The position numbers and the translations under genes were made by a program. Of a DNA stretch of 64,000 nt, positions 1-64,000 are shown piece after piece; the stretch's first letter is position 1, and the number at the start of each line of letters is the position of its first letter. Source of the stretch: Phycisphaerales bacterium (GTDB lineage Bacteria > Planctomycetota > Phycisphaerae > Phycisphaerales > SM1A02); NCBI GenBank assembly GCA_029268515.1, contig JAQWNP010000001.1:124001-188000 (forward strand), in the 5' to 3' direction. Under the pieces are notes generated by a model, which saw only the letters and a program-made list of their open reading frames with translations, was not told the origin of the DNA and searched no databases.

Positions 1-926
1 ATTGGATGTGGTACATCAGGACATGCAATCGTGTCACCAATCTCGAAGTCACCAATACCCTCAACGGCGCAAAGGTCGCCAACAGAAACCAACTCGGCTG
101 GCGTTTTGCCCAGATCCTTGAATCGATAGATCTTCTGGGCTCGTGCGCGTCGTTGCTCATTCTCATGACAAATCGTGACCGCCTGGCCAGATGAAATAGC
201 ACCTGCAAAAACTCGGCCAATCGCAATGCGACCTGCATAGGGGGAGTAATCCTGGCTTGCGATCAACATCTGTAAAGGCACATCAGCATAGCCAACCGGT
301 GCTGGAAGGTGCTCAATAATGGCATTGAGTAGCGGCTTCATATCGCCTTCGGAAGCGCTCTCATCTCGAGATGTCCATCCATCACGACCAGAAGCATAAA
401 TGACTGGGAAATCGAGTCTCTCATCATCTGCATCCAATGCAACCAACAGATCAAACACCTCATTGATCACACTATCTGGCCGAGCATTAGGTCTATCACA
501 CTTATTGATCACGACGATCAAAGGATGATTCAGTTCGAGCGCCTTACCCAACACAAATCGTGTTTGTGGCATCGGACCTTCCAGAGCATCGACAAGCAAC
601 AACACGCCATCGGCCATTTTAAGAACGCGCTCAACTTCACCACCAAAATCAGCATGGCCCGGGGTATCAATCAAGTTAACACGAATCGTCTGGCCTGCAT
701 GCTCGCCATCTTGGGGGCGATAGGTAACAGCACAATTTTTCGAAGTAATCGTGATACCACGCTCTCGCTCTAGTGGATCAGAATCCAGAATACACTCAGC
801 CTGATTGCGATCACCAGAAAGCGAGCCGCAGTAATCAAGCAAAGAATCGACAAGCGTGGTCTTACCATGGTCGACGTGAGCAATGATTGCCACATTGCGA
901 AGATTAGGATCAGCGGTATGAAGCAT
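1..926 (-). CDS. typA: GTP-binding protein TypA/BipA, N-terminal part (3' end outside window)
   Basis: Ribosome-associated translational GTPase of the EF-G/LepA type, linked in other bacteria to stress and low-temperature ribosome assembly. Reading the minus strand from an ATG at 926 gives an open frame of about 308 codons that leaves the window with no stop. The N-terminus shows the G1 loop AHVDHGKTT (about residues 16-24), a switch region with RERGITI, G3 [11 protein letters not shown] and G4 NKCD, followed by the start of the second, EF-Tu-like domain. An in-frame stop just upstream of 926 supports this start, although no strong ribosome binding site is visible. TypA is usually about 600 aa, so roughly half is present. 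LepA or EF-G are the alternatives; the early residues and the short spacing of the G motifs favour TypA. Confidence 0.9.
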
Positions 927-1085
927 TTTGTCTAAATATGCATTGGGTACATACCCAATCAAACATCCTCAATCACGTCGATGCATACTCATTTGTAACA
1001 TCAAAACGCTGGCTTGTTGAATTTACAGGAGCAGCCCGAAAGGGATGCCAAAACAAATCAATGATCCCAAACGGGAAAATGACAA

Positions 1086-1102
1086 GCCCGCCAGAGGCGG
1101 GC
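1086..1102 (-). terminator. Hairpin downstream of tRNA-Ala
   Basis: A perfect 7-bp GC-rich inverted repeat (GCCCGCC / GGCGGGC, 3-nt loop) lies six bases beyond the tRNA 3' end. On the minus strand it is followed by TTGTCATTTT, so it may be an intrinsic terminator for the tRNA, although the T run is interrupted. Confidence 0.55.
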
Positions 1103-1107
1103 AAAAG

Positions 1108-1180
1108 TGGAGCCGATCGGGCTCGAACCGACGACCTCCTGCATGCCATGCAGGCGCTCTCCCAACTGAGCTACGGCCCC
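1108..1180 (-). tRNA. tRNA-Ala (anticodon GGC)
   Basis: The 73-nt minus-strand sequence folds as a complete cloverleaf. The acceptor stem GGGGCCG/CGGCTCC contains the G3:U70 wobble that is the alanine identity element. The D arm holds AGCTCAGTTGGGAGAGC, the anticodon stem CCTGC/GCAGG encloses loop ATGGCAT with anticodon GGC, and the T arm contains GGTTCGAGCCC. The discriminator base is A and CCA is not encoded. It reads GCC (and GCU by wobble) codons. Confidence 0.95.
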
Positions 1181-1341
1181 AAGGGAATCGAAAAACTTGC
1201 TCTCAGATCCTGGCCATGGCCAGGTTGCAGCGAGAACAGCCTGGGAAGGATAGCGGATCAAGGCCGCACGGCCAATTGAGTAGCCCTATTGGACTCAAAA
1301 TACCCCTCTACTCTTGCTAATCACCTATTGCATATAGATAG

Positions 1342-1368
1342 AGGGGGCCTGTTTCACCAGGTCCCCCT
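1342..1368 (-). terminator. Hairpin downstream of the Cys-rich secreted protein
   Basis: The inverted repeat AGGGGGCCTG ... CAGGTCCCCCT (about 10 bp with one bulged base and a 6-nt loop) lies about 100 bp beyond the stop of the minus-strand gene ending at 1470. There is no clean T run on the minus strand, so the terminator role is inferred from structure and position. The rest of 1181-1469 shows nothing else recognisable. Confidence 0.5.
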
Positions 1369-1469
1369 TTCACAACCCAACCCTAGATCCTTCTTCCTAC
1401 CGCCGCGAACCATGCCTCTCCTGACAGAGCTGCGGTTTAGGATTGGGGGGTGTTCTGATTGAGAGCTGC

Positions 1470-3113
1470 TTAGGGCGTTTCTGCTTCAAGTACCTCACAT
1501 GGCACCATCACCGTTTTCATGCGTGGGTCATTGAATGGGGATGGGTCCATGTAACCGCATTCACAAACATCCCAGGCAAATTCTCGGAAAAACCCATCCA
1601 CATTGAGCAAGTCCCAGCGTACAAACGCTCCGTCACCATCAAAGCTGGTACAGATGACCGTCCCACGCAGACCTCTATTAAGTCCTGCCTGTCCACCCAG
1701 CACATGCTCGGTCAATTGAACCCGATCACCAACTGACCATTGCTCACCACAACCACACAGCTCTTCACCTCCACAGACGATGGCATTACAGACTGATCCG
1801 TTGCCCATCCAGCTTCCACCAAGCTGCTGACAGAAGCCCTCTGTCGTCGTTCGGCAGTAGTCACCAAGACAACAGGCACCCGCCCCTCCTGCTGCCTCAA
1901 CATCAACTTCACCGGGCATCAGAAAACGACAGTCAACGGCAAATGTTGACCAGACTTCATGAATACTCACGTCACCGCCACAATCACACATTCTCGTTGC
2001 ATCAAGCCGCCCAACACCTCCAGGCTCTGGACGCTGATCACGCCAATTGTCCCAGTGCACAGTCACGCGCTGACGGAAGTGATTTCCTTGAGCACACACC
2101 ACGGTGCCCCAACTTCCAATAGGCAATTCGGGATCACGGTTTCTGTATGGATTGTGATGAGTCAGTGTGACACGATCACCAACGGCAAACTCGCCATCAC
2201 ACTGACAGAGCGCTTCACCAATCTCATCAGAGTAGCACTGCACGACTGAGCAAGTTGAACCTATGCCACGCCAACGGCTATCTTGTTGGTCAGCACACTC
2301 ATCCTCACTAAACACATCACAAACATCAACGAGTCCCCCGGCCCTTTGCTCCCGGTAACAACAAGCGCCATGATTGGCGGCAGGATCGGCTTCCTCTGCA
2401 TCACCACCATTTTCATCATCGTCTTCAGGAAATGGCAGCTGCGGAGGACATACACCCCAGCCATTAATGACAGCAATAATGTCATCAATGGTTACCCAAC
2501 AATCACCATCTACATCACCTTTACCAACGTTAAACTGCCCTTGATATTCAAGCCAGATATCAACGGCGTATCGAAAGTCGCGCATATCGACCACACCATC
2601 ACGGGTGAGATCCGGACAATCCATTGGTTCCCCACAACTGCAACTATCATCTTGACATGGCTCACCATCACCAAGATATTGACCACCTGCTGCTTCACAA
2701 CCTTCTTGCGTTTGTTGTTGGCACTGATCTTGCATGCAACAGGCACCCAGTCCAGGTGCTGGCCAACCTGGCCGAATGTCCTGACACTTGACCCACCAAC
2801 CTTTCTGATCCCAATCCAACTCGCCACACTCACAAAGGCCATTGACGGCCTTGCCTCGGTTGTCGTATCCCAACCAACCAACAAGAACCCATCCATTAAT
2901 TCGGTCATTGGCACAGAGCACCTTGCCAGCGGTGCCTGCGTCAAGACCACGTGCATCGGCTGGATTATCAACCAGGAGCGTTACTGCTTGCCCGAGTTCG
3001 TAGCGACCGTCACACAAACAATCTTGATCATCCTGCTGAGCAATTGCTGTCGATACGAAGGTCATAGCGCATGCAAAAGTGCCCAGCCCCAGAAAAACAA
3101 ATGAATGCCTCAT
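1470..3113 (-). CDS. Secreted Cys-rich modular protein with dockerin-like domain
   Basis: Function unknown. The 547-aa product begins with a signal peptide (residues 1-25, cleavage near AIAQQ). Two kinds of Cys-rich module then alternate. Module A (about 32-113, 303-397 and 453-542) starts with a CxC pair, contains a (V)GDRVxL...GTVxC...VxWD core resembling a small SH3-like barrel, and ends with a CxC pair plus a further Cys. Module B (about 123-158, 249-293 and 412-447) starts with GACC and ends in a C...C pair. A dockerin-type domain (about 164-222) has two calcium-loop-like segments, DLTRDGVVDMRDF and GDVDGDCWVTIDD. The linker at 229-246 is acidic. Similar GACC/dockerin mixtures are common in Phycisphaerae exported proteins (recalled). 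AAGAGGA precedes the ATG. Extracellular calcium-dependent assembly or binding is an inference. Confidence 0.75.
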   Translation of the reverse strand: MRHSFVFLGLGTFACAMTFVSTAIAQQDDQDCLCDGRYELGQAVTLLVDNPADARGLDAGTAGKVLCANDRINGWVLVGWLGYDNRGKAVNGLCECGELDWDQKGWWVKCQDIRPGWPAPGLGACCMQDQCQQQTQEGCEAAGGQYLGDGEPCQDDSCSCGEPMDCPDLTRDGVVDMRDFRYAVDIWLEYQGQFNVGKGDVDGDCWVTIDDIIAVINGWGVCPPQLPFPEDDDENGGDAEEADPAANHGACCYREQRAGGLVDVCDVFSEDECADQQDSRWRGIGSTCSVVQCYSDEIGEALCQCDGEFAVGDRVTLTHHNPYRNRDPELPIGSWGTVVCAQGNHFRQRVTVHWDNWRDQRPEPGGVGRLDATRMCDCGGDVSIHEVWSTFAVDCRFLMPGEVDVEAAGGAGACCLGDYCRTTTEGFCQQLGGSWMGNGSVCNAIVCGGEELCGCGEQWSVGDRVQLTEHVLGGQAGLNRGLRGTVICTSFDGDGAFVRWDLLNVDGFFREFAWDVCECGYMDPSPFNDPRMKTVMVPCEVLEAETP

Positions 3114-3279
3114 GTTCTTTTCCTCTTAAGAGTTTCAGCTCTACCCGCCCCCTGCGACCAGCGCCTTCAACTGACCACGCGGGTAAGACGGTGGTAGAGA
3201 GGCAAAAAAAACACAGATTGTGGGTGGTAGGCCAATCTAGCCAAAGCAGAAATCGAGGAGATCAGCCCAGAAACGGCGA

Positions 3280-5556
3280 TTATTCTGGAGCATTCGGTGC
3301 CGCAAACCGTGCAAAAAACTCCAGTATTCTGTCTAAGCGGTCCAAACGTTGATAGGGATGACCGCTTCGAGAAAGATCATGAGCTGCATCAGGGTAGAGC
3401 ACATACTCAACTGGCCGGCCCAAGGACTTCAGGGTGCGATAGAGCATAAGTGATTGAGACACGCCAGTGCGCATATCGTTCATGCCATGCATAATTAGCA
3501 AAGGCGTATAAATCTGGTCAGCGATAGGCACGACTGAATTTGCTTCAATCGTCTGTGCATAACGATCATCGTGAGGCGCTCCTCCAAAGGCATAGCCAAG
3601 CAACTTCCATGCATTACCTTCACCAAAAAAGGTTCTAAGGTCATACACACCTCGTTGCGCCACAGCAGCTTTGAAACGTTGCGTATGTGCAATAATCCAT
3701 GCGGTGAGATAGCCGCCGTAACTACCTCCGGTCACGACCTGCCGATCCGCATCAAGCCATTCATTTCTAGCGAGCGCCGTATCTAAACTTGCAAGAACAT
3801 CTTGAGCTGGACCATCGCCCCAATCTTGATAGTTACCTCTTTGAAAAGCCTCGCCATAACCGCCGCTTCCACGGGGATTGGCATACACCACTGCGTAGCC
3901 GTAGCTGCAAAGTAGTTGAAACTCGAACCACATGGTCCGTTCACCAGGACCCCACATTGCTGATGGTCCACCATGAATTTCCAGCGCGACTGGCACCTTG
4001 GCCTTTCCATCTTCGCTTGTCCCCAAAGACGTTGCTGGCATCACCCAGTAATCAATTTCACGCGTATCTAGCGTCACCTGACTCTGGACTGGCTTCGATA
4101 CCGCACGGGTCTTAATCCATAGATTGGGATCGAAGACCTGTACATCTTGTTCACCACGACGAATCCACAAAGATGATGGATTCTCCCAGGTCGTCAGCGC
4201 ATAAGCGATGACACCGCCACCGGCAGCAAAACTATGTACCCCTCTTGGCAAACCGTTCACAGGACCGATGAGCTCGGCGGGCTTGATGAGACCAAAGCTC
4301 GCTAACAGTAGTGGGTAACCACCATCAGAAGCGCAGTTAAAGACAATTGCTTCTCGACCAGCAATCCACTGAAAATGCCGCACCGAACGATCAAGCGTTG
4401 ATCCGTCCGTCAGCCAGTAGTAATTCTTAACCGTGTCTTCCTCAATTGATGCCACACCGAGTTGCCATTGACGGAAAGATGGTGCATCCGTTTGTTGACC
4501 GGTATATGCCAGCACCTTCCCATCCGGGCTAAATCGAGGTTGGTCAAAACGCCAGCCCTCTAATGACAAGACCGGCTTGGTGACCAGCGTCTCGATCTCA
4601 ACGCGCCATAGCGCTCGATCCTCTTCTTCGTCTGGATGCTGCTTCGTACTACGCACCCTCGAATAGACAACGCTGCTTCCATCTTTGGAAAACACTGCAG
4701 CGCGACAACTCATAGGATCTTTTGTTAATTGAGTCACTTGACTCGGGTTGCCCGGATCAACAAGAAACAGCTGCTTGAATGAAAGTGGCTTGGCATAACC
4801 AACTTCAGAAAGAACCCTCAGCCGGTTAAAAACGACTGGGTTTCCATCACTGGCATTCTGATCAAGCCATGCCCGAATCTGCTCTATTGAACCACCAGAA
4901 TCGGGTACGACGCTCGGCTCAGCGTCCACTGCCCCTGGGCGTGGATCTGGCCAAGGTGGCGCCGTCTCCATATCTCTCAGAGGCACTTCAGCTTGGACCA
5001 ACAGCCTGGCGCCGTCAGGCGACCAAACAGGATCACTCACTCCACCGGCCAAAGAGGTGATCTGACGGGCTTCACCGCCATCCAGTGAGAGAAGCCAGAC
5101 TTGGACCTCTTCGTTTTCATCCGCCCGAAGGAAGACCACTTCACCAGACCTCGGATTGAGCCGTGGCTTTCCATCTTGGCGGTCACCAAAAGTCAGCTGG
5201 GTTGGTGTGGCGTCATCTTCAAGCAGGTTGAGTGAAAAAAGATGTGACTGGTTGGCCCAATCCAACTCAACTTGATCGTCTGAATCTTCCGGCCGGACCT
5301 GCTCCATCGAGTGCACAACAAAAACAGCACGGCTACCATCCCATGCGACATCAATTTCAGAGATGCTGCGCAGCTGCATAAGATCGGTGGCCACCATTGG
5401 CGATTGATCGCCGCAGGTAATCCCACACAAAATCCCAATGACAACTGCCGATGCAACACGACCGCGATGGTCGAACGCCGGCTGCCTGCCATCATGAAAA
5501 CATGCATTTGCAAACCGCTTGATGCAGCTATTGAGACGTATCAGCCAACGGCTCAT
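3280..5556 (-). CDS. S9 family (prolyl oligopeptidase-type) serine peptidase
   Basis: Peptidase of clan SC, dipeptidyl-peptidase/acylaminoacyl-peptidase type, 758 aa. The N-terminal two thirds contain TolB/beta-propeller-like repeats (for example VWSPDGARLL and RFSPDGKVLAY). The C-terminal alpha/beta hydrolase domain has the nucleophile elbow GGSYGGY (Ser about 612), the acid in HGMNDMR (Asp about 694) and the His in AAHDLS (about 726). A hydrophobic stretch near residues 36-48 (VVIGILCGITCG) could be an export signal or lipobox, so the protein may act outside the cytoplasm. The ATG overlaps the stop of the upstream trxA as ATGA, which fixes the start by translational coupling. Substrate unknown; oligopeptide scavenging is a reasonable inference. 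Confidence 0.88.
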   Translation of the reverse strand: MSRWLIRLNSCIKRFANACFHDGRQPAFDHRGRVASAVVIGILCGITCGDQSPMVATDLMQLRSISEIDVAWDGSRAVFVVHSMEQVRPEDSDDQVELDWANQSHLFSLNLLEDDATPTQLTFGDRQDGKPRLNPRSGEVVFLRADENEEVQVWLLSLDGGEARQITSLAGGVSDPVWSPDGARLLVQAEVPLRDMETAPPWPDPRPGAVDAEPSVVPDSGGSIEQIRAWLDQNASDGNPVVFNRLRVLSEVGYAKPLSFKQLFLVDPGNPSQVTQLTKDPMSCRAAVFSKDGSSVVYSRVRSTKQHPDEEEDRALWRVEIETLVTKPVLSLEGWRFDQPRFSPDGKVLAYTGQQTDAPSFRQWQLGVASIEEDTVKNYYWLTDGSTLDRSVRHFQWIAGREAIVFNCASDGGYPLLLASFGLIKPAELIGPVNGLPRGVHSFAAGGGVIAYALTTWENPSSLWIRRGEQDVQVFDPNLWIKTRAVSKPVQSQVTLDTREIDYWVMPATSLGTSEDGKAKVPVALEIHGGPSAMWGPGERTMWFEFQLLCSYGYAVVYANPRGSGGYGEAFQRGNYQDWGDGPAQDVLASLDTALARNEWLDADRQVVTGGSYGGYLTAWIIAHTQRFKAAVAQRGVYDLRTFFGEGNAWKLLGYAFGGAPHDDRYAQTIEANSVVPIADQIYTPLLIMHGMNDMRTGVSQSLMLYRTLKSLGRPVEYVLYPDAAHDLSRSGHPYQRLDRLDRILEFFARFAAPNAPE

Positions 5557-5894
5557 GTTGGAGAAGAAACGAACTCATCGAGTGCTTCGGCATACTTGTC
5601 TTTGCTATTCATGCCAACCAGTGTTTTCTTCAGTTCACCATCGCTGAAGATCATCACGGTCGGTATTGCAGTGATGCCAAACTTAACCGCGACCTGCCGG
5701 CTTTCATCAGTATTGAGTTTGCCAACTTTAGCGCGACCCTTGTAATCGCCGGCAACCTCATCAATGGTGGGACCGAGCATCTTGCATGGTTGACACCATT
5801 CAGCCCAGAAGTCCACAAGAACTGGAACATCACTGCTGAGCACTTCGGCGTCAAAGTTGTCATCTGTAAAAGCGAGTGTATTTTCGCTGGCCAT
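5553..5894 (-). CDS. trxA: Thioredoxin
   Basis: Small dithiol-disulfide oxidoreductase of 113 aa, the usual length for a cytosolic thioredoxin. The active site is WAEWCQPCKM, so Gln replaces the common Gly of WCGPC; the second position of the CxxC loop affects redox potential in this family. The cis-Pro loop is present as AIPTV, and the buried Asp is in LVDFWA. No signal peptide is seen. The ATG at 5894 is preceded by GGAG about 12 nt upstream. The stop overlaps the start of the S9 peptidase, so the two genes are probably cotranscribed and coupled. Confidence 0.95.
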   Translation of the reverse strand: MASENTLAFTDDNFDAEVLSSDVPVLVDFWAEWCQPCKMLGPTIDEVAGDYKGRAKVGKLNTDESRQVAVKFGITAIPTVMIFSDGELKKTLVGMNSKDKYAEALDEFVSSPT

Positions 5895-5997
5895 CTTTCA
5901 TAGACTCCTGCCTGAAAACTGAAAAGGAAACAACAAATGGTAGCAGGGCCTGTCTGTTTGGGTTTAACTTGCCCCCCTCCAGGAAAATTCCGTGCCC

Positions 5998-6909
5998 TCA
6001 GCAGGAATCACTCCCGGAGCCAATCGCATCAAGAGATGCGATAATCTTCAGCGCTTCCTCATGGGCGGCCACATTATGGACCCGAAAGAGGCGGACCCCT
6101 GCCTGGTAATGAAGCACGCTAACCGCAACTGAGGCCGTATCACGGCGAACTGGGTCTGCCTGGTTGATCATGGCGCCTAAGAAGCTCTTACGACTGGCCC
6201 CTGAGAGCAGCGGATACCCCAGGCTTGATAATCGATCTGTAGAACGTACGAGAGCAAGGTTCTGCTCGACGTCCTTTCCAAAACCAAGCCCAGGATCGAG
6301 GACGATCGCACCATGCTCAATTCCAGCAGCTAAAGCGGCTTCTGCCAGGGAAGATAAGTGCGATTGCACTGCTTCGACCACACCACCCTCATATTCAGGT
6401 GGCGTGGGATGCTGATGAGCATAATGATCCTGATTGGAGGCGACCAGACGGTGCATCAGTATCAAGCCACAGCCAGCCTTCGCTGCCAGAGGTAGCATTT
6501 GGGTGTCTTCAGTACCACCAGAAATATCGTTGATAATAATCGCCCCAGCATCCAACGCCGCCTGAGCAACCACACTACTGGTTGTATCGATTGAAATCAG
6601 CGCCTGTGTTTGCTTTGAGAGACCTTCGATGACAGGCTTGACCCGACTGATCTGTTGATCGGGTAACACGCGCTCGGCTCCAGGCCGTGATGACTCTCCC
6701 CCGACATCGAGGATCGCTGCACCTTGTTCGACCATAGACAAACCATGATCGACCGCCGCTTTGGAATCGAGCCAGCGACCACCATCTGAAAAACTATCTG
6801 GGGTCACGTTCACAATGCCCATGAGCCGGTGCCGATCCAAGCTCAGTGTCTGGCTCGGCGCCACGGACCATGTTTGGCTGGGCTCAAGATGGGAGACTTC
6901 TGTTGGCAT
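5998..6909 (-). CDS. folP: Dihydropteroate synthase
   Basis: Condenses 6-hydroxymethyl-7,8-dihydropterin diphosphate with p-aminobenzoate to dihydropteroate in folate synthesis. The 303-aa TIM barrel carries the family signatures GIVNVTPDSFSDGG, LDVGGESSRPGA, NDISGG, LDPGLGFGK, GASRKSFLG and the C-terminal RVHNVAAH. The ATG at 6909 is preferred over an in-frame TTG one codon upstream, with AAGG about 6 nt before it. It lies between trxA and the L,D-transpeptidase gene on the same strand. A second folate gene, 5-formyl-THF cyclo-ligase, is about 2 kb upstream, so this stretch has some one-carbon theme without being a clear pathway operon. Confidence 0.96.
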   Translation of the reverse strand: MPTEVSHLEPSQTWSVAPSQTLSLDRHRLMGIVNVTPDSFSDGGRWLDSKAAVDHGLSMVEQGAAILDVGGESSRPGAERVLPDQQISRVKPVIEGLSKQTQALISIDTTSSVVAQAALDAGAIIINDISGGTEDTQMLPLAAKAGCGLILMHRLVASNQDHYAHQHPTPPEYEGGVVEAVQSHLSSLAEAALAAGIEHGAIVLDPGLGFGKDVEQNLALVRSTDRLSSLGYPLLSGASRKSFLGAMINQADPVRRDTASVAVSVLHYQAGVRLFRVHNVAAHEEALKIIASLDAIGSGSDSC

Positions 6910-6953
6910 CAACGCCTTACGATACCCGCCTTGAGCACTGTTGACGAAACAGC

Positions 6954-8285
6954 CTATTCAGCGGCTGCGGTGGCATTGATGCGTGCATCGGTGATCTCAA
7001 GCGTACTGATACCCTCGGCAAACATCTGGTAAACCAGCTCGACATCTTCGGGGTACATTCGCACGCACCCCATTGATGCATTCTTACCAATAGACTCTGG
7101 CTCAACCGTACCGTGAATGCCATATCCCGCCATATCACGGTTGGCTTCATCAGTGCCTTCAAGACCCATCCAGTACTCACCAATTGGATTCAATGCATCA
7201 TCAGCCTTATACCGCGTGCCATCGCGCGGATTGATCCACTCTGGATTCACCAGCTTCGAATTGGGGCGGACACAAAAATGACCAAGTGGTGTTGCGTTGT
7301 ATTCCCCTAAACCAACAGGCAACGTGCAGACATAAACTTGTTCGCTACCCTCACCTAAATAAACATCCATCGTGAAAGTTGATCGCTCGACGACGCCATG
7401 AAACGGGCCAGTGATGATCTTCAGTGTTTGATCAATACGAATGCGATTTGGTGCTGAAATACCATTGATCCGCTGGATAAAACGCCAGTCAGTTTGGACT
7501 GCCAACTTCTTGCGAATACGCGAAAGCGAATCGTTGGGCTGTACTTTATAGGTCAGGCTAAAAGGATCTTCTGGATGAATTTCACGACTGAAAACAAGTC
7601 GTGTATTGATATCGCTTAGCAACTCACGTAGCTCATTGGCCTTTGAAGGTTTGACCTGACCTGAACGAAGCACCTGGGTCAAAAGTCGCCTTGCTTCCAC
7701 AATCTGGCCTGCCTGTAAAGCAGCCAGGCCTTCTTGCATCTGAGCGGGTACTGAACCAGGGGTGATGAGCGGTAGGCTTCCAGCAATGAGAACTGGAGGC
7801 ATCATCGCTGTGGGCGCTGGGCTTGACATCGCTACCACTGCAACAGGTTGCGCTGGTGCTGCAATAGACGTACTTTCTCTCTCGGGCTGAACTCGATTAA
7901 GGCCAGCTGGTGGAAGAATCGTCAGTCGTGTTGGCTGCGCCGCTGGACTACTCACCTTGCGATCGGTCAAATCGGCTCCACCAGGTTCAGGCATCCTTGC
8001 TTCTGCGGGCCTGGCCACAGACTCGACCGGCTCGGCTGGCTGATTCATGGCCTGTGCAGAAGCTGTCACTGGGGCCGACGGTGCTGCTGCCACGACCTCT
8101 GGGGCCGAGGTGTTTGCTGGAGATGTCGGCTCTTGAGACCCTACCGTTATCCATATGACCGCTGTTGCAATCACAAGCGCCACCACAAAGAGCAGCCACT
8201 TTTGTCCGCTCACGCGGCCGTTCTTATGGCGGTAGGAATGCTTACTGCGGCGACTTGGTCCCGATTGCTGGCTTGGAAGGGCCAT
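6954..8285 (-). CDS. L,D-transpeptidase (YkuD) with LysM domain
   Basis: Envelope enzyme of 443 aa predicted to form 3-3 peptidoglycan crosslinks or attach proteins to peptidoglycan. After a basic N-terminus there is one membrane anchor (about residues 27-48, WLLFVVALVIATAVIW). A long Ala/Pro/Ser-rich low-complexity spacer and a tetratricopeptide-like patch follow, then a LysM-like domain (YKVQPNDSLSRI ... NRIRIDQTLKI). The C-terminal YkuD domain has the catalytic motif IHGT ... SMGCVRM with its Cys nucleophile. The longer open frame begins at 8354, but the ATG at 8285 has a good Shine-Dalgarno AGGAGT just upstream and is chosen. It indicates a peptidoglycan-containing wall. Confidence 0.92.
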   Translation of the reverse strand: MALPSQQSGPSRRSKHSYRHKNGRVSGQKWLLFVVALVIATAVIWITVGSQEPTSPANTSAPEVVAAAPSAPVTASAQAMNQPAEPVESVARPAEARMPEPGGADLTDRKVSSPAAQPTRLTILPPAGLNRVQPERESTSIAAPAQPVAVVAMSSPAPTAMMPPVLIAGSLPLITPGSVPAQMQEGLAALQAGQIVEARRLLTQVLRSGQVKPSKANELRELLSDINTRLVFSREIHPEDPFSLTYKVQPNDSLSRIRKKLAVQTDWRFIQRINGISAPNRIRIDQTLKIITGPFHGVVERSTFTMDVYLGEGSEQVYVCTLPVGLGEYNATPLGHFCVRPNSKLVNPEWINPRDGTRYKADDALNPIGEYWMGLEGTDEANRDMAGYGIHGTVEPESIGKNASMGCVRMYPEDVELVYQMFAEGISTLEITDARINATAAAE

Positions 8286-8291
8286 TGCCAA

Positions 8292-8296
8292 CTCCT
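8292..8296 (-). promoter_or_regulatory. Ribosome binding site deciding the L,D-transpeptidase start
   Basis: AGGAG on the minus strand, six bases before the ATG at 8285. It supports an internal start 23 codons downstream of the first possible ATG (8354), whose extra residues look non-conserved and basic. Confidence 0.65.
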
Positions 8297-8476
8297 TTCG
8301 GCATGATTGAGATCTCCACCCGGATCTCGCGGGTTGGCTTGCTCTACTCTTCACAAGAGGTGCTATTGGTTCGAAAAAACCATGTCAGCACCGGATGGAG
8401 CATCACCATTGTTTCAATTGTGCCACAAGCTGGATCGAATCGCCACTCGCCATCCTGGCCAGCTACGAGAGCTCAA

Positions 8477-9076
8477 TCAGCAAGGTATCAAACGTCCACG
8501 CCGGCTCATGCGTCGATCGGTCACGACGAGGTCGACCGAGACATCATGGGGATCCACTGGAACAATCGCTGCAATCTGTTGGTCAAAGACCAAACCGACG
8601 GTCGTGGTGCGACCACGCAGTGTGGAAAGGAACCGGTCATAAAATCCACCCCCGCGACCTAAACGTCTGCCGTGGGTATCAAAAGCAAGACCTGGCACAA
8701 TGACCAGGTCGATTTCACGTATCGGGACGGGACGGCCAGTGACTGGCGTGCGAATGCCTCGCTCATCGGTCTCCATGTCCTCGTCATCAAACGAGTTCAC
8801 TTCGACCGGCGACATGACATGTCGATTCCAGTCAACTCTTGGCACACAAACCGATTTGCCCTGCTCGAATGCCGAAAGCGCCAACGGGGTGAGATCGACC
8901 TCCCCACTGATCGGCATATAGAACATGACGGTAAGGGCATGACTGAAGATCTCTAATCCAGCAACACGACGGCAAGCCGCAATGGACAAGCTATGTCGCT
9001 GCACGCTGTCCAATTCAGTGAGCTGCTGACAGATACGTTTTCGTAATTGTGTTTTGAGATCACTCTGGTCGTTCAT
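8477..9076 (-). CDS. ygfA: 5-formyltetrahydrofolate cyclo-ligase
   Basis: ATP-dependent conversion of 5-formyl-THF to 5,10-methenyl-THF. The 199-aa protein shows an N-terminal KTQLRKRI basic helix, the middle VDLTPL and PRVDW segments, and the diagnostic C-terminal motif LVIVPGLAFDTHGRRLGRG followed by GGFYDRFL, the nucleotide and substrate loop. Length matches the family. It lies between rarA and the L,D-transpeptidase on the minus strand, with about 190 bp of non-coding sequence on each side. In many bacteria this gene sits next to the 6S RNA gene; the upstream gap is discussed separately. Confidence 0.93.
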   Translation of the reverse strand: MNDQSDLKTQLRKRICQQLTELDSVQRHSLSIAACRRVAGLEIFSHALTVMFYMPISGEVDLTPLALSAFEQGKSVCVPRVDWNRHVMSPVEVNSFDDEDMETDERGIRTPVTGRPVPIREIDLVIVPGLAFDTHGRRLGRGGGFYDRFLSTLRGRTTTVGLVFDQQIAAIVPVDPHDVSVDLVVTDRRMSRRGRLIPC

Positions 9077-9290
9077 ACCATACGGTCAGCAACCGAAGAG
9101 ATGGCACAGGCGTCACCAATTGGTATCGAGCTTGTGCTTGAGGCCGCTGAACCTCCCCTAAAAATAGACCCCGGAGTAGCTTCCGGAATATTCTGGCACT
9201 GACGAAAGCAATCTCTCGATCAGTCTTCTACCTATACCTTTACCACAAGTATCGGCCGTGTCACCCAGACAATCGAACTTTATGCAAAGT
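9077..9290. other. Non-coding gap between rarA and the 5-formyl-THF cyclo-ligase gene
   Basis: No convincing open frame is present. On the minus strand GAGAGATTGC (near 9220) can pair with the later segment GCCATCTCTT (near 9095), and a small hairpin CCGGA/TCCGG lies at 9171-9186. This could be a structured leader or a small RNA, but it does not clearly match the 6S RNA architecture. Confidence 0.3.
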
Positions 9291-10478
9291 TCATGCCTGT
9301 CGGCCCAGAACACTACGGGGATCGGCCAGTGCGGCAGGCACCACAGGGGTACGCTCGGTCTGAACGTTTTTTATTGCCTCCGCAATCGTTTCAGCCGCTT
9401 CTCGGGACTTTGGCGCTCGGCTGAGATGGAGTACCGCCTGTGACAGTGTGATCTGGCATTCCGGCATTCCAATACGTTCAGTCGCCATCCAGGCCGATAC
9501 GGCCACGGTAAGGGCACTTGAGTCCGAAAGTCCGATATCCTCACTGGCAAAGATGACCAAACGCCTGGCGATGAAGAGCGGATCCTCTCCAGCCTCCAAC
9601 ATGACCGCTAGCCAAGAAATAGCATCTTCTTCCTTTGAGGCTCGCATCGATTTAATGAGGGCACTGATGGCGTTGTAGTGCTCTTCGCCTGCCACATCCC
9701 AAGCCATTGCTTTCTTTTGAATCGATTGCTCAGCACACGCAAGATCAACCTCTATTCGCGTGTGAGTGACTGCTTCCTCATCGAGTGCTGCGGTCTGGCT
9801 CAGCACGGCAATTTCGAGCGCCGTGAGTGCACGACGAGCATCCCCATCACAAATTCGAGCCCAGTGATTAAGTGCTTGGCGATCGATCTTCAGATCGAGT
9901 GCACCGAAACCTCGTTCGTCTTCACAGGCACGCTGGAGCAGTAATACGACTTCTGATTCCGTAAGCGGCGTTAATGAAAAAACGGTAGAGCGGCTTACAA
10001 GCGCACTATTCACAGAGAAACCGGGATTCTCAGTGGTTGCTCCAATCAGAATGATCAGTCCCTTTTCAACATCTTCAAGCAAGACATCTTGTTGCGACCG
10101 GCTAAAGCGATGGATCTCATCAAGAAAGAGTATGGATGGATGAAGGCCCTGCTCAACTCTCTCTCGACTCGAGCGCAGAATCTGCCGCAGGTCTTTGACA
10201 CCAAGCATCGCTGCATTGGCTGAATGAAATTCACCGCCAGCCATCCCGGCAACAACATTGGCTAATGCTGTCTTGCCTGTACCGGGTGGTCCATGGAAAA
10301 TAACACTGGTCAAGCGACCAGCATTGAGCATGCGAACCAGCAGACAGCCGGGCCCAAGAATGTGCTGTTGCCCGATAATCTCATCTAATCTTCGGGGTTG
10401 CATCCGGGCTGCGAGGGGCGCTGCTTTGCCACAATTGAGCTTACGTCGCTCAGTCCAGAGATCACTCGATTGGGTCAT
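9291..10478 (-). CDS. rarA: Replication-associated recombination protein A (AAA+ ATPase)
   Basis: AAA+ clamp-loader-like ATPase (RarA/MgsA/WRNIP1) acting at stalled replication forks. Walker A is GPPGTGKTALAN (near residue 62), Walker B is ILFLDEIHRF, sensor 1 is IGATTENPGFSVNSAL, and the arginine-finger region is SRSTVF. The C-terminal clamp-loader and tetramerisation part (EEDAISWLAVMLEAGEDP...) is recognisable. At 395 aa it is about 40-50 residues shorter than typical members; the usual Tyr-Pro-His-Asp tail is absent, and I found no frame in the downstream bases that restores it. It is divergent from glmS. Confidence 0.92.
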   Translation of the reverse strand: MTQSSDLWTERRKLNCGKAAPLAARMQPRRLDEIIGQQHILGPGCLLVRMLNAGRLTSVIFHGPPGTGKTALANVVAGMAGGEFHSANAAMLGVKDLRQILRSSRERVEQGLHPSILFLDEIHRFSRSQQDVLLEDVEKGLIILIGATTENPGFSVNSALVSRSTVFSLTPLTESEVVLLLQRACEDERGFGALDLKIDRQALNHWARICDGDARRALTALEIAVLSQTAALDEEAVTHTRIEVDLACAEQSIQKKAMAWDVAGEEHYNAISALIKSMRASKEEDAISWLAVMLEAGEDPLFIARRLVIFASEDIGLSDSSALTVAVSAWMATERIGMPECQITLSQAVLHLSRAPKSREAAETIAEAIKNVQTERTPVVPAALADPRSVLGRQA

Positions 10479-10766
10479 AGATACAATTGTAAACGGCTAT
10501 CAGACTCTGGAATAGCCATTAAAATACCGATGATGATCTATGGGGCGCTTGGAGGGCTCACCAGGAGCCTTTCCCATCCCTGATATCTAAGAGTTCATTA
10601 CCCCATAAACCGTTCTGGAGGGATACTATTTAGAGCGGTTGCACCGAACTGGCCTGTTGTTGGTTCAATGAACTTCTTACGATGGAATGATCGATTTTCC
10701 CCTTGTGAGCGATGTTAATGCCCGATAGGTCGCTAAGACCCCAGAAAATAAAGATCCGAGGAGACT
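10479..10766. other. Divergent intergenic region rarA/glmS
   Basis: About 290 bp that should hold both promoters. A ribosome binding site AGGAG sits unusually close (3 nt) to the glmS ATG. I looked for the glmS ribozyme core and did not recognise it. No other structured element is convincing. Confidence 0.5.
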
Positions 10767-12605
10767 ATGTGCGGAATCGTCGCTTATATCGGAAATAAAC
10801 CAGCATTACCTGTGCTTCTTGAGGGACTCAAGCAACTTGAGTACCGGGGCTATGACTCCGCCGGCGTCGCTTTACTCATGGATGAACTGACACTGCTCAA
10901 AACTGCTGGGCGCGTCCGTGTGCTAGAGGAAGTGATCACAGCATCAAATGCCCCCGTAACCGGCACACTCGGCATTGCCCACACACGATGGGCCACTCAT
11001 GGCGAACCAACTGATCAGAATGCACATCCCCACATGGATGATCAAGCCAAGGGGCATGGCATAGCGTTGATTCATAATGGCATTATCGAAAACTACCGGG
11101 CACTTAAGACCTACCTTGAAGACCGGGGTCATGTTTTCATATCTGATACTGATACCGAAGTTCTGACCCATCTCATTGGTGAGTTATACGATGGAGATCT
11201 TGAAGCCGCCGTCCAAGCGGCGCTGCGTGAAGTCACCGGTGCGTATGCCATCGCTGTCATCTGCAAAACAGAGCCTGATGTGCTTGTCGTGGCAAGAAAG
11301 GGATCGCCATTGATGGTTGGCGTAGGCAAGGATGAGTACATCGTTGCCTCAGATTCGAGTGCTATTGTGGCTCATACCACACAAGCTTTTACACTCGATG
11401 ATTACACCGTTGCACGACTCACCAGAGATTCCTTTCGCACCACCACGGTGGACAATGTTCCAATCACACCACAAGTACGTGAGCTCGAATTTGATCTTGA
11501 ACAGATTGAACTTGGTCAATATGACCACTTCATGCAGAAAGAGATCCATGAGCAAGCACAAGCACTACGCATGTGCCTCAAAGGGCGAGCCGACTCTCGT
11601 GAAGGGAAAATTGTATTAGGTGGACTTGCTGACCTTGCTCGCACACTTGTCAAAGCTCGACGCATCATCTTTGTGGGCCAGGGAACAGCATTTCATGCTG
11701 CCATGGTCGGCGAGTATCTCATGGAGGATCTCGCCAAGATCCCCTGCGAGGTCGAGTTCTCGAGCGAGTTTCGTTACCGCAACCCTATTATCGAAGAGGG
11801 CACAGTCGTCATTGCGCTCAGTCAATCAGGCGAGACCGCTGACACACTTGCAGCCATTCAGGAAGCACATGCTCGCGGCGCCACAACACTTGGAATTGTC
11901 AATGTTGTCGGATCCTCCCTCGCTCGCGAGACTGATGCCGGCGTTTATCTGCGGGTTGGCCCAGAGATTGGAGTTGCTTCAACAAAGGCGTTCCTTGGCC
12001 AGCTCATGACCGCAACCATGATTGCTGCGTTTATTGGGCGACGTCGATTCCTCTCACATGAATACGTTTCTAACCTGATGCAGGATCTAGAAGCAATTCC
12101 TGATCATATTCAGCGTGTTGTTGATCAAAGTGACCACATTCGTTCGGTCACAGAACGATATGTCAGCCGCGAAAACTGGCTCTTCCTTGGACGTGGCTAT
12201 AACTATCCAGTGGCTCTTGAGGGCGCGCTAAAGCTCAAGGAAATTAGCTATATCCATGCAGAAGGCATGCCCGCTGCAGAGATGAAACATGGACCAATTG
12301 CCCTCATTGACAATGGCATGCCCGTTGTTTTCGTGGCGCCCCGAAACAGTCAATACGACAAGGTGATTTCCAACATTGAAGAGGTTCGCTCACGAGGCGG
12401 GCATGTGATTGCTGTTGCAACCGAAGGCGATGAATCAATCCGCGATCACTGTGAAGATGTGTTCTATGTGCCGGCGGTACCTGAGCCACTTCAGCCAATG
12501 TTGACAGTCGTGCCATTACAGCTGTTGGCATATCATGCCGCAGTGCTTCGGGGCAAAGACGTTGATAAGCCGAGGAATCTCGCTAAAAGCGTGACCGTCG
12601 AATAA
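10767..12605 (+). CDS. glmS: Glutamine--fructose-6-phosphate aminotransferase (isomerizing)
   Basis: Makes glucosamine-6-phosphate from fructose-6-phosphate and glutamine, the first committed step toward UDP-GlcNAc for peptidoglycan and lipid A. The 612-aa length is typical. The N-terminal class II glutaminase starts at Cys2 (MCGIVAYIG) and has HTRWATHGEP and HNGIIENY. Two SIS domains follow, with SQSGETADTLA and the C-terminal EISYIHAEGMPAAEMKHGPIAL. The C-terminus DKPRNLAKSVTVE matches the family end. The start is fixed by the requirement for Cys at position 2 and by the adjacent AGGAG. It supplies precursors used by the envelope genes elsewhere in the window (lpxK, hldE products). Confidence 0.98.
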   Translation: MCGIVAYIGNKPALPVLLEGLKQLEYRGYDSAGVALLMDELTLLKTAGRVRVLEEVITASNAPVTGTLGIAHTRWATHGEPTDQNAHPHMDDQAKGHGIALIHNGIIENYRALKTYLEDRGHVFISDTDTEVLTHLIGELYDGDLEAAVQAALREVTGAYAIAVICKTEPDVLVVARKGSPLMVGVGKDEYIVASDSSAIVAHTTQAFTLDDYTVARLTRDSFRTTTVDNVPITPQVRELEFDLEQIELGQYDHFMQKEIHEQAQALRMCLKGRADSREGKIVLGGLADLARTLVKARRIIFVGQGTAFHAAMVGEYLMEDLAKIPCEVEFSSEFRYRNPIIEEGTVVIALSQSGETADTLAAIQEAHARGATTLGIVNVVGSSLARETDAGVYLRVGPEIGVASTKAFLGQLMTATMIAAFIGRRRFLSHEYVSNLMQDLEAIPDHIQRVVDQSDHIRSVTERYVSRENWLFLGRGYNYPVALEGALKLKEISYIHAEGMPAAEMKHGPIALIDNGMPVVFVAPRNSQYDKVISNIEEVRSRGGHVIAVATEGDESIRDHCEDVFYVPAVPEPLQPMLTVVPLQLLAYHAAVLRGKDVDKPRNLAKSVTVE

Positions 12606-12659
12606 AACACTTGATCAACGCATAAGTCGATCTGGCCTCGTGATTCTCTAAGATAAAAT

Positions 12660-14300
12660 TTAGAATAAGAGCTGGAATTGCGTACGCAATAGAACCTGCG
12701 TCCCAGGATTCCCTGTGATATCGCCAAGCCAGCCTGTTGGTGATCCAATATTTCTCTGAGAGTCAGCCCAATAGGGAGATAACTCTGTAAACGAGACACC
12801 ACAGTCGATCGTCCAGCGCACATCCTGACCATCGATGTAATTGTTGAGGCCCACCGTCACAATACTGAGATCGGGACTTCCTGCAAAACCACCAGTGGTA
12901 ATTCTGTCGTTATTTGATGCCCTACGTGCATCAACATACCCACCCTCATATCTGGCAAACACTTCCCACTTGGGGCTCACATACACGCCACCCTGAATGA
13001 CCCAGCCGAGGGTCGTATTTCGCATCTCACCGCCGTCCCGTAGGTTAAAGCCCTTACCTTGGTTCCAGAGAAACGCACCAAATAGACTGGCGCCGCCCCA
13101 GTCAGCGCTCAGGTCGACGGTTGCTCCGTACGCCTCTGGGACCTCGTTTACGGTCAGCCCAGGTAAATCCGATTCGTTCGTCTCACCTTGCTGATAGAAG
13201 CCTGCAACACCCAACATCAAACCAAACTCATTCGTCACTGGACTTGTAAATTGACGGAACTGTTCCCATTGGCCATTAAAGAGGACTTCTATACGACTTG
13301 AGATGTTAAAGTTCGCATCAAGAGTGGTCGCTGACGTTGGTGCAAAGCCCGTTTGATCATCAAATTCCAGCAGCGATGTGCCATTCGAGAAAGCAGTAGA
13401 AAGCTTCAAAGCACCAGCAAGGTACGTCAGCTCAGCGCCTTGCGAAAATCCCAACGACATCCGCTGGTTCACCAAGGAAGGCGATGCTGCCAGTTGATTA
13501 GGGAGAGAAACAAGCTCTTCACGATTAAAAGGAAGCTTAAACTGACCAATGCGGAGGCTCAAACCTTCACCGAGGCGCATTCGGATCCAAGCACTTTCTA
13601 GATAGAAACCTGGTGGCGCCTTCTGATCTGCTCGCCTCACAAGTTGGTCGAAATTCCGGTTTTCAAATCGAATTCCAGAGTCGAAATTGAACCGCGCCGC
13701 AATGTGATACTGAATATCTTTACCAAAGACATGCCCCTTGAAGATCAGTCGCGTCAGTGGATTTTCAAAACCGTAAAGCTCCGAATCAACTCCGGATCCA
13801 CCGGTATCTCGCCAGTTGTAGAGAAATCGAACCTGCATCTGCCCAGCAATTTCCAGCTTAAAGCGGCCATCAGCGCTCGCGAGGAAGAAGTGATCTTTCC
13901 AACCTGCCATCAGACCATCGCCCATCAGGCTGGTACGCGTATCTGAATCTGCAAGAACATCCTGAACCAGCCCACGAATCTCCTCCGCTCGCTGCTCACT
14001 GAGCCATTCATCTGCTTGCTCGGTGCGGAGTTGATCAATCTCGCCGCGCATCGACTCATTTGATGCGGCTAATGCATCAATCTTGTCCTGCATGAGCTTG
14101 AGCTGATCTTGGGTGATGGTCAGATCTTCGCCTGAATCGGCAGCCACAACACCAACCACCAGAAAGCCCAAGCAACAGACTGAGAGACAGCTCAGCCAAT
14201 TGCCAAACTGCCAAGGACGTATCTCGGCACGCGCGTTCGTTCTACTTTTTAGTCCCAACAGGGCTCTTAGGCCCCGCCTTCGTCTCTCATTCGCATCCAT
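12660..14300 (-). CDS. Phosphate-selective-porin-like outer membrane protein (paralogue 1)
   Basis: Predicted outer membrane beta-barrel of the OprO/OprP (porin P) type, about 546 aa. It has a long basic n-region and a hydrophobic core (LSCLSVCCLGFLVVGVVA) ending near AADS, then a coiled-coil stretch (QDQLKLMQDKIDALAASNES) and a segment EEIRGLVQDVLADSDTR shared with the neighbouring porin. A barrel of alternating aromatic and glycine-rich strands follows, with the final strand ending in Phe (TQFQLLF), the usual outer membrane insertion signal. A GTG four codons upstream (14312) is an alternative start. It is a tandem paralogue of the 14669-16117 gene. Substrate cannot be read from the sequence. 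Confidence 0.82.
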   Translation of the reverse strand: MDANERRRRGLRALLGLKSRTNARAEIRPWQFGNWLSCLSVCCLGFLVVGVVAADSGEDLTITQDQLKLMQDKIDALAASNESMRGEIDQLRTEQADEWLSEQRAEEIRGLVQDVLADSDTRTSLMGDGLMAGWKDHFFLASADGRFKLEIAGQMQVRFLYNWRDTGGSGVDSELYGFENPLTRLIFKGHVFGKDIQYHIAARFNFDSGIRFENRNFDQLVRRADQKAPPGFYLESAWIRMRLGEGLSLRIGQFKLPFNREELVSLPNQLAASPSLVNQRMSLGFSQGAELTYLAGALKLSTAFSNGTSLLEFDDQTGFAPTSATTLDANFNISSRIEVLFNGQWEQFRQFTSPVTNEFGLMLGVAGFYQQGETNESDLPGLTVNEVPEAYGATVDLSADWGGASLFGAFLWNQGKGFNLRDGGEMRNTTLGWVIQGGVYVSPKWEVFARYEGGYVDARRASNNDRITTGGFAGSPDLSIVTVGLNNYIDGQDVRWTIDCGVSFTELSPYWADSQRNIGSPTGWLGDITGNPGTQVLLRTQFQLLF

Positions 14301-14584
14301 GCGTCTATCCACTCCAGCTCCACGGAGGCTTAGCCGGATTCCTCACCGTGGCGACCGCGCCAGGCCCTGGTTTACCGGACCAATAATGTATCGACGCATA
14401 CGGGCTATTTCGGCCACCAAAAACCCGCTGTTGGGCCAGAGGCATCGCGGCTTCTCGAAAATGAGCGAGTACATCAAATTTCAAACATCGAAAATGATGC
14501 CCCAACTGCCTTGTCGCAGCGATCAGATCCACTGCCCGCCGCCAAACAAAACCCACTTGGATTACAGAGGCTGTCGATTCGACT
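14301..14584. other. Gap between the two porin genes
   Basis: About 280 bp without a supported gene. It ends at the strong terminator of the upstream porin and should carry the promoter of paralogue 1. Short open frames here have no recognisable content. Confidence 0.5.
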
Positions 14585-14617
14585 AATAAAAAAGGCCTCC
14601 CCGTGAGGGGAGGCCTT
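14585..14617 (-). terminator. Strong intrinsic terminator of porin paralogue 2
   Basis: Perfect 11-bp stem AAGGCCTCCCC / GGGGAGGCCTT with a 4-nt loop, followed on the minus strand by TTTTTTATT. This is a textbook Rho-independent terminator about 50 bp after the porin stop. It implies the two porins are separately transcribed. Confidence 0.92.
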
Positions 14618-14668
14618 GGAGGATTTCACTGTCCGCCCTATCGAATAGGGTGAAAAGGACGGGTGGTA

Positions 14669-16117
14669 TCAGAAGTACAGCTGTAACTGCGTTCGAACCA
14701 TCCACTCGCCCGTCTTGTTTTTATCTTTTTCATCGTAGTACCAGTTCGTGTAACCAGCACCGTTGTTAGCACCGCTTGTCTCAGCTGCAGCAAGGCTGCT
14801 GAGCTTACCAAAGGAATAGCCAACTTCAGTAGACCACTTGATGTTGTTTGTTCCACCAAGATAGCCATTGAGGCCAACAGCTAAGATGTACATGTCATCA
14901 TACATGTCTTCGTCGTAGTCCAAGAACTGGAAACGTCCGTAAACTTCCCAATCATCAGTGACGAATACACCTGCCTGAACAACAGCACCCCATGGGTTTG
15001 CTTTGTCATCATTATTATCTTTGACACGCTGCTCAGACCAAGTCAGTGAACCAGCAAGTGTAGCGCCGCCAAAGTCAACTTGAGCATCACCAGTAACACG
15101 CCATTGAGCCTTACGACTGTTTGAACTCTTAAAATCGTCGTCGTAACGCTTCTTGGTGTTCTCATACGAACCAGCTACACCGATAAGGATGCCAGCTTCA
15201 TCACCAGGCATGCTAGTGAAGCTTTCAAACTGGTCCCAGGTGCCACCAGCCAAGAACTCTGCACGAGCTGTGAAAGCAGGCTGTGAGTTGGCGTAATTGT
15301 CGTACTGAACACTACCTTGACCATCGCCGTTACCGTACATAGCACGGATCCGGAACATGTCGCTTTCCCAAGCCAATGACAGACCATTCTGTACACCGTC
15401 CTGGAAGTAGTAACTGACGAGTGAACGCTCGATACCCAGCTGATTTTCAGCATTGACCTGCCACTCACGCATAAGTGGAGTCTTCTGGATACCCATGCGA
15501 ACACTGAGGCCACCACCAAGATCCTTGTCGATGTAGGCCCAGTCGATGTTACCACCGTAGCCACCGCTATCACCTTCGTAGGTGCTGTAGCCACCGTAAC
15601 CACCGTAGGTGCCGAACTGAAGGCGAACGTTGTAGGTCCATGAAGGATCAACAACATTACCTGAGAAGTTCAGTGCCATACGAGCAAGCTCGAAGCCAGC
15701 ATTGTTGCCAAAGTTATCGTCGTTGTTGTTTTTGTTATTACCGTTGTCGGCACGTTGGTTCCAGACCCATCGAGTCTGCATTAAACCATTGATCTTCAGC
15801 GACCAATTGTTGTCGGCGCTGACGATCATGAAGCCATCCTGGTAACCCGAAGTAACGCCGCCTTGAAGTAGGCTAGCTCGGGTGTCGGCGTCGGCCAGAA
15901 CATCTTGGACCAGACCACGGATCTCGTCTGCACGCTGATCGGTAAGCCATTGGTCATTGTTTGTTGTTGAAAGCTGGTTAATCTTCGTCTCGGCTGCTGC
16001 CAGACGAGCTTCCAGTTCTCTGTTCTTGGCTTCGGCATCGGTATCTGCAATAACAAGACCACTTAGGGTCAAGGCTGCAGCACCCGCCACGAAGCCAACC
16101 TGCTTGGCGCGATTCAT
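14669..16117 (-). CDS. Phosphate-selective-porin-like outer membrane protein (paralogue 2)
   Basis: Outer membrane beta-barrel protein of 482 aa. The signal peptide is MNRAKQVGFVAGAAALTLSGLVIA. A periplasmic coiled-coil segment (AKNRELEARLAAAETKINQL) follows, and then DQRADEIRGLVQDVLADADTR, nearly identical to the same segment in paralogue 1. Barrel strands follow, with Asn/Asp-rich and Gly/Tyr-rich loops (NNKNNNDDN; YGGYGGYS) and a terminal aromatic strand RTQLQLYF. AGGAG lies upstream of the ATG. The strong terminator and clean signal peptide suggest a well-expressed porin. Family assignment (porin P/OprO) is from overall pattern; the transported solute is unknown. Confidence 0.85.
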   Translation of the reverse strand: MNRAKQVGFVAGAAALTLSGLVIADTDAEAKNRELEARLAAAETKINQLSTTNNDQWLTDQRADEIRGLVQDVLADADTRASLLQGGVTSGYQDGFMIVSADNNWSLKINGLMQTRWVWNQRADNGNNKNNNDDNFGNNAGFELARMALNFSGNVVDPSWTYNVRLQFGTYGGYGGYSTYEGDSGGYGGNIDWAYIDKDLGGGLSVRMGIQKTPLMREWQVNAENQLGIERSLVSYYFQDGVQNGLSLAWESDMFRIRAMYGNGDGQGSVQYDNYANSQPAFTARAEFLAGGTWDQFESFTSMPGDEAGILIGVAGSYENTKKRYDDDFKSSNSRKAQWRVTGDAQVDFGGATLAGSLTWSEQRVKDNNDDKANPWGAVVQAGVFVTDDWEVYGRFQFLDYDEDMYDDMYILAVGLNGYLGGTNNIKWSTEVGYSFGKLSSLAAAETSGANNGAGYTNWYYDEKDKNKTGEWMVRTQLQLYF

Positions 16118-16883
16118 CTATAGAATCTCCTCATCTAAACGAACCTACAAACCACCTCCCGGGCTGCAGGTCCTCACATCCACCCGTCCGACACATTCCC
16201 TGCCAACGCGGCAGTGTGCGGACGCGATTGTTCGCTATCGGCCATCCTGGCCCTGATTGTTGAAGGCAGGATGATACTGATTTCCACCCGTTGGTAAACC
16301 TAGCCACCGCAAATAACCACAATTGTCCACTATCTAAGGCTACTTTTATTCTGGCTCGAATACTCAAGTCCTTGCAATAGAAGGGTTTATGAATAATCTT
16401 GTGATTTTAAGCCAAAAAAAAGCATTATCTGATTTGAGAGCCTGAATTAGTCTGTGTTTGTGGGCGCAAAAAGTGCAAAAAACCACCCTCAGATACTCAA
16501 AAATGGTTTCCAAAACCAGGTCAGGAAGTTATCGAGCCTACCCAACACTCTTAAAAACCTATCTGCCACGCTTTGTCCGATAAACCCAACATCCATACCT
16601 ATATATATGTGAAATTCGTCTGAGGAAGCCTGGCCTTTGAGGTGTTTCACCAAAAACAGTGCTTATCCGCCACTGCCAATATGCACCACCGACCCTCCAA
16701 CGGATTTTGAAACCTAGTAATAAAAGCTCCCAGATACCACCAAGTCTATCTATAAGGTGTTGCAAATCTTCGCCCTCCATCGACGAGAAATGGATCCAAT
16801 ATCGAGGTTTGGATCTTGCCCTCAACGAGTCGTACCATACATACTCCTTCCATACCACGCAGATACAAGGCAAGAGCACTTCT
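16118..16883. other. 766-bp divergent non-coding region upstream of porin 2 and arsM
   Basis: The longest gap in the window. Near the porin start an irregular hairpin lies at 16186-16223 (GTCCG, ACAC and TGCC arms pairing with GGCA, GTGT and CGGAC), probably in the porin 5' leader. The middle part (about 16380-16500) is AT-rich and should hold promoters. An upstream extension of the arsM frame to 16659 is open but its residues look non-coding. No known riboswitch or operator was recognised. Confidence 0.5.
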
Positions 16884-17867
16884 ATGTCCACCTACCACAC
16901 CACTGTCCGAGATGTCTATAAAAAGGCTGCTGAGACGCCAGAGTCCGCCTTATGCTGCATACCTCAGTCTCCTCTCTATCTACCTGAATTGACCATCCCT
17001 CAGATCATGCATGAAATGAACTATGGATGTGGGTCAACGGTGCATCCCGATGACATGTCACCTGGCCAGCGTGTGCTTTATGTGGGCATTGGGGGTGGTC
17101 TGGAAGCACTTCAGCTGGCTTACTTCACCCGGAGACCTGGCGGAGTCATTGCGATAGATCCAGTTGAGGAGATGCGGGAAGTAGCCAAACAAAATCTAGA
17201 AGAAGCTGCTCGCATCAACCCTTGGTTTGATCCCAGTTTTGTGACAATCTGTGATGGGGATGCCTTAGACCTACCCGTTGAAGCTGAATCAATCGACTTC
17301 GCTGCACAAAACTGCCTCTTCAATATTTTCACAACAGCTGATGATGGGGATGATCTTGCCAAGGCGCTGAGCGAGATGCACCGCGTCATGAAACCCTCCG
17401 GGCGTCTTGCGATGTCAGACCCCGTCGCCCCCTATCAGTTACCGCTCGCCCTCAGAGAAGATGCAAGGCTGCGCGCCGCCTGCCTATCAGGATGCCCCAC
17501 ACTCGAGCACTACCTTGGCGAAATCACTGCCGCTGGCTTCGGTACGGTCATGGTCAGAAGCCGCCGCCCCTACCGCCTCCTTGACTGCCAACGGTATCCC
17601 TTAGATGAAGACGTCCTTCTGGAAACTGTCGAGGTCACAGCCATCAAAACACCCGCAGCTAAAGATGGACCATGCATTTTCACTGGGCAAACAGCAATTT
17701 ACAGTGGCCAGAAGGACTCATTTGACGATGGTGCTGGACACGTACTACCAGCTGGTATGCCGATGCCAGTCTGTGACAAGACTGCGAAGGCACTTCGAAA
17801 GATGGCCCTCAAAGATCTGACTGTAACGCCACCAACATGGCATGACTCAGGCGGAGGCTGCTGCTAG
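16884..17867 (+). CDS. arsM: ArsM-like SAM-dependent methyltransferase (arsenosugar pathway)
   Basis: Predicted arsenite S-adenosylmethyltransferase of 327 aa. Visible features are an N-terminal ESALCCIPQ cysteine pair, NYGCGS, a SAM-binding segment VLYVGIGGGLEALQLAYF followed by VIAIDP, the acidic GDALDLPVEAESIDF, and HRVMKPSGRLAMSD. A thiol-rich C-terminus (GGGCC) resembles As(III)-binding cysteines. The SAM loop reads YVGIGGG instead of the common DLGCGSG, so it is somewhat divergent. The start at 16884 begins the conserved part; the ribosome binding site is weak. The key evidence for function is the next gene, 6 bp downstream, which is recognisable as arsS. The pair is known from arsenosugar biosynthesis clusters in marine bacteria (established knowledge). 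Confidence 0.75.
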   Translation: MSTYHTTVRDVYKKAAETPESALCCIPQSPLYLPELTIPQIMHEMNYGCGSTVHPDDMSPGQRVLYVGIGGGLEALQLAYFTRRPGGVIAIDPVEEMREVAKQNLEEAARINPWFDPSFVTICDGDALDLPVEAESIDFAAQNCLFNIFTTADDGDDLAKALSEMHRVMKPSGRLAMSDPVAPYQLPLALREDARLRAACLSGCPTLEHYLGEITAAGFGTVMVRSRRPYRLLDCQRYPLDEDVLLETVEVTAIKTPAAKDGPCIFTGQTAIYSGQKDSFDDGAGHVLPAGMPMPVCDKTAKALRKMALKDLTVTPPTWHDSGGGCC

Positions 17868-17873
17868 CCGCAG

Positions 17874-18899
17874 ATGCGCCCGATGGTATCCGTTGAACTA
17901 CCCATTTTCGATCAAGCCCACTTTGAACAGACTGTAAAAGGGTGCTTCGATCATGCTCTACAAGCATCTCAACATCCGACCACTCTGCAAATCAATATTG
18001 GTGCTGTTTGCAATCTAGCCTGCCGGCATTGTCATGTGGAGTCCTCGCCCTCACGAACGGGAGAAGATGAGAACATGACGCTGGAAACGGCACAGCGTGT
18101 CGTCGAATGGACTGCCAACCAACCGTGGTTAAAGATAGTTGACCTCACCGGTGGCAGCCCAGAGATGAATCCCAACTTTCGCTGGATGGTTGAGCGATTT
18201 AGAGAGCTTGACCTGCAAGTCATCGATCGATGCAATCCAACAATCATTGGATGGAAGAACCCAAGGAACGGTGAGACCTTTGATTGGGTTCCAGATTTCT
18301 TAGCTACTCATTGTGTGCAGGTCGTGGCATCGATGCCTTGTTATGAGGCAAGCAATGTCAATAAGCAGCGCGGCCGAGGTGCCTTTGACGCATCAATAGA
18401 AGGCCTAAGAGCACTCTGCGCTGTCGGGTATGGGCGTGATCCCGATCTCGTCTTGAATCTCGTTTTTAACCCGGTTGGCCCTGTTCTGCCTCCTTCACAA
18501 GCTGAGCTCCAGCCGATCTATCGCCAGAAGCTCCGCGATCAAGTGGATATTGAATTCAACGAACTTTGGACCATTGCCAACATGCCTATCAAACGCTGGC
18601 GCCATCAACTGGAGCGAGCCGGAGAACTTGAGCAATACATGCAGCTACTGATCGATGCTTTCAATCCTGAGACCATAGAAGCATTGATGTGCCGCCATCT
18701 GGTGAACATTGATTCACAGGGAATGGTGTTTGATTGCGACTTCAACCAGGCCCTCGATATTCCTTCATTGTTTCCCGCTGGTAAGAAAATCTGGGATTTG
18801 AGCTTTGAAGATATCCGCGAGCGCACCATTGCTACTGCCGACCACTGCTATGGCTGTACTGCAGGCTGTGGTAGCAGTTGTAGTGGCTCATTGCTTTAG
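17874..18899 (+). CDS. arsS: Radical SAM protein ArsS (arsenosugar biosynthesis)
   Basis: Radical SAM enzyme of 341 aa that in related systems attaches a SAM-derived adenosyl/ribosyl group to methylated arsenic. The radical SAM cluster motif is CNLACRHCH (CxxxCxxC, near residue 44), followed by the glycine-rich LTGGSPEMNP. The family-specific C-terminus HCYGCTAGCGSSC is present; some relatives are selenoproteins there, but this one uses Cys throughout. Start is 17874 or the ATG three codons later; GGAGG lies about 16 nt upstream, inside the end of arsM. It forms a two-gene unit with arsM; no arsR or arsenite pump gene is adjacent. Confidence 0.88.
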   Translation: MRPMVSVELPIFDQAHFEQTVKGCFDHALQASQHPTTLQINIGAVCNLACRHCHVESSPSRTGEDENMTLETAQRVVEWTANQPWLKIVDLTGGSPEMNPNFRWMVERFRELDLQVIDRCNPTIIGWKNPRNGETFDWVPDFLATHCVQVVASMPCYEASNVNKQRGRGAFDASIEGLRALCAVGYGRDPDLVLNLVFNPVGPVLPPSQAELQPIYRQKLRDQVDIEFNELWTIANMPIKRWRHQLERAGELEQYMQLLIDAFNPETIEALMCRHLVNIDSQGMVFDCDFNQALDIPSLFPAGKKIWDLSFEDIRERTIATADHCYGCTAGCGSSCSGSLL

Positions 18900-19022
18900 T
18901 CAACCACTTAACGACTGCAAAGAGACATAGAAAATGCCCTCTTAGAGGCATTACATTGCAATTATTGTTGATCTCTTACCACTTTTATCTGCAATTGACT
19001 TGTCACACACCGGTCTCTTTAC

Positions 19023-19039
19023 TTACATTGTCAATGTAA
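19023..19039. repeat. Short inverted repeat in the arsS/nuoH gap
   Basis: TTACATT-GTC-AATGTAA forms a 7-bp perfect dyad that could be a small hairpin or an operator half-site pair. Its position downstream of both flanking genes makes an operator unlikely. Confidence 0.3.
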
Positions 19040-19103
19040 AGACATAAAGCACTGCCGCTCAACTCGTCTGGCAGCCGCAGTGCATCGCTTCTCTTAACTT
19101 ATG

Positions 19104-19141
19104 ACAGGCGCTGATCGACGCTCCGACTGATCAGCGTCTGT
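19104..19141. terminator. Bidirectional hairpin between arsS and nuoH
   Basis: A 13-bp stem (ACAGGCGCTGATC with GATCAGCGTCTGT, one G:U) and 12-nt loop sits between the convergent arsS and nuoH genes, with TTCTTT on the plus side. It lies only 25 bp beyond the nuoH stop, so it probably ends nuoH transcripts and backs up arsS. Confidence 0.65.
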
Positions 19142-19166
19142 TCTTTGCGCAATGCAGTTTAATTTT

Positions 19167-20384
19167 CTATCGCTCACTGGCGGTGTCACCACCGGGCTCA
19201 GGCGCGGCGGGGCTAAAACGACTGCCGACCAAGCCAATGCGACGGTTTGGATCTGGCTGTTTGGGCAACATGGGACGAACCAGCCAAAAGAAAAACAGTG
19301 TCACGATGGATGCAAGCCACATGTAATGAAGCCATCCAAGGAATGTCACCACCGAAGTCACAAGCAGTAGAACTAAAGTCGCCGGGATCATGCCTTCCCA
19401 GGCGAGCCGCATCAGCTGATCGAAACGAAAACGTGGCAGCGTCCATCGCACGACCATGGCAAGAAGCACGAGCAAGAATATCTTGCCCATTACGATCGCC
19501 ATCTGACAGAGGATCAACGCGAGACCACCAGCAACAGGAAGGTCCCATCCCCAAAACGGATTAAGTGACCACCCACCCATAAACAGTGTGACAAAGAAGG
19601 CGCTACCAACAAACAGATGGGCATACTCACCAAGGAAGAACAATGCCCACTTCATGGATGAGTACTCTGTGTGCCAACCACCAACGAGCTCTTGCTCAGC
19701 CTCAGCGAGATCAAATGGCGCCCGGTTGGCCTCTGCCAACAAGCAGATATAGAAAATGATTGCTGCCAGTGGTTGCTGCACTAAATACCACTGACCCTCA
19801 ATCTGATTGGCGACAATCTCCTGAGGCATCAGGGTGCCAGCTGTAAGGATGATGCAAAGCAGTGCGAGACCCATTGGGATTTCATAGCTGATCATCTGCG
19901 CTGAAGCACGCAATCCACCCAAGAAGCTGTACTTATTGTTTGAAGCCCAACCACCAAGCACGACGCCGTAAACGCCTAGTGAAGCCGTTGCCACCAGGTA
20001 GATGACACCAATATTGATATCGGCCACCATGATGTACACCGACCATGATGTTGTTTCCCAAAGACCGCCCCATGGAATGATGGCGAAACCAATCATCGCA
20101 GGGATGACAGCAAATGCAGGCGCCAAAATAAACAAGGTGCGATCAACGCCTGCTGGTATGAAATCCTCTTTCAAAAAGAGCTTCAGGCCATCAGCGATGG
20201 GCTGCAGAAGTCCCAGTGGACCGACACGATTCGGACCGACACGATCTTGCACCCATGCACAGACCTTTCGCTCGAGCAAGATGAAATACGCACCAGCCCC
20301 CAATATGACATGGAGAATCAGGACCAACATCACAACTGAAACACAGAATTGGGGCCAAGGAGATTGGGCAAGGATGGGTGTCAT
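19167..20384 (-). CDS. nuoH: NADH-quinone oxidoreductase subunit H (orphan position)
   Basis: Membrane subunit of complex I that forms part of the quinone-binding site at the junction with the peripheral arm. The 405-aa protein has about 8-9 membrane segments and the family signature ERKVCAWVQDRVGPNRVGP, plus GLLQPIADGLKLFLKED and the conserved loop NRAPFDLAEAEQELVGGWHTEYS. C-terminal residues after the last membrane segment (about 375-405) extend as a hydrophilic tail. No other nuo gene is adjacent; it starts 12 bp after the carB stop on the same strand, so it is probably cotranscribed with carB. Fpo/Ech homologues are excluded by the full NuoH signature. Confidence 0.93.
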   Translation of the reverse strand: MTPILAQSPWPQFCVSVVMLVLILHVILGAGAYFILLERKVCAWVQDRVGPNRVGPLGLLQPIADGLKLFLKEDFIPAGVDRTLFILAPAFAVIPAMIGFAIIPWGGLWETTSWSVYIMVADINIGVIYLVATASLGVYGVVLGGWASNNKYSFLGGLRASAQMISYEIPMGLALLCIILTAGTLMPQEIVANQIEGQWYLVQQPLAAIIFYICLLAEANRAPFDLAEAEQELVGGWHTEYSSMKWALFFLGEYAHLFVGSAFFVTLFMGGWSLNPFWGWDLPVAGGLALILCQMAIVMGKIFLLVLLAMVVRWTLPRFRFDQLMRLAWEGMIPATLVLLLVTSVVTFLGWLHYMWLASIVTLFFFWLVRPMLPKQPDPNRRIGLVGSRFSPAAPEPGGDTASER

Positions 20385-20396
20385 TGAACCAGCAGT

Positions 20397-23300
20397 TTAA
20401 CGATCGATGCACTCGCCTGCGAGTGATGATGGATCGGTGGGGTTTTTATGACCAGCCAACCCAGCTTGAACCGGGATAGACGCATGCTGCGACTGCCCCC
20501 TTGCCAGGTTGGGGAAGTAATCCTGCAGGGCGGCGACAGACCACGTGCCTGCCTGTAGGGCCGCTATCGCCTGAACTGCGGCCCGAGCACCAGTCTGTGT
20601 CGTAATCATGGGCACGCCAGCAAGCACCGCTGTTGCCCGAATCCGCCCCTCATCAGTATCCGCACCTGTCCGAGTGGGCGTATTGATGACAAGGGCAATT
20701 TCACCATTGGTGATCATGTCCAGAATATTAGGGCGAGCCCCCTCTGAAATCTTTCGCAAAATAGTGGTCTCCACATTCTGGAGACGGAGCTGTTCATGAG
20801 TGCCCTCAGTCGCATAAACAGAAAAGCCCATCGACACCAGCTGACGAGCAATATCAGTCACATGCGGCTTATCAGAGTCACGCACTGAAAGGAATACATT
20901 TCCCTCCGACGGCAAATAGATACCCGTCGACATATGGGCCTTTGCCAAGGCAACCGGCAGGACCAAATCCATGCCCATCACTTCACCGGTCGATCGCATC
21001 TCCGGACCAAGAATGACATCCACTCCCGGGAACCGATCGAATGGAAAGGCCGGTTCCTTGACTGCAAAGAAGTTGCTGTCCGGCACCTCCTGCACATTAA
21101 GTGACTCAAGTGACGCGCCCATCATCACCTTTGCAGCAATTCGTGCCCAAGGCACACCCTTCGCTTTGGCAACAAATGGCACCGTACGCGAAGCACGTGG
21201 ATTCACCTCTAAAACAAAGATCTGGCCGTTCTTGATGGCCATCTGAACATTCATAAGCCCGCGGACCCGCAGTCTCTCTGCCAGGCGCCGAGCCTGTTGT
21301 TTGACTTGCTTGACAATGTCTGCTGACAATGAAAATGGGGGGATCGTGCATGAAGAGTCACCTGAATGCACGCCCGCTTCTTCGATGTGTTCCATCACAC
21401 CGCAAACAATCGCTCTGGATTTATCAGAATTTCCCATCAAACTAGATCGACCTGGACTTGCCGAAGGCTCAAAGTCAGCAACAACATCAATATCCACTTC
21501 GACTGCTTCATCAAGAAAGCGATCGATCAATACTGGCGCGCTTGCCAGTTCGCTCACATCGACAGCGGTACGCATATAGGTATTGATGGCAGACTCGTCA
21601 TAGCAAATCTCCATACCGCGGCCGCCCAGAACATAGCTGGGTCGAACAAGAACTGGATAACCAATTGAATCTGCAATGACTTTTGCTTGCTCAAGTGAAT
21701 ATGCAATTCCATTTGCTGGCTGATGAATCTTGAGTTCATCGAGAATGGTCTTAAATCGATCGCGATCTTCAGCTGCATCAATTGAATCGAGACTCGTGCC
21801 AATGAGAGGCACACCAGCAGCAACCAAGCCGTGGGCTAAATTGAGTGGTGTTTGACCACCAAACTGTACAACACAGCCTTCCACGTTGCCTTCGCGATCC
21901 ACCGCGTCGATACCGCCACCATTAAGCCGTTCTATCACATTCAGCGTGTCTTCTAATGTGAGCGGTTCAAAGAAAAGAAGATCTGATGTATCAAAGTCAG
22001 TACTCACTGTCTCCGGATTGGAATTGATCATGACGGACTCAAAGTCCATCTCTTTGCAAGCAAATGAGGCCTGACAACAGCAGTAGTCAAACTCGATGCC
22101 TTGCCCTATTCGATTGGGACCACCGCCAAGAATAACGATTTTAGCGCGATCACTAATTCGCACTTCATCATCGGAGACCTCTTTACCATTGACAAGATAA
22201 GGCGACTCGTACGTTGAATAATAGTATGGCGTCAGCGCCTCAAACTCTGCCGCACAAGTATCAACCACTTTAAAGACTGGCTCAACTCCCAATGACTTAC
22301 GGTAGCGACGCACCTCTAGAATCTTGTCTATTGAAATATCGCCGAGGTAGAGGAATGCCAATTGCGGATCACTATACCCAAGCTGCTTCGCTTTGAAGAT
22401 GATTTCCTTGGGCACTTGGTCCAATGATGTGTACTGACAAAGTATTTTTTCAAACTCAACCAACTGCTCAAGTTGGTCCAAGAACCACGGATCAATCCGC
22501 GTCAGTTCATGAATACGATCAACAGACATACCCATTTTGAAGGCATACCGAATAAAGTACATACGCCCCTGGCTCGGCACAGTTAACTTACGAACCAGCA
22601 TCTCTTCAGGAATTGGCCACTGCAACGGCGCTCCGTCGGCAGTGGTCAAACTCTCAAAAACATTATCGGGCAGATCGCCATCTGGATCCATGCCCTGAAG
22701 CGTCAGCGCGCGTCGCGCTTGAAGCCACTTGTCATTTTTGTCTAGCCCATACCCAAAACGCTTGACCTCCATCGATCGGATGGCCTTCTGAAAGCTCTCT
22801 TGGAAGGTGCGACCAATACTCATCGCTTCACCAACAGACTTCATTTGGGTTGTCAACGTCTCATCGGCCTCTGGAAACTTTTCAAATGTCCAGCGTGGCA
22901 TTTTTGTCACCACATAGTCAATTGACGGCTCGAAACATGCAGATGTTGTATCCGTTATATCGTTTCGCAATTCATCTAATGTGTATCCGATGGCTAACTT
23001 TGCGGCGATACGTGCGATCGGAAATCCGGTTGCCTTTGATGCCAAGGCCGAGCTACGAGAAACCCGAGGGTTCATCTCAATCACCACCATGTCGCTTGTC
23101 TTGGGATCAATGGCAAACTGGACATTGGCTCCACCAGTATCCACACCAACCGCACGCAATATGTCGAATGCAGCATCCCGCATTCGCTGATATTCCTTGT
23201 CCGTCAGCGTCATGATGGGAGCGACCGTAATGGAATCTCCTGTATGAACCCCCATTGGGTCAATATTCTCAATTCCACAAACGACAATACAGTTGTCCTT

Positions 23301-23987
23301 GTGATCCCGAATAACCTCGAGCTCATATTCCTTCCAACCCAAGAGTGATTGATCAATTTGCACCTGTCCGATACGCGAAGCACCGATACCGCGGCGAACG
23401 ATGCTATTGAATTCATCGCGGTTATAAGCAATTCCACCACCGAACCCACCCAAGGTAAATGCGGGGCGAACAATGGCCGGTAGCCCCACCGTCTCAAGAA
23501 ACTCGTGAGCTTCTTCGAGGCTTGTCACGGTTTTGGCATGTGGCTGTTTGAGACCCAAGGACTCAACGATCCCGCGGAAGATATTGCGATCCTCTGCGCG
23601 ATAAATAATCTCACGATCGGCACCAAGCATTTCCACACCAAAATCGGCCAGGGTGCCTTCCTCCTCAAGTCCACAGGCACAGTTCAACGCTGTCTGTCCA
23701 CCCAGCGTTGGAAGTAACGCATCGATTGGTGTGCCTGCTTCAGCCTCTCGGGCAATGACCTTGGCAACTGCTTCTGGTGTAATTGGCTCGATATAGGTGC
23801 GGTCCGAGAAGGCTGGATCAGTCATGATCGTCGCGGGATTGGAATTCACCAGAACCACGCGTACGCCCTCTTCATGGAGTGCTTTGCATGCCTGGGTCCC
23901 TGAATAGTCGAATTCACAGCCTTGCCCAATCACAATTGGGCCGGAACCGAGAATGAGGATGTTTTTTAGTTCTTGGCGACGTGGCAT
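20397..23987 (-). CDS. carB: Carbamoyl-phosphate synthase large subunit
   Basis: Makes carbamoyl phosphate from bicarbonate, ammonia from CarA, and two ATP, feeding arginine and pyrimidine synthesis. Both halves are present: ATP-grasp 1 begins [22 protein letters not shown], and ATP-grasp 2 begins [27 protein letters not shown] and the [12 protein letters not shown] motif are intact. The C-terminal MGS-like allosteric domain contains YATEGTHE and [19 protein letters not shown]. At 1196 aa it is about 120 residues longer than E. coli CarB. Visible extras are a stretch around 832-852 ([19 protein letters not shown]), additional residues around 440-460, and a 25-residue tail. carA is not adjacent. 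nuoH follows 12 bp downstream. Confidence 0.97.
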
Positions 23988-24137
23988 GCCGAATATGCGC
24001 CGGTTTTGATGAGCCTATCACGCCCGCAATAATGTGGCTCAGTATTGGAGGGCTATACACAAAATTTAGGCAAAGAAATAAAGAAATGCGGGTGGCCCGT
24101 TGACACCCACCTTCTGAAGGACCAATGTATATCAATC

Positions 24138-24884
24138 ATGCCATGGTATGCCATTACCGGCATCGTTTTCGGTGCTCTTCTGATTCTCGTCACGCTCGCT
24201 TACCACTGGCTCATTCCATGGCTCCGACGAACACCTGGTGAATCAGTGTTCTATGGTGCTCTTTTCCGATTCGGAGAGGCTTTTTTCTGGCTCATCCATC
24301 GATACAAAGGGTATGGGCTGGAATATCGGCCTGATACGAGAAATCCAGGCAAGCTCATCGTCGCCTGCAATCACAGCGGATCGATTGATCCCTTTTTAGT
24401 TCAGTTCGTGTGTCCATTCCATATTCGGTGGATCACGTCGGTCCGAGGGGTTCCCCGACTCTTCCGCCCTCTGGTCAATTATCTTGGATCGCTTAATCTC
24501 AACAGCAGGGGGCAAGATACCCATGGCTTACGCCAAGCCATGACCCATCTGAATGCTGGAAAAGTACTGGGAATCTTCCCTGAGGGTAAGATCGCGGTGC
24601 CCCCACAGGAGATTGGCCCTTTTGCCCACGGGATCGGCTACCTGGTCTCCAAAACCGATGCGCCAGTCCTTCTTGTTTGGATCTCGGGAACCCCTGATAC
24701 AAACCAGGTGCTCCCCTCGCTGCTTCGTCCCAGCCATAGCTCTATCACCTTCATTGATTACATTAAATTTGAAACCGGCATGCACAAGTCACAAATTAGC
24801 GACCAGCTGAGAGAGCGGCTTCACCAAGCCAGCGGGTGGCCTCTTCGCGATCATGTGCAAGAGCCTGATAGGATGGAAACATGA
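24138..24884 (+). CDS. plsC: 1-acyl-sn-glycerol-3-phosphate acyltransferase (PlsC-like)
   Basis: Membrane acyltransferase of the PlsC/LPLAT family, predicted to acylate lysophosphatidate or a related lysolipid. The chosen start gives 248 aa with an N-terminal membrane segment (YAITGIVFGALLILVTLAYHWL). The acyltransferase motif I is NHSGSIDPFL (H-x4-D), followed by RGVPRLFRPLV, motif III FPEGKI and a motif IV-like region. The open frame extends upstream to 24045, but those residues look non-coding; the ATG at 24138 lies downstream of GAAGGA. The stop overlaps the ruvA start as ATGA, so the two are translationally coupled. The exact acceptor lipid is not readable. Confidence 0.85.
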   Translation: MPWYAITGIVFGALLILVTLAYHWLIPWLRRTPGESVFYGALFRFGEAFFWLIHRYKGYGLEYRPDTRNPGKLIVACNHSGSIDPFLVQFVCPFHIRWITSVRGVPRLFRPLVNYLGSLNLNSRGQDTHGLRQAMTHLNAGKVLGIFPEGKIAVPPQEIGPFAHGIGYLVSKTDAPVLLVWISGTPDTNQVLPSLLRPSHSSITFIDYIKFETGMHKSQISDQLRERLHQASGWPLRDHVQEPDRMET

Positions 24885-25495
24885 TCTCCAAGATTACCGG
24901 AAAGCTGGATTCTGTTGATCAAGGCCGGGCCATGCTCACCTGTGGTCATGTGACCTATGAACTTCTCATCACTGCGGTCGATACACAGCGATTACAAGCC
25001 CAACAAGGCGAAGAAATCGAGTTCCATACGTTGCATTACCTTGAAGCACAGTCGCAAGGCTCGTCTTTTGTCCCACGACTGGTTGGCTTTGCAGCAGCCA
25101 GTGACCGGTCTTTCTTTGAGCTCTTTACAACAGTCAAGGGTGTTGGCACACGACGCGCACTTCGATCGCTCGTCGTCCCCGTTGATCAAATCGCTGCGGC
25201 AATCGCCGAGAAGGACATCAAGTTCTTAATCACTTTGCCAGAAATTGGTAAACGGACCGCCGAGTCAATTGTCGCTGAACTTCATGGACGTGTTGACATC
25301 CATCTCCCTGAACCCAACACAACCGACAAGGGGGCTCAAGTTGCTGCTCGTGATGCAATCACAATGCTCTGCCAACTCGGTGAATCGATGCCTCAAGCCC
25401 GACGACTGGTCGCCGCCGCCTTAGAAGACGATCCCTCCCTTGATTCAGCTGATCGACTTGTGGCTGCAGCCTGTCAGATTAAGGAACATGCGTAA
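24881..25495 (+). CDS. ruvA: Holliday junction branch migration protein RuvA
   Basis: DNA-binding subunit of the RuvAB branch migration complex, 204 aa, normal length. It starts with the OB-fold MISKITGKLDSV, contains helix-hairpin-helix regions (FFELFTTVKGVGTRRALRSL and FLITLPEIGKRTAESIVAEL), and ends with a small C-terminal domain that binds RuvB. Its ATG is inside the stop of the upstream acyltransferase gene (ATGA). ruvB and ruvC are not adjacent, but the other Holliday junction gene ruvX follows about 1.1 kb downstream. Confidence 0.96.
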   Translation: MISKITGKLDSVDQGRAMLTCGHVTYELLITAVDTQRLQAQQGEEIEFHTLHYLEAQSQGSSFVPRLVGFAAASDRSFFELFTTVKGVGTRRALRSLVVPVDQIAAAIAEKDIKFLITLPEIGKRTAESIVAELHGRVDIHLPEPNTTDKGAQVAARDAITMLCQLGESMPQARRLVAAALEDDPSLDSADRLVAAACQIKEHA

Positions 25496-25537
25496 GCACT
25501 CAACCGCTACCAAAAAACGCGCCTGCGAGAAACACCC

Positions 25538-26617
25538 ATGCGTTATGGAATGATTATGGCTGGTGGCTCTGGAACACGGCTCTGGCCGATGAGCCGAAGA
25601 GCACGCCCCAAGCAACTACTCGAGATCTTTGATGAACAGTCACTGCTGGGACTTGCCATGCAACGACTGGATGGTGTTATTGATCCTGATAAAAAACTCA
25701 TCTGCGCTTCGGAACAGCATCGTGAGATCATCAAGAGTGGGCTACCCAATCTCGGCCCCGATCAGTTTCTCGGTGAACCTTGTGGGCGCGACACACTGAA
25801 TGCTGTTGGTCTTACGGCTGCAGTATTACACCACCAAGATCCAGAAGCGATATTTCTCGTACTGGCCGCAGACCACATCATTGAACCGCAACGCGAATTT
25901 GCCCAAGCCACTCAAAAAGCCCTGAGCCTGGTAGAGGATGACCCCTCCAGAATGGTCACATTCGGAATTCGGCCAACACATGCAGCCACTGGCTATGGAT
26001 ATGTTGAGCGGGGCGACCCCATCAATGGATTCGAAGGTTCGTTCGCGGCAAAACGTTTTGTCGAAAAGCCCGATATCGCCACCGCTGAATCGTATCTCGC
26101 TTCCGGGAATTTTGACTGGAACAGCGGAATGTTTGTCTTTAGTGCCGCTTCATTCCTCAATGCATTGGCTCAATACGCTCCAGAATCACATGCTGGATTG
26201 ACCCAAATCGCAAGCAAGTGGGACACCCCCCAACGCCAGGACGTGCTCACAGATATTTATCCAACACTACCCAAACTCAGTGTTGACTATGGAATCATGG
26301 AACCAGTGTCTAACGATGATCGCTGGAATATTTGTCTTGTTCCAATGAACGTTCAGTGGCTCGATCTCGGTAGCTGGACAAGTTACGCCGACACACTGAC
26401 AGCAGATGAGCACGGCTGTCGGGCAAACGGCCCGGCAGTTCATGTGAATTCAAAAAATGTACTGACTGTGACTGATGATCCCACGCACACCATCACAACC
26501 ATCGGCGCTGAGAATATGATTGTCATTCACACCGCCGATGCAACGCTGGTTTTACCCTTTGAATGCGACCAGCAGGTAAAGGACCTTGCTCAGCAGGTTG
26601 ACCCCTCGCTGCGCTAG
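25538..26617 (+). CDS. manC: Mannose-1-phosphate guanylyltransferase
   Basis: Forms GDP-mannose from mannose-1-phosphate and GTP for glycan synthesis. The 359-aa protein has the nucleotidyltransferase signature AGGSGTRLWPMSRRARPKQLL, LAADHII, the RFVEKPDIATAESYL segment and FDWNSGMFVF. It lacks the C-terminal cupin phosphomannose isomerase domain of the long bifunctional type, so it is the short monofunctional form. The ATG is 42 bp after ruvA and ruvX follows within 7 bp, suggesting a plsC-ruvA-manC-ruvX transcription unit of mixed function. Confidence 0.93.
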   Translation: MRYGMIMAGGSGTRLWPMSRRARPKQLLEIFDEQSLLGLAMQRLDGVIDPDKKLICASEQHREIIKSGLPNLGPDQFLGEPCGRDTLNAVGLTAAVLHHQDPEAIFLVLAADHIIEPQREFAQATQKALSLVEDDPSRMVTFGIRPTHAATGYGYVERGDPINGFEGSFAAKRFVEKPDIATAESYLASGNFDWNSGMFVFSAASFLNALAQYAPESHAGLTQIASKWDTPQRQDVLTDIYPTLPKLSVDYGIMEPVSNDDRWNICLVPMNVQWLDLGSWTSYADTLTADEHGCRANGPAVHVNSKNVLTVTDDPTHTITTIGAENMIVIHTADATLVLPFECDQQVKDLAQQVDPSLR

Positions 26618-26624
26618 CAAGCTC

Positions 26625-27032
26625 ATGCGATATCTCGGTATCGATCTTGGTGAAAAACGCACTGGCCTGGCGGCTGGCGATGATCGATCGGGCATTATCT
26701 CACCTATTGGCGCACTTGTCTTACCACCAGGGGCCGCTTTGTTCGATGCAATTGCCAAAGCCGCTCATGAACATGATGCAGCCATGCTGGTGATTGGCCT
26801 CCCGCTCAATATGGATGGCAGCCATGGCCCACAAGCGAAACGCGTTACTTCACTAGGAGAGACGCTCTCTGAACAACTGAGTATTCCAGTTGTCTTCCAA
26901 GATGAGCGACTCACAAGCGCTGCTGCTGATGCCGACATGGCACAAACTGGACGAACACACCAACAGAAAAAAAAGCTGCGTGACGCCCTTGCCGCTACGC
27001 ACATTCTTCGCGATTACATTGAGGCTCAGTAA
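26625..27032 (+). CDS. ruvX: Putative pre-16S rRNA nuclease / Holliday junction resolvase RuvX (YqgF)
   Basis: RNase H-fold nuclease of 135 aa. Motifs are YLGIDLGEKRTGLAAGD (first catalytic Asp), VIGLPLNMDGSHGPQAKRV, and FQDERLTSAAAD with the acidic residues of the active site, plus a C-terminal DALAATHILRDYI helix. The ATG at 26625 starts at the first beta strand; an earlier ATG at 26586 lies inside manC and adds unrelated residues. Family members process 16S rRNA ends or resolve junctions; which applies here is not known. Confidence 0.92.
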   Translation: MRYLGIDLGEKRTGLAAGDDRSGIISPIGALVLPPGAALFDAIAKAAHEHDAAMLVIGLPLNMDGSHGPQAKRVTSLGETLSEQLSIPVVFQDERLTSAAADADMAQTGRTHQQKKKLRDALAATHILRDYIEAQ

Positions 27033-27043
27033 AAGCCCGGCTG

Positions 27044-27880
27044 CTACGCCGAGTCTTCAGAGGGACAAGCCTCGCGATCGAGATACCACTTCAGATGACC
27101 GCCACTCATTGCAGAGATCCCTAAAATGGGCAGGTCTTCAGCACCAGATGCAGTCATGGCGCGAACCAATTCGACCGTTGGTGCCATCGCTTTACCAGCC
27201 GCGACAACGCTAATCAATCTCGCTTGACTGAGAATATCCAGTCCAAGCGTTAGCCAGCGCTGACCATCGGGGCCTTCGACAAGGCCGGCATGTCGATCAT
27301 GGGCCACTTCAGATGTTGGCGTTATTGCGGCCACGCCACCGTCAGCTTGTAGACCAAGTATCGCGTAATCCAGACGCTGCATTGCAGCTGGCCGCTCTAC
27401 AAGTTTCGATTTCAAAAGTGCTTCATAGGTATGACCAGGTGGATCATCATCAACTGGCTTCCAAGGATGCACATTCGCTGCAGGAATATCTGAATGAAAA
27501 ACGAGCCGTTCACGTACTTCTTGATAGTCATCAACATCAACACGCTGAGCGGCCATCCAAATATGCGTGCGTGACCAGGGAAAACTTCTCAGTGTGACAT
27601 CACACATAAGTCGTTCATAGAGGCGCAGCTGTATCGGCCCAACGGTCAGCGCCATATGGAATTCCGAACAACTAATCAGAGAGCGCTCTGCATGAACAAA
27701 TAGATCAGCAGCGATTAGCTCAATCAAGGAGTCAAGATCTGGCGCGACCGAAACAACTCCAGAAAGTACTGGCTTTGGTAGATCGCCGCCCACAACGTCA
27801 TATCCATCGCTATCGCCAGTCGAATGGCGTGTCAGTTGATGAAGTCCATCAGGCAATCGCTCTTTAGGTGTCTCAGACAT
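27044..27880 (-). CDS. Divergent 6-phosphogluconolactonase-like protein
   Basis: A 278-aa protein that fits the 6-phosphogluconolactonase / glucosamine-6-phosphate isomerase fold by order of segments: a VHAERSL helix, an HPWKPVDDDPPGHTYEALL stretch, the central LDYAILGLQADGGVAAITP, and late LTLGLDILSQARLISVVAAGKAM. In canonical DevB-type enzymes the central loop is DGH-x-ASLFP; here it reads DGGVAAITP, so the expected His is replaced by Gly. The lysine-containing GKAM loop is kept. It may be a catalytically altered or regulatory member. It converges with ruvX and is divergent from the toroid-repeat gene. Assignment is by motif reading only. Confidence 0.6.
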   Translation of the reverse strand: MSETPKERLPDGLHQLTRHSTGDSDGYDVVGGDLPKPVLSGVVSVAPDLDSLIELIAADLFVHAERSLISCSEFHMALTVGPIQLRLYERLMCDVTLRSFPWSRTHIWMAAQRVDVDDYQEVRERLVFHSDIPAANVHPWKPVDDDPPGHTYEALLKSKLVERPAAMQRLDYAILGLQADGGVAAITPTSEVAHDRHAGLVEGPDGQRWLTLGLDILSQARLISVVAAGKAMAPTVELVRAMTASGAEDLPILGISAMSGGHLKWYLDREACPSEDSA

Positions 27881-27971
27881 GACCAGTCACTCCTGGGCGA
27901 TTTGCGTTCACGACTATTGGCATTCCAACAATATTAAGAGTCACGACTTGGATACTGACTATCATAGGCTT

Positions 27972-29315
27972 ATGTGCTTAATCCATTCTGTACTTATTCT
28001 GGCGCTTTGTACGCAGACCGCCTCCGATTCCATGTCAGAGGCCCAAGAAGGGCTTCTGTTAGACCAGCGGATTGATCCAACACGAATCACGCTCATGGAA
28101 TTGCCACCACTACCAGAGAAACTGGTACAACCGCTCCCACCTGAGCACCGAATCGCACCTTCATTCACGCAGAACGATCTTGAACCCACGCTTGATCAAC
28201 AGGCGCGCGCAGCGATCACAAAAGGACTTGAGGCCCTACGAGCAATTCAGTCAACCGACGGCCTATGGGGCGTTGGCCAAGAAGCAAATCCGACTGGAGC
28301 CCCTCGCCAAAAGACCCCCGTAGATCTGGCCATTACCGCCCTGGTTGTCAAAGCATTTGCGCAAGCTGGCCAGGGCGATGACACGGCTGCAATACGTGGA
28401 ATAAACGCCTTACTTGCCGCGAGACAAACCGATGGCACCTATGGCGCAGGCCCCCTTACTAACTATGTCACTGCCAGTATTGTCAGCGCCCTTGCTGCAC
28501 AAGATGAATTTGAATACGGCGGTGTTATTCTCGACACGACAACCCAGCTCAAGCAAATGCAATGGGATGAAGCGGAGGGTTTAACAAAATCGCAAGATTG
28601 GTATGGAGGCTCTGGTTATGGCAATCGAGGTCGGCCAGATCTTTCTAACACGCAGATGATGCTCGAGGCGCTCTACGATGCTGGAGTGAGTCCAGATGAA
28701 CCAGCGGTTCAAAGAGCGCTTGCATTTGTTTCACGCGCCCAGAACCTGAGAGCAACCAATGACTCCTCCTGGAACACGAACGATGGTGGGTTTATTTACA
28801 CACCTGCCAACGGTGGCGAGTCTATGGCCAGTGAGGCCGCTGGCGAGGGGCGAGACGGCCGTGCCCTGCTTGCTGCCAATGAATCGCCCAGTCTTCGGAG
28901 CTACGGTTCAATGTCATATGCAGGCTTCAAAAGCTTGCTCTATGCAGGACTGACTGCAGATGATGTTCGCGTACGAGCTGTCTACGATTGGATTCGAAAT
29001 AATTGGACGCTTGATGAGAACCCTGGACTTGGCCAGCAAGGCTACTACTACTACTTGCATGCGCTTGCGCGCGCCCTTCGGGTCGCTCAGCAAAATAATG
29101 TTATTGATGCCAGTGGCGTCGTCCACGACTGGCGCGTTGAACTGATCACAGCTCTTGTTTCGAGACAACAAGCGAATGGGCAGTGGATCAATCTCCAGGA
29201 TCGCTGGCTGGAAAATGAGCCGGCGTTGACCACTGCTTATGCTCTATTGGCTTTAGAAGAGGCACTTAAGCCATTCAACAAAAGCAACTCAAAGTCGACT
29301 GAACCCGTACAATAG
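27972..29315 (+). CDS. Secreted terpene-cyclase/prenyltransferase-like repeat protein
   Basis: Exported protein of 447 aa with a short signal peptide (MCLIHSVLILALCTQTASDS). The body consists of alpha/alpha-toroid repeats of the squalene cyclase / prenyltransferase type, with Gln/Gly/Trp-containing units (QSTDGLWGVG, RQTDGTYGAG, SSWNTNDGGFIY, RQQANGQWIN). The acidic DxDD cyclase motif is not visible, so enzymatic cyclisation is unlikely. Many planctomycetes encode such secreted toroid proteins of unknown role (recalled). The open frame reaches upstream to 27879, overlapping the neighbouring minus-strand gene; the ATG at 27972 begins the signal peptide and is preferred. The esterase gene starts 5 bp downstream, so the two are probably cotranscribed. 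Confidence 0.75.
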   Translation: MCLIHSVLILALCTQTASDSMSEAQEGLLLDQRIDPTRITLMELPPLPEKLVQPLPPEHRIAPSFTQNDLEPTLDQQARAAITKGLEALRAIQSTDGLWGVGQEANPTGAPRQKTPVDLAITALVVKAFAQAGQGDDTAAIRGINALLAARQTDGTYGAGPLTNYVTASIVSALAAQDEFEYGGVILDTTTQLKQMQWDEAEGLTKSQDWYGGSGYGNRGRPDLSNTQMMLEALYDAGVSPDEPAVQRALAFVSRAQNLRATNDSSWNTNDGGFIYTPANGGESMASEAAGEGRDGRALLAANESPSLRSYGSMSYAGFKSLLYAGLTADDVRVRAVYDWIRNNWTLDENPGLGQQGYYYYLHALARALRVAQQNNVIDASGVVHDWRVELITALVSRQQANGQWINLQDRWLENEPALTTAYALLALEEALKPFNKSNSKSTEPVQ

Positions 29316-29320
29316 TACGC

Positions 29321-30823
29321 ATGTATTTAAACAAACTCCCGCGTTTTTTCCTGTTGGCTCTTACTGCCGTGTTATGCGCTACCAGTAGCGCGTCAGCAGG
29401 TACTATTGATGTCACTTATTCACCTGAGATTACTGATAGCTATACCGGACGTGTCTACCTCATGTTCACCCAAGGCTGGGGCCAACCTCGCTTTGGTCCA
29501 AGCTGGTTTAATACAGAGCCTTTTTTTGCTGTCGATGTAGACCAGTGGAAGCCCGGAGAACCTCTCACTTTTGACGATAACGCACATAGTTTTCCAAAAC
29601 CCTTAAGCAAGCTCTCTAAGAGCGACTGGAATGTGCAAGCCGTCATGCGACTTAATCAGAATTCGCCCATGCTCGGCGCTGGCATCGGTAATGCATACAG
29701 CAAAAAACAGTCCATTGTCATACCTGATCAAAGTGCAGATGCAATCGCACTAACCATTGACAGAGTTACAAAGGCGCCCTCTCTTCCTGCCACTGGCAAC
29801 TGGTCAATGGCAGAACTTCCCAGTCCTTTATTGAGCGCGTTCTACAAAAGCCCCATCAAGATGAGAGCGATTGTGCTCTTGCCTGAAGGCTATGAAATGT
29901 CGGGCGATCGCCACTATCCCACACTCTATTGGGTCGGCGGTTTCGGCAGCGACCACTTGAGCGCGTTTCAGTTCAGTAACGTGTGGAACAATACGCCTGG
30001 CAGTGACGACATCATCCGTGTGGTCTTAGATCCCCTTTGCTACGGTGGGCATCACGTCTTTGCAGACTCAGCGAACAATGGCCCGCGCGCCAAAGCCTTA
30101 ATCGAAGAGTTTATCCCTTACTTAGAGCGAACATATCGAGTTGACCCTCATCCAGAAGCACGTTTCCTTTCCGGCGTGTCTTCAGGTGGATGGTCCACAC
30201 TTTGGCTACAAGTGATGTACCCCGACTCTTTTGGCGGTGTTTGGTCACTTTGCCCAGATCCAGTTGATTTCCGCGCATTCCAACAAGTCAATCTTTACGC
30301 GCCAGATGCCAATCTTTTTCTCGCGAGCGATGGGCAACGTGCTGCGCTCGCACATGAAGGGGAAGTACAGCTTATTTACACAGACGATTTTGTGGCGGTC
30401 GAGAATGTACTTGGTGATGGCGGCCAACTACGCAGTTTTGAATGGGTATTTAGCCCGCGTGGTAAAGATGGAAAGCCACTACGAATTGCAGATCCTCTAA
30501 CCGGTGTCATCAATCCTGAAGTCGCTGAAGCATGGAAGAAGTATGACATACAAGAGTATCTCCTCAAGAACTGGAGCCAACTTAAAGAGAGACTCGCCAA
30601 CAAGATTACGATCATCGTCGGCAGCGAAGACACCTTCTACCTTGATGGGGCTGTGATACTACTTGCAGAGACCTTCGCAACGTTGGGCGCAGACGCGAAA
30701 GTTGAAGTACTGGAAGGCGAAGATCACAGTAGTTTCATCAATAAGAGACTCTTTGATCGAATCGACCGAGAGCTACTCGATCGCTACAACGCCCAACAGC
30801 TCGCCAAACCAGAGAACAACTAA
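29321..30823 (+). CDS. Secreted alpha/beta-hydrolase esterase
   Basis: Predicted exported esterase of the putative esterase D / feruloyl-esterase-like family, 500 aa. The signal peptide is residues 1-26 (FFLLALTAVLCATSSASA). An N-terminal beta-rich domain precedes a hydrolase domain with LPEGYEMSGDRHYPTLYWVGGFG, an oxyanion region, the nucleophile elbow SGVSSGGWST (Ser at the second SS position), and a late EGEDHSSF with the probable catalytic His; the acid is likely in IVGSEDTFYLDG. It follows the toroid-repeat gene by 5 bp. Its stop codon overlaps the ctaA stop on the other strand within CTAA. Substrate unknown; a polysaccharide ester is plausible. Confidence 0.82.
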   Translation: MYLNKLPRFFLLALTAVLCATSSASAGTIDVTYSPEITDSYTGRVYLMFTQGWGQPRFGPSWFNTEPFFAVDVDQWKPGEPLTFDDNAHSFPKPLSKLSKSDWNVQAVMRLNQNSPMLGAGIGNAYSKKQSIVIPDQSADAIALTIDRVTKAPSLPATGNWSMAELPSPLLSAFYKSPIKMRAIVLLPEGYEMSGDRHYPTLYWVGGFGSDHLSAFQFSNVWNNTPGSDDIIRVVLDPLCYGGHHVFADSANNGPRAKALIEEFIPYLERTYRVDPHPEARFLSGVSSGGWSTLWLQVMYPDSFGGVWSLCPDPVDFRAFQQVNLYAPDANLFLASDGQRAALAHEGEVQLIYTDDFVAVENVLGDGGQLRSFEWVFSPRGKDGKPLRIADPLTGVINPEVAEAWKKYDIQEYLLKNWSQLKERLANKITIIVGSEDTFYLDGAVILLAETFATLGADAKVEVLEGEDHSSFINKRLFDRIDRELLDRYNAQQLAKPENN

Positions 30824-32127
30824 GCAGTCACGCTGGGCGACGATGGGGTACGCCGTCTCCATAACCACGCACATAACCGCGCTGAAAAAGCCAAGAGAAG
30901 TCCACCAGTCGCCTGATGAGCCGTCGTAATGGCCACTGTCAGCGGTGACATGGCTGCATCTTTACCCGTGCTGAGCACTGCGATCAGCGCTAAGATGCCG
31001 AACAAGATCTGTAAACCAAGAATACACAACACCAAGACACCCGCTCGTTGGATAACGCGCTCATCACGGTTTTGTGTAATCGCAACGCCGCCCGTGATAA
31101 TCACGAGCAGCAACACGAGCACCGCGAGAACAATATGTAACTGCAAGAGGCCGTTGACACCTGCAGCCTCTATACCCATCGGCCATTTATAATGGCGATA
31201 GGCCGAGCCAATCGCAATTTGCGCGAGAACTCCAATAACGAGCCAGGCCCCTAACCAGCTCCCTGTGCTCTGTGTCTCCTCACGCGGTACCGCTTTCCAT
31301 CGCGTATGCATAAATACGCCAAACAAGGCTGAAAACGCGAAGACGACTTGACCAAACACTCCATGAACGGCAGCCAACGCAATACTGTTCTCAGTCACCC
31401 GGGTGCCTCCGAGTGTTCCTTGTATGAGTAGCAGCACGATAAAGACGCCCGCCACTACGACAAGCCAAGGTCGACGATCAAGACGCATCACGGCAAAGAA
31501 GAAGATGAGTGCCGTGAGGCCGACAAGCATTCCATAGAGACGGTGCGCGTGCTCAAAGTACACGCCATCAGTCATCTCACTGAGTGGGTAAAGGAGCATG
31601 TTGTGGCCAAAAGTATTGGGCCAATCTGGCACCGCCATGCCAACCTGAAGGCCAGTCACCAACCCGCCAACAATGAGCATAAAAAACACCATCCCAAAGA
31701 TGACATTGCCCAGAATACATCGCCAATTGATTTGTAGTGATCTGGTATTTCTTGTCAGTGCACTTGCGACCAAAGCGCCAAGTCCACAAAGAAAAACGCT
31801 CACGCCATACACACCAAGCGCCCATAGCACAGCATCACCGGTCATCTGAGCGGCATCCTCACTGCCACCGACAACTGCACCAATCAACAACATGTTGATA
31901 CTTGCACAGATCAGGCCAGCCCCAACGCCACCCTTCCACCCACCTCCGGTAAAACCAATAACACCGCCACCAACGACCAACACCAGCAGCGTAAGGGCAA
32001 AGAGGACCTCTCCCAGAGCCAAGCCCACCTGCATGAACGCAATGAACGCAAAAACCCACATGGCTGTGGTCATAGCCAAGCCAATGGCAAGGGTCCGTCC
32101 TGGCTGTTTTTGAGCCTGATTGACCAT
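30820..32127 (-). CDS. ctaA: Heme A synthase (COX15/CtaA) with extra N-terminal membrane segments
   Basis: Oxidises the C8 methyl of heme O to a formyl group, giving heme A for the neighbouring caa3 oxidase. About 435 aa with roughly 12 membrane segments. The conserved core shows GGLVTGLQVGMAVPDWPNTFG, FEHAHRLYGMLVGL with the heme-ligand His, LAAVHGVFGQ, LQLHIVLA and TAHQATGGLLLA, matching the paired-His pattern of CtaA. Four additional N-terminal membrane segments (about residues 10-130) precede the core. The ATG at 32127 is preferred to an in-frame TTG two codons upstream. It is divergent from ctaB; both heme genes therefore share one upstream region. Confidence 0.92.
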   Translation of the reverse strand: MVNQAQKQPGRTLAIGLAMTTAMWVFAFIAFMQVGLALGEVLFALTLLVLVVGGGVIGFTGGGWKGGVGAGLICASINMLLIGAVVGGSEDAAQMTGDAVLWALGVYGVSVFLCGLGALVASALTRNTRSLQINWRCILGNVIFGMVFFMLIVGGLVTGLQVGMAVPDWPNTFGHNMLLYPLSEMTDGVYFEHAHRLYGMLVGLTALIFFFAVMRLDRRPWLVVVAGVFIVLLLIQGTLGGTRVTENSIALAAVHGVFGQVVFAFSALFGVFMHTRWKAVPREETQSTGSWLGAWLVIGVLAQIAIGSAYRHYKWPMGIEAAGVNGLLQLHIVLAVLVLLLVIITGGVAITQNRDERVIQRAGVLVLCILGLQILFGILALIAVLSTGKDAAMSPLTVAITTAHQATGGLLLAFSARLCAWLWRRRTPSSPSVTA

Positions 32128-32302
32128 CTTCAACTCACTACATTTTGCATCATTTAGGACTTCGCACGCTATACTGAGGGATCTGATCCGGGTTTGAGTA
32201 TTTTAGCCTAGTAATCAATTCCTTTCCTTGGGCAATGCTTTGCACGGATCTTTTCTCCCGCATGGAAACAGGTTCTTAACATCGACCGGGATTTTTACAC
32301 TG

Positions 32303-33328
32303 ATGTGCGCAATGAGCACTCCTATCTCCGACGAGGCCACGACGACGGCCTCAGAGGCCACCGCCAGCAAAAAAAGTCTGCCGGCGCTCTACTGTGACCT
32401 CACCAAAGCCCGACTCACCTCACTGGTGTTGCTGACCACTTTTGTTGGTTTCTTTATCGGTAGCTCTACGACCATCGATTGGCTTGTTCTCTTATGGACA
32501 CTCATAGGCACAGCGCTCTCAGCAGCGTCCGCCTCAGCACTCAATCAACTGATGGAAGCCACCTTGGATAGCCGGATGCAGCGGACTCAGGAAAGGCCAA
32601 TTCCATCTGGTGCAATGGGGCGTGTGCATGCTTTCATTGCAGGCATGTTGATGGGATATGTTGGCCTCGCCATCCTTGCCCTTTTGGTCAACTTACTGGC
32701 CTCAGGCTTGGCACTCGCCACAATTGTCTTATACGTCCTGGTCTATACACCACTCAAGACCCGAAGCACGCTCAACACCCTGATTGGAGCCATCTGTGGA
32801 GCATTACCCCCACTGATTGGTTGGGTTGCAGCCACCGGCACCCTGTCCGGAGGCGGCTGGCTCTTAGCAGCCATTCTGTTTGTGTGGCAGTTACCACACT
32901 TCTTTGCGCTCGCTTGGATGTACCGCGAAGACTATCGACGCGGCGGTTTCAAAATGCTGCCTGTTGTCGATGAAACCGGACGACTGACCAGCGAGACCAT
33001 TGTGATTACGAGCCTCTGCCTCATTCCACTGGGACTATTGGTCTGCGCAGCAGGTCTTGCCGGTGAGATTTTTGCAATTGGTGCCGTGCTCTTAGGTGGC
33101 TGGTTCAGTTATCGAGGCATGCAGCTCTACCGTCGCCGAACTGACGAAAATGCAAAAAGAGTCTTTATGGCAAGCCTTTTGTATCTCACCGTCCTTCTTG
33201 TTCTTCTCGTGATCGATCGGCACCCCTATAGTCCCTTGGACGCCTTCGTAGCACAACAAAGAGATGCTCCAACTGCGAGCTTTGAAACAGCACATCCAGA
33301 TATCATCACCAACCCTTCCGCACAATGA
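32303..33328 (+). CDS. ctaB: Protoheme IX farnesyltransferase (heme O synthase)
   Basis: UbiA-family prenyltransferase converting heme B to heme O, the precursor used by CtaA. About 341 aa with nine membrane segments. The first Asp-rich motif is NQLMEATLDSRMQRTQERPIPSG and the second region is YREDYRRGGFKMLPVVD, both characteristic of CyoE/CtaB. KARLTSLVLLTTFVGF marks the first membrane segment. Start could be the ATG at 32303 or 32312; the longer open frame to 32228 is not supported. Its stop overlaps the start of the DUF3179 gene as ATGA. Position next to ctaA and opposite the oxidase operon fits heme supply for the A-type oxidase. Confidence 0.95.
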   Translation: MCAMSTPISDEATTTASEATASKKSLPALYCDLTKARLTSLVLLTTFVGFFIGSSTTIDWLVLLWTLIGTALSAASASALNQLMEATLDSRMQRTQERPIPSGAMGRVHAFIAGMLMGYVGLAILALLVNLLASGLALATIVLYVLVYTPLKTRSTLNTLIGAICGALPPLIGWVAATGTLSGGGWLLAAILFVWQLPHFFALAWMYREDYRRGGFKMLPVVDETGRLTSETIVITSLCLIPLGLLVCAAGLAGEIFAIGAVLLGGWFSYRGMQLYRRRTDENAKRVFMASLLYLTVLLVLLVIDRHPYSPLDAFVAQQRDAPTASFETAHPDIITNPSAQ

Positions 33329-34470
33329 ATCAATCAACTGACGACAACCAACCTCAACGGCCCCAAAAAATGCTCACTGTCGCTGGCGGTGGATGGGTCA
33401 TTCTTCTTGCAATAGCGTTGTGCCTTGGCGCCGCTCTTTGGCTGGCTACTCCGGCTCTCCTACGTGGCATGGACCCTCCTTTAGGTGATGGAATCAATCC
33501 TGAGAGTTACGGTTTTGATCTATCTCTGGTCAATGGTGATCGAGATGCATTGACTGCTGGCATGCGCTATCGAGATATGGTGCACCCACTAACGATGCCA
33601 CCTCGTCTATCCGTAGATGAGGTCAATGCCAAAACCGGCCGCAAAAAATACATGGTGCCCTCGGACTTGGTCATCGGCGTGGCAGTCGGCGACGAAGCCC
33701 GTGCCTATCCCCTTCACGTTCTCAACGTACATGAAATCGTAAACGATACTGTTGGCAACAAGCCTATCGCGGTCACCTACCACTGGCCTTCAGGTGGAAT
33801 CCGTGTCTTCGAACGCACAATGAATGAACAGATACTCGAGCTCGGGGTCAGCGGCCTGCTGTATAACGGCAATGCTGTTTACTACGACCGCAAGCGTGAT
33901 GACATGCCCACAACTCAGCCCAGCCTTTGGAATCAACTCGAAGGAACGCCATTAGCCGGCCCCGCAGCCCAGTCACAACAAACGCTCAATACCTACCCCA
34001 CGCAGTTGACCACCTGGGCGTCTTGGCTTGCAGCTCACCCCGAGACAACGGTCATTGATAGAGATCCAACCTATGCACGGGTATACAAGAAGTCGAACCC
34101 ACAAACAGGAGATCCTTCGTACTTCACCAGCAACGTGCTTCCCAATGGCACAGCACTCTCGCACACACCTGATGCAGATAGTGCCCCGTTTAAAGAACGA
34201 GTTATCGTTGTGACTGATCGCAACAACAAACGCTACGTCTATCCCTACAATCTTATCGCCGCGCAAGTCGATGGCGATGGCAACTGGATAGACGAAACAT
34301 CAGGGCAACCGATTCGTTTTTCATATGTTCAAGATCCTGAGCATGTGTCTGCCGTCTATACCGACAGCAACTTGCCCATTAATGCGCCTTATAGTTTCTG
34401 GTTTGCTTGGCATGCCCTTCACCCTAAAGATGAGCTTATGACCATGCCAAAGACAGACAAGTCAGACTAA
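33325..34470 (+). CDS. DUF3179 domain-containing membrane-anchored protein
   Basis: Function unknown. The 381-aa protein has one N-terminal membrane anchor (about 21-43) and an exported DUF3179 domain. Family landmarks seen: VIGVAVGDEARAYPLHVLNVHEIVND, NKPIAVTY, SGLLYNGNAVYYDRK, SLWNQLEGTPLAG, LTTWASWLAAHPETTV and the terminal YSFWFAWHALHP. In most family members the segment after AVTY is a CPL(C/T)G motif; here it is HWPSGG, with no cysteine. Translation is coupled to ctaB by ATGA, and the stop overlaps the terminal stop of the oxidase operon. The location suggests a link to oxidase or heme/copper assembly, but this is inference. Confidence 0.82.
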   Translation: MNQSTDDNQPQRPQKMLTVAGGGWVILLAIALCLGAALWLATPALLRGMDPPLGDGINPESYGFDLSLVNGDRDALTAGMRYRDMVHPLTMPPRLSVDEVNAKTGRKKYMVPSDLVIGVAVGDEARAYPLHVLNVHEIVNDTVGNKPIAVTYHWPSGGIRVFERTMNEQILELGVSGLLYNGNAVYYDRKRDDMPTTQPSLWNQLEGTPLAGPAAQSQQTLNTYPTQLTTWASWLAAHPETTVIDRDPTYARVYKKSNPQTGDPSYFTSNVLPNGTALSHTPDADSAPFKERVIVVTDRNNKRYVYPYNLIAAQVDGDGNWIDETSGQPIRFSYVQDPEHVSAVYTDSNLPINAPYSFWFAWHALHPKDELMTMPKTDKSD

Positions 34471-35111
34471 ATCGCAAAGACCATTACCAAAAGCAAGATG
34501 ATCCAAACGACATCGAGGAAGTGCCAGTACATGGCACAGCCCTGAATGACGCCTCGGCTCACATGATGCGCCCCAGCCTTCGCCGCCATCAAGAGCACCA
34601 CGCCCACTGCGACAAGTCCACCAATGACATGCACTGCATGGATGCCTGTCAGCATATAGAAGCCTGCAGCCGCCACACGCGGCACTCCATTCTGATTCCA
34701 CAAGCTGGCGACAGCATCGTGCCACTGAAACCAAGCAGCTGCTTGAATCAAAACAAAGAGCACACCCAATAGCCCCGTCATACCAATCAGTGCCATGGCG
34801 CCTCTGACTTGATCACGCCGATACATCACGACTGCAAAATGGACAGTGCCACTTCCAATGATAAGTACGGCCGTTGAAATCCATAACATCCATGGCACCG
34901 CAGGAAGCGTTGCTGGCCAAAGTTCACCGGCCTGAAATCGAAGCACCAGAAAGGCAACCAAGGTCGCTGCAAATAAGGCACCCAGTGATATAAGAAACAG
35001 CATTAGGCCAAAGCGACCTGCACCAAGACGATCGGCCGTTGTTTGAAACGGTGTTCTTGAGTTGCGTTGAACTCGATCAACTGGAAGCGAATTACCCGTA
35101 GGAGGGGTCAT
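34467..35111 (-). CDS. Second cytochrome c oxidase subunit III-like protein
   Basis: Heme-copper oxidase subunit III family protein of 214 aa with five to six membrane segments. RFGLMLFLISLGALFAATLVAF resembles the first helix of CyoC/CtaE, FYMLTGIHAVHVIGG is the diagnostic conserved helix, and the C-terminal AMYWHFLDVVWIILLLVMV matches the WHF.D.VW signature. It starts within the ATGA overlap after the subunit IV gene and is the last gene of the operon. It is distinct from the larger subunit III encoded upstream; it may be an accessory or a split subunit. Confidence 0.88.
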   Translation of the reverse strand: MTPPTGNSLPVDRVQRNSRTPFQTTADRLGAGRFGLMLFLISLGALFAATLVAFLVLRFQAGELWPATLPAVPWMLWISTAVLIIGSGTVHFAVVMYRRDQVRGAMALIGMTGLLGVLFVLIQAAAWFQWHDAVASLWNQNGVPRVAAAGFYMLTGIHAVHVIGGLVAVGVVLLMAAKAGAHHVSRGVIQGCAMYWHFLDVVWIILLLVMVFAI

Positions 35112-35530
35112 TTGGGAAGTCCGAGTTCCGTCAGTCGATCTTGGATAACCGACGAGTCATTCTGATCAACAAGCGTCTGATATTCTTTCGTATCTGTTAT
35201 CGCAAACCCAATGAATAACGCCAGGAGGATCACTGAAGTAATAAAAATAAAGGACACGAACGGACGATCCCACCTCAAGTGCATGAAGTAGAGGCAGACA
35301 ATAGAAGCCTTAACAGTTGCAATAATCAGGGCAAGCAACAAGTTCATTTCAGGCATATGCCATTCATTGAAGTCGATAAAGCTTGAGAACACGGTTACAC
35401 CGGTAAGAAGAAGCAGAATCGCACAGATAAACGCAAGAAACCACATAGGCACTGCATGGCCGATACCGGCGTGTTCATGCGCCTTTGGATGGTGGTGTTC
35501 GATATTTGCTTCTGTGTGCTCGTGCGACAT
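35108..35530 (-). CDS. ctaF: Cytochrome c oxidase subunit IV
   Basis: Small three-helix oxidase subunit of the prokaryotic COX4 family, 140 aa. The N-terminus is His-rich (MSHEHTEANIEHHHPKAHEH), then membrane helices at about 29-50, 62-82 (LLLALIIATVKASIVCLYFMHL) and 91-112. The KASIV..YFMHL segment is the family signature. A hydrophilic tail follows. Spacing is 25 bp after ctaE and a 4-bp ATGA overlap with the next gene. Its exact role in the enzyme is structural and not catalytic. Confidence 0.88.
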   Translation of the reverse strand: MSHEHTEANIEHHHPKAHEHAGIGHAVPMWFLAFICAILLLLTGVTVFSSFIDFNEWHMPEMNLLLALIIATVKASIVCLYFMHLRWDRPFVSFIFITSVILLALFIGFAITDTKEYQTLVDQNDSSVIQDRLTELGLPK

Positions 35531-35555
35531 TACTCAACGCCTGTCCATAAATGGG

Positions 35556-36572
35556 TCAGATGAGATAGAAAAGTGGGAACAAGAATATCCAGATTAAATC
35601 AACGACGTGCCAGTACAACCCACCGCAATCCACGGGCGTGTAGTACTGCCTATTGAACCGACCACGCAAGGTCAGATAGATCAACCAAAGAATGACGATG
35701 ATGCCAACCACAACATGGATTCCATGAAGGCCGGTCATCAAGAAGTAGATGGTGAAAAACTTCTGAGCATTGGGCGGGCGATCAGGATCTTGAAGTGGAT
35801 GCTTTTGAAGCTCCTGCATTGCCTCTTCAGGATTGTCTGCATAAGCAGCCATCGCCGCCTGGTCTTGTTGGGCTGCGATACGCCCTTCCTTATAGAAGAC
35901 TCGATAGGTTTCTTCTTCTTGAACAACCTTGCTTTGATTGAGCCCACTGGGACCAATTGCTGCTGGCTCGTTGGCACTGGCCTCGGATGGCGGAAGCGAA
36001 GGCAGATCTGCTCGGGCCTCTATCAGAGCCGCTTCTTGCTGCGACTCTGTGACATCCATCGTTGCAGCCATGGCTTGGTCTTGATCTGCTTGTTCTTGGA
36101 TCTCAACCCAAATGTGTGAATCCGCAGGCTTGTCATAGAAAGCCATTCCTGGCAAGAGGCCTTCATGAATTTTATGACTGTACTCTACGTACTTAATAGC
36201 CAAGAACCCAAAGGCGCCCAAAAGTGTGAGCACCAAACAGATAAAAAGCCCGGGCTTATTGCCGCGCTGCGCCATTGTCACACCCATAGCCATGGTCATG
36301 CTACTGAGCAAAAGGACGCACGTATTAATAGCACCCCATTTGACTGACAGGTACTGACTTCCATAAGCAAAGATATCGGGGTGATTGCCCCGCCAAATTG
36401 CGTAGCCGCAGAAGAGACCGCCAAAGAGCAAAATTTCAGTTGCCAGGAACAACCACATCCCAAGCTTGCCGGCTTCGAACTGCTGGGTCATATTGTCCCA
36501 GTGATGTCCAAGCTCCTTGGGATGGTCATGATGCGCATCATGATGATCATGCTCTACAGGGATCTGGGTCAC
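35556..36572 (-). CDS. ctaE: Cytochrome c oxidase subunit III with large hydrophilic insertion
   Basis: Subunit III of the caa3-type oxidase, 338 aa against about 200 for bacterial relatives of this type. The N-terminus is strongly His/Asp-rich ([20 protein letters not shown]). Helices begin at [23 protein letters not shown]-like and [16 protein letters not shown] segments close the protein. An insertion of roughly 120 residues (about 145-268), rich in Ala, Gln, Glu and Asp, separates the third and fourth helices. The start is GTG at 36572, overlapping the ctaD stop as GTGA. No frame disruption is seen, so the insertion is part of the protein. Confidence 0.93.
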
Positions 36573-38311
36573 GCGTGACCTTCCTTTCCTGCATCAATGC
36601 TACCAGGACGTTCAATATCATCTCGCCATTTGTAGCCTTGCTCCGACTCATCCCACTCAAGGACACTGAAATCGTAGCAATCACCCACAGTCGGAGCCTC
36701 TTTGAAGTTGTCGTGTGGTGGCGGTGATGTGCACTGCCACTCCAAGCTGCGGCCGCCCCAAGGATTGGAAGGCGCTCGCTTTCCGGCGAAGAGCGAGTAG
36801 AGCAAATAGCCAGCCGTCACAAAGAAGCCAATGGCCAACACATATGAACCAAGTGTTGAGATCACATGATAACGGTGATAAAGATCTGTCTGGACTAAGC
36901 CGTCATAGGTTGCATAGCGACGCGGCATCCCCTGACTTCCAAGAGCAAACTGCGTAAAGAAAGTCACGTTGAAACCAATAAAGACCAATGCAAATGCGAA
37001 GCGGCCCCAGTTTTCACTGTACATGCGACCGGTCATTTTCGGCCACCAGTGGTGCATTCCACCAATCATTGCAATGAGGGCCGAACCCATCATGACATAA
37101 TGGAAGTGTGCAACCACAAAGTATGTGTCATGCAGGTGAATGTCTGTAGCCAGCGTTCCCAAGTGAAGTCCTGTCAGACCACCAATTGCAAAGATCACAA
37201 TAAACCCGAGCGCATAGAGCATCGGCGTATTAAGACTAATCGATCCTCTGTACAACGTAGCCAGCCAGTTAAAGATCTTGATCGCTGACGGAATCGAAAC
37301 GCTAAACGTAATCGCTGAGAATACGACATTGATTAACTGAGACTGCCCAGATGTAAACATGTGGTGACCCCACACGAGAAATCCGAACAACGCAATGGCA
37401 ATTGAACTAAACGCAATAAAGCGATATCCAAAGATGTGCTTATGACTATGAACAGAAATCAGCTCACTGATAATGCCCATGGCAGGCAGAATCATAATGT
37501 ACACCGCGGGGTGTGAATAGAACCAGAAGAAGTGCTGATAGAGAACAGGGTCGCCGCCGAGTGCAGGGTTAAAGAAACCCATTCCAAACAGACGTTCCAT
37601 GAAGAGCAGCGCAACAGTAATTCCAAGGACGGGTGTCGCGAGCACCTGAATCAGTGCTGTTGCATATAACGCCCAAAGGAATAGAGGCATCCTAAACCAC
37701 GTCATCCCAGGTGGTCGCAGACGATGAATTGTCACAATGAAATTCATGCCTGTAAAGATCGAGCTGAATCCGAGAATGAAAACACCAATCACTGCCCAAA
37801 GCACGCCGCCAAAAGCCATTCCATCTGTCGTGCTATAAGGCGTGTAGAAGGTCCATCCAGTATCAAGACCACCATCAACGTTAACCAAGACCATGATAAA
37901 AAAGACCGCTCCAGCCATCCAAAGCCAAAAGCTAAAGAGATTCAGTCTTGGGAATGCGACGTCCTTAGCGCCCAACATAATAGGGAGCACGAAATTACCT
38001 AGTGCAGCTGGCACACTCGGAATAATCACGAGGAATACCATGATCGCGCCATGCAAGGTGAACGCGCGGTTGTAATTGGCGTTATCACTAAAGACAGCAC
38101 CTTCAGGCGAGAGCAACTGTGTTCGGACAAGAAGCGCAAAAATACCACCAACGAAGAACATGCCCAACACACCACAGAGATACATCACGCCAATTCTTTT
38201 GTGATCGAGTGTAAAGAGCCAACTCCAGAAACCGCGCGTGTAGGTGAGATAATTATCTCTTGCGAGCTCTGGTGCTACTGGTGGGGTTGGTGGTACAGGA
38301 ATGGTGGTCAT
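36569..38311 (-). CDS. ctaD: Cytochrome c oxidase subunit I (A2-type heme-copper oxidase)
   Basis: Catalytic subunit holding low-spin heme a and the heme a3-CuB centre; pumps protons while reducing oxygen. The 580-aa protein has 12 main helices. Visible ligands: [10 protein letters not shown] (heme a His), the CuB/Tyr motif [19 protein letters not shown] preceded by WGHHMF (CuB His pair), and [15 protein letters not shown] (heme His). The D-channel Glu of HPEVY enzymes is replaced by YSHPAVY, which defines the A2 subtype known from Thermus and Rhodothermus caa3 oxidases. It lies 4 bp after ctaC. ctaA and ctaB close by supply heme A. Confidence 0.97.
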
Positions 38312-38315
38312 CGCA

Positions 38316-39497
38316 CTAGGCCTCTGGGGTCCCTCCGTCTTGATTTGCTGTTTGTACCTCTTCGGGTTCCGCTTCCTCTGGAGGTGCTAGATTTTCCGGC
38401 GCAGGCTTGACGGATCCATCAGCTTCAAAGTAGGTGTCGAGGTCACGGAGCATCATAATCAACGCATCGACCTGGCGATCCTTTAGTTGCCCCTTGAAAC
38501 TTGGCATCACAGGACCATAGCCCTCATTAATAAGTTTCTGTGGGTAGAGGATCGATTCACGAATGTAATTTTGCACACCACCCATGTCAGGGTCATAAAA
38601 ACCATCGCCTTGCTTTTGCAACTGTGACATGACCGCACCGTTTGTAAACCTCTGCTCACCGGCTTGCGTACGTTCCCACAGCCCCTTAAAGGTCGGGCCA
38701 GTATTCGGATCCCCGTTGACACTATGACATGATGCACAGCGTGGGTAGAGCTTATCCGCTGCATAGTAGCCAAGCGCTTCTGTCGGCAAGTCCATATATT
38801 CCTGAGCCAACCTCGCAATTTCAATCTGAAACTCTTCCTCAGGAAGAACGAAAACGCGCGCTGACATATCAGAATGTCCCTTGCCGCAATATTCGGAGCA
38901 CAACAACTGGAACTCGCCCGGTTTTGTTGCCGTGAACCAGAGCGTTCGATAACGACCCGGCACCACATCATTTTTGACTCTAAATGCTGGAATGAAAACT
39001 GAGTGCAACACATCTGAGGATGTCATAATGAACTGCACCGGTCGATCCATAGGAAGCGTTACCTGATCACCCTCAACAGCGCCATTGGGATGCTGGAAAG
39101 TCCAAGACCATACCTGGCCATTGACACGTACCTCATAGGCATTTTCCGGCACCGTATCAAGATACATGTAACCGGTCATACCCATATAGAACATCACAAC
39201 GACAATCAGTAGCGGGACAATTGTCCAGGTCACTTCAAGTGCTGTGTGGTGCGTTACTTCTTCACCCTCACGCGTATGGCTTCGCCGTCTGTAAACGATT
39301 GAGAAGACAACGGTCAGAATGAGAATCGCAGCAAAGAAGATATAGCAAATGACATTAATGAACTCAAAGAGCCAATCTATCTTTGGTGCGACTTCAGAGG
39401 CTTGCTCGGGCATCCAATAAGTGGCGCCGCCCGACGCAGTCGTTCCGATTGCGCTCAGTACTTCTAGCTGAATGATGTCGGCAACAAGTGAAATCAC
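38316..39497 (-). CDS. ctaC: Cytochrome c oxidase subunit II with fused cytochrome c (caa3 type)
   Basis: Electron entry subunit of 393 aa. Two membrane helices (about 45-68 and 88-110) are followed by the periplasmic cupredoxin domain with [19 protein letters not shown] and the CuA site [14 protein letters not shown]-terminal cytochrome c domain carries [10 protein letters not shown] with a distal Met in GPVMPSFKG. The fused cytochrome allows direct transfer from ACIII. The tail is Pro/Glu-rich. Start is GTG at 39497, overlapping the SCO stop as GTGA. No classical lipobox is apparent. Confidence 0.96.
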
Positions 39498-40438
39498 GTC
39501 ACACCACCTTGTGAGGTCTCACCTGAGCCGTTAAAGGCGTCCATTTGTTTTGATGCAGGACGATCTATACCTCTGACCGATGGCTGGCTCGCAGGAGACC
39601 CCTGATTGCCACCACCATTATTTTTTGCGGGGCCAATGAGCTTGAGAATAAACAAGCCAATGAGAATCAGCACAACAGTGACAACGCCACCAATTTTAAC
39701 TGCTGCCATTGCGCTAAACTTATAACTCTTGCTATCTGGATCATAGTAAAAGCAACGCAGTGCCATTCGCTCGAATGGAGATCCGATAGCGCCTTCGGAC
39801 GACTCAATCAACGCCAACTTGGTGTCGCGAGGATCAAACTCAATATCATTGAAATACCGACTCACTCGACCAGATGGCGTAACGAACTGAATACTGGAAG
39901 CATGGGCATACTCACCGCTTGATTCGTCATAGCGATACCCAAAGCCAATAGAATTGGCCAGCGTTTCAATTTCTGATTGATTACCAGTCAAGAAGTGCCA
40001 ACCCTTATCGACACCTTCTCGGTCATAAAAACTAAGGTAGTGACGCTTCTTCACCTGCGCGAGCTCTGGCTCCTCATTCGGATCGATACTGACAGTCACA
40101 ATCTCGAATTCGTTGCCTGCAGTCCAATCAAGTTTATTCAAAGACTTAACGAGACCATTAAGGGTGAGCGTACAGAGCATGGGACATCGGTAATAATTGA
40201 GCGTCAAGATGACGGGCCTACCCGGCTTAAAGTAATCACCAAGCTTGACCTTTTTGCCATGCTCATCGACAAATTCAAGATCAAGAGGCAACTGCGCATC
40301 GAGCTTTTCGACCACACCAACGCCTTCGAACTCAACTGGATTATCGTCGGCAGCATATTGGGCAGTAGCGCGCGTTGAAACAACTGCACAAACCAGCAGT
40401 CCAAACGCGATCAGATTTGATATTCGCCACTTACTCAT
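39494..40438 (-). CDS. SCO1/SenC-type copper chaperone for oxidase assembly
   Basis: Thioredoxin-fold protein expected to deliver copper to the CuA site of subunit II. The 314-aa form starts with a signal peptide (MSKWRISNLIAFGLLVCAVVSTRATA). The copper-binding CxxxC is in YYRCPMLCTLTL, with VTVSIDPNEEP and LTGNQSEI matching the fold, and a downstream His in EYAHASS is the likely third ligand. Unusually there is also a C-terminal membrane helix (about 268-290, VVTVVLILIGLFILKLIG) and a Gly/Asn-rich tail. The longer open frame to 40567 overlaps the preceding gene; the ATG at 40438 is in an ATGA overlap with it and begins the signal peptide. Confidence 0.9.
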   Translation of the reverse strand: MSKWRISNLIAFGLLVCAVVSTRATAQYAADDNPVEFEGVGVVEKLDAQLPLDLEFVDEHGKKVKLGDYFKPGRPVILTLNYYRCPMLCTLTLNGLVKSLNKLDWTAGNEFEIVTVSIDPNEEPELAQVKKRHYLSFYDREGVDKGWHFLTGNQSEIETLANSIGFGYRYDESSGEYAHASSIQFVTPSGRVSRYFNDIEFDPRDTKLALIESSEGAIGSPFERMALRCFYYDPDSKSYKFSAMAAVKIGGVVTVVLILIGLFILKLIGPAKNNGGGNQGSPASQPSVRGIDRPASKQMDAFNGSGETSQGGVT

Positions 40439-40812
40439 TGGGTGTTCTGTGTGCCCTTCGCTGCATCTGCTAATCCATACTGTTGAACAATCGTGCCAAT
40501 CGCATGACCGATTGGAACTTCTAAACGCTGCTGCTGCTGATCCTGAGCGTCGGTGTACTCCACCCAACGCGCATCCTGATTTCTAAGAAAAGCCTGGGCT
40601 TCAATAACCACCTGTCGATCTTGATTCTCAATACTCTCCACTTTGCCACCGAACTCCACCCGATCAACCTGGTAGAACAGCGCCGTAAGCGCCAAGAACA
40701 CGGCAATAAAGATCACACAAGAACACACGCCGATGATCCAAAGTGGACCAGCAGTGGGATCTTCATGATCCTCTTTATTGTGCTCGATGTTGTGATGGGT
40801 ATGAATGCTCAC
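40435..40812 (-). CDS. Small membrane protein of unknown function in ACIII-caa3 operon
   Basis: Not recognised. The 125-aa product has a His-rich N-terminus (MSIHTHHNIEHNKEDHEDP), one membrane helix (about 25-47, LWIIGVCSCVIFIAVFLALTA) and a hydrophilic domain with DRQVVIEAQAFLRNQDARWVEYTD that probably faces the periplasm. Length, position between actF and the SCO gene, and tight coupling on the downstream side (ATGA with SCO) suggest an assembly or accessory subunit. The start appears to be GTG at 40812, 15 bp after the actF stop. Homologues at the same position in related planctomycetes would support a structural role. Confidence 0.7.
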   Translation of the reverse strand: MSIHTHHNIEHNKEDHEDPTAGPLWIIGVCSCVIFIAVFLALTALFYQVDRVEFGGKVESIENQDRQVVIEAQAFLRNQDARWVEYTDAQDQQQQRLEVPIGHAIGTIVQQYGLADAAKGTQNTQ

Positions 40813-40827
40813 AAATAACTCTTTTAT

Positions 40828-42267
40828 CTACATGTTCTCAAAGTGAATTGAATCGGGTAACCATGGATCACGAATTGGTATCAAAGCGCAGTTTCGAAGA
40901 CGATAGATTGTGCCAGCAACCATCAGGCAAACCATGCCGCCTAATAAAGTAAAGTTAACAACGTGCCAACCGTAGCCCGTGGAGATCGTTCCATCGTTGA
41001 CTGCTGCCACGAGTTGGTCGTATTCCACCACTTTGGCCATTGCATAACCCGCCTCTTCCATTTGAGGCATCACAAGCCAATAAATATCGAGGAAGAACAT
41101 CAACAACATCCAGCAGGCCAACAGGGTCATGGCCGCAGGCTGTCTCTTGGGATGCTTTGAAACCAAAATAATGAATGGCACCAGGAAGTGCCCCAGTAGT
41201 AAAACCATCGTCACCCAGAACCATGGGCCAATTTGGCGAACCAGGAAAAAGTCCGTCTCAATCGGAATGTTGGCGTACCAAATCAGCATGTACTGACTGT
41301 AGGCAATGTAAGCCCAGAAGACGATGCCAAATGCAAAGAGAAGCTTGCCCATATCCTGCCAATGCTCGTGGGAAATCTCTTTCTTAACATGACCAGTCTG
41401 CTGCAGTACAAAGACTAAAATTATTAAGAAACTAAAAAATCCACAACAAGTAGCTGCAAAGAAGTAGACACCCCACATGGTTGAGAACCACTCGGGGTTC
41501 AGGGACATCATCCAATCAACCGCTGCAAAAGTTGAAGTCAGGGCGTACAAAATCAGCCCCACTGGTGCACCGCGCTGAAGTCGCCTCGACCAGTGACGCT
41601 CACCATCAGCATCCTGCCGGACCGAGTTTGAAAACAAAAACCAGGCGAGTCCACCCCAAACAACAAAGTAGATCACCGAACGGATCAACCAGAAGGGCAC
41701 ATTCAGATACGCCATCTTCTTCTCAATCAAGCTATGCCCGTGGGCCCCACCATGTCCGCTGTCATCACTATGGGCCCCACCATGTCCGCTGTCATCACTA
41801 TGGGCCACTGCTGCTGTTCCATCAGCATCTGCCAATGCAACCATCTGAACATTCACATCGGAACTGTCCATTCCGGCGTGTTGTGCTTGAATCGCAGCAA
41901 CCTCCCCCACCCATTTATAGATCAGTTCACCATGGCCGCTGACCATGAGAACCCAAAGTGGGATGAACAACACCCAGAGCCAGACGAAATTAGATGCCAC
42001 AGCCTCAGCAAGGCGCCGAATAACGACGCTCCAACTTGCACGCGTCATGTGATGCAACAAGCTGAAGAAAAGGCCACCCAGCGATATCGAAACAATGACG
42101 ATAAAAGCAAACATATATGACCGCCAGAAAACTTCTCCGTCGGTGAAGAAGATGCCTGCCAGAATGCTGACCACCATGCACGCGATGCCAATAAGGCCAA
42201 AGGCCCAGAACATTTTGCGCCCGACAGGGCCGAGATAGCGAGCATCACTAGGCTGATGGGCCGTCAT
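40828..42267 (-). CDS. actF: Alternative complex III subunit ActF
   Basis: Membrane subunit of the quinol:cytochrome c/oxidase oxidoreductase, related to ActC/NrfD but lacking a clear second quinone role. 479 aa with about ten membrane helices (for example MFWAFGLIGIACMVVSILAGIFF and WMMSLNPEWFSTMWGVYFF, the latter typical of ActF). Between helices three and four there is a soluble loop containing a duplicated HSDDSGHGGA unit (residues 156-179) encoded by a 30-bp perfect tandem repeat. Its ATG overlaps the actE stop as ATGA. Order actABCDEF matches known ACIII loci. Confidence 0.92.
   Translation of the reverse strand: MTAHQPSDARYLGPVGRKMFWAFGLIGIACMVVSILAGIFFTDGEVFWRSYMFAFIVIVSISLGGLFFSLLHHMTRASWSVVIRRLAEAVASNFVWLWVLFIPLWVLMVSGHGELIYKWVGEVAAIQAQHAGMDSSDVNVQMVALADADGTAAVAHSDDSGHGGAHSDDSGHGGAHGHSLIEKKMAYLNVPFWLIRSVIYFVVWGGLAWFLFSNSVRQDADGERHWSRRLQRGAPVGLILYALTSTFAAVDWMMSLNPEWFSTMWGVYFFAATCCGFFSFLIILVFVLQQTGHVKKEISHEHWQDMGKLLFAFGIVFWAYIAYSQYMLIWYANIPIETDFFLVRQIGPWFWVTMVLLLGHFLVPFIILVSKHPKRQPAAMTLLACWMLLMFFLDIYWLVMPQMEEAGYAMAKVVEYDQLVAAVNDGTISTGYGWHVVNFTLLGGMVCLMVAGTIYRLRNCALIPIRDPWLPDSIHFENM
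41741..41800. repeat. Perfect 30-bp tandem repeat (2 copies) inside actF
   Basis: Two identical 30-bp units at 41741-41770 and 41771-41800, continuing for seven more bases. Each encodes ten residues of the His/Asp/Gly-rich loop, so the repeat stays in frame. The lack of any mismatch suggests a recent duplication. Confidence 0.95.
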
Positions 42268-43007
42268 GGTGTTGCCTCCGAATCCGTGTCGGCCTGGTCA
42301 GCAGATGGTTCTTCGACGATACGTGGTAGCGAGTCGGCATCAGGCACTGTCGCTGGATCTGCATTACGACTCTCTTGCAGCGCCTTAATGTAAGAAACGA
42401 TCGCCCAACGGTCATCGATGGCAATCTGATCTCCATAACCCGACATGTTTCTAACACCATTGGTAATCGTATTGAAGACTTGCCCAAGAGGCTGTTCAAC
42501 AATTTGAGGTTCATGAATATTCTTGGCTTGAACCCAAGTCGTACCTGTTGGAAGCCCACGTTCGAGCAACTGCATGGCTCTTTGATTAATAATGCCATCA
42601 CCTACACCTGTAGGGCCATGGCATGGCATGCAGTAAATCTCGAATCGTTCTTGGCCACGTAGAACAAAGTCAGTTGTAATTTTGATCTGCTCTGGGAATT
42701 CTACGGCCCACGCACCATCAACCACACCCATGGCGTAATGGGTATCGTCAACCATATCGCCTTGGGCAATTGCTCCCGGGACGACTGGTCGCATTGAGCG
42801 GCCATCATTGAAAAGCAAATTGGGTTGCTGCCCGACATACTTTGGCTGGTTATCCATGTTTTGAATAATGTGGATACGCGGATGCTGTTTAGGAACAATA
42901 CGAGCTCGCGCAATCAAAGCCGGCGGTATGAGTGCCAGTATACCGATCACAATGAGCGCATATTTGATCCAACGAGGAACCACGGGCTTAGGCCTCCAAC
43001 CAATCAA
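42264..43007 (-). CDS. actE: Alternative complex III subunit ActE, monoheme cytochrome c
   Basis: Membrane-anchored periplasmic cytochrome c of 247 aa. One N-terminal helix (about 14-31, IKYALIVIGILALIPPALI) is followed by a cytochrome c domain with the single heme site YCMPCHGPTGVGDG and a candidate Met ligand in VRNMSGYGDQI. The C-terminus is Asp/Glu/Pro-rich. It lies between ActD and ActF in the standard order. The apparent start is TTG at 43007, overlapping actD by 20 bp; no ATG is available before the membrane helix, so a non-ATG start is needed. Confidence 0.92.
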   Translation of the reverse strand: MIGWRPKPVVPRWIKYALIVIGILALIPPALIARARIVPKQHPRIHIIQNMDNQPKYVGQQPNLLFNDGRSMRPVVPGAIAQGDMVDDTHYAMGVVDGAWAVEFPEQIKITTDFVLRGQERFEIYCMPCHGPTGVGDGIINQRAMQLLERGLPTGTTWVQAKNIHEPQIVEQPLGQVFNTITNGVRNMSGYGDQIAIDDRWAIVSYIKALQESRNADPATVPDADSLPRIVEEPSADQADTDSEATP

Positions 43008-43605
43008 TGACTTCAGGATCTAGGGTCTTTAGAAATGCTTCTGTTTCACCACGCACATACTTCGGATCGCGTGTTTCAATAACAACAAAAAATCGGTCAT
43101 CAGAAAGACGCATCAAACGCGGATGTCTAAACACGGGATGATAAAGACGAGGAAGGCCATTCATCACAAACATGGCGCCGACCGCCGTCAGACATGCGAA
43201 GAGAATCGTCATTTCAAATGCCACAGGAACGAAAGCTGGTGCACTGACCAATGGCTTACCACTCACCTCAAACTGATAACCACTCACAGGCACAAGTAAC
43301 CAAAGCGGTAGCTCAAGTGAATTTGTGTAGACCTGGAGGAATATGGCAACCAGGGTTCCTGTCAGACCTGCGAAGAAGACAATAATGGGCAAGATCGTCG
43401 GTTTTATTCCCATCGCTTTATCGAGGCCATGGACAGGGAATGGAACCAGACAATCCCACCATCGGTATCCAGCAGCGTGAACAGCCTTTGCTGCCTCATA
43501 TATTTTTGCCGTCGACGTAAACTCTGCAAAGACGCCATAGGGCCGTTCAGTGCTTTCAACCTCATCGCTGACGGGCTCATTCGTCGTCATGGTCAAATCT
43601 GTCAT
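42988..43605 (-). CDS. actD: Alternative complex III subunit ActD (DUF3341)
   Basis: Integral membrane protein of 205 aa with two helices (about 72-92 and 128-150), belonging to the DUF3341 family found only in ACIII-like complexes. Typical residues are YGVFAEF at the start, the [13 protein letters not shown] motif and DRFFVVIE near the end. A strong Shine-Dalgarno AAGGAGGTG lies upstream of the ATG, which also overlaps the actC stop as ATGA. It has no cofactor and is thought to be structural. Confidence 0.95.
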
Positions 43606-45053
43606 GAAGCCACCTCCTTCGATTCCGAGGAAGCATGATCATCATGATGTGCATGTGGATCCGCCTGCGGCATAGTGGCCTTGATTTCAGAAATCGCAAT
43701 CACCGGCAGGTAACGAATAAACAACAGGAAGAGCGTCATAAACAGGCCGAAACTTCCTATGAACATGGCGATGTCAACCCATGTTGGCGAGAAGTATCGC
43801 CAAATACTGGGAATCTGAGGCTCAGCTAATGAGGTGATCACAATCACAAATCGCTCAAACCACATACCGACGTTCACCAGAAGCGACGCAATAAAGACAA
43901 TCCAGATGGAACGACGGCACACCTTAAACCAGAAGATCTGAGGCGTAATAACATTGCAAGAAACCATAATCCAATAAGCCCACGCGTATTGGCCGAATGC
44001 ACGATTCACAAATGCGAAGGTTTCCATCAATTCGCCTGAATACCAAGCGATGAAGAATTCCATGCCATAGGCGTAGCCAACCATTGACCCGGTCAGCAGC
44101 ACAATCTTGCACATATTCTCAATGTGTCGTTTTGTAATGAAGTCCTTCAGGCCCCAGAGCTCACGAGCAGGAATCGCCAAGGTCAGGACCATACCGAATC
44201 CACTGAAAATGGCACCGGCGACAAAGTAAGGCGGGAAAATTGTCGTATGCCAACCTGGTAACTGACTGACCGCAAAGTCGAATGAAACGACCGAGTGGAC
44301 GGAAAGAACCAATGGAGTGGCCATTGCAGCAAGCAGTAAATAACATCGTTCATAACGATGCCAGTGCCGCATACTGCCTCGCCACCCCAAAGAAAAGATG
44401 CCATAAAGAACTGACTTGAGCTTCGTTGTCGTTCGGTCGCGTAGCGTCGCCAGATCGGGCACCATGCCGACATACCAGAAGATCAACGAAACAGTGAAAT
44501 AGGTGCCAACCGCGAACACATCCCACAAGAGTGGACTACGAAACTGTGGCCACATAGACATTTGGTTGGGAATTGGGAACAACCAGTAGGCCAACCAAAC
44601 ACGGCCAATGTGAATGCCCGGATAGAGACCGGCACAAACCACTGCAAAGATCGTCATCGCTTCTGCAAAACGATTGATTGATGTACGCCACTTCTGGCGG
44701 AATAGGAACAAGACAGCAGAAATGAGTGTGCCTGCATGGCCAATACCAACCCAGAACACAAAGTTAACAATCGGGAATCCCCAGGCCACTGGAACATTGT
44801 TGCCCCAAACACCAACGCCGGTCAGAAAGAGGTATCCAACCAAGACCATCAACATCGAGGCCAACGCAGCTGAAATGACAAAGGTGATATACCAGGCCAA
44901 CGGTGGCCTTGGCGCCTCATTAACCGCACAGATGTCTGATGTCACAGAGGTAAACGAGTCGTGGTTCAATACCAAAGGCGCGCGAACACCGGGTTCATCG
45001 AATGTGTTACTCGAATCGCTTACGCGTGGCTTGCCAGCAGACAACGTACTCAT
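43602..45053 (-). CDS. actC: Alternative complex III subunit ActC (NrfD/PsrC-like, quinol-binding)
   Basis: Polytopic membrane subunit of 483 aa with about ten helices, homologous to PsrC/NrfD. It carries the proposed quinol site and proton path of ACIII. Recognisable segments are [48 protein letters not shown] and [22 protein letters not shown] split across helices. The C-terminus is His/Asp-rich ([14 protein letters not shown]). The start ATG sits in an ATGA overlap with actB. Confidence 0.95.
43611..43619 (-). promoter_or_regulatory. Strong ribosome binding site of actD
   Basis: AAGGAGGTG on the minus strand, 5 nt before the actD ATG and within the end of actC. It is the best match to the anti-Shine-Dalgarno in the operon and may raise ActD translation. 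Confidence 0.7.
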
Positions 45054-48000
45054 GCTGTGGGTGCCTCCCCAGCATGCTCCGTATGGCCTGGTTCAGCATG
45101 ACCATGAGCGCCATTTTCAGCCTCTGCCGTCAACGGATTTGTGACCTTGGCTAAATATTTAGTACGCGGGCGAATATTGATCTCCTCAAGCACCGAGTAA
45201 GACAACTTGAGATTCTGCTGACGAGCCACCTCACTGTTGGGGTCAAGCAAGTCACCAAATGTAATAGCGCCGGCTGGACATGCCTGGGCACAAGCAGGAA
45301 CAATGGTGCCATCTGGAATGGGAATACGATTCTGATTCGCGTTCAATTCTGGTGGCGGCTTAACCCAAGTGCGTGCTTGCTCTTCTTTTTCTGCCTTAGG
45401 CAGTTGCACCCATGCATTCTTAGCCTCAATCTTCGCCGCCTGAATACGCTGAGTGCAGTAGGTGCACTTCTCCATCACACCACGCATTCGCACCGTCACT
45501 TCCGGATTGAACTGCATACGCCGCAATGGATCTGCACCACTCTGACGCTTGATGTAGTAATCAGGATTGACGGCCAAGAAACCACCCTCTCGAGCGGGAT
45601 CGCGGCGGAAGTAGTCGAAGTAATTGAAACGCCGCACTTTGTACGGACAGTTATTGGAGCAATAACGCGTGCCCACACAACGGTTGTAGACCATGACGTT
45701 TAATCCGTCATTGTCATGCACGGTTGCAGCCACAGGACAAACCTGTTCACACGGCGCATTCTCACAATGCTGGCATGTCATCGGTTGTAGCGCCACTGAT
45801 GTCAGTTGCTCTGGGTCGTAGCTACCTGGGCTTGACTCGGCAAAGGTGTAATAGCGATCAACGCGAATCCAATGCATTTCCCGGCCGCGTATAATTTGAT
45901 CTTTGCCAACAATTGGCAAGTTGTTTTCTGCCTGGCAGGCCATCACACAAGTTCCGCAGCCCGTACAAGCATTCAGATCAATTGACATCGCCCATGCATA
46001 GTCAGCGCCATCAAATTGCCGCGGCTGCCAGAGATTGAGACTATGCACAACATGCGTGTCAGCATTCGCGAAGTTTGGATGCGCCTGGTAATCGGCCAGC
46101 TCCGTTTCGCGATAGAACATTGGAATGCGCTGCTGCTCACCTTTACCACCAACGGAATCAAGTGCGTAATGATTCTGAACCCGAGCGAGTGGATAGGTCT
46201 CATTGAGTGACTCCACCGTCACATTTGGAACTGACCACATGTTCTTCGTGGTTCGGAGTGGGTAGGCATTAAAGCCAGCATCTGTACTAATGCGTCCGGG
46301 GAAACTGCGCCCATAGCCCAGTGAAATCGACACCACATGTCGAGCTTGCCCTGGTTGCACGATGACAGGTGCAGTCATCGACGCGCCGTTGGCAGTAATC
46401 TTAACCATGGTTCCTTCAGCGAGGCCCTTCTCTTTGGCGAGCCACGGACTGATTAAGAGCGCGTTATCCCAAGTGAGTCGCGTAAGAGGATCAGGAAGCT
46501 CTTGCAACCAACCATTATTTGCATAGCGGCCATCATAGACCTTCGTGTCAGGCGTAAAGATAAGCTCTAACTGATCCTTCTTCGAAGGCTCTGCTAGCTT
46601 TGCCTGAACACCATCCATATTGACTTTAGGTGTACCGGTTTTGAACGCTGAATTGGCACGGTGCCCGTCGTACAACACCTTCCGCCAAGTTGGATCCCAA
46701 GTGGCATCATTCGTAGATGTACTCGTGTCCTGGCTCATCGTATTGCGAACAATGTCATAGCCAGCTGTTTTTGCTTCACCAGCGATCAATGCAAGCAATT
46801 CAATTGATGAGTGACCACCAAAAAGTGGCTCAATCAATGGTTGTTGAAATGTCACCGTACCGTCCCATGTACGACCATCACCCCATGACTCAAGATAGTG
46901 AGCGCGATTGAGGTGCCAGCTGCAAAGGACCGACGTTTCGTTTTCGTAATCCGATAGGTGGATTGATGTTTTGACTTTCTTGATCGCGTCAGCAAACTTT
47001 AAGTCTGCAGGTGCGTCATAAACTGGATTCCCGCCAAGGAGAACCAGAGTCGATACATCACCTTTATTCATTTGCTCTGCGAGCGATGCAATGTTTTCTG
47101 CATGTGCGCCGGATGAAGGCACCTGGGCATAACGTACCGTCTTGCCCACATTTCCCAGAGCTTCGTTGAGCCCATGAGCTAAACGGTGCACTGCTGGACC
47201 CTGGCCGGGCCCTGCAATAACGACACAGCGACCCTTATGAGCCATCAGATCATTGGCAACCTTTTCTGCAAAGCCACGTTGCTCATTGGTCTTCGCCAGT
47301 GATTCGATTTGATCGTGATCACTCGACTTCATTTTACCTGCCATAATCGCGTGACTTAGGCCAGCTGCGAATGTCTGCACATCGCCACGCCTCATCGCAA
47401 CACGGTCGTCAGCATTTGAACCCGTTAACGTCAGCGTCGGTTCAATAGTAATGAGTCGATTGATGGACTTCTGACCATCACGGACACGTCGACCAGCTGT
47501 GAAATCGCGAATGTTGCGAAGCTGGTCGGGGTAGACGCCGAGAATATCGGCATCGAGCGTCAGAATAACATCCGCATCCTTCAGGTCATAGACCGCGCGG
47601 AATGAACCATTCATCGCATCAGACGTGCCCATTGCCGGGCCATCATTATTAAGAGGCTCGTACTCACACCAACTCATGTTCGGATAGACCGACTCAAGCC
47701 GTGCCCGCATCGCCGCTACGCTCGGAGAGCTACTGGCTTCCGCGAGTACCGCAAAGCCCTGCCCCTTCTCACTTCGCACTGCACGGAAGTGCTTCGATGT
47801 GAAACGCTCAAAATCTTTCCATTGCTTCTCAGTCAGCTCTTCTGCTGTGCCGTAGGTAATACGTCGACTGCGATCTGGATCATAGAGATCAAGAATGCTG
47901 CCTTGTTCAAAGACACCAGAGGTACCCATATTTGATTCAACATTGGGATTGCCCTCAATCTTCGTGGGACGACCTTCAAAGCTCGTCACCATAAGACCGC

Positions 48001-48316
48001 CAGCGACGCCACCAAGCTCCATCGAAGTTGCATATCGTTCAGCAACACCGGGCGTTCGATCATTGGGTCGATGTGCATAAGGAACGATTTCTTCTTTCGG
48101 CCAACGCCGACAACCAGTGAGTCCAATACCGGCCATGGCCATTGAACCAGCCATCAACTTCAAGAAGCTACGACGATCGGCATCGGTCATGCCATCAAGT
48201 GCTGAGTCAGGAAACTCCATGTCAACGTATTGCTGGAACTCCGGTGAGCCCGAGAGCTCATCGAGGCTACGCCAATAGGCTCGGCCGGTTTGTTTGTTTT
48301 TTACTACCGGTGACAT
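45050..48316 (-). CDS. actB: Alternative complex III subunit ActB (molybdopterin-like plus Fe-S domains)
   Basis: Large peripheral subunit of 1088 aa fusing a cofactor-free molybdopterin-oxidoreductase-like domain with a ferredoxin-like iron-sulfur domain. A twin-arginine-type signal sits internally ([11 protein letters not shown], about residue 47), preceded by a 40-residue hydrophilic leader. Cys clusters in the C-terminal quarter are [55 protein letters not shown] and [11 protein letters not shown], fitting four Fe-S clusters. The C-terminus is His-rich ([17 protein letters not shown]). The start overlaps actA by 13 bp. Length is typical of ActB. Confidence 0.96.
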
Positions 48317-48969
48317 GTGGAGCAGTCCTGCGATGGTTGGAGCATATTAACTTCACGCCACTTGGCGCCGTTCTGACGTTTTTCTTGAGCGGTAAGGCTC
48401 AACCCCCACCAAAGTTGTGTCACAAGATCTGGATCGCGTAGATGGGGATCTGGATCTCTATGACAGTCCAAACACCACTTCATGCTTAGTGTTTCTCTTT
48501 GCGAAACAACTGTCATGGTGTCAACTCGGCCGTGACACTCCACACAACTGACGCCACGATTCACATGCGCGGCATGGTTGAAATAGGCATAGTCAGGCAG
48601 ATCATGTACCCGAACCCAATGCACCGGAAGACCGGTTCGGTAGCTCTCCCACAGTGGCTTAAGATCTTCTGAGTCTTTATGGATCTGCGTATGGCAGTTC
48701 ATGCATGTCTGGGTTGGTGGGATATTCGCATGCGCTGTGTACTCAACCGTATTGTGGCAGTAGCGACAGTCCATACCGAGCTGTCCAGCATGCACGCGAT
48801 GACTAAATGGTATTGGCTGAGTGGGTTGGTACCCAATATCCGTTGTCTTGGGGCTAAACCCAAAGGCAACAATAAGTGCGACATACAATGGGACAGTTGC
48901 TCCCGCCACGACCAGTGACGGAAGTAGAAGATTGGCCCACCTTGGAAAAACGTAGCGGTAGCGGGGCAT
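48304..48969 (-). CDS. actA: Alternative complex III subunit ActA, pentaheme cytochrome c
   Basis: First gene of the ACIII operon; periplasmic multiheme cytochrome anchored by one N-terminal helix (about 14-34). In 221 aa it has exactly five CxxCH sites: CRYCH, CMNCH, CVECH, CLDCH and CSTCH, the number expected for ActA. FSHRVHAGQLGMDC and YFNHAAHVNRGVSC carry distal His ligands. It passes electrons from ActB/quinol toward cytochrome acceptors and, here, probably the caa3 subunit II. Starts at ATG 48969, divergent from tatD with a 212-bp gap that should hold the operon promoter. Confidence 0.96.
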   Translation of the reverse strand: MPRYRYVFPRWANLLLPSLVVAGATVPLYVALIVAFGFSPKTTDIGYQPTQPIPFSHRVHAGQLGMDCRYCHNTVEYTAHANIPPTQTCMNCHTQIHKDSEDLKPLWESYRTGLPVHWVRVHDLPDYAYFNHAAHVNRGVSCVECHGRVDTMTVVSQRETLSMKWCLDCHRDPDPHLRDPDLVTQLWWGLSLTAQEKRQNGAKWREVNMLQPSQDCSTCHR

Positions 48970-49181
48970 GAGGAGAGAACTCGGGTGGCGGATAGGCCGC
49001 AGATAGAGTCCTATCCGAGACCGTACCTTTTTTCACAAAGTCTGCATAACTACTGTAGTCACGACAGGGCGATTGTCAAGCAAATCAGGCCTGCTCTCGA
49101 CATCCGAAGATCGAAGGTAGGATCATCGTCACAGCTGATTTAGGCTCAGTCAATCCATGAATTTCAAGGCTGCTACCCACA
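48970..49181. other. Divergent promoter region actA/tatD
   Basis: A 212-bp non-coding stretch between the long minus-strand respiratory operon and plus-strand tatD. On the minus strand TTGTGA and GATAGG, 17 nt apart, upstream of actA could serve as weak -35/-10 elements. No regulator binding site is recognised. Confidence 0.35.
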
Positions 49182-49976
49182 ATGATTGATACACATTGCC
49201 ATCTGACAGATCCAAGGCTGGGCGAACAGCTCGAAAACGTACTTGAGAGGGCCTTAAAGGCCGGAGTCCAGGGTGCAATCACGGTCTCCACCTCCGCATC
49301 AGATGTTCCGCTGGCCCAGGCCTTGGCTGAGGCGAATCCTCGAATTTGGTTCACGACAGGTATTCACCCGCTCTCAGCGGACGAAAATCCACAGTGGGAA
49401 ATAATCCAAAATGCCGCCTCACACCCCCGCTGCGTGGCCTGGGGCGAACTTGGTCTCGATGGTCACTATCCCAATCCCTCCCTCGATACCCAACGAACGA
49501 TCCTCGAAGCTCACCTGGAGGTTATTGGTGAATTTGAGGCCAATGGCGGGAAGCAACTGCCAATTATCGTCCACTGCCGTGATATGCATGTTGAGCTGAT
49601 CGAGATCTTCCGCGCGTCTGGAATCGATGGCAACCGATTTGTGTTTCACTGTTTTAATGCCTCCCCAGTTGAGGCTCGCATGATCTTGGACTTGGGTAGC
49701 TGGATTAGTTTCACCGGCATCGTGACCTTTGCCACTGCACCAGAAGTTGCAGAGGCTGCCAAATTGATCCCGGCAGATCGCATCATGGTGGAAACAGATG
49801 CACCGTATCTTTCACCAGAACCACTGAGAAAAGTACGCCCTTGCGAGCCCGCATTTGTCGTTCATACCGCAGAGAGACTTGCAGCGCTTCGCGGCGTCGA
49901 CACACAAAAATTCGCAGCGCAACTTGATGCCAACGCAGCGAGATTTTTCGATATCGAGATTCCACAATGCGCGTAG
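49182..49976 (+). CDS. TatD family metal-dependent hydrolase (DNase)
   Basis: TIM-barrel metallohydrolase of 264 aa. Metal-binding motifs are DTHCHL near the N-terminus, GELGLDGHY, VHCRDMH, FHCFNAS and the terminal ETDAPYLSPEP. Family members are 3'-5' exonucleases implicated in DNA repair and RNA processing. The length matches the TatD/YcfH type. The stop overlaps the next gene by 10 bp, so the two are probably expressed together. Which paralogue type it is (TatD, YcfH or YjjV) cannot be told from sequence alone. Confidence 0.92.
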   Translation: MIDTHCHLTDPRLGEQLENVLERALKAGVQGAITVSTSASDVPLAQALAEANPRIWFTTGIHPLSADENPQWEIIQNAASHPRCVAWGELGLDGHYPNPSLDTQRTILEAHLEVIGEFEANGGKQLPIIVHCRDMHVELIEIFRASGIDGNRFVFHCFNASPVEARMILDLGSWISFTGIVTFATAPEVAEAAKLIPADRIMVETDAPYLSPEPLRKVRPCEPAFVVHTAERLAALRGVDTQKFAAQLDANAARFFDIEIPQCA

Positions 49977-50896
49977 TCTCACTCTTACCATCGGCAACAG
50001 AACTACTCGTTGGCGTAGGTGGCCAAGATCTACTTGTTGGCCGCTCTCATGAATGTGATTGGCCTGTTGAGATTACTGACCGCCCAATACTGACATCACA
50101 ACGAACCACTGGTTCAACCGGCGCAGCCATTGATGAGGAAGTCCGCCAACTGCTGAAGGAAGGCCAACCACTCTACGAACTCGACGAAAACCAGTTAGCA
50201 GATCTCAAGCCGGATCTCATTTTGACTCAAGATCTTTGCTCAGTTTGCTCCATTGATCTGGCAGCGGTCTCACGAGTTGCGAGCAGACTGTCACCACAGC
50301 CACAGGTGATGAGCCTTAATCCAACCTCACTCGATGACGTCTATGACGATGCATTACGCATTGGCAGCGCCATTGGCTACCGAACGAAAGCTGACCAAGC
50401 GGTCGTCAATTGGCGAGCCACCTACCACAATGCCCGCGATTACGTGAACTGTTATGAACAGGGACCCGTTGTCGCTTTCTTAGAGTGGCATGATCCCATG
50501 ATGGCCGCTGGCCATTGGACACCAGCCCTGATTGAGGCTGCTGGTGGCCAGCACCCATACAACCCACCAGGCGCCAACGCGATCACAATATCCGCAGAGA
50601 AACTTAAAGCAGCTCGCCCCGATCGCTTGATCGTCTGCCCATGTGGCCTTGATCTTGAGTCCATTGTTCAACAGTTGGATGTGCTTACCAGGTCAGAATG
50701 GTGGAGCGATATTCCTGCTGTAAAGAACAATCAGGTCGCAATCGTTGATGGCAACCAGATGTTCAATCGTCCTGGCCCAAGATTGATTGATGCCTTCTGT
50801 TGGTTAGTGGGCTGGCTGCAAGAACGTCCAGAAGTGATTCCCAATAATTTTCCCTGGCAGCCGATAGCTGGTGACGCCACCATTGAAAACCACTAA
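49967..50896 (+). CDS. BtuF-like helical-backbone metal-receptor (cobalamin-binding) protein without signal peptide
   Basis: A 309-aa protein of the periplasmic-binding-protein-like class III fold (BtuF/FepB). It starts with MRVVSLLPSATELLVGVGGQ, contains RSHECDWP, KPDLILTQDLCSVC and the central EWHDPMMAAGHWTPALIEAAGG, and ends with IDAFCWLVG. No signal peptide or lipobox is seen, and no BtuCD genes flank it, so it is likely a cytoplasmic relative of the ABC-binding proteins. Such stand-alone members are often annotated as cobalamin-binding proteins; ligand here is unproven. Its start is inside tatD, indicating coupling. Confidence 0.75.
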   Translation: MRVVSLLPSATELLVGVGGQDLLVGRSHECDWPVEITDRPILTSQRTTGSTGAAIDEEVRQLLKEGQPLYELDENQLADLKPDLILTQDLCSVCSIDLAAVSRVASRLSPQPQVMSLNPTSLDDVYDDALRIGSAIGYRTKADQAVVNWRATYHNARDYVNCYEQGPVVAFLEWHDPMMAAGHWTPALIEAAGGQHPYNPPGANAITISAEKLKAARPDRLIVCPCGLDLESIVQQLDVLTRSEWWSDIPAVKNNQVAIVDGNQMFNRPGPRLIDAFCWLVGWLQERPEVIPNNFPWQPIAGDATIENH

Positions 50897-50935
50897 ACAG
50901 AACCGCTCGATAGCAACCATGCTCAACAGTCTCAA

Positions 50936-51835
50936 TCAAGGTTGGTTTTCATTGTCGCTACTGTCCAGCGGTGGCATTCCCGGCAGTCTGATGGGCTCCC
51001 GGCCAGGCGATTGCGGCTGCGACAGTGGCAAAATTGTTTCTGACGATGGCTGATTGACACCATCTATGAGCAGTGGCACCGTCCGCACAGTGAGCGTGTA
51101 GGTGTCTTCACCAGACTGGAAGACGATTGGCATTTCATCTGGTAAAACTTCGAGCTCACCGGTACGTGTAATACTGACCGGAGCTTCAAAAAGCGCGGGC
51201 CGGTCTTTCGCAGCCACTGCTGGCCTTGCCAGCTTCCATGGCTCAATCGCAACCGCAAGACCCTCAGGACTCACTGCAGTCAATGGTGCTGGCGGATCAT
51301 TGCTTCCGATCTCACCCTCTTCGCCGGCAATTTTTATGTCCAGTGATTTGCGTGATGATTGCAATTCAATAACTGGGTAAGTAGACCAAAGAGGTGGCAC
51401 TCGACGGGTATTCATTATGACATTCAAAGTGAGTGCGGTACGCGTCGAACCCGATGGGGCCTCCGACCAATTGATCCGCATATTAATAGGAACGACTTGT
51501 TTTCCTGACCTCTCACTAGGCTTCATGACCGCAGACACCAATACGTCGCCACCGGGACCGACCTCATTAATATCCACCGTTGCCTCAGTACAGCTACAGC
51601 CCGGAGTCAACCCTTCAATACGAATCCACTGGTCCGTTTCATTGAGCAGTACAAATGAGTGCTGCCTTTCAATCCTGTCAGGGCCAACTTCAATTCGGCC
51701 AAAGTCATAGGTAAGCTCTCCCGTCAAATCAGGTACAGAGCCGCGGTATAACATGAATACAACCAACACTGAAACGACAAAAGACACGATCACTGCCAAC
51801 AAAAACAGATGAATACGCTGACGACTCTCGGTCAT
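50936..51835 (-). CDS. DUF1573 domain-containing protein, membrane anchored
   Basis: Function unknown. The 299-aa protein has one N-terminal membrane helix (about 9-31) and an extracytoplasmic DUF1573 Ig-like beta-sandwich: YDFGRIEVGPDRIERQHSFVLLN, EGLTPGCSCTEATVD with a CxC pair, GGDVLVSAVMKP, and VVPINMRI. A second beta-rich region follows. DUF1573 proteins are abundant in Planctomycetes and Bacteroidetes. AGGAGG nine bases upstream of the ATG at 51835 decides the start over an in-frame TTG two codons before. It is divergent from clpB. Confidence 0.82.
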   Translation of the reverse strand: MTESRQRIHLFLLAVIVSFVVSVLVVFMLYRGSVPDLTGELTYDFGRIEVGPDRIERQHSFVLLNETDQWIRIEGLTPGCSCTEATVDINEVGPGGDVLVSAVMKPSERSGKQVVPINMRINWSEAPSGSTRTALTLNVIMNTRRVPPLWSTYPVIELQSSRKSLDIKIAGEEGEIGSNDPPAPLTAVSPEGLAVAIEPWKLARPAVAAKDRPALFEAPVSITRTGELEVLPDEMPIVFQSGEDTYTLTVRTVPLLIDGVNQPSSETILPLSQPQSPGREPIRLPGMPPLDSSDNENQP

Positions 51836-51844
51836 AGTCAAGTG

Positions 51845-51850
51845 CCTCCT
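51845..51850 (-). promoter_or_regulatory. Ribosome binding site of the DUF1573 gene
   Basis: AGGAGG on the minus strand at a 9-nt spacing from the ATG at 51835. It supports that ATG instead of the TTG at 51841, which would be only 3 nt from the site. Confidence 0.65.
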
Positions 51851-51979
51851 AAACGACCCCTTATAGAATACGGCCGCCAGTACTGTTCGGCTACTTTCCT
51901 GGTGGCTTGATTCTCATTATTGGCTCCAGCTACAGAAGCTCTAGAATACAAACCAACTAAAACTGGCATAAGAGGATTT

Positions 51980-51983
51980 GAGG
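51980..51983 (+). promoter_or_regulatory. Ribosome binding site deciding the clpB start
   Basis: GAGG eight bases before the ATG at 51992. It supports the shorter clpB start, which begins directly at the conserved Clp N-domain. Confidence 0.5.
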
Positions 51984-51991
51984 CTCACACA

Positions 51992-54601
51992 ATGCAAATG
52001 GAACGCTTTACATCGCTGGCGCAAGCCGCTTTAGGAGAGGCGCAGTCAATTGCGTCTTCAATGTCACATGGAGAGCTCTTACCGTTACATCTTCTCGCCG
52101 CATTTGTACGTGATACCGATGGCGTAGGCAGAGTCATTATTGAGAGAGCTGGTGGCGATCTTTTGCAGCTCGACAACATCATTGAATCAGAACTTAAGAA
52201 GCTGCCCAGGGTGACTTCCGAGGGTCAGATGCAAGTGCCACGCACAGGCACCGAGATGATGCAGACCCTCACGAGCGCCGAGCAAGAATCTAAACGAATG
52301 GGCGACACTGTCATTTCGGTCGAACACCTTTTAATTGGAATCGCAGATACCAAGTCGATGGCCTCTGAAATTCTTAAGACACTAGGCATCAATAAAAAAC
52401 ATCTCATCACTGCAGTGGAAGCGCTGCGCGAAAGCTCTGGTGTCACCAACATTCACGACGAAGATGCTGAGTCAAACTATGAAGCACTGAAGAAGTATGG
52501 CATCGACCTCAATGCGATGGCACAATCAGGAAAGCTAGATCCAGTCATTGGCAGGGACGAAGAAATTCGCCGCTGCATGCAGGTACTCAGCCGTCGCACA
52601 AAGAACAACCCTGTACTCATCGGAGATCCAGGTGTCGGCAAGACGGCTATTGCTGAAGGTCTGGCGCTGCGAATCATCAACGGCGACTGCCCCACCTCAA
52701 TGCAAAACGCAAGGATTATTGCACTTGACGTCGGACAACTCTTGGCCGGCGCAAAGTTTCGAGGGGAATTTGAAGAGCGGCTGAAGGCTGTTCTCCGTGA
52801 GGTGCAGGCGAGCGATGGACGTGTGATTCTTTTTATCGATGAACTTCACACAATTGTTGGCGCAGGTGCGGCAGAGGGCTCCGTCTCAGCTGGCAATCTT
52901 CTCAAACCCGCACTTGCACGCGGCGAGCTTCGATCAATCGGAGCCACAACCCTTAATGAATATCGCCAGCATATTGAAAAGGATGCTGCATTCGAGCGGC
53001 GTTTCCAACCCATCTACGTTGGAGAGCCAACCCTCGAAGACACGATTGCTATTTTACGCGGCCTCAAGCCAAGATATGAAGCACATCACGGCGTACGAAT
53101 TCAAGATGGTGCGCTGGTTTCTGCAGCCACTCTTTCTCATCGTTACATCACAGAGCGTTTTCTCCCTGACAAGGCAATTGATTTACTCGATGAAGCAGCT
53201 TCACGGCTACGCATTGAAAATGATTCCATGCCCGCGAGTATTGATGAACTGCGCCGTCGGTTAATGCAAATGGAAATCGAGCGAGAGGCACTCAAACAAG
53301 AAGGCGACAAAGCTTCGCAGTCTCAACTCAAGGAACTTGAACGAGCAATCGCCGAACTTGAAGAAGAGAATCGAAGACTCACGGCTCAGTGGGAAGTCGA
53401 AAAAAATGAGCTCGATGAAATAAAGGCTGTCAAAGCAGAGATTGATTCTAAACAGACAGAGTTAAATCAAGCTCAACGCTCTGGTGATCTAGAGCAAGCC
53501 GCACGAGTTCAATATGGAGAAATCCCTGAACTCGAAGAACGACTCATGAATGCCGAAACAACACTCTCTGAACGCCTCGATGCGGGACAGACCATGGTCA
53601 AGGAAGAAGTCGATGCAGAGATGATCGCCGAAGTTGTCTCAAAATGGACCGGCATACCTGCCATCAAATTGGCGGAAGGTGAGCGAGAACGCCTTCTCCA
53701 AATGGAAGATGAATTAAGACACCGTGTCATTGGTCAAGATGAGGCTGTCAAGGCTGTATCAGATGCGGTCCGACGCAGCCGCGCCGGCCTCGGCGAAGCA
53801 TCTCGACCGATTGGATCCTTCTTGTTTCTTGGCCCAACTGGTGTCGGCAAAACCGAACTTTGTAAGGCGCTCGCTGACTTCCTCTTTGATACAGAAGACG
53901 CAATGGTGCGAATTGATATGAGTGAGTACATGGAACAACATGCTGTTGCGCGTCTCATTGGCGCTCCTCCCGGCTATGTGGGTTATGAAGAAGGCGGCCG
54001 CTTGACCGAAGCCGTACGTCGTCGCCCCTATTCACTCATACTTTTTGATGAGATGGAAAAAGCACATCCAGATGTCAGTAATGTGCTACTCCAGGTGCTT
54101 GATGATGGAAGACTCACTGATGGCCAAGGGCGAACCATCGATTTCAAAAACACCATTATTGTGATGACAAGCAATATCGGCTCACAAACGCTTTTAGAAA
54201 TGACTGAAGCTGGGGCATTGGATATCGAAATTGATACCCACATGCGCGAACTTCTTAAGCAAGCCTTACGACCAGAACTCTTGAATAGAATTGATGAGAC
54301 CATTGTGTTTCATCAATTGTCGCGAGACCAGATTGCTGGAATTGTTCGCATTCAGATCAACGCTCTGGAACGCCGACTTGAAAATCGGGGCCTTGGCATT
54401 TCACTCACTGATTCTGCGATTGAAGCAATTGCATCTGAGGGATTTGACCCACAGTTTGGCGCAAGACCACTCAAAAGAACTATTCAACAGCGCATCGAAA
54501 ATCCGATTGCAACACGCATTCTTGCTGGTGAATATGATGCCGGCGACCAAATCATGGTTGATTATGAACAAGAGAACTTTACGTTCGGTCGGGCCAACTA
54601 A
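51992..54601 (+). CDS. clpB: ATP-dependent disaggregase ClpB
   Basis: Hsp104-type AAA+ chaperone of 869 aa that extracts proteins from aggregates with DnaK. The Clp N-domain ([25 protein letters not shown]) is followed by NBD1 with [15 protein letters not shown] and the pore loop [24 protein letters not shown], a middle coiled-coil domain rich in Glu/Arg/Leu (about 390-520), and NBD2 with [24 protein letters not shown] and the arginine finger region [10 protein letters not shown]. The M domain separates ClpB from ClpA/ClpC. ATG at 51992, nine bases after GAGG, is preferred to an earlier TTG at 51920. Confidence 0.97.
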
Positions 54602-54604
54602 AGC

Positions 54605-55819
54605 TTAGGCTTCACTCTGATCCGCATCGTTGCCACCTGCCGCTAGCTTGTCGGAAGGCAGCTGCTGAAGCAATTGGTTGTATGCCTTGTAATTGGCATG
54701 AAGCTCAAGCATTGAGTCACCGCCAAACTTGTCCATAAAAGAAGCAGCGATCTGAAAAGCAATCACATGCTCCATCACGACACTGGCTGCTGAAAGAGCA
54801 CAAACATCTGAGCGTTCATAATCACTTCGCTCTGACTTCTTCGTATTAAGATTGACGCTCTCCATACCCTGCAACAAGGTACTGATTGGCTTCATGGTGC
54901 CACGAACCACAACTGGCATCGCATTGGTCATTCCGCCCTCAATACCACCTGCGTTGTTACGAAGACGCACAAAGCCCGCGTTCGGTGACTGTCGCGCCGA
55001 CTCGTCATACACAATGGCATCATGAACCTGGGAACCTGGACGACGGGCACATTGTGCACCGAGACCAATTTCAACCGCCTTGAATGCCTGGATGCTCATA
55101 ACAGCTTGAGCCAGACGTCCATCAAGTTTTTCTGACCACTGCGTACATGAGCCAAGCCCATAAGGACAACCAAAAACCACTGCTTCGCAGAGACCGCCCA
55201 GCGTATCTTTGTCGATCTTCGCTTGACGGATATGGCCAACCATCGCTTCAGTGGCAAGCTCATCAGGGCAATACATAACAGAGGCATCACGCAAACTTCG
55301 AAGTTCGTTGAGTCGATCGTGTGTGATCTCGACTTCGGTGTCGACATCAAGCAAGCCACGCACAAATCCAAATGTCTCAATACCAAATTCACGAAGCAGA
55401 CAACGGGCCACCGCTCCTGCGGCTGTGCGAGCGGCCGTCTCCCGAGCACTTGCTCGCTCTAATGTGTCACGACAATCGGTTGTCAGCCACTTCATGGCTC
55501 CAGCAAGATCTGCGTGACCTGGCCTGGGCCGGTAGACCGGTGGGGTTCTTTTTGCGTCATCAAGTCGACTGTCTTTATTAACCACCTGAATGGTCAGTGG
55601 CCCACCCATGGTTACACCGTTGCGTAGCCCAGTGAGAAATTCAGCCCGATCGGTTTCGATACGCTGCCGTCCACCTCGGCCATAACCACCCTGACGGTGG
55701 GCCAATGCACTATTAATGAGGTCTTCATCGAGCCGCAGACCGGCTGGAAGACCTTCAATCATCGCCAGACCGCAAGGGCCATGTGACTCGCCGGCGGTAC
55801 GGAAGATCAGTGGGGACAT
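54605..55819 (-). CDS. aroC: Chorismate synthase
   Basis: Last step of the shikimate pathway: EPSP to chorismate with reduced FMN. The 404-aa protein shows the family motifs GESHGPCGLAMIEGLPAG, the RRQ-like HRQGGYGRGGRQRIE, GVTMGGPLTI, and RASARETAARTAAGAVA; GGIEGGMTNAMPVVVRGTMKPISTL is divided between the central FMN-binding segments. A C-terminal helical tail (about 360-404) is slightly longer than in short forms. It converges with clpB three bases apart and is divergent from hslU with 37 bp between starts. Confidence 0.97.
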   Translation of the reverse strand: MSPLIFRTAGESHGPCGLAMIEGLPAGLRLDEDLINSALAHRQGGYGRGGRQRIETDRAEFLTGLRNGVTMGGPLTIQVVNKDSRLDDAKRTPPVYRPRPGHADLAGAMKWLTTDCRDTLERASARETAARTAAGAVARCLLREFGIETFGFVRGLLDVDTEVEITHDRLNELRSLRDASVMYCPDELATEAMVGHIRQAKIDKDTLGGLCEAVVFGCPYGLGSCTQWSEKLDGRLAQAVMSIQAFKAVEIGLGAQCARRPGSQVHDAIVYDESARQSPNAGFVRLRNNAGGIEGGMTNAMPVVVRGTMKPISTLLQGMESVNLNTKKSERSDYERSDVCALSAASVVMEHVIAFQIAASFMDKFGGDSMLELHANYKAYNQLLQQLPSDKLAAGGNDADQSEA

Positions 55820-55856
55820 GCCCCCATCCTACCACCGAGCGTGTGGCGGGGGTACG

Positions 55857-57290
55857 ATGCCGCGTCCTATGCATGAACTGACGCCTCGAGACATCGTAGA
55901 CAAGCTTGACCGGCACATCATTGGCCAGCACGCCGCCAAGCGCGCCGTTGCTGTAGCCGTCCGAAACCGCTGGCGCCGCCAGCAGCTTGAGGGCGACCTG
56001 TCCCGAGAGGTGATGCCTCGCAACATCATCATGATTGGTCCCACCGGGGTCGGTAAGACTGAAATTGCAAGGCGCCTGGCCAAGCTCGTTCATGCCCCCT
56101 TCCTTAAGGTGGAGGCCAGTAAATTTACCGAAGTCGGATATCACGGCAGAGATGTGGAATCAATGATTCGAGATCTGCTGGAACTCGGTATCAATATGGT
56201 GCGTCGAGAGCAGGCTGAACGCGTACAAGAAGAAGCTCGAGAAAGAGCGGAAGAAAGACTTGTCAGTTTGCTTCTTGGAGAAGAACAAGCATCGGAGCCA
56301 ACTCCACCGCCAACGAGTCCGATCGATGACTTAACCAACGCCAGCACCACGCCGAACGCTGAAGAGGCTGCTCGATCACAAGAACAAGAAGCCGCCCAAC
56401 ACGAACGTGTGCGACAGCGACTCTTGAAGAAACTTCGTGATGGTTTTTTTGATGAACGCGAGATTGAGATTACCGTCCGTGAAAAACAGACGATTCCAGT
56501 GATGGGCATGATGGGTCCAGATCAAATGGACCCTGGAATGACCAACATGCTTGAAGGGCTCATGCCCGACCGCTCACGACAGAGGCGTGTTAAAGTCGCC
56601 CGCGCTCGAACCATTTTGATAGAACAAGAAACAGAGAAGCTGATCGATCATGAAAAGACGATTGAACAAGCAATCGAGCGGACCGAACAAACGGGCATCA
56701 TCTTTTTAGATGAGATCGATAAGATCGCAGGCGCCAGTGATGGGCGTGGCTCCAATGCAGATGTTTCAAGACAGGGCGTCCAACGCGATTTACTTCCGAT
56801 TGTGGAGGGCTCCAGCGTTGTCACACGTCAAGGCGTTGTGCAAACTGATCAGATTCTTTTCATCGCCGCAGGTGCTTTTCACAGTGCGTCTGTCAGTGAC
56901 CTGATGCCCGAGCTACAGGGGCGATTCCCAATCCGCGTCGAGCTTGACTCTCTCACAAGAGATGACTTCGCTCGAATTCTAATTGAGCCGGACGCCTCAC
57001 TCACACGCCAGCAAGAGGCACTTCTTTCAACCGAAGGCCTCACGATCAAATTCACCAGTAGCTCGATTGATGCCATGGCCGAAATGGCCGCAGAGGCCAA
57101 CGCATCGATGGAGAATATTGGTGCTCGCCGTCTCATGACTGTGATCGAACAAGTCTTTGCAGAAATCTCTTTTGATGCGCCTGATCTTGCAAAGAAAGGC
57201 ACAAAGAAAATTGAGATCACTGAAGCGTTTGTTCGCGAGCGCCTTGCAGAGATCATGGCTGATGAAGATCTCACTAAATTCGTTCTTTAG
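55857..57290 (+). CDS. hslU: ATP-dependent protease ATPase subunit HslU
   Basis: AAA+ unfoldase of the HslUV protease, about 478 aa. Start motif is ELTPRDIVDKLDRHIIGQ; Walker A is [15 protein letters not shown]; the pore GYVG-equivalent is EVGYHGRDVE; Walker B is GIIFLDEIDKIA. The I-domain (about residues 110-235), rich in Glu, Gln and Pro with the phrase MGMMGPDQMDPGM, is present. The C-terminus ends DEDLTKFVL, the tail that docks into HslV. hslV, usually directly upstream, is absent here: the upstream neighbour is divergent aroC. The open frame extends upstream to 55716 within aroC; ATG 55857 is preceded by a G-rich stretch. Confidence 0.95.
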   Translation: MPRPMHELTPRDIVDKLDRHIIGQHAAKRAVAVAVRNRWRRQQLEGDLSREVMPRNIIMIGPTGVGKTEIARRLAKLVHAPFLKVEASKFTEVGYHGRDVESMIRDLLELGINMVRREQAERVQEEARERAEERLVSLLLGEEQASEPTPPPTSPIDDLTNASTTPNAEEAARSQEQEAAQHERVRQRLLKKLRDGFFDEREIEITVREKQTIPVMGMMGPDQMDPGMTNMLEGLMPDRSRQRRVKVARARTILIEQETEKLIDHEKTIEQAIERTEQTGIIFLDEIDKIAGASDGRGSNADVSRQGVQRDLLPIVEGSSVVTRQGVVQTDQILFIAAGAFHSASVSDLMPELQGRFPIRVELDSLTRDDFARILIEPDASLTRQQEALLSTEGLTIKFTSSSIDAMAEMAAEANASMENIGARRLMTVIEQVFAEISFDAPDLAKKGTKKIEITEAFVRERLAEIMADEDLTKFVL

Positions 57291-57295
57291 GTCCG

Positions 57296-57312
57296 GCCTC
57301 TTATGAAGAGGC
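57296..57312. terminator. Hairpin between hslU and aroDE
   Basis: GCCTCTT-ATG-AAGAGGC, a 7-bp perfect stem just after the hslU stop in a 44-bp convergent gap. No strong T run, so a weak bidirectional terminator at best. Confidence 0.45.
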
Positions 57313-57334
57313 ATCAGCGCTTATAAACACCAAC

Positions 57335-58948
57335 TTAGAGACTGCTTTGTTGCCAAGCTCGCTTGTAGGCATCCTTGCTCGCCGACGCTCCCACCCATGC
57401 CTCATATTGCCCCACTGCCTGGCCTAGGAACATTCCAAGCCCACCAATGACCTGGGCACCACGCGCCTTGGCGTCTTCCATTAACTTTGTTTCCAATGGG
57501 CTATAAATAATGTCATAGACAGTCAGATCCGTCGTGATGACATCAGATGAAACACCCATCGCCGTTAATGGTGACTCTTCTGGTGCGGCGCCACCCGTCA
57601 TACCAACCGTCGTGCAATTCACCAATATGTCAAAAGCACCCTCGACGAGATCTTTCAAAGCACCGCTCTCAATGACACCCTCACCACCATCTTGTTTGAC
57701 AGCATTCAGCTGGCGACACATCTCTTGAGCATTTGCCTCGTCACGATTGAACACCGTGATCAGTGCACCAGAATCGAGAAGCCCGACTGCGACTGCTCGA
57801 GCAGCACCGCCGGCGCCCAAGAGCGCGACCTTCTTTGACTTCAGATCCTGGCGATGAATACCCATCCCGTCGATTAGACCCTGGACTGCACCAAGGCAGT
57901 CTGTATTCGATGCCTCAAGATCGCCATCTCGTCCAATCGCCACGGTGTTGGCAACACCGACTCGCTGCGCCAGTGGCGTCATGCAGCCTCCCGACTCTTC
58001 AACCAATCGCAATGCATGAGGCTTGTGCGGGGTTGTCACCGATAAACCCGCAAGCTGTAAATCCGGGGCTTCTAACATCTCAGCAATGGTGGCCTTAAAA
58101 CTGGCCCACTCAGGTGCAATAGGCATGGCCAAAAAGACTGCATCCAAACCTTCACTGGCAAAAACAGCGTTGTGAATGACTGGCCCCTTCGAATGAAACG
58201 CAGGCCAGCCAACAATCCCCATCACTTTGGTCTGGGCTGAAATCTCATGGAAGCGATAACGGCTTGTCAGTTCATACACAGGAATTTGCCCTGGCGCTGT
58301 TTCATCACCTTCTTCACAGCTTGCAAATGTTGCAAAGGCACCAAACTTGCCTGCAAGTATTCGACTCATCTGACCAAACAGACCCATCCCCAATGCGATC
58401 ATAGGTTTTGCCCGCTCTCTCAAGATTTCAAAGATCTCAAGATTGTCCCGCAATGTCCTTGCGTGATAAGCAACTTTAATGACGGCACACAAAGGCTCAC
58501 TTGCTGCTTTTGCGATACGACGTGATAAATCATGAGGACGACCATCGAAATCATGTATAGACAGAATGAGCGATGTCGCATCATGATCGATTTCATGAGT
58601 CAAGCATTCACGCAATTCATGAGAATTCGTCCACGATGCAAGTTCTATATCGATATACCTCGGTGGAACCGCTTGTTCACAAAGCGTCTTCAGCAACGTG
58701 CCTCGCTCTTGATCTGAACCCTGCCAATCACCACCCTCAGCCGCCGATCGACAAGTGATGATGGATGGAATCGGACTCTCAGCAAGAAGCGATGACAGCG
58801 CCTCAAGGCCTGCCTGAGGATCAGTCAGCGTGTCAATGCGCCATTCCACCAAGCCCGCCCCCTGAGACTGGGCTCTCCGCGCTTGCTCAATGAGGCCTTC
58901 CGGACATTCGAGATTTCTCACAGGAATTGAAACAGCAATGAGTGTCAT
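57335..58948 (-). CDS. aroDE: Bifunctional 3-dehydroquinate dehydratase / shikimate dehydrogenase
   Basis: Fusion of type I dehydroquinase (AroD) and shikimate dehydrogenase (AroE), steps 3 and 4 of the shikimate pathway, 537 aa. AroD part (about 1-225): GLVEWRIDTLTD, SIHDFDG and the Schiff-base lysine in AVIKVAYHARTLRD. AroE part (about 245-537): GIVGWPAFHSKGPVIHNAVF, the catalytic region SVTTPHKPHALRLV, NTDCLGAVQGL, and the dinucleotide site LLGAGGAARAVAVGL. The usual HSxSPxxHN is HSKGPVIHN. Such fusions occur in plants and scattered bacteria including planctomycetes. The ATG at 58948 starts at the first beta strand; the frame runs 75 bp further upstream without conserved residues. Confidence 0.94.
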   Translation of the reverse strand: MTLIAVSIPVRNLECPEGLIEQARRAQSQGAGLVEWRIDTLTDPQAGLEALSSLLAESPIPSIITCRSAAEGGDWQGSDQERGTLLKTLCEQAVPPRYIDIELASWTNSHELRECLTHEIDHDATSLILSIHDFDGRPHDLSRRIAKAASEPLCAVIKVAYHARTLRDNLEIFEILRERAKPMIALGMGLFGQMSRILAGKFGAFATFASCEEGDETAPGQIPVYELTSRYRFHEISAQTKVMGIVGWPAFHSKGPVIHNAVFASEGLDAVFLAMPIAPEWASFKATIAEMLEAPDLQLAGLSVTTPHKPHALRLVEESGGCMTPLAQRVGVANTVAIGRDGDLEASNTDCLGAVQGLIDGMGIHRQDLKSKKVALLGAGGAARAVAVGLLDSGALITVFNRDEANAQEMCRQLNAVKQDGGEGVIESGALKDLVEGAFDILVNCTTVGMTGGAAPEESPLTAMGVSSDVITTDLTVYDIIYSPLETKLMEDAKARGAQVIGGLGMFLGQAVGQYEAWVGASASKDAYKRAWQQSSL

Positions 58949-58988
58949 AACAACTAGGATATCTGGCTCACGCCAAACCGCCGGTAAG

Positions 58989-59618
58989 ATGCCCCTTATG
59001 CCCTCTGAAGCCAACCAACTCAATCAAGCTCAGAATTTCATTCGTAGCCACTCCAAAGGGGAGCTGAATTTTGATGACAATGTTCAGCCACTAGGCTACA
59101 TCGTCTCACCAGACGGCCGCCTCGTTGCACCAGTCATGGTAGCCGTACTTCACAGCATACAAACTGTTCTATCCATCCCAGATGAAGGCGATCCAGATCT
59201 GGCCATGCTCTTGAGCCTTGAGGAGCTCCCTGCAGAAGAACAACGCGGCTCACTGCCCGATCGCTGGCGGATTTATCACGGCGATCCACCTGACGTGAAT
59301 TGGGCTTATTTGAATATTGAGATGGCGAGACTTGGTGAATTCGTTCTGGATGGCGAGGCGTTTGATTTATCCAATCCCTTGTCGGATCAAGAAGCATCTG
59401 CAGTCAAAACAATCAATCAGAATCCGGCAATAATCCAGCGCGTCTGCCTCTCGATACTCAAGGTCGACATTGATTCACCGGTGATGGTCGGTTTAGATCC
59501 AGCTGGCTTTGACATACGCGGGACGTTTAGCGTTTTCAGAATTCCCACTGATCATTTGATGTCGTCTGCAGAAGATGCAGTAACAACATTCCATGGTTTG
59601 GATCCACAACATGGATAA
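58989..59618 (+). CDS. Uncharacterised protein with a C-terminal DPxGFD segment
   Basis: Not firmly recognised. About 209 aa, soluble, no signal peptide. It begins SEANQLNQAQNFIRSHSKGEL, contains IVSPDGRLVAPVMVAVL and a DRWRIYHGDPPDVNWAYL stretch, and ends with VMVGLDPAGFDIRGTFSVFRIP. The last segment recalls the DPDGFDLR motif of FMN-binding split-barrel proteins of the heme-utilisation group (HugZ/DUF2470), but similarity is weak. Start may be 58989 or 58998. It is divergent from aroDE with a 40-bp gap, and its end overlaps the next gene. Confidence 0.55.
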   Translation: MPLMPSEANQLNQAQNFIRSHSKGELNFDDNVQPLGYIVSPDGRLVAPVMVAVLHSIQTVLSIPDEGDPDLAMLLSLEELPAEEQRGSLPDRWRIYHGDPPDVNWAYLNIEMARLGEFVLDGEAFDLSNPLSDQEASAVKTINQNPAIIQRVCLSILKVDIDSPVMVGLDPAGFDIRGTFSVFRIPTDHLMSSAEDAVTTFHGLDPQHG

Positions 59619-60585
59619 CTCTTTCATTTCATTACTGCGAAGTTTTCCGGGTGATGTGGTTGAGGCCCTTCAAGCCCAAGGCTTTACCAACATTTATTGC
59701 AACCCCAAACCAGAGAAACTTGACCGCGATCGCATACTTGAGGTTTGCCAAGGTGCCATTGGCATCATGATTCCACCTGGAGACACCTCTATTGACGCCA
59801 CGTTTTTCGATACCGTCGGACCACAACTGCGCGTCGTCAGTTGCTACGCGGTGGGTTATGACAAGATTGACTTACAGGAAGCCTCCAAACGAAATGTTGC
59901 CATCGGATACACGCCTCATGCGCCCACTGAAGCAACCGCAGACTGCGCGTGGCTCTTGATGCTTGGTGCCGCTCGATTCGCGGCCTGGGGCGATCAACTT
60001 GTAAGAAGTAAGCAGTGGCAGGGAGTGGGACCAAATGACCGCCTGGGCCAAGGGCTGACTGGTAAAACAATTTTGATTGTCGGCGCAGGTCGAATTGGAA
60101 CGGCTGTCGCGCGCCGAGCCATTGCGTGGGGAATGCGTATTCTTTACACCAGTAACTCACGCAAACCTCACCTTGAAGCAGCTCCATACTACGGCGCGTA
60201 TGTCGATTTAGATGAAGGACTCGCCATTGCTGATGTGGTCACTTTGCATTGCCCGCTATCACCAACGACACACCATCTGATTGATGCACAACGCCTCGCA
60301 AAATTTAAGCCTGGCTCAATACTCGTCAACACTGCACGTGGGCCAATCGTAGATGAATCAGCACTTGTCGATGCACTCAAAGATGGTCCGCTACAAGCCG
60401 CAGGCCTTGACGTCTACGAACATGAACCAATCGTCCATGCGGGATTGATTGAACTAGATAACGTGTTCTTACTGCCGCATCTTGGAAGTGCCACCACCTC
60501 CGCTCGGCTCTGGATGTCCGAAATTGCCACAACAAACCTCGTTGCTGGGATACAAGGCGAGCCACTGCCCTACCAAGCACTTTAG
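59593..60585 (+). CDS. D-isomer-specific 2-hydroxyacid dehydrogenase
   Basis: NAD(P)-dependent dehydrogenase of about 330 aa, probably acting on glyoxylate, hydroxypyruvate or phosphoglycerate-like acids. The Rossmann motif is LIVGAGRIGTAVARR, followed by the signature VVTLHCPLSPTTHHLID and NTARGPIVDESALVDAL. The catalytic triad is visible: Arg in NTARG, Glu in DVYEHEP and His in LLPHLGSAT. It overlaps the upstream gene by up to 26 bp; ATG 59611 (8-bp overlap) is an alternative start. The N-terminal substrate domain is short and lacks the ACT domain of SerA, so glyoxylate/hydroxypyruvate reductase is more likely than phosphoglycerate dehydrogenase. Confidence 0.9.
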   Translation: MVWIHNMDNSFISLLRSFPGDVVEALQAQGFTNIYCNPKPEKLDRDRILEVCQGAIGIMIPPGDTSIDATFFDTVGPQLRVVSCYAVGYDKIDLQEASKRNVAIGYTPHAPTEATADCAWLLMLGAARFAAWGDQLVRSKQWQGVGPNDRLGQGLTGKTILIVGAGRIGTAVARRAIAWGMRILYTSNSRKPHLEAAPYYGAYVDLDEGLAIADVVTLHCPLSPTTHHLIDAQRLAKFKPGSILVNTARGPIVDESALVDALKDGPLQAAGLDVYEHEPIVHAGLIELDNVFLLPHLGSATTSARLWMSEIATTNLVAGIQGEPLPYQAL

Positions 60586-60636
60586 AAGCGAGGCATGCCT
60601 AGGACAGCACCATCATTGCGTTTCAACTGCGAGAAC

Positions 60637-62127
60637 TCACTGAGGTTTGGTTGCTTCAAGATGATCGATGATTTGCGTTGATCCCAAGCCAGGCTCGTGC
60701 GCTAACACCCGCAGTTCAATACCAAGTTCGGTCACGAAACCATGTTCAGCAATCTGCTCCGGTCGATAGTCGCCACCTTTAGCATAGATATTGGGCATCA
60801 CTGACCGAATCAGCGCCTCAGCTGTTGGCTCCTGGAACTCCGTCACATAGTCAACACACTCAAGTGCAGCTAATACGCGCATGCGCTGCTCAGCGGTAAA
60901 CACTGGACGCCCCTGTCCCTTAAGAGCTCTGACCTGTTCATCAGCATTGACACCCACCACAAGCACATCACCTTCGCCCTTGGCTTGCTGAAGATAAGCA
61001 ACATGACCCGCATGAAGAATGTCGAAGCAACCATTGGTGAGAACAATGCGATGACCTGCCTCGCGGTGCACCTGAACTTCAACTTCCAGCGCCGTTCGAT
61101 CACGAACTTTGCCCACTAACTTCGATGCAGTTTGCAAAGCAGCACGCCGAAGTTCCGAAATCGCGATTGGCTGAGCTCCAAATCGCTCGACCTCGAGACC
61201 CGCTGCCATATTCGACAACGCAACAGCCTGTTCCCACGTCAATTCATTCGCGATAGCGCCTGCAAGCGCGGCAATCACCATATCTCCGGCACCCGTCACA
61301 TCGTAAACACTACGCGCTTGAGTCGGCATCAGCTTTGGCGACCGACCACGTTCCAAAAGAAGTGCGCCATGACGATCAAGAGTGACCACAACAACTTCAC
61401 ATCCAACTGTTTCCATCAGTTGCTGAGCGAGTTCACCATTGTGCTCTTCAGAAGCCTCCAAAGGCGTACTACGACCCGTCGCAAGCTCGGCCTCTGATCG
61501 ATTGGGGGTCAACGCCGTTGCCCCTTGGTATCTGGCATAGTCGGCAATCGCCGCAGGATCAACTAACACAGGAATACCTAATTGCTTACACTTTTCCATG
61601 ACCGGCGATAATAGGCTTTCGTGACAAACGCCTTTGTTGTAGTCCTCGATACAAACAACATCTGCTTGTGGTAAAGCGTCTTCAATTGCGGCGCGTATTT
61701 TCTTGCATACGGCTTGATCAATTGGCTCACGCGATTCCATATCTACGCGAAACATCTTCTGAGGATGACGATGTTGAGCGAGCCCAATGAGACTTCGCTT
61801 AATGGTCGTCGTACGACCAGGATCTTTTATAAGACCGCAAACATCTGCTCCAGATGCGGCAATCGCATCACTCAATACCACGCCTTCTGAATCACTGCCA
61901 ATGACCCCGAAACAGTAGACCTGGGCATCTAGTGACTGAAGGCAAGCGGCAACATTTGCAGCACCACCAGCACGATCCTCAATACGACTCGCTTGAAGCA
62001 CTGGTACAGGCGCATCAGGACTGAGTCTTTCAGCCGCCCCGTAGACGTACTGGTCCAGCATAAAATCACCAATGACCAGCGCTGTAAATGGCTTCCATTT
62101 TGAAAGATTACCCAGCATGTTCGACAT
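60637..62127 (-). CDS. hldE: Bifunctional D-glycero-beta-D-manno-heptose kinase/adenylyltransferase
   Basis: Supplies ADP-heptose for the LPS core. The N-terminal PfkB-type kinase (about 1-325) has GDFMLDQYVYG, GGAANVA and the VYDVTGAGDMVIAAL catalytic motif. The C-terminal nucleotidyltransferase (about 345-496) has TNGCFDILHAGHVAYLQQA and NADEQVRALKG. Length matches E. coli HldE (about 477). ATG 62127 is preferred to the TTG at 62130; GAGAAGAG lies about 8 nt upstream. lpxK lies directly upstream on the same strand, so lipid A and core genes are clustered. Confidence 0.95.
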   Translation of the reverse strand: MSNMLGNLSKWKPFTALVIGDFMLDQYVYGAAERLSPDAPVPVLQASRIEDRAGGAANVAACLQSLDAQVYCFGVIGSDSEGVVLSDAIAASGADVCGLIKDPGRTTTIKRSLIGLAQHRHPQKMFRVDMESREPIDQAVCKKIRAAIEDALPQADVVCIEDYNKGVCHESLLSPVMEKCKQLGIPVLVDPAAIADYARYQGATALTPNRSEAELATGRSTPLEASEEHNGELAQQLMETVGCEVVVVTLDRHGALLLERGRSPKLMPTQARSVYDVTGAGDMVIAALAGAIANELTWEQAVALSNMAAGLEVERFGAQPIAISELRRAALQTASKLVGKVRDRTALEVEVQVHREAGHRIVLTNGCFDILHAGHVAYLQQAKGEGDVLVVGVNADEQVRALKGQGRPVFTAEQRMRVLAALECVDYVTEFQEPTAEALIRSVMPNIYAKGGDYRPEQIAEHGFVTELGIELRVLAHEPGLGSTQIIDHLEATKPQ

Positions 62128-62177
62128 CAAAAAGCTCTTCTCAATTTAGCGATCGAATCATCATTACTAAGCGCGTC

Positions 62178-63200
62178 TTAAGCGATGTTGAGCCGGACTG
62201 TTTCAACAACCCGGGCTTCTAAGAACTCACCACCCCGTAAGAATTCCATACGCAATTGTGGCACCAGAATTGGAACCGGAAACATCGCCAAGTCTACCAC
62301 GTGACGCAACTTCACCCAATCTTTGGCGGTCACCAACAATGCCTCTGCCCCTTGGCAGGCAGCATTGAGCTTGCCAACAAGACTGGCATCAAAAACTTGA
62401 TGATCTGCCAAAGGGATATCTTCTACAAGCTCTGCACCATAGTCCTTCACTTGTTGACATACAGCGGCGGGATTCCCAACGCCTAAAGCGGTCACAACCC
62501 GCATTGCTTTGAGTTGCTCTGGGGGGCATTCCTGTTCACCAGAAACATCATGCCGCACAAGAGACTTCCAAACATGATTCACCCAGGCAAGTGGAGCGGC
62601 GCCACTCATCGCTTCAATACGAGCAGACAACTCGGCATCAAAAGAATGTGCCCGTGTAACAATGACGCCATCAGCTCGTTTTAGCGACAAAGGCAACTCA
62701 CGTAGGTAGCCCATCGGCAGCAGTCGATCATGCAACGTGTCTTGTGTCGCATCAATCGTGACAAGATCTAAAACGCGACCAACCATACGATGTTGAAACC
62801 CATCATCTAACACACAGCAGTCAATAGTACGGTCACTTTCGCAGCGTGATCGAAGTCCCTTCATTCTATTTGGCTGAGCGATGATTGGTGTGCTTGCTCC
62901 CAGCCTTTCGAAATACTCCGCCTCTTCATCACTGTGCCCATTGGTACGGGATCCATAGCCACGCATTGCAATCGCTGGGTGAAAACCTGATTCACGCAAA
63001 CGCTCCACTAACCACATCACCAATGGAGTTTTACCGCTTCCGCCTACAGAGAGGTTGCCGACCGAGATGACTGGTACCGGAGGCTTGCCAACGCGCCAAC
63101 CTCGATCAAAAGTCCAGTTGCGCAACGACGTCACACCACCAAAAATACTGCTTGCGATTGGGGCCAATGGCCGCAAACCGCTTGGTAGTTTCTCACGCAT
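62178..63200 (-). CDS. lpxK: Tetraacyldisaccharide 4'-kinase
   Basis: Inner-membrane kinase phosphorylating lipid A precursor to lipid IVA. About 340 aa. The N-terminal amphipathic region is followed by PVISVGNLSVGGSGKTPLVMWL with the Walker A motif, AIAMRGYGSR, CVLDDGFQHR and VTIDATQ. The C-terminal VTAKDWVKL motif is typical. ATG 63200 is preceded by AAGGTGA; a GTG at 63209 is also possible. The start overlaps the preceding small membrane protein gene. It shows that this organism makes lipid A. Confidence 0.94.
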   Translation of the reverse strand: MREKLPSGLRPLAPIASSIFGGVTSLRNWTFDRGWRVGKPPVPVISVGNLSVGGSGKTPLVMWLVERLRESGFHPAIAMRGYGSRTNGHSDEEAEYFERLGASTPIIAQPNRMKGLRSRCESDRTIDCCVLDDGFQHRMVGRVLDLVTIDATQDTLHDRLLPMGYLRELPLSLKRADGVIVTRAHSFDAELSARIEAMSGAAPLAWVNHVWKSLVRHDVSGEQECPPEQLKAMRVVTALGVGNPAAVCQQVKDYGAELVEDIPLADHQVFDASLVGKLNAACQGAEALLVTAKDWVKLRHVVDLAMFPVPILVPQLRMEFLRGGEFLEARVVETVRLNIA

Positions 63201-63603
63201 CACGATCACCTTGGGGGCCCTGATCTATTTCGCTTTGCAGTGCCTTAAAGAGGCCTGGCGCATCACGGCGAATATTCGCTTCTTGCCGACGAGCATGGGC
63301 ATTGGCCGTTAAGAAGATATCGATAGCGGCAAAAATCACAAGAATCATCATTGCGACCAATATGATCAGCCATGAAACAACATACTGGGTTGGTTCAATT
63401 GAGGGGTCAAGATAGCTCAACGCCCGTACAAGTATGGGAAGCGTTACCAGCATAAGTAGTAATGTCATGCGACGGATCTTACGCCGCGAAGGGGGCACAT
63501 GATCAGAACCAAGTCGCCAGCTATACCACACAATTAACATCGCTATGACGATCGCGATCGGGATTGAAATCGAAGGCAAAATATGAACTACAGCCAACAT
63601 CAA
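63193..63603 (-). CDS. Small predicted membrane protein of unknown function
   Basis: Not recognised. 136 aa with three membrane helices (about 8-28, 45-64 and 76-98, LIILVAMMILVIFAAIDIFLT) separated by a basic loop (PPSRRKIRR), and a hydrophilic tail (NAHARRQEANIRRDAPGLFKAL). Start and stop overlap both neighbours: ATGA with maf upstream and 8 bp or more with lpxK downstream. Conserved coupling to maf and lpxK, if found elsewhere, would suggest an envelope role. Confidence 0.7.
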   Translation of the reverse strand: MMLAVVHILPSISIPIAIVIAMLIVWYSWRLGSDHVPPSRRKIRRMTLLLMLVTLPILVRALSYLDPSIEPTQYVVSWLIILVAMMILVIFAAIDIFLTANAHARRQEANIRRDAPGLFKALQSEIDQGPQGDRDA

Positions 63604-64000
63604 GAAGTGATTCCAATTCGTCCGAGCAATGGTGTCAGCGTCTGCATCGGTAATCCCATGACCGTGGTTGGATCGCCGTCAACTTCAATTGACCAGCCTG
63701 CCTCAAGTCGGTCCGCTAGATTGTAGCCACCAGCTTTGCCCTGCCAATCATCGCTTTCTATATATTGACGAATGGCATGCGCATTGAGGCGACCGAGATT
63801 AACACGTGTACGATCAACAAAGAGACATCTTTTAAATTGCTCAGCACCAAGTAAACAGACACCAGTCAATGTCTCATGACTACGGCCCTGTAACAGATCA
63901 ATCATTCCATACGCTTCATCGCGTGTCTTTGGCTGTCCAAGACACGACCCATCAATCAAACAGAGTGTGTCTGCACCTAAGACGATGGCGTCTCTTTGCC
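63600..64000 (-). CDS. maf: Maf-like nucleotide pyrophosphatase, C-terminal part (5' end outside window)
   Basis: House-cleaning pyrophosphatase that hydrolyses non-canonical or excess nucleoside triphosphates. The frame runs open to the window edge without a start. Visible residues are IVLGADTLCLIDG with the catalytic Asp, LGQPKTRDEAYGMI, LQGRSHETLTGVCLL and, near the C-terminus, DDWQGKAGGYNLAD, all matching Maf. About two thirds of a typical 190-aa protein is present. The stop overlaps the downstream membrane protein gene as ATGA. Confidence 0.9.
   Translation of the reverse strand, partial: QRDAIVLGADTLCLIDGSCLGQPKTRDEAYGMIDLLQGRSHETLTGVCLLGAEQFKRCLFVDRTRVNLGRLNAHAIRQYIESDDWQGKAGGYNLADRLEAGWSIEVDGDPTTVMGLPMQTLTPLLGRIGITS

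Follow-up and report, generated by a model that had tools for sequence, protein, structure and literature searches.

The 125-residue reading frame that separates actF from the SCO gene in the window, a stretch of 64,000 nucleotides from a Phycisphaerales genome, most probably codes for a strongly diverged form of ActG, a small accessory subunit of alternative complex III (ACIII) that spans the membrane once. We base this identification on homology at the profile level, on the placement of the gene after actF, on its co-occurrence with ACIII genes, on the presence of a single transmembrane helix and on the absence of conserved Cys or His residues. The frame does not represent a separate family. 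ActG is already a named subunit, and the window gene is a new, diverged member.

The reading frame and its operon

The frame is part of an operon on the minus strand in which the genes have the following order:

48304..48969, minus strand: actA, multihaem cytochrome c (PF14522)
45050..48316, minus strand: actB, with FeS domains and a weak molybdopterin-binding match
43602..45053, minus strand: actC, NrfD-type (Pfam PF03916, E 1.9e-23)
42988..43605, minus strand: actD (Pfam PF11821 ActD, E 2.5e-57; in the PDB it also matches ActD chains, from four distinct ACIII sequences)
42264..43007, minus strand: actE, mono-haem cytochrome c (Pfam PF13442)
40828..42267, minus strand: actF, ACIII membrane subunit, named from its position and its homology across the compared loci (no Pfam match above cut-off)
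40435..40812, minus strand: putative gene for an ActG-like subunit with a single span (125 aa, GTG start)
39494..40438, minus strand: SCO1/SenC gene, ATG at 40438, 314 aa (Pfam PF02630, E 1.4e-11)
38316..39497, minus strand: coxB with a C-terminal cytochrome c, caa3 type (PF00116, PF02790, PF00034)
36569..38311, minus strand: coxA (PF00115)
35556..36572, minus strand: coxC with a long hydrophilic insert (PF00510)
35108..35530, minus strand: coxD, COX4_pro (PF03626)
34467..35111, minus strand: second COX3-like protein (PF00510)

The earlier note had placed a single-span protein of 125 residues exactly between actF and SCO, and this description is borne out by the coordinates, by the presence of one hydrophobic segment and by the signature of purifying selection (pN/pS 0.16). 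A gap of 15 nt separates the frame from the stop codon of actF, which ends at 40828. At its other end the stop codon overlaps the ATG of the SCO gene (40438) by 4 nt in the sequence ATGA (40435..40438, minus strand). Since the identical overlap is found at the locus of the closest relative (L025), a coupling of the frame to SCO translation appears reasonable. The proteins at these two loci share 78% of their amino acids, with a pN/pS of 0.16 at nearly saturated synonymous sites. The corresponding value for four neighbouring genes is 0.11-0.21, and thus the frame behaves as a conserved protein gene.

The protein consists of an acidic N-terminal tail ending in EDPxxGPxW, one transmembrane helix (about residues 25-48), a linker and a C-terminal element. 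The only strongly hydrophobic segment according to hydropathy covers about residues 26-45, and AlphaFold2 placed a helix at residues 24-49 in a model, built from the window protein and one relative, that was poor overall (pLDDT 56.6, pTM 0.22) and unsuited to structure comparison. The C-terminal element ends in VPIGHAIGTIV, where the family consensus reads IPIxxAMxxVV. The characterization as His-rich applies to the window protein, which has 6 His, 5 of them within its first 16 residues, and does not extend to the family. Indeed, the alignments of 23, 42 or 55 rows show no Cys or His in any column that is invariant or nearly so, and neither the His-rich tail nor the pair C30/C32 of the window protein is retained among the relatives. 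The only Met in an invariant or nearly invariant column is the start residue, and the window protein sequence lacks a CxxCH haem motif. A role in the delivery of copper or haem was rejected on account of the missing conserved ligands. In three relatives (L089, L078 and L050) the ActG-like protein carries a long low-complexity tail, rich in Pro, Ala and Glu, beyond the conserved core.

No Pfam or NCBIfam model was matched above its cut-off by the window protein, and any one family in these libraries reached at most 2 of the 23 or 1 of the 55 aligned members. PF02630 (SCO1/SenC) fits the neighbouring gene and not the frame. Weak matches, such as those to PF11044 (E 0.0098, not reaching its cut-off), to phrog_30401 of PHROGs (E 0.014) and, for a single member, to an FtsL model (E 1.3e-4), were regarded as noise caused by transmembrane composition.

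The surroundings of the frame show a few further features. A short in-frame repeat (DDSGHGGAH, two copies) is found at 41730-41805, inside a His-rich stretch of actF. By eye, CoxC (35556-36572) contains some 130 residues of hydrophilic sequence rich in Gln and Glu, and the Pfam COX3 model covers residues 272-336 only. A DUF3179 gene (PF11376) on the plus strand (33325-34470) runs towards the oxidase operon and meets it at its 3' end, and near it lies a ctaA-like gene (30820-32133) with a PF02628 score just below the cut-off.

Homology to ActG

The relation to ActG emerged from searches of 177,635 distinct PDB sequences. ActG is represented there by chain G of 8k9e, and the identical sequence occurs in 8k9f, 8x2j and 9ilt. 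Chain D of these four entries is homologous to the window ActD (E 3.8e-29), which identifies them as ACIII structures, and we take them to represent the complex of Chloroflexus aurantiacus. The C. aurantiacus ACIII structure of Xin and colleagues (Plant Cell, 2024) reportedly resolves ActG and credits it with the stability of the complex. ActD matches also mark 6lod, 6f0k and 6btm as ACIII structures, and in these three the profile and sequence searches found no ActG-like chain.

The searches were performed with profiles of increasing width. Profile A1 represents the window's own taxonomic family and comprises 23 of the 24 matches to the single sequence; the remaining one (L019) was added in A2, which has 42 rows. 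A5 has 55 rows, hand-picked as recognisable full-length members, with degenerate, truncated and redundant relatives left out. For one row (L049) the start was set at a GTG in A5, in place of the CTG used in A2 and A3. The ActG match strengthens with the width of the profile. With A1 it ranks seventh, below unrelated proteins (E 0.34), and with the others it is the best match in the PDB: E 0.0017 for A2 (runner-up 0.098), E 4.2e-4 for A3 (runner-up 0.13) and E 3.2e-7 for A5 (runner-up 0.01). The last value is not circular, because ActG itself is absent from every alignment. Two members, L052 (E 0.023) and L122 (E 3.5e-5), have ActG as their best PDB match when used as single sequences. The homology between the window protein and ActG therefore rests on intermediates, considering the E-value of A1. 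That the window protein belongs with these intermediates was shown by a profile made of the 46 rows of A5 from outside the window's taxonomic family: it ranked the frame first among the 1,218 reading frames of the window (E 9.8e-16, against 1.8 for the next best).

One could argue that the family is unrelated to ActG and has arrived by convergence at a short amphipathic motif. The narrower profiles (A1, A2 and A3) indeed align only about 20-44 C-terminal residues of ActG, and the closest relatives taken alone (A1) stay below significance. However, with A5 the alignment is colinear and covers most of the chain, from position 11 to 99 of the 105 profile positions and from residue 28 to 107 of the 112 residues of ActG, with transmembrane helix, linker and C-terminal IPIxxAMxxVV element following one another in the same order. 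Moreover, the gene occupies the same slot as actG. We consider convergence hardly credible. The claim of the earlier note that the protein matches no known family thus holds for Pfam and NCBIfam, which have no model for it, and fails at the profile level, where a family already known, ActG, is recovered (A5, E 3.2e-7).

Common to the window family and the ActG of 8K9E is a C-terminal element of the form '..L..Y....IPIxxAMxxVV..'. The Chloroflexus protein (chain G of 8K9E, 8K9F, 8X2J and 9ILT) resembles the window protein further in its size of about 110 residues, its one transmembrane helix and its linker. The window protein differs from it by an acidic, His-bearing N-terminal tail, by about 6-8 additional residues before the IPI motif, and by VPIGHAI where ActG has IPIDRAM. 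The genes for ActG in C. aurantiacus are Caur_0627 and Caur_2139. In Chloroflexus, actG follows actF in the Cp operon and precedes SCO1 and the cox genes in the respiratory Cr operon, so that the position after actF and/or just ahead of SCO1-cox resembles that in the window (PMC3150298).

In the study by Sousa et al. (2018), ActG of Rhodothermus marinus is a predicted ACIII subunit with one transmembrane helix, known by its mass fingerprint and without density in that structure (PMC5928083); the window protein resembles it in this description. The authors describe ActG as seemingly exclusive to ACIII, report that actG is missing from some act clusters and consider it probably non-essential for catalysis (PMC5928083). 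ActH of R. marinus is likewise an extra subunit beside ActA-F; in contrast to the window protein it is a peripheral three-helix bundle, reported by BLASTp to lack homologues among other prokaryotes (PMC5928083). According to a proteomics paper of 2022, ActG is specific to C. aurantiacus and absent from the ACIII of R. marinus (PMC9316378). Papers on Melioribacter (PMC3534657) and Nitrospirales (PMC12342949) report ActG as missing there. No report of ActG in planctomycetes was found in the literature, which was judged largely by title and with most subscription papers outside the search.

Occurrence and position in the phylum

A search of the contig collection with the window sequence alone gave one relative, the locus L025 mentioned above. 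A single-sequence search of 61 genomes, including the genome of the window itself, found a match in 24, in all cases (24/24) between actF and SCO. Profile A1 matches 83 genomes in a set of 392 from the window's phylum. The earlier note had suggested a search for homologues at the same position, and these were found consistently: in 83 of 83 genomes the match follows actF with no other profile match in between (L026-L055, 30 loci; L057-L109, 53 loci), at a distance of 3-407 nt from the actF match, and in 82 of the 83 it is followed by SCO. The exception is L094, where the match is broken by an in-frame stop and coxB comes next.

The distribution follows that of ACIII. The Pfam ActD model (PF11821) matches 217 of the 392 genomes, including all 83 with an A1 match, and A1 finds nothing in the 175 actD-negative genomes. 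A5 gave 127 matches in 123 of the 392 genomes, all of them actD-positive (123/123), where matches to its own, hand-picked rows are present by construction. Considering the 150 actD matches listed, 118 of the 127 A5 matches are located 1.6-3.1 kb downstream of actD on the same strand; for the other nine, some of which are weak and may be due to chance, actD lies on another contig or outside these 150. In four genomes with two actD clusters (G290, G384, G393 and G416) each cluster has its own family match, and both matches are among the 118. Further genomes in which actD is matched twice (e.g. G075, G156, G230 and G429) have one family match or none. Taken together, an A1 or A5 match is present in 125 of the 217 actD-positive genomes, and neither profile matches at E 0.001 in the other 92.

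From the 134 actD-positive loci without an A1 match, 40 were chosen for spread and not at random. An A2 match after actF is present in 28 of these, 23 times at an E-value up to 0.001 and five times weaker (L115, L126, L127, L146 and L149). None was found in the remaining 12 loci, which are of four kinds. In six (L117, L134, L139, L140, L142 and L145) SCO begins no more than 240 nt from the actF match, in two (L141 and L144) the contig ends in actF, and in two (L138 and L143) there is no SCO or cox match after actF. The last two, L111 and L130, have a small membrane reading frame that resembles the family by eye, and A5 finds a match at the expected place in the respective genomes (G050, E 4.0e-7; G324, E 8.6e-4). 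In four of the loci with SCO close behind actF (L117, L134, L140 and L142) coxA precedes coxB and no ActG-like gene can be detected; L139 and L145 end too early to establish the order of coxA and coxB. In several lineages, loss of the ActG-like gene may accompany a rearranged oxidase operon.

Homologues of ActG after actF are thus found in many genera of the phylum. The finding widens ActG and explains an unannotated gene for which Pfam and NCBIfam have no model. In addition, a model based on the IPIxxAM motif would let annotation pipelines name ActG and show its true spread in ACIII.

A probable subunit of ACIII and its proposed role

The earlier note had proposed a new assembly factor for either ACIII or the oxidase. 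The connection with ACIII is upheld; the oxidase part is disfavoured, because there is no conserved Cys or His and because the match is located after actF in the compared genomes where SCO and the cox genes have moved. A factor that assists SCO at the copper centres of the caa3 oxidase would be in line with the overlap of the gene with the SCO start codon and with SCO as next gene in 82 of the 83 phylum matches. Nevertheless, the Cys or His positions that such a factor might be expected to keep are neither invariant nor nearly so, and in the compared genomes the gene stays with ACIII when the clusters separate. In two genomes the SCO-coxB-coxA cluster is apart from ACIII, on another contig (G053) or 2.6 Mb away on the same contig (G399). 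The family match is found after actF in both, firmly in G053 (E 4e-4 at the locus, 1.4e-5 genome-wide) and weakly in G399 (E 0.05 at the locus, non-significant genome-wide). In contrast, the separate SCO-coxB-coxA cluster of either genome has no significant match in the surrounding 8 kb; the comparison concerns that cluster, and further SCO-domain places exist outside it. In G226 (L133) the gene follows actF upstream of an oxidase that by eye looks like the cbb3 type, while SCO and COX2 of this genome lie on different contigs, and at L128 and L094 coxB is next without an SCO match in between. The second COX2-COX1 cluster in the genome of the window (L150) also lacks a significant family match. 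These separated clusters, together with this second cluster and the position of actG in Chloroflexus, place the protein with ACIII, and the homology to ActG points in the same direction. Considering also the co-occurrence of A1 matches with actD, an ACIII subunit is favoured and we regard an oxidase assembly factor as very improbable. Against the reading as ActG count the 92 actD-positive genomes without a match, the non-significant score of A1 taken alone and the three ACIII structures in which no ActG-like chain was found.

The location of the gene at the boundary of the ACIII and oxidase genes might also suggest a linker that joins ACIII and the caa3 oxidase in a supercomplex and is not needed by ACIII itself. 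Supercomplexes of this type have been reported for R. marinus (PMC5928083) and F. johnsoniae (PMC8361435). However, at L112 and, weakly, at L115 the family match follows actF and no SCO or cox match occurs in the 3.6-3.8 kb beyond. Moreover, actG closes the photosynthetic Cp operon actABCDEFG of Chloroflexus, which is listed with no oxidase genes (PMC3150298). A mere linker is therefore improbable.

As an ActG, the protein would be a structural subunit with its helix packed on the membrane module formed by ActC, ActD and ActF. The C-terminal element, which is conserved over about 40 residues and closes with IPIxxAMxxVV, would dock on the complex at one face of the membrane and thereby help to assemble or stabilise ACIII, presumably with no role in electron transfer. 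The overlap with SCO would tie the synthesis of the last ACIII subunit to that of the first oxidase genes.

The distribution of charge gives a hint of the orientation. With flanks of 12 residues, Lys and Arg are more numerous after the helix than before it in 58 of 102 rows, less numerous in 11 and equal in 33; these related rows remained from 127 distinct ones after removal of short rows and of those with a too short N-terminal tail or weak hydropathy. When duplicate rows were retained and the flanks extended to 15 residues, a less strict count gave 104 higher and 11 lower among 132. The C-terminal element may thus face the cytoplasm (N-out, C-in), as a suggestion only. A more far-reaching possibility, which we consider speculative and rather unlikely, is that ActG, far from being a sporadic addition, is old and vertically kept in most ACIII, and was overlooked because only its short C-terminal element (IPIxxAMxxVV) is conserved. 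This element may then dock on the cytoplasmic face of ActC, ActD and ActF and could act there as a gate or seal for the proposed proton path, which would make ActG a functional and not merely a stabilising subunit.

The second COX2-COX1 cluster of the window genome (G000:C11:56000-73000) is accompanied by a cytochrome b gene (PF00033) and reading frames with CxxCH motifs. A bc-type complex III may therefore be present besides ACIII; a survey of Phycisphaerae, however, describes Phycisphaerales as having ACIII and lacking bc1 (PMC11266412).
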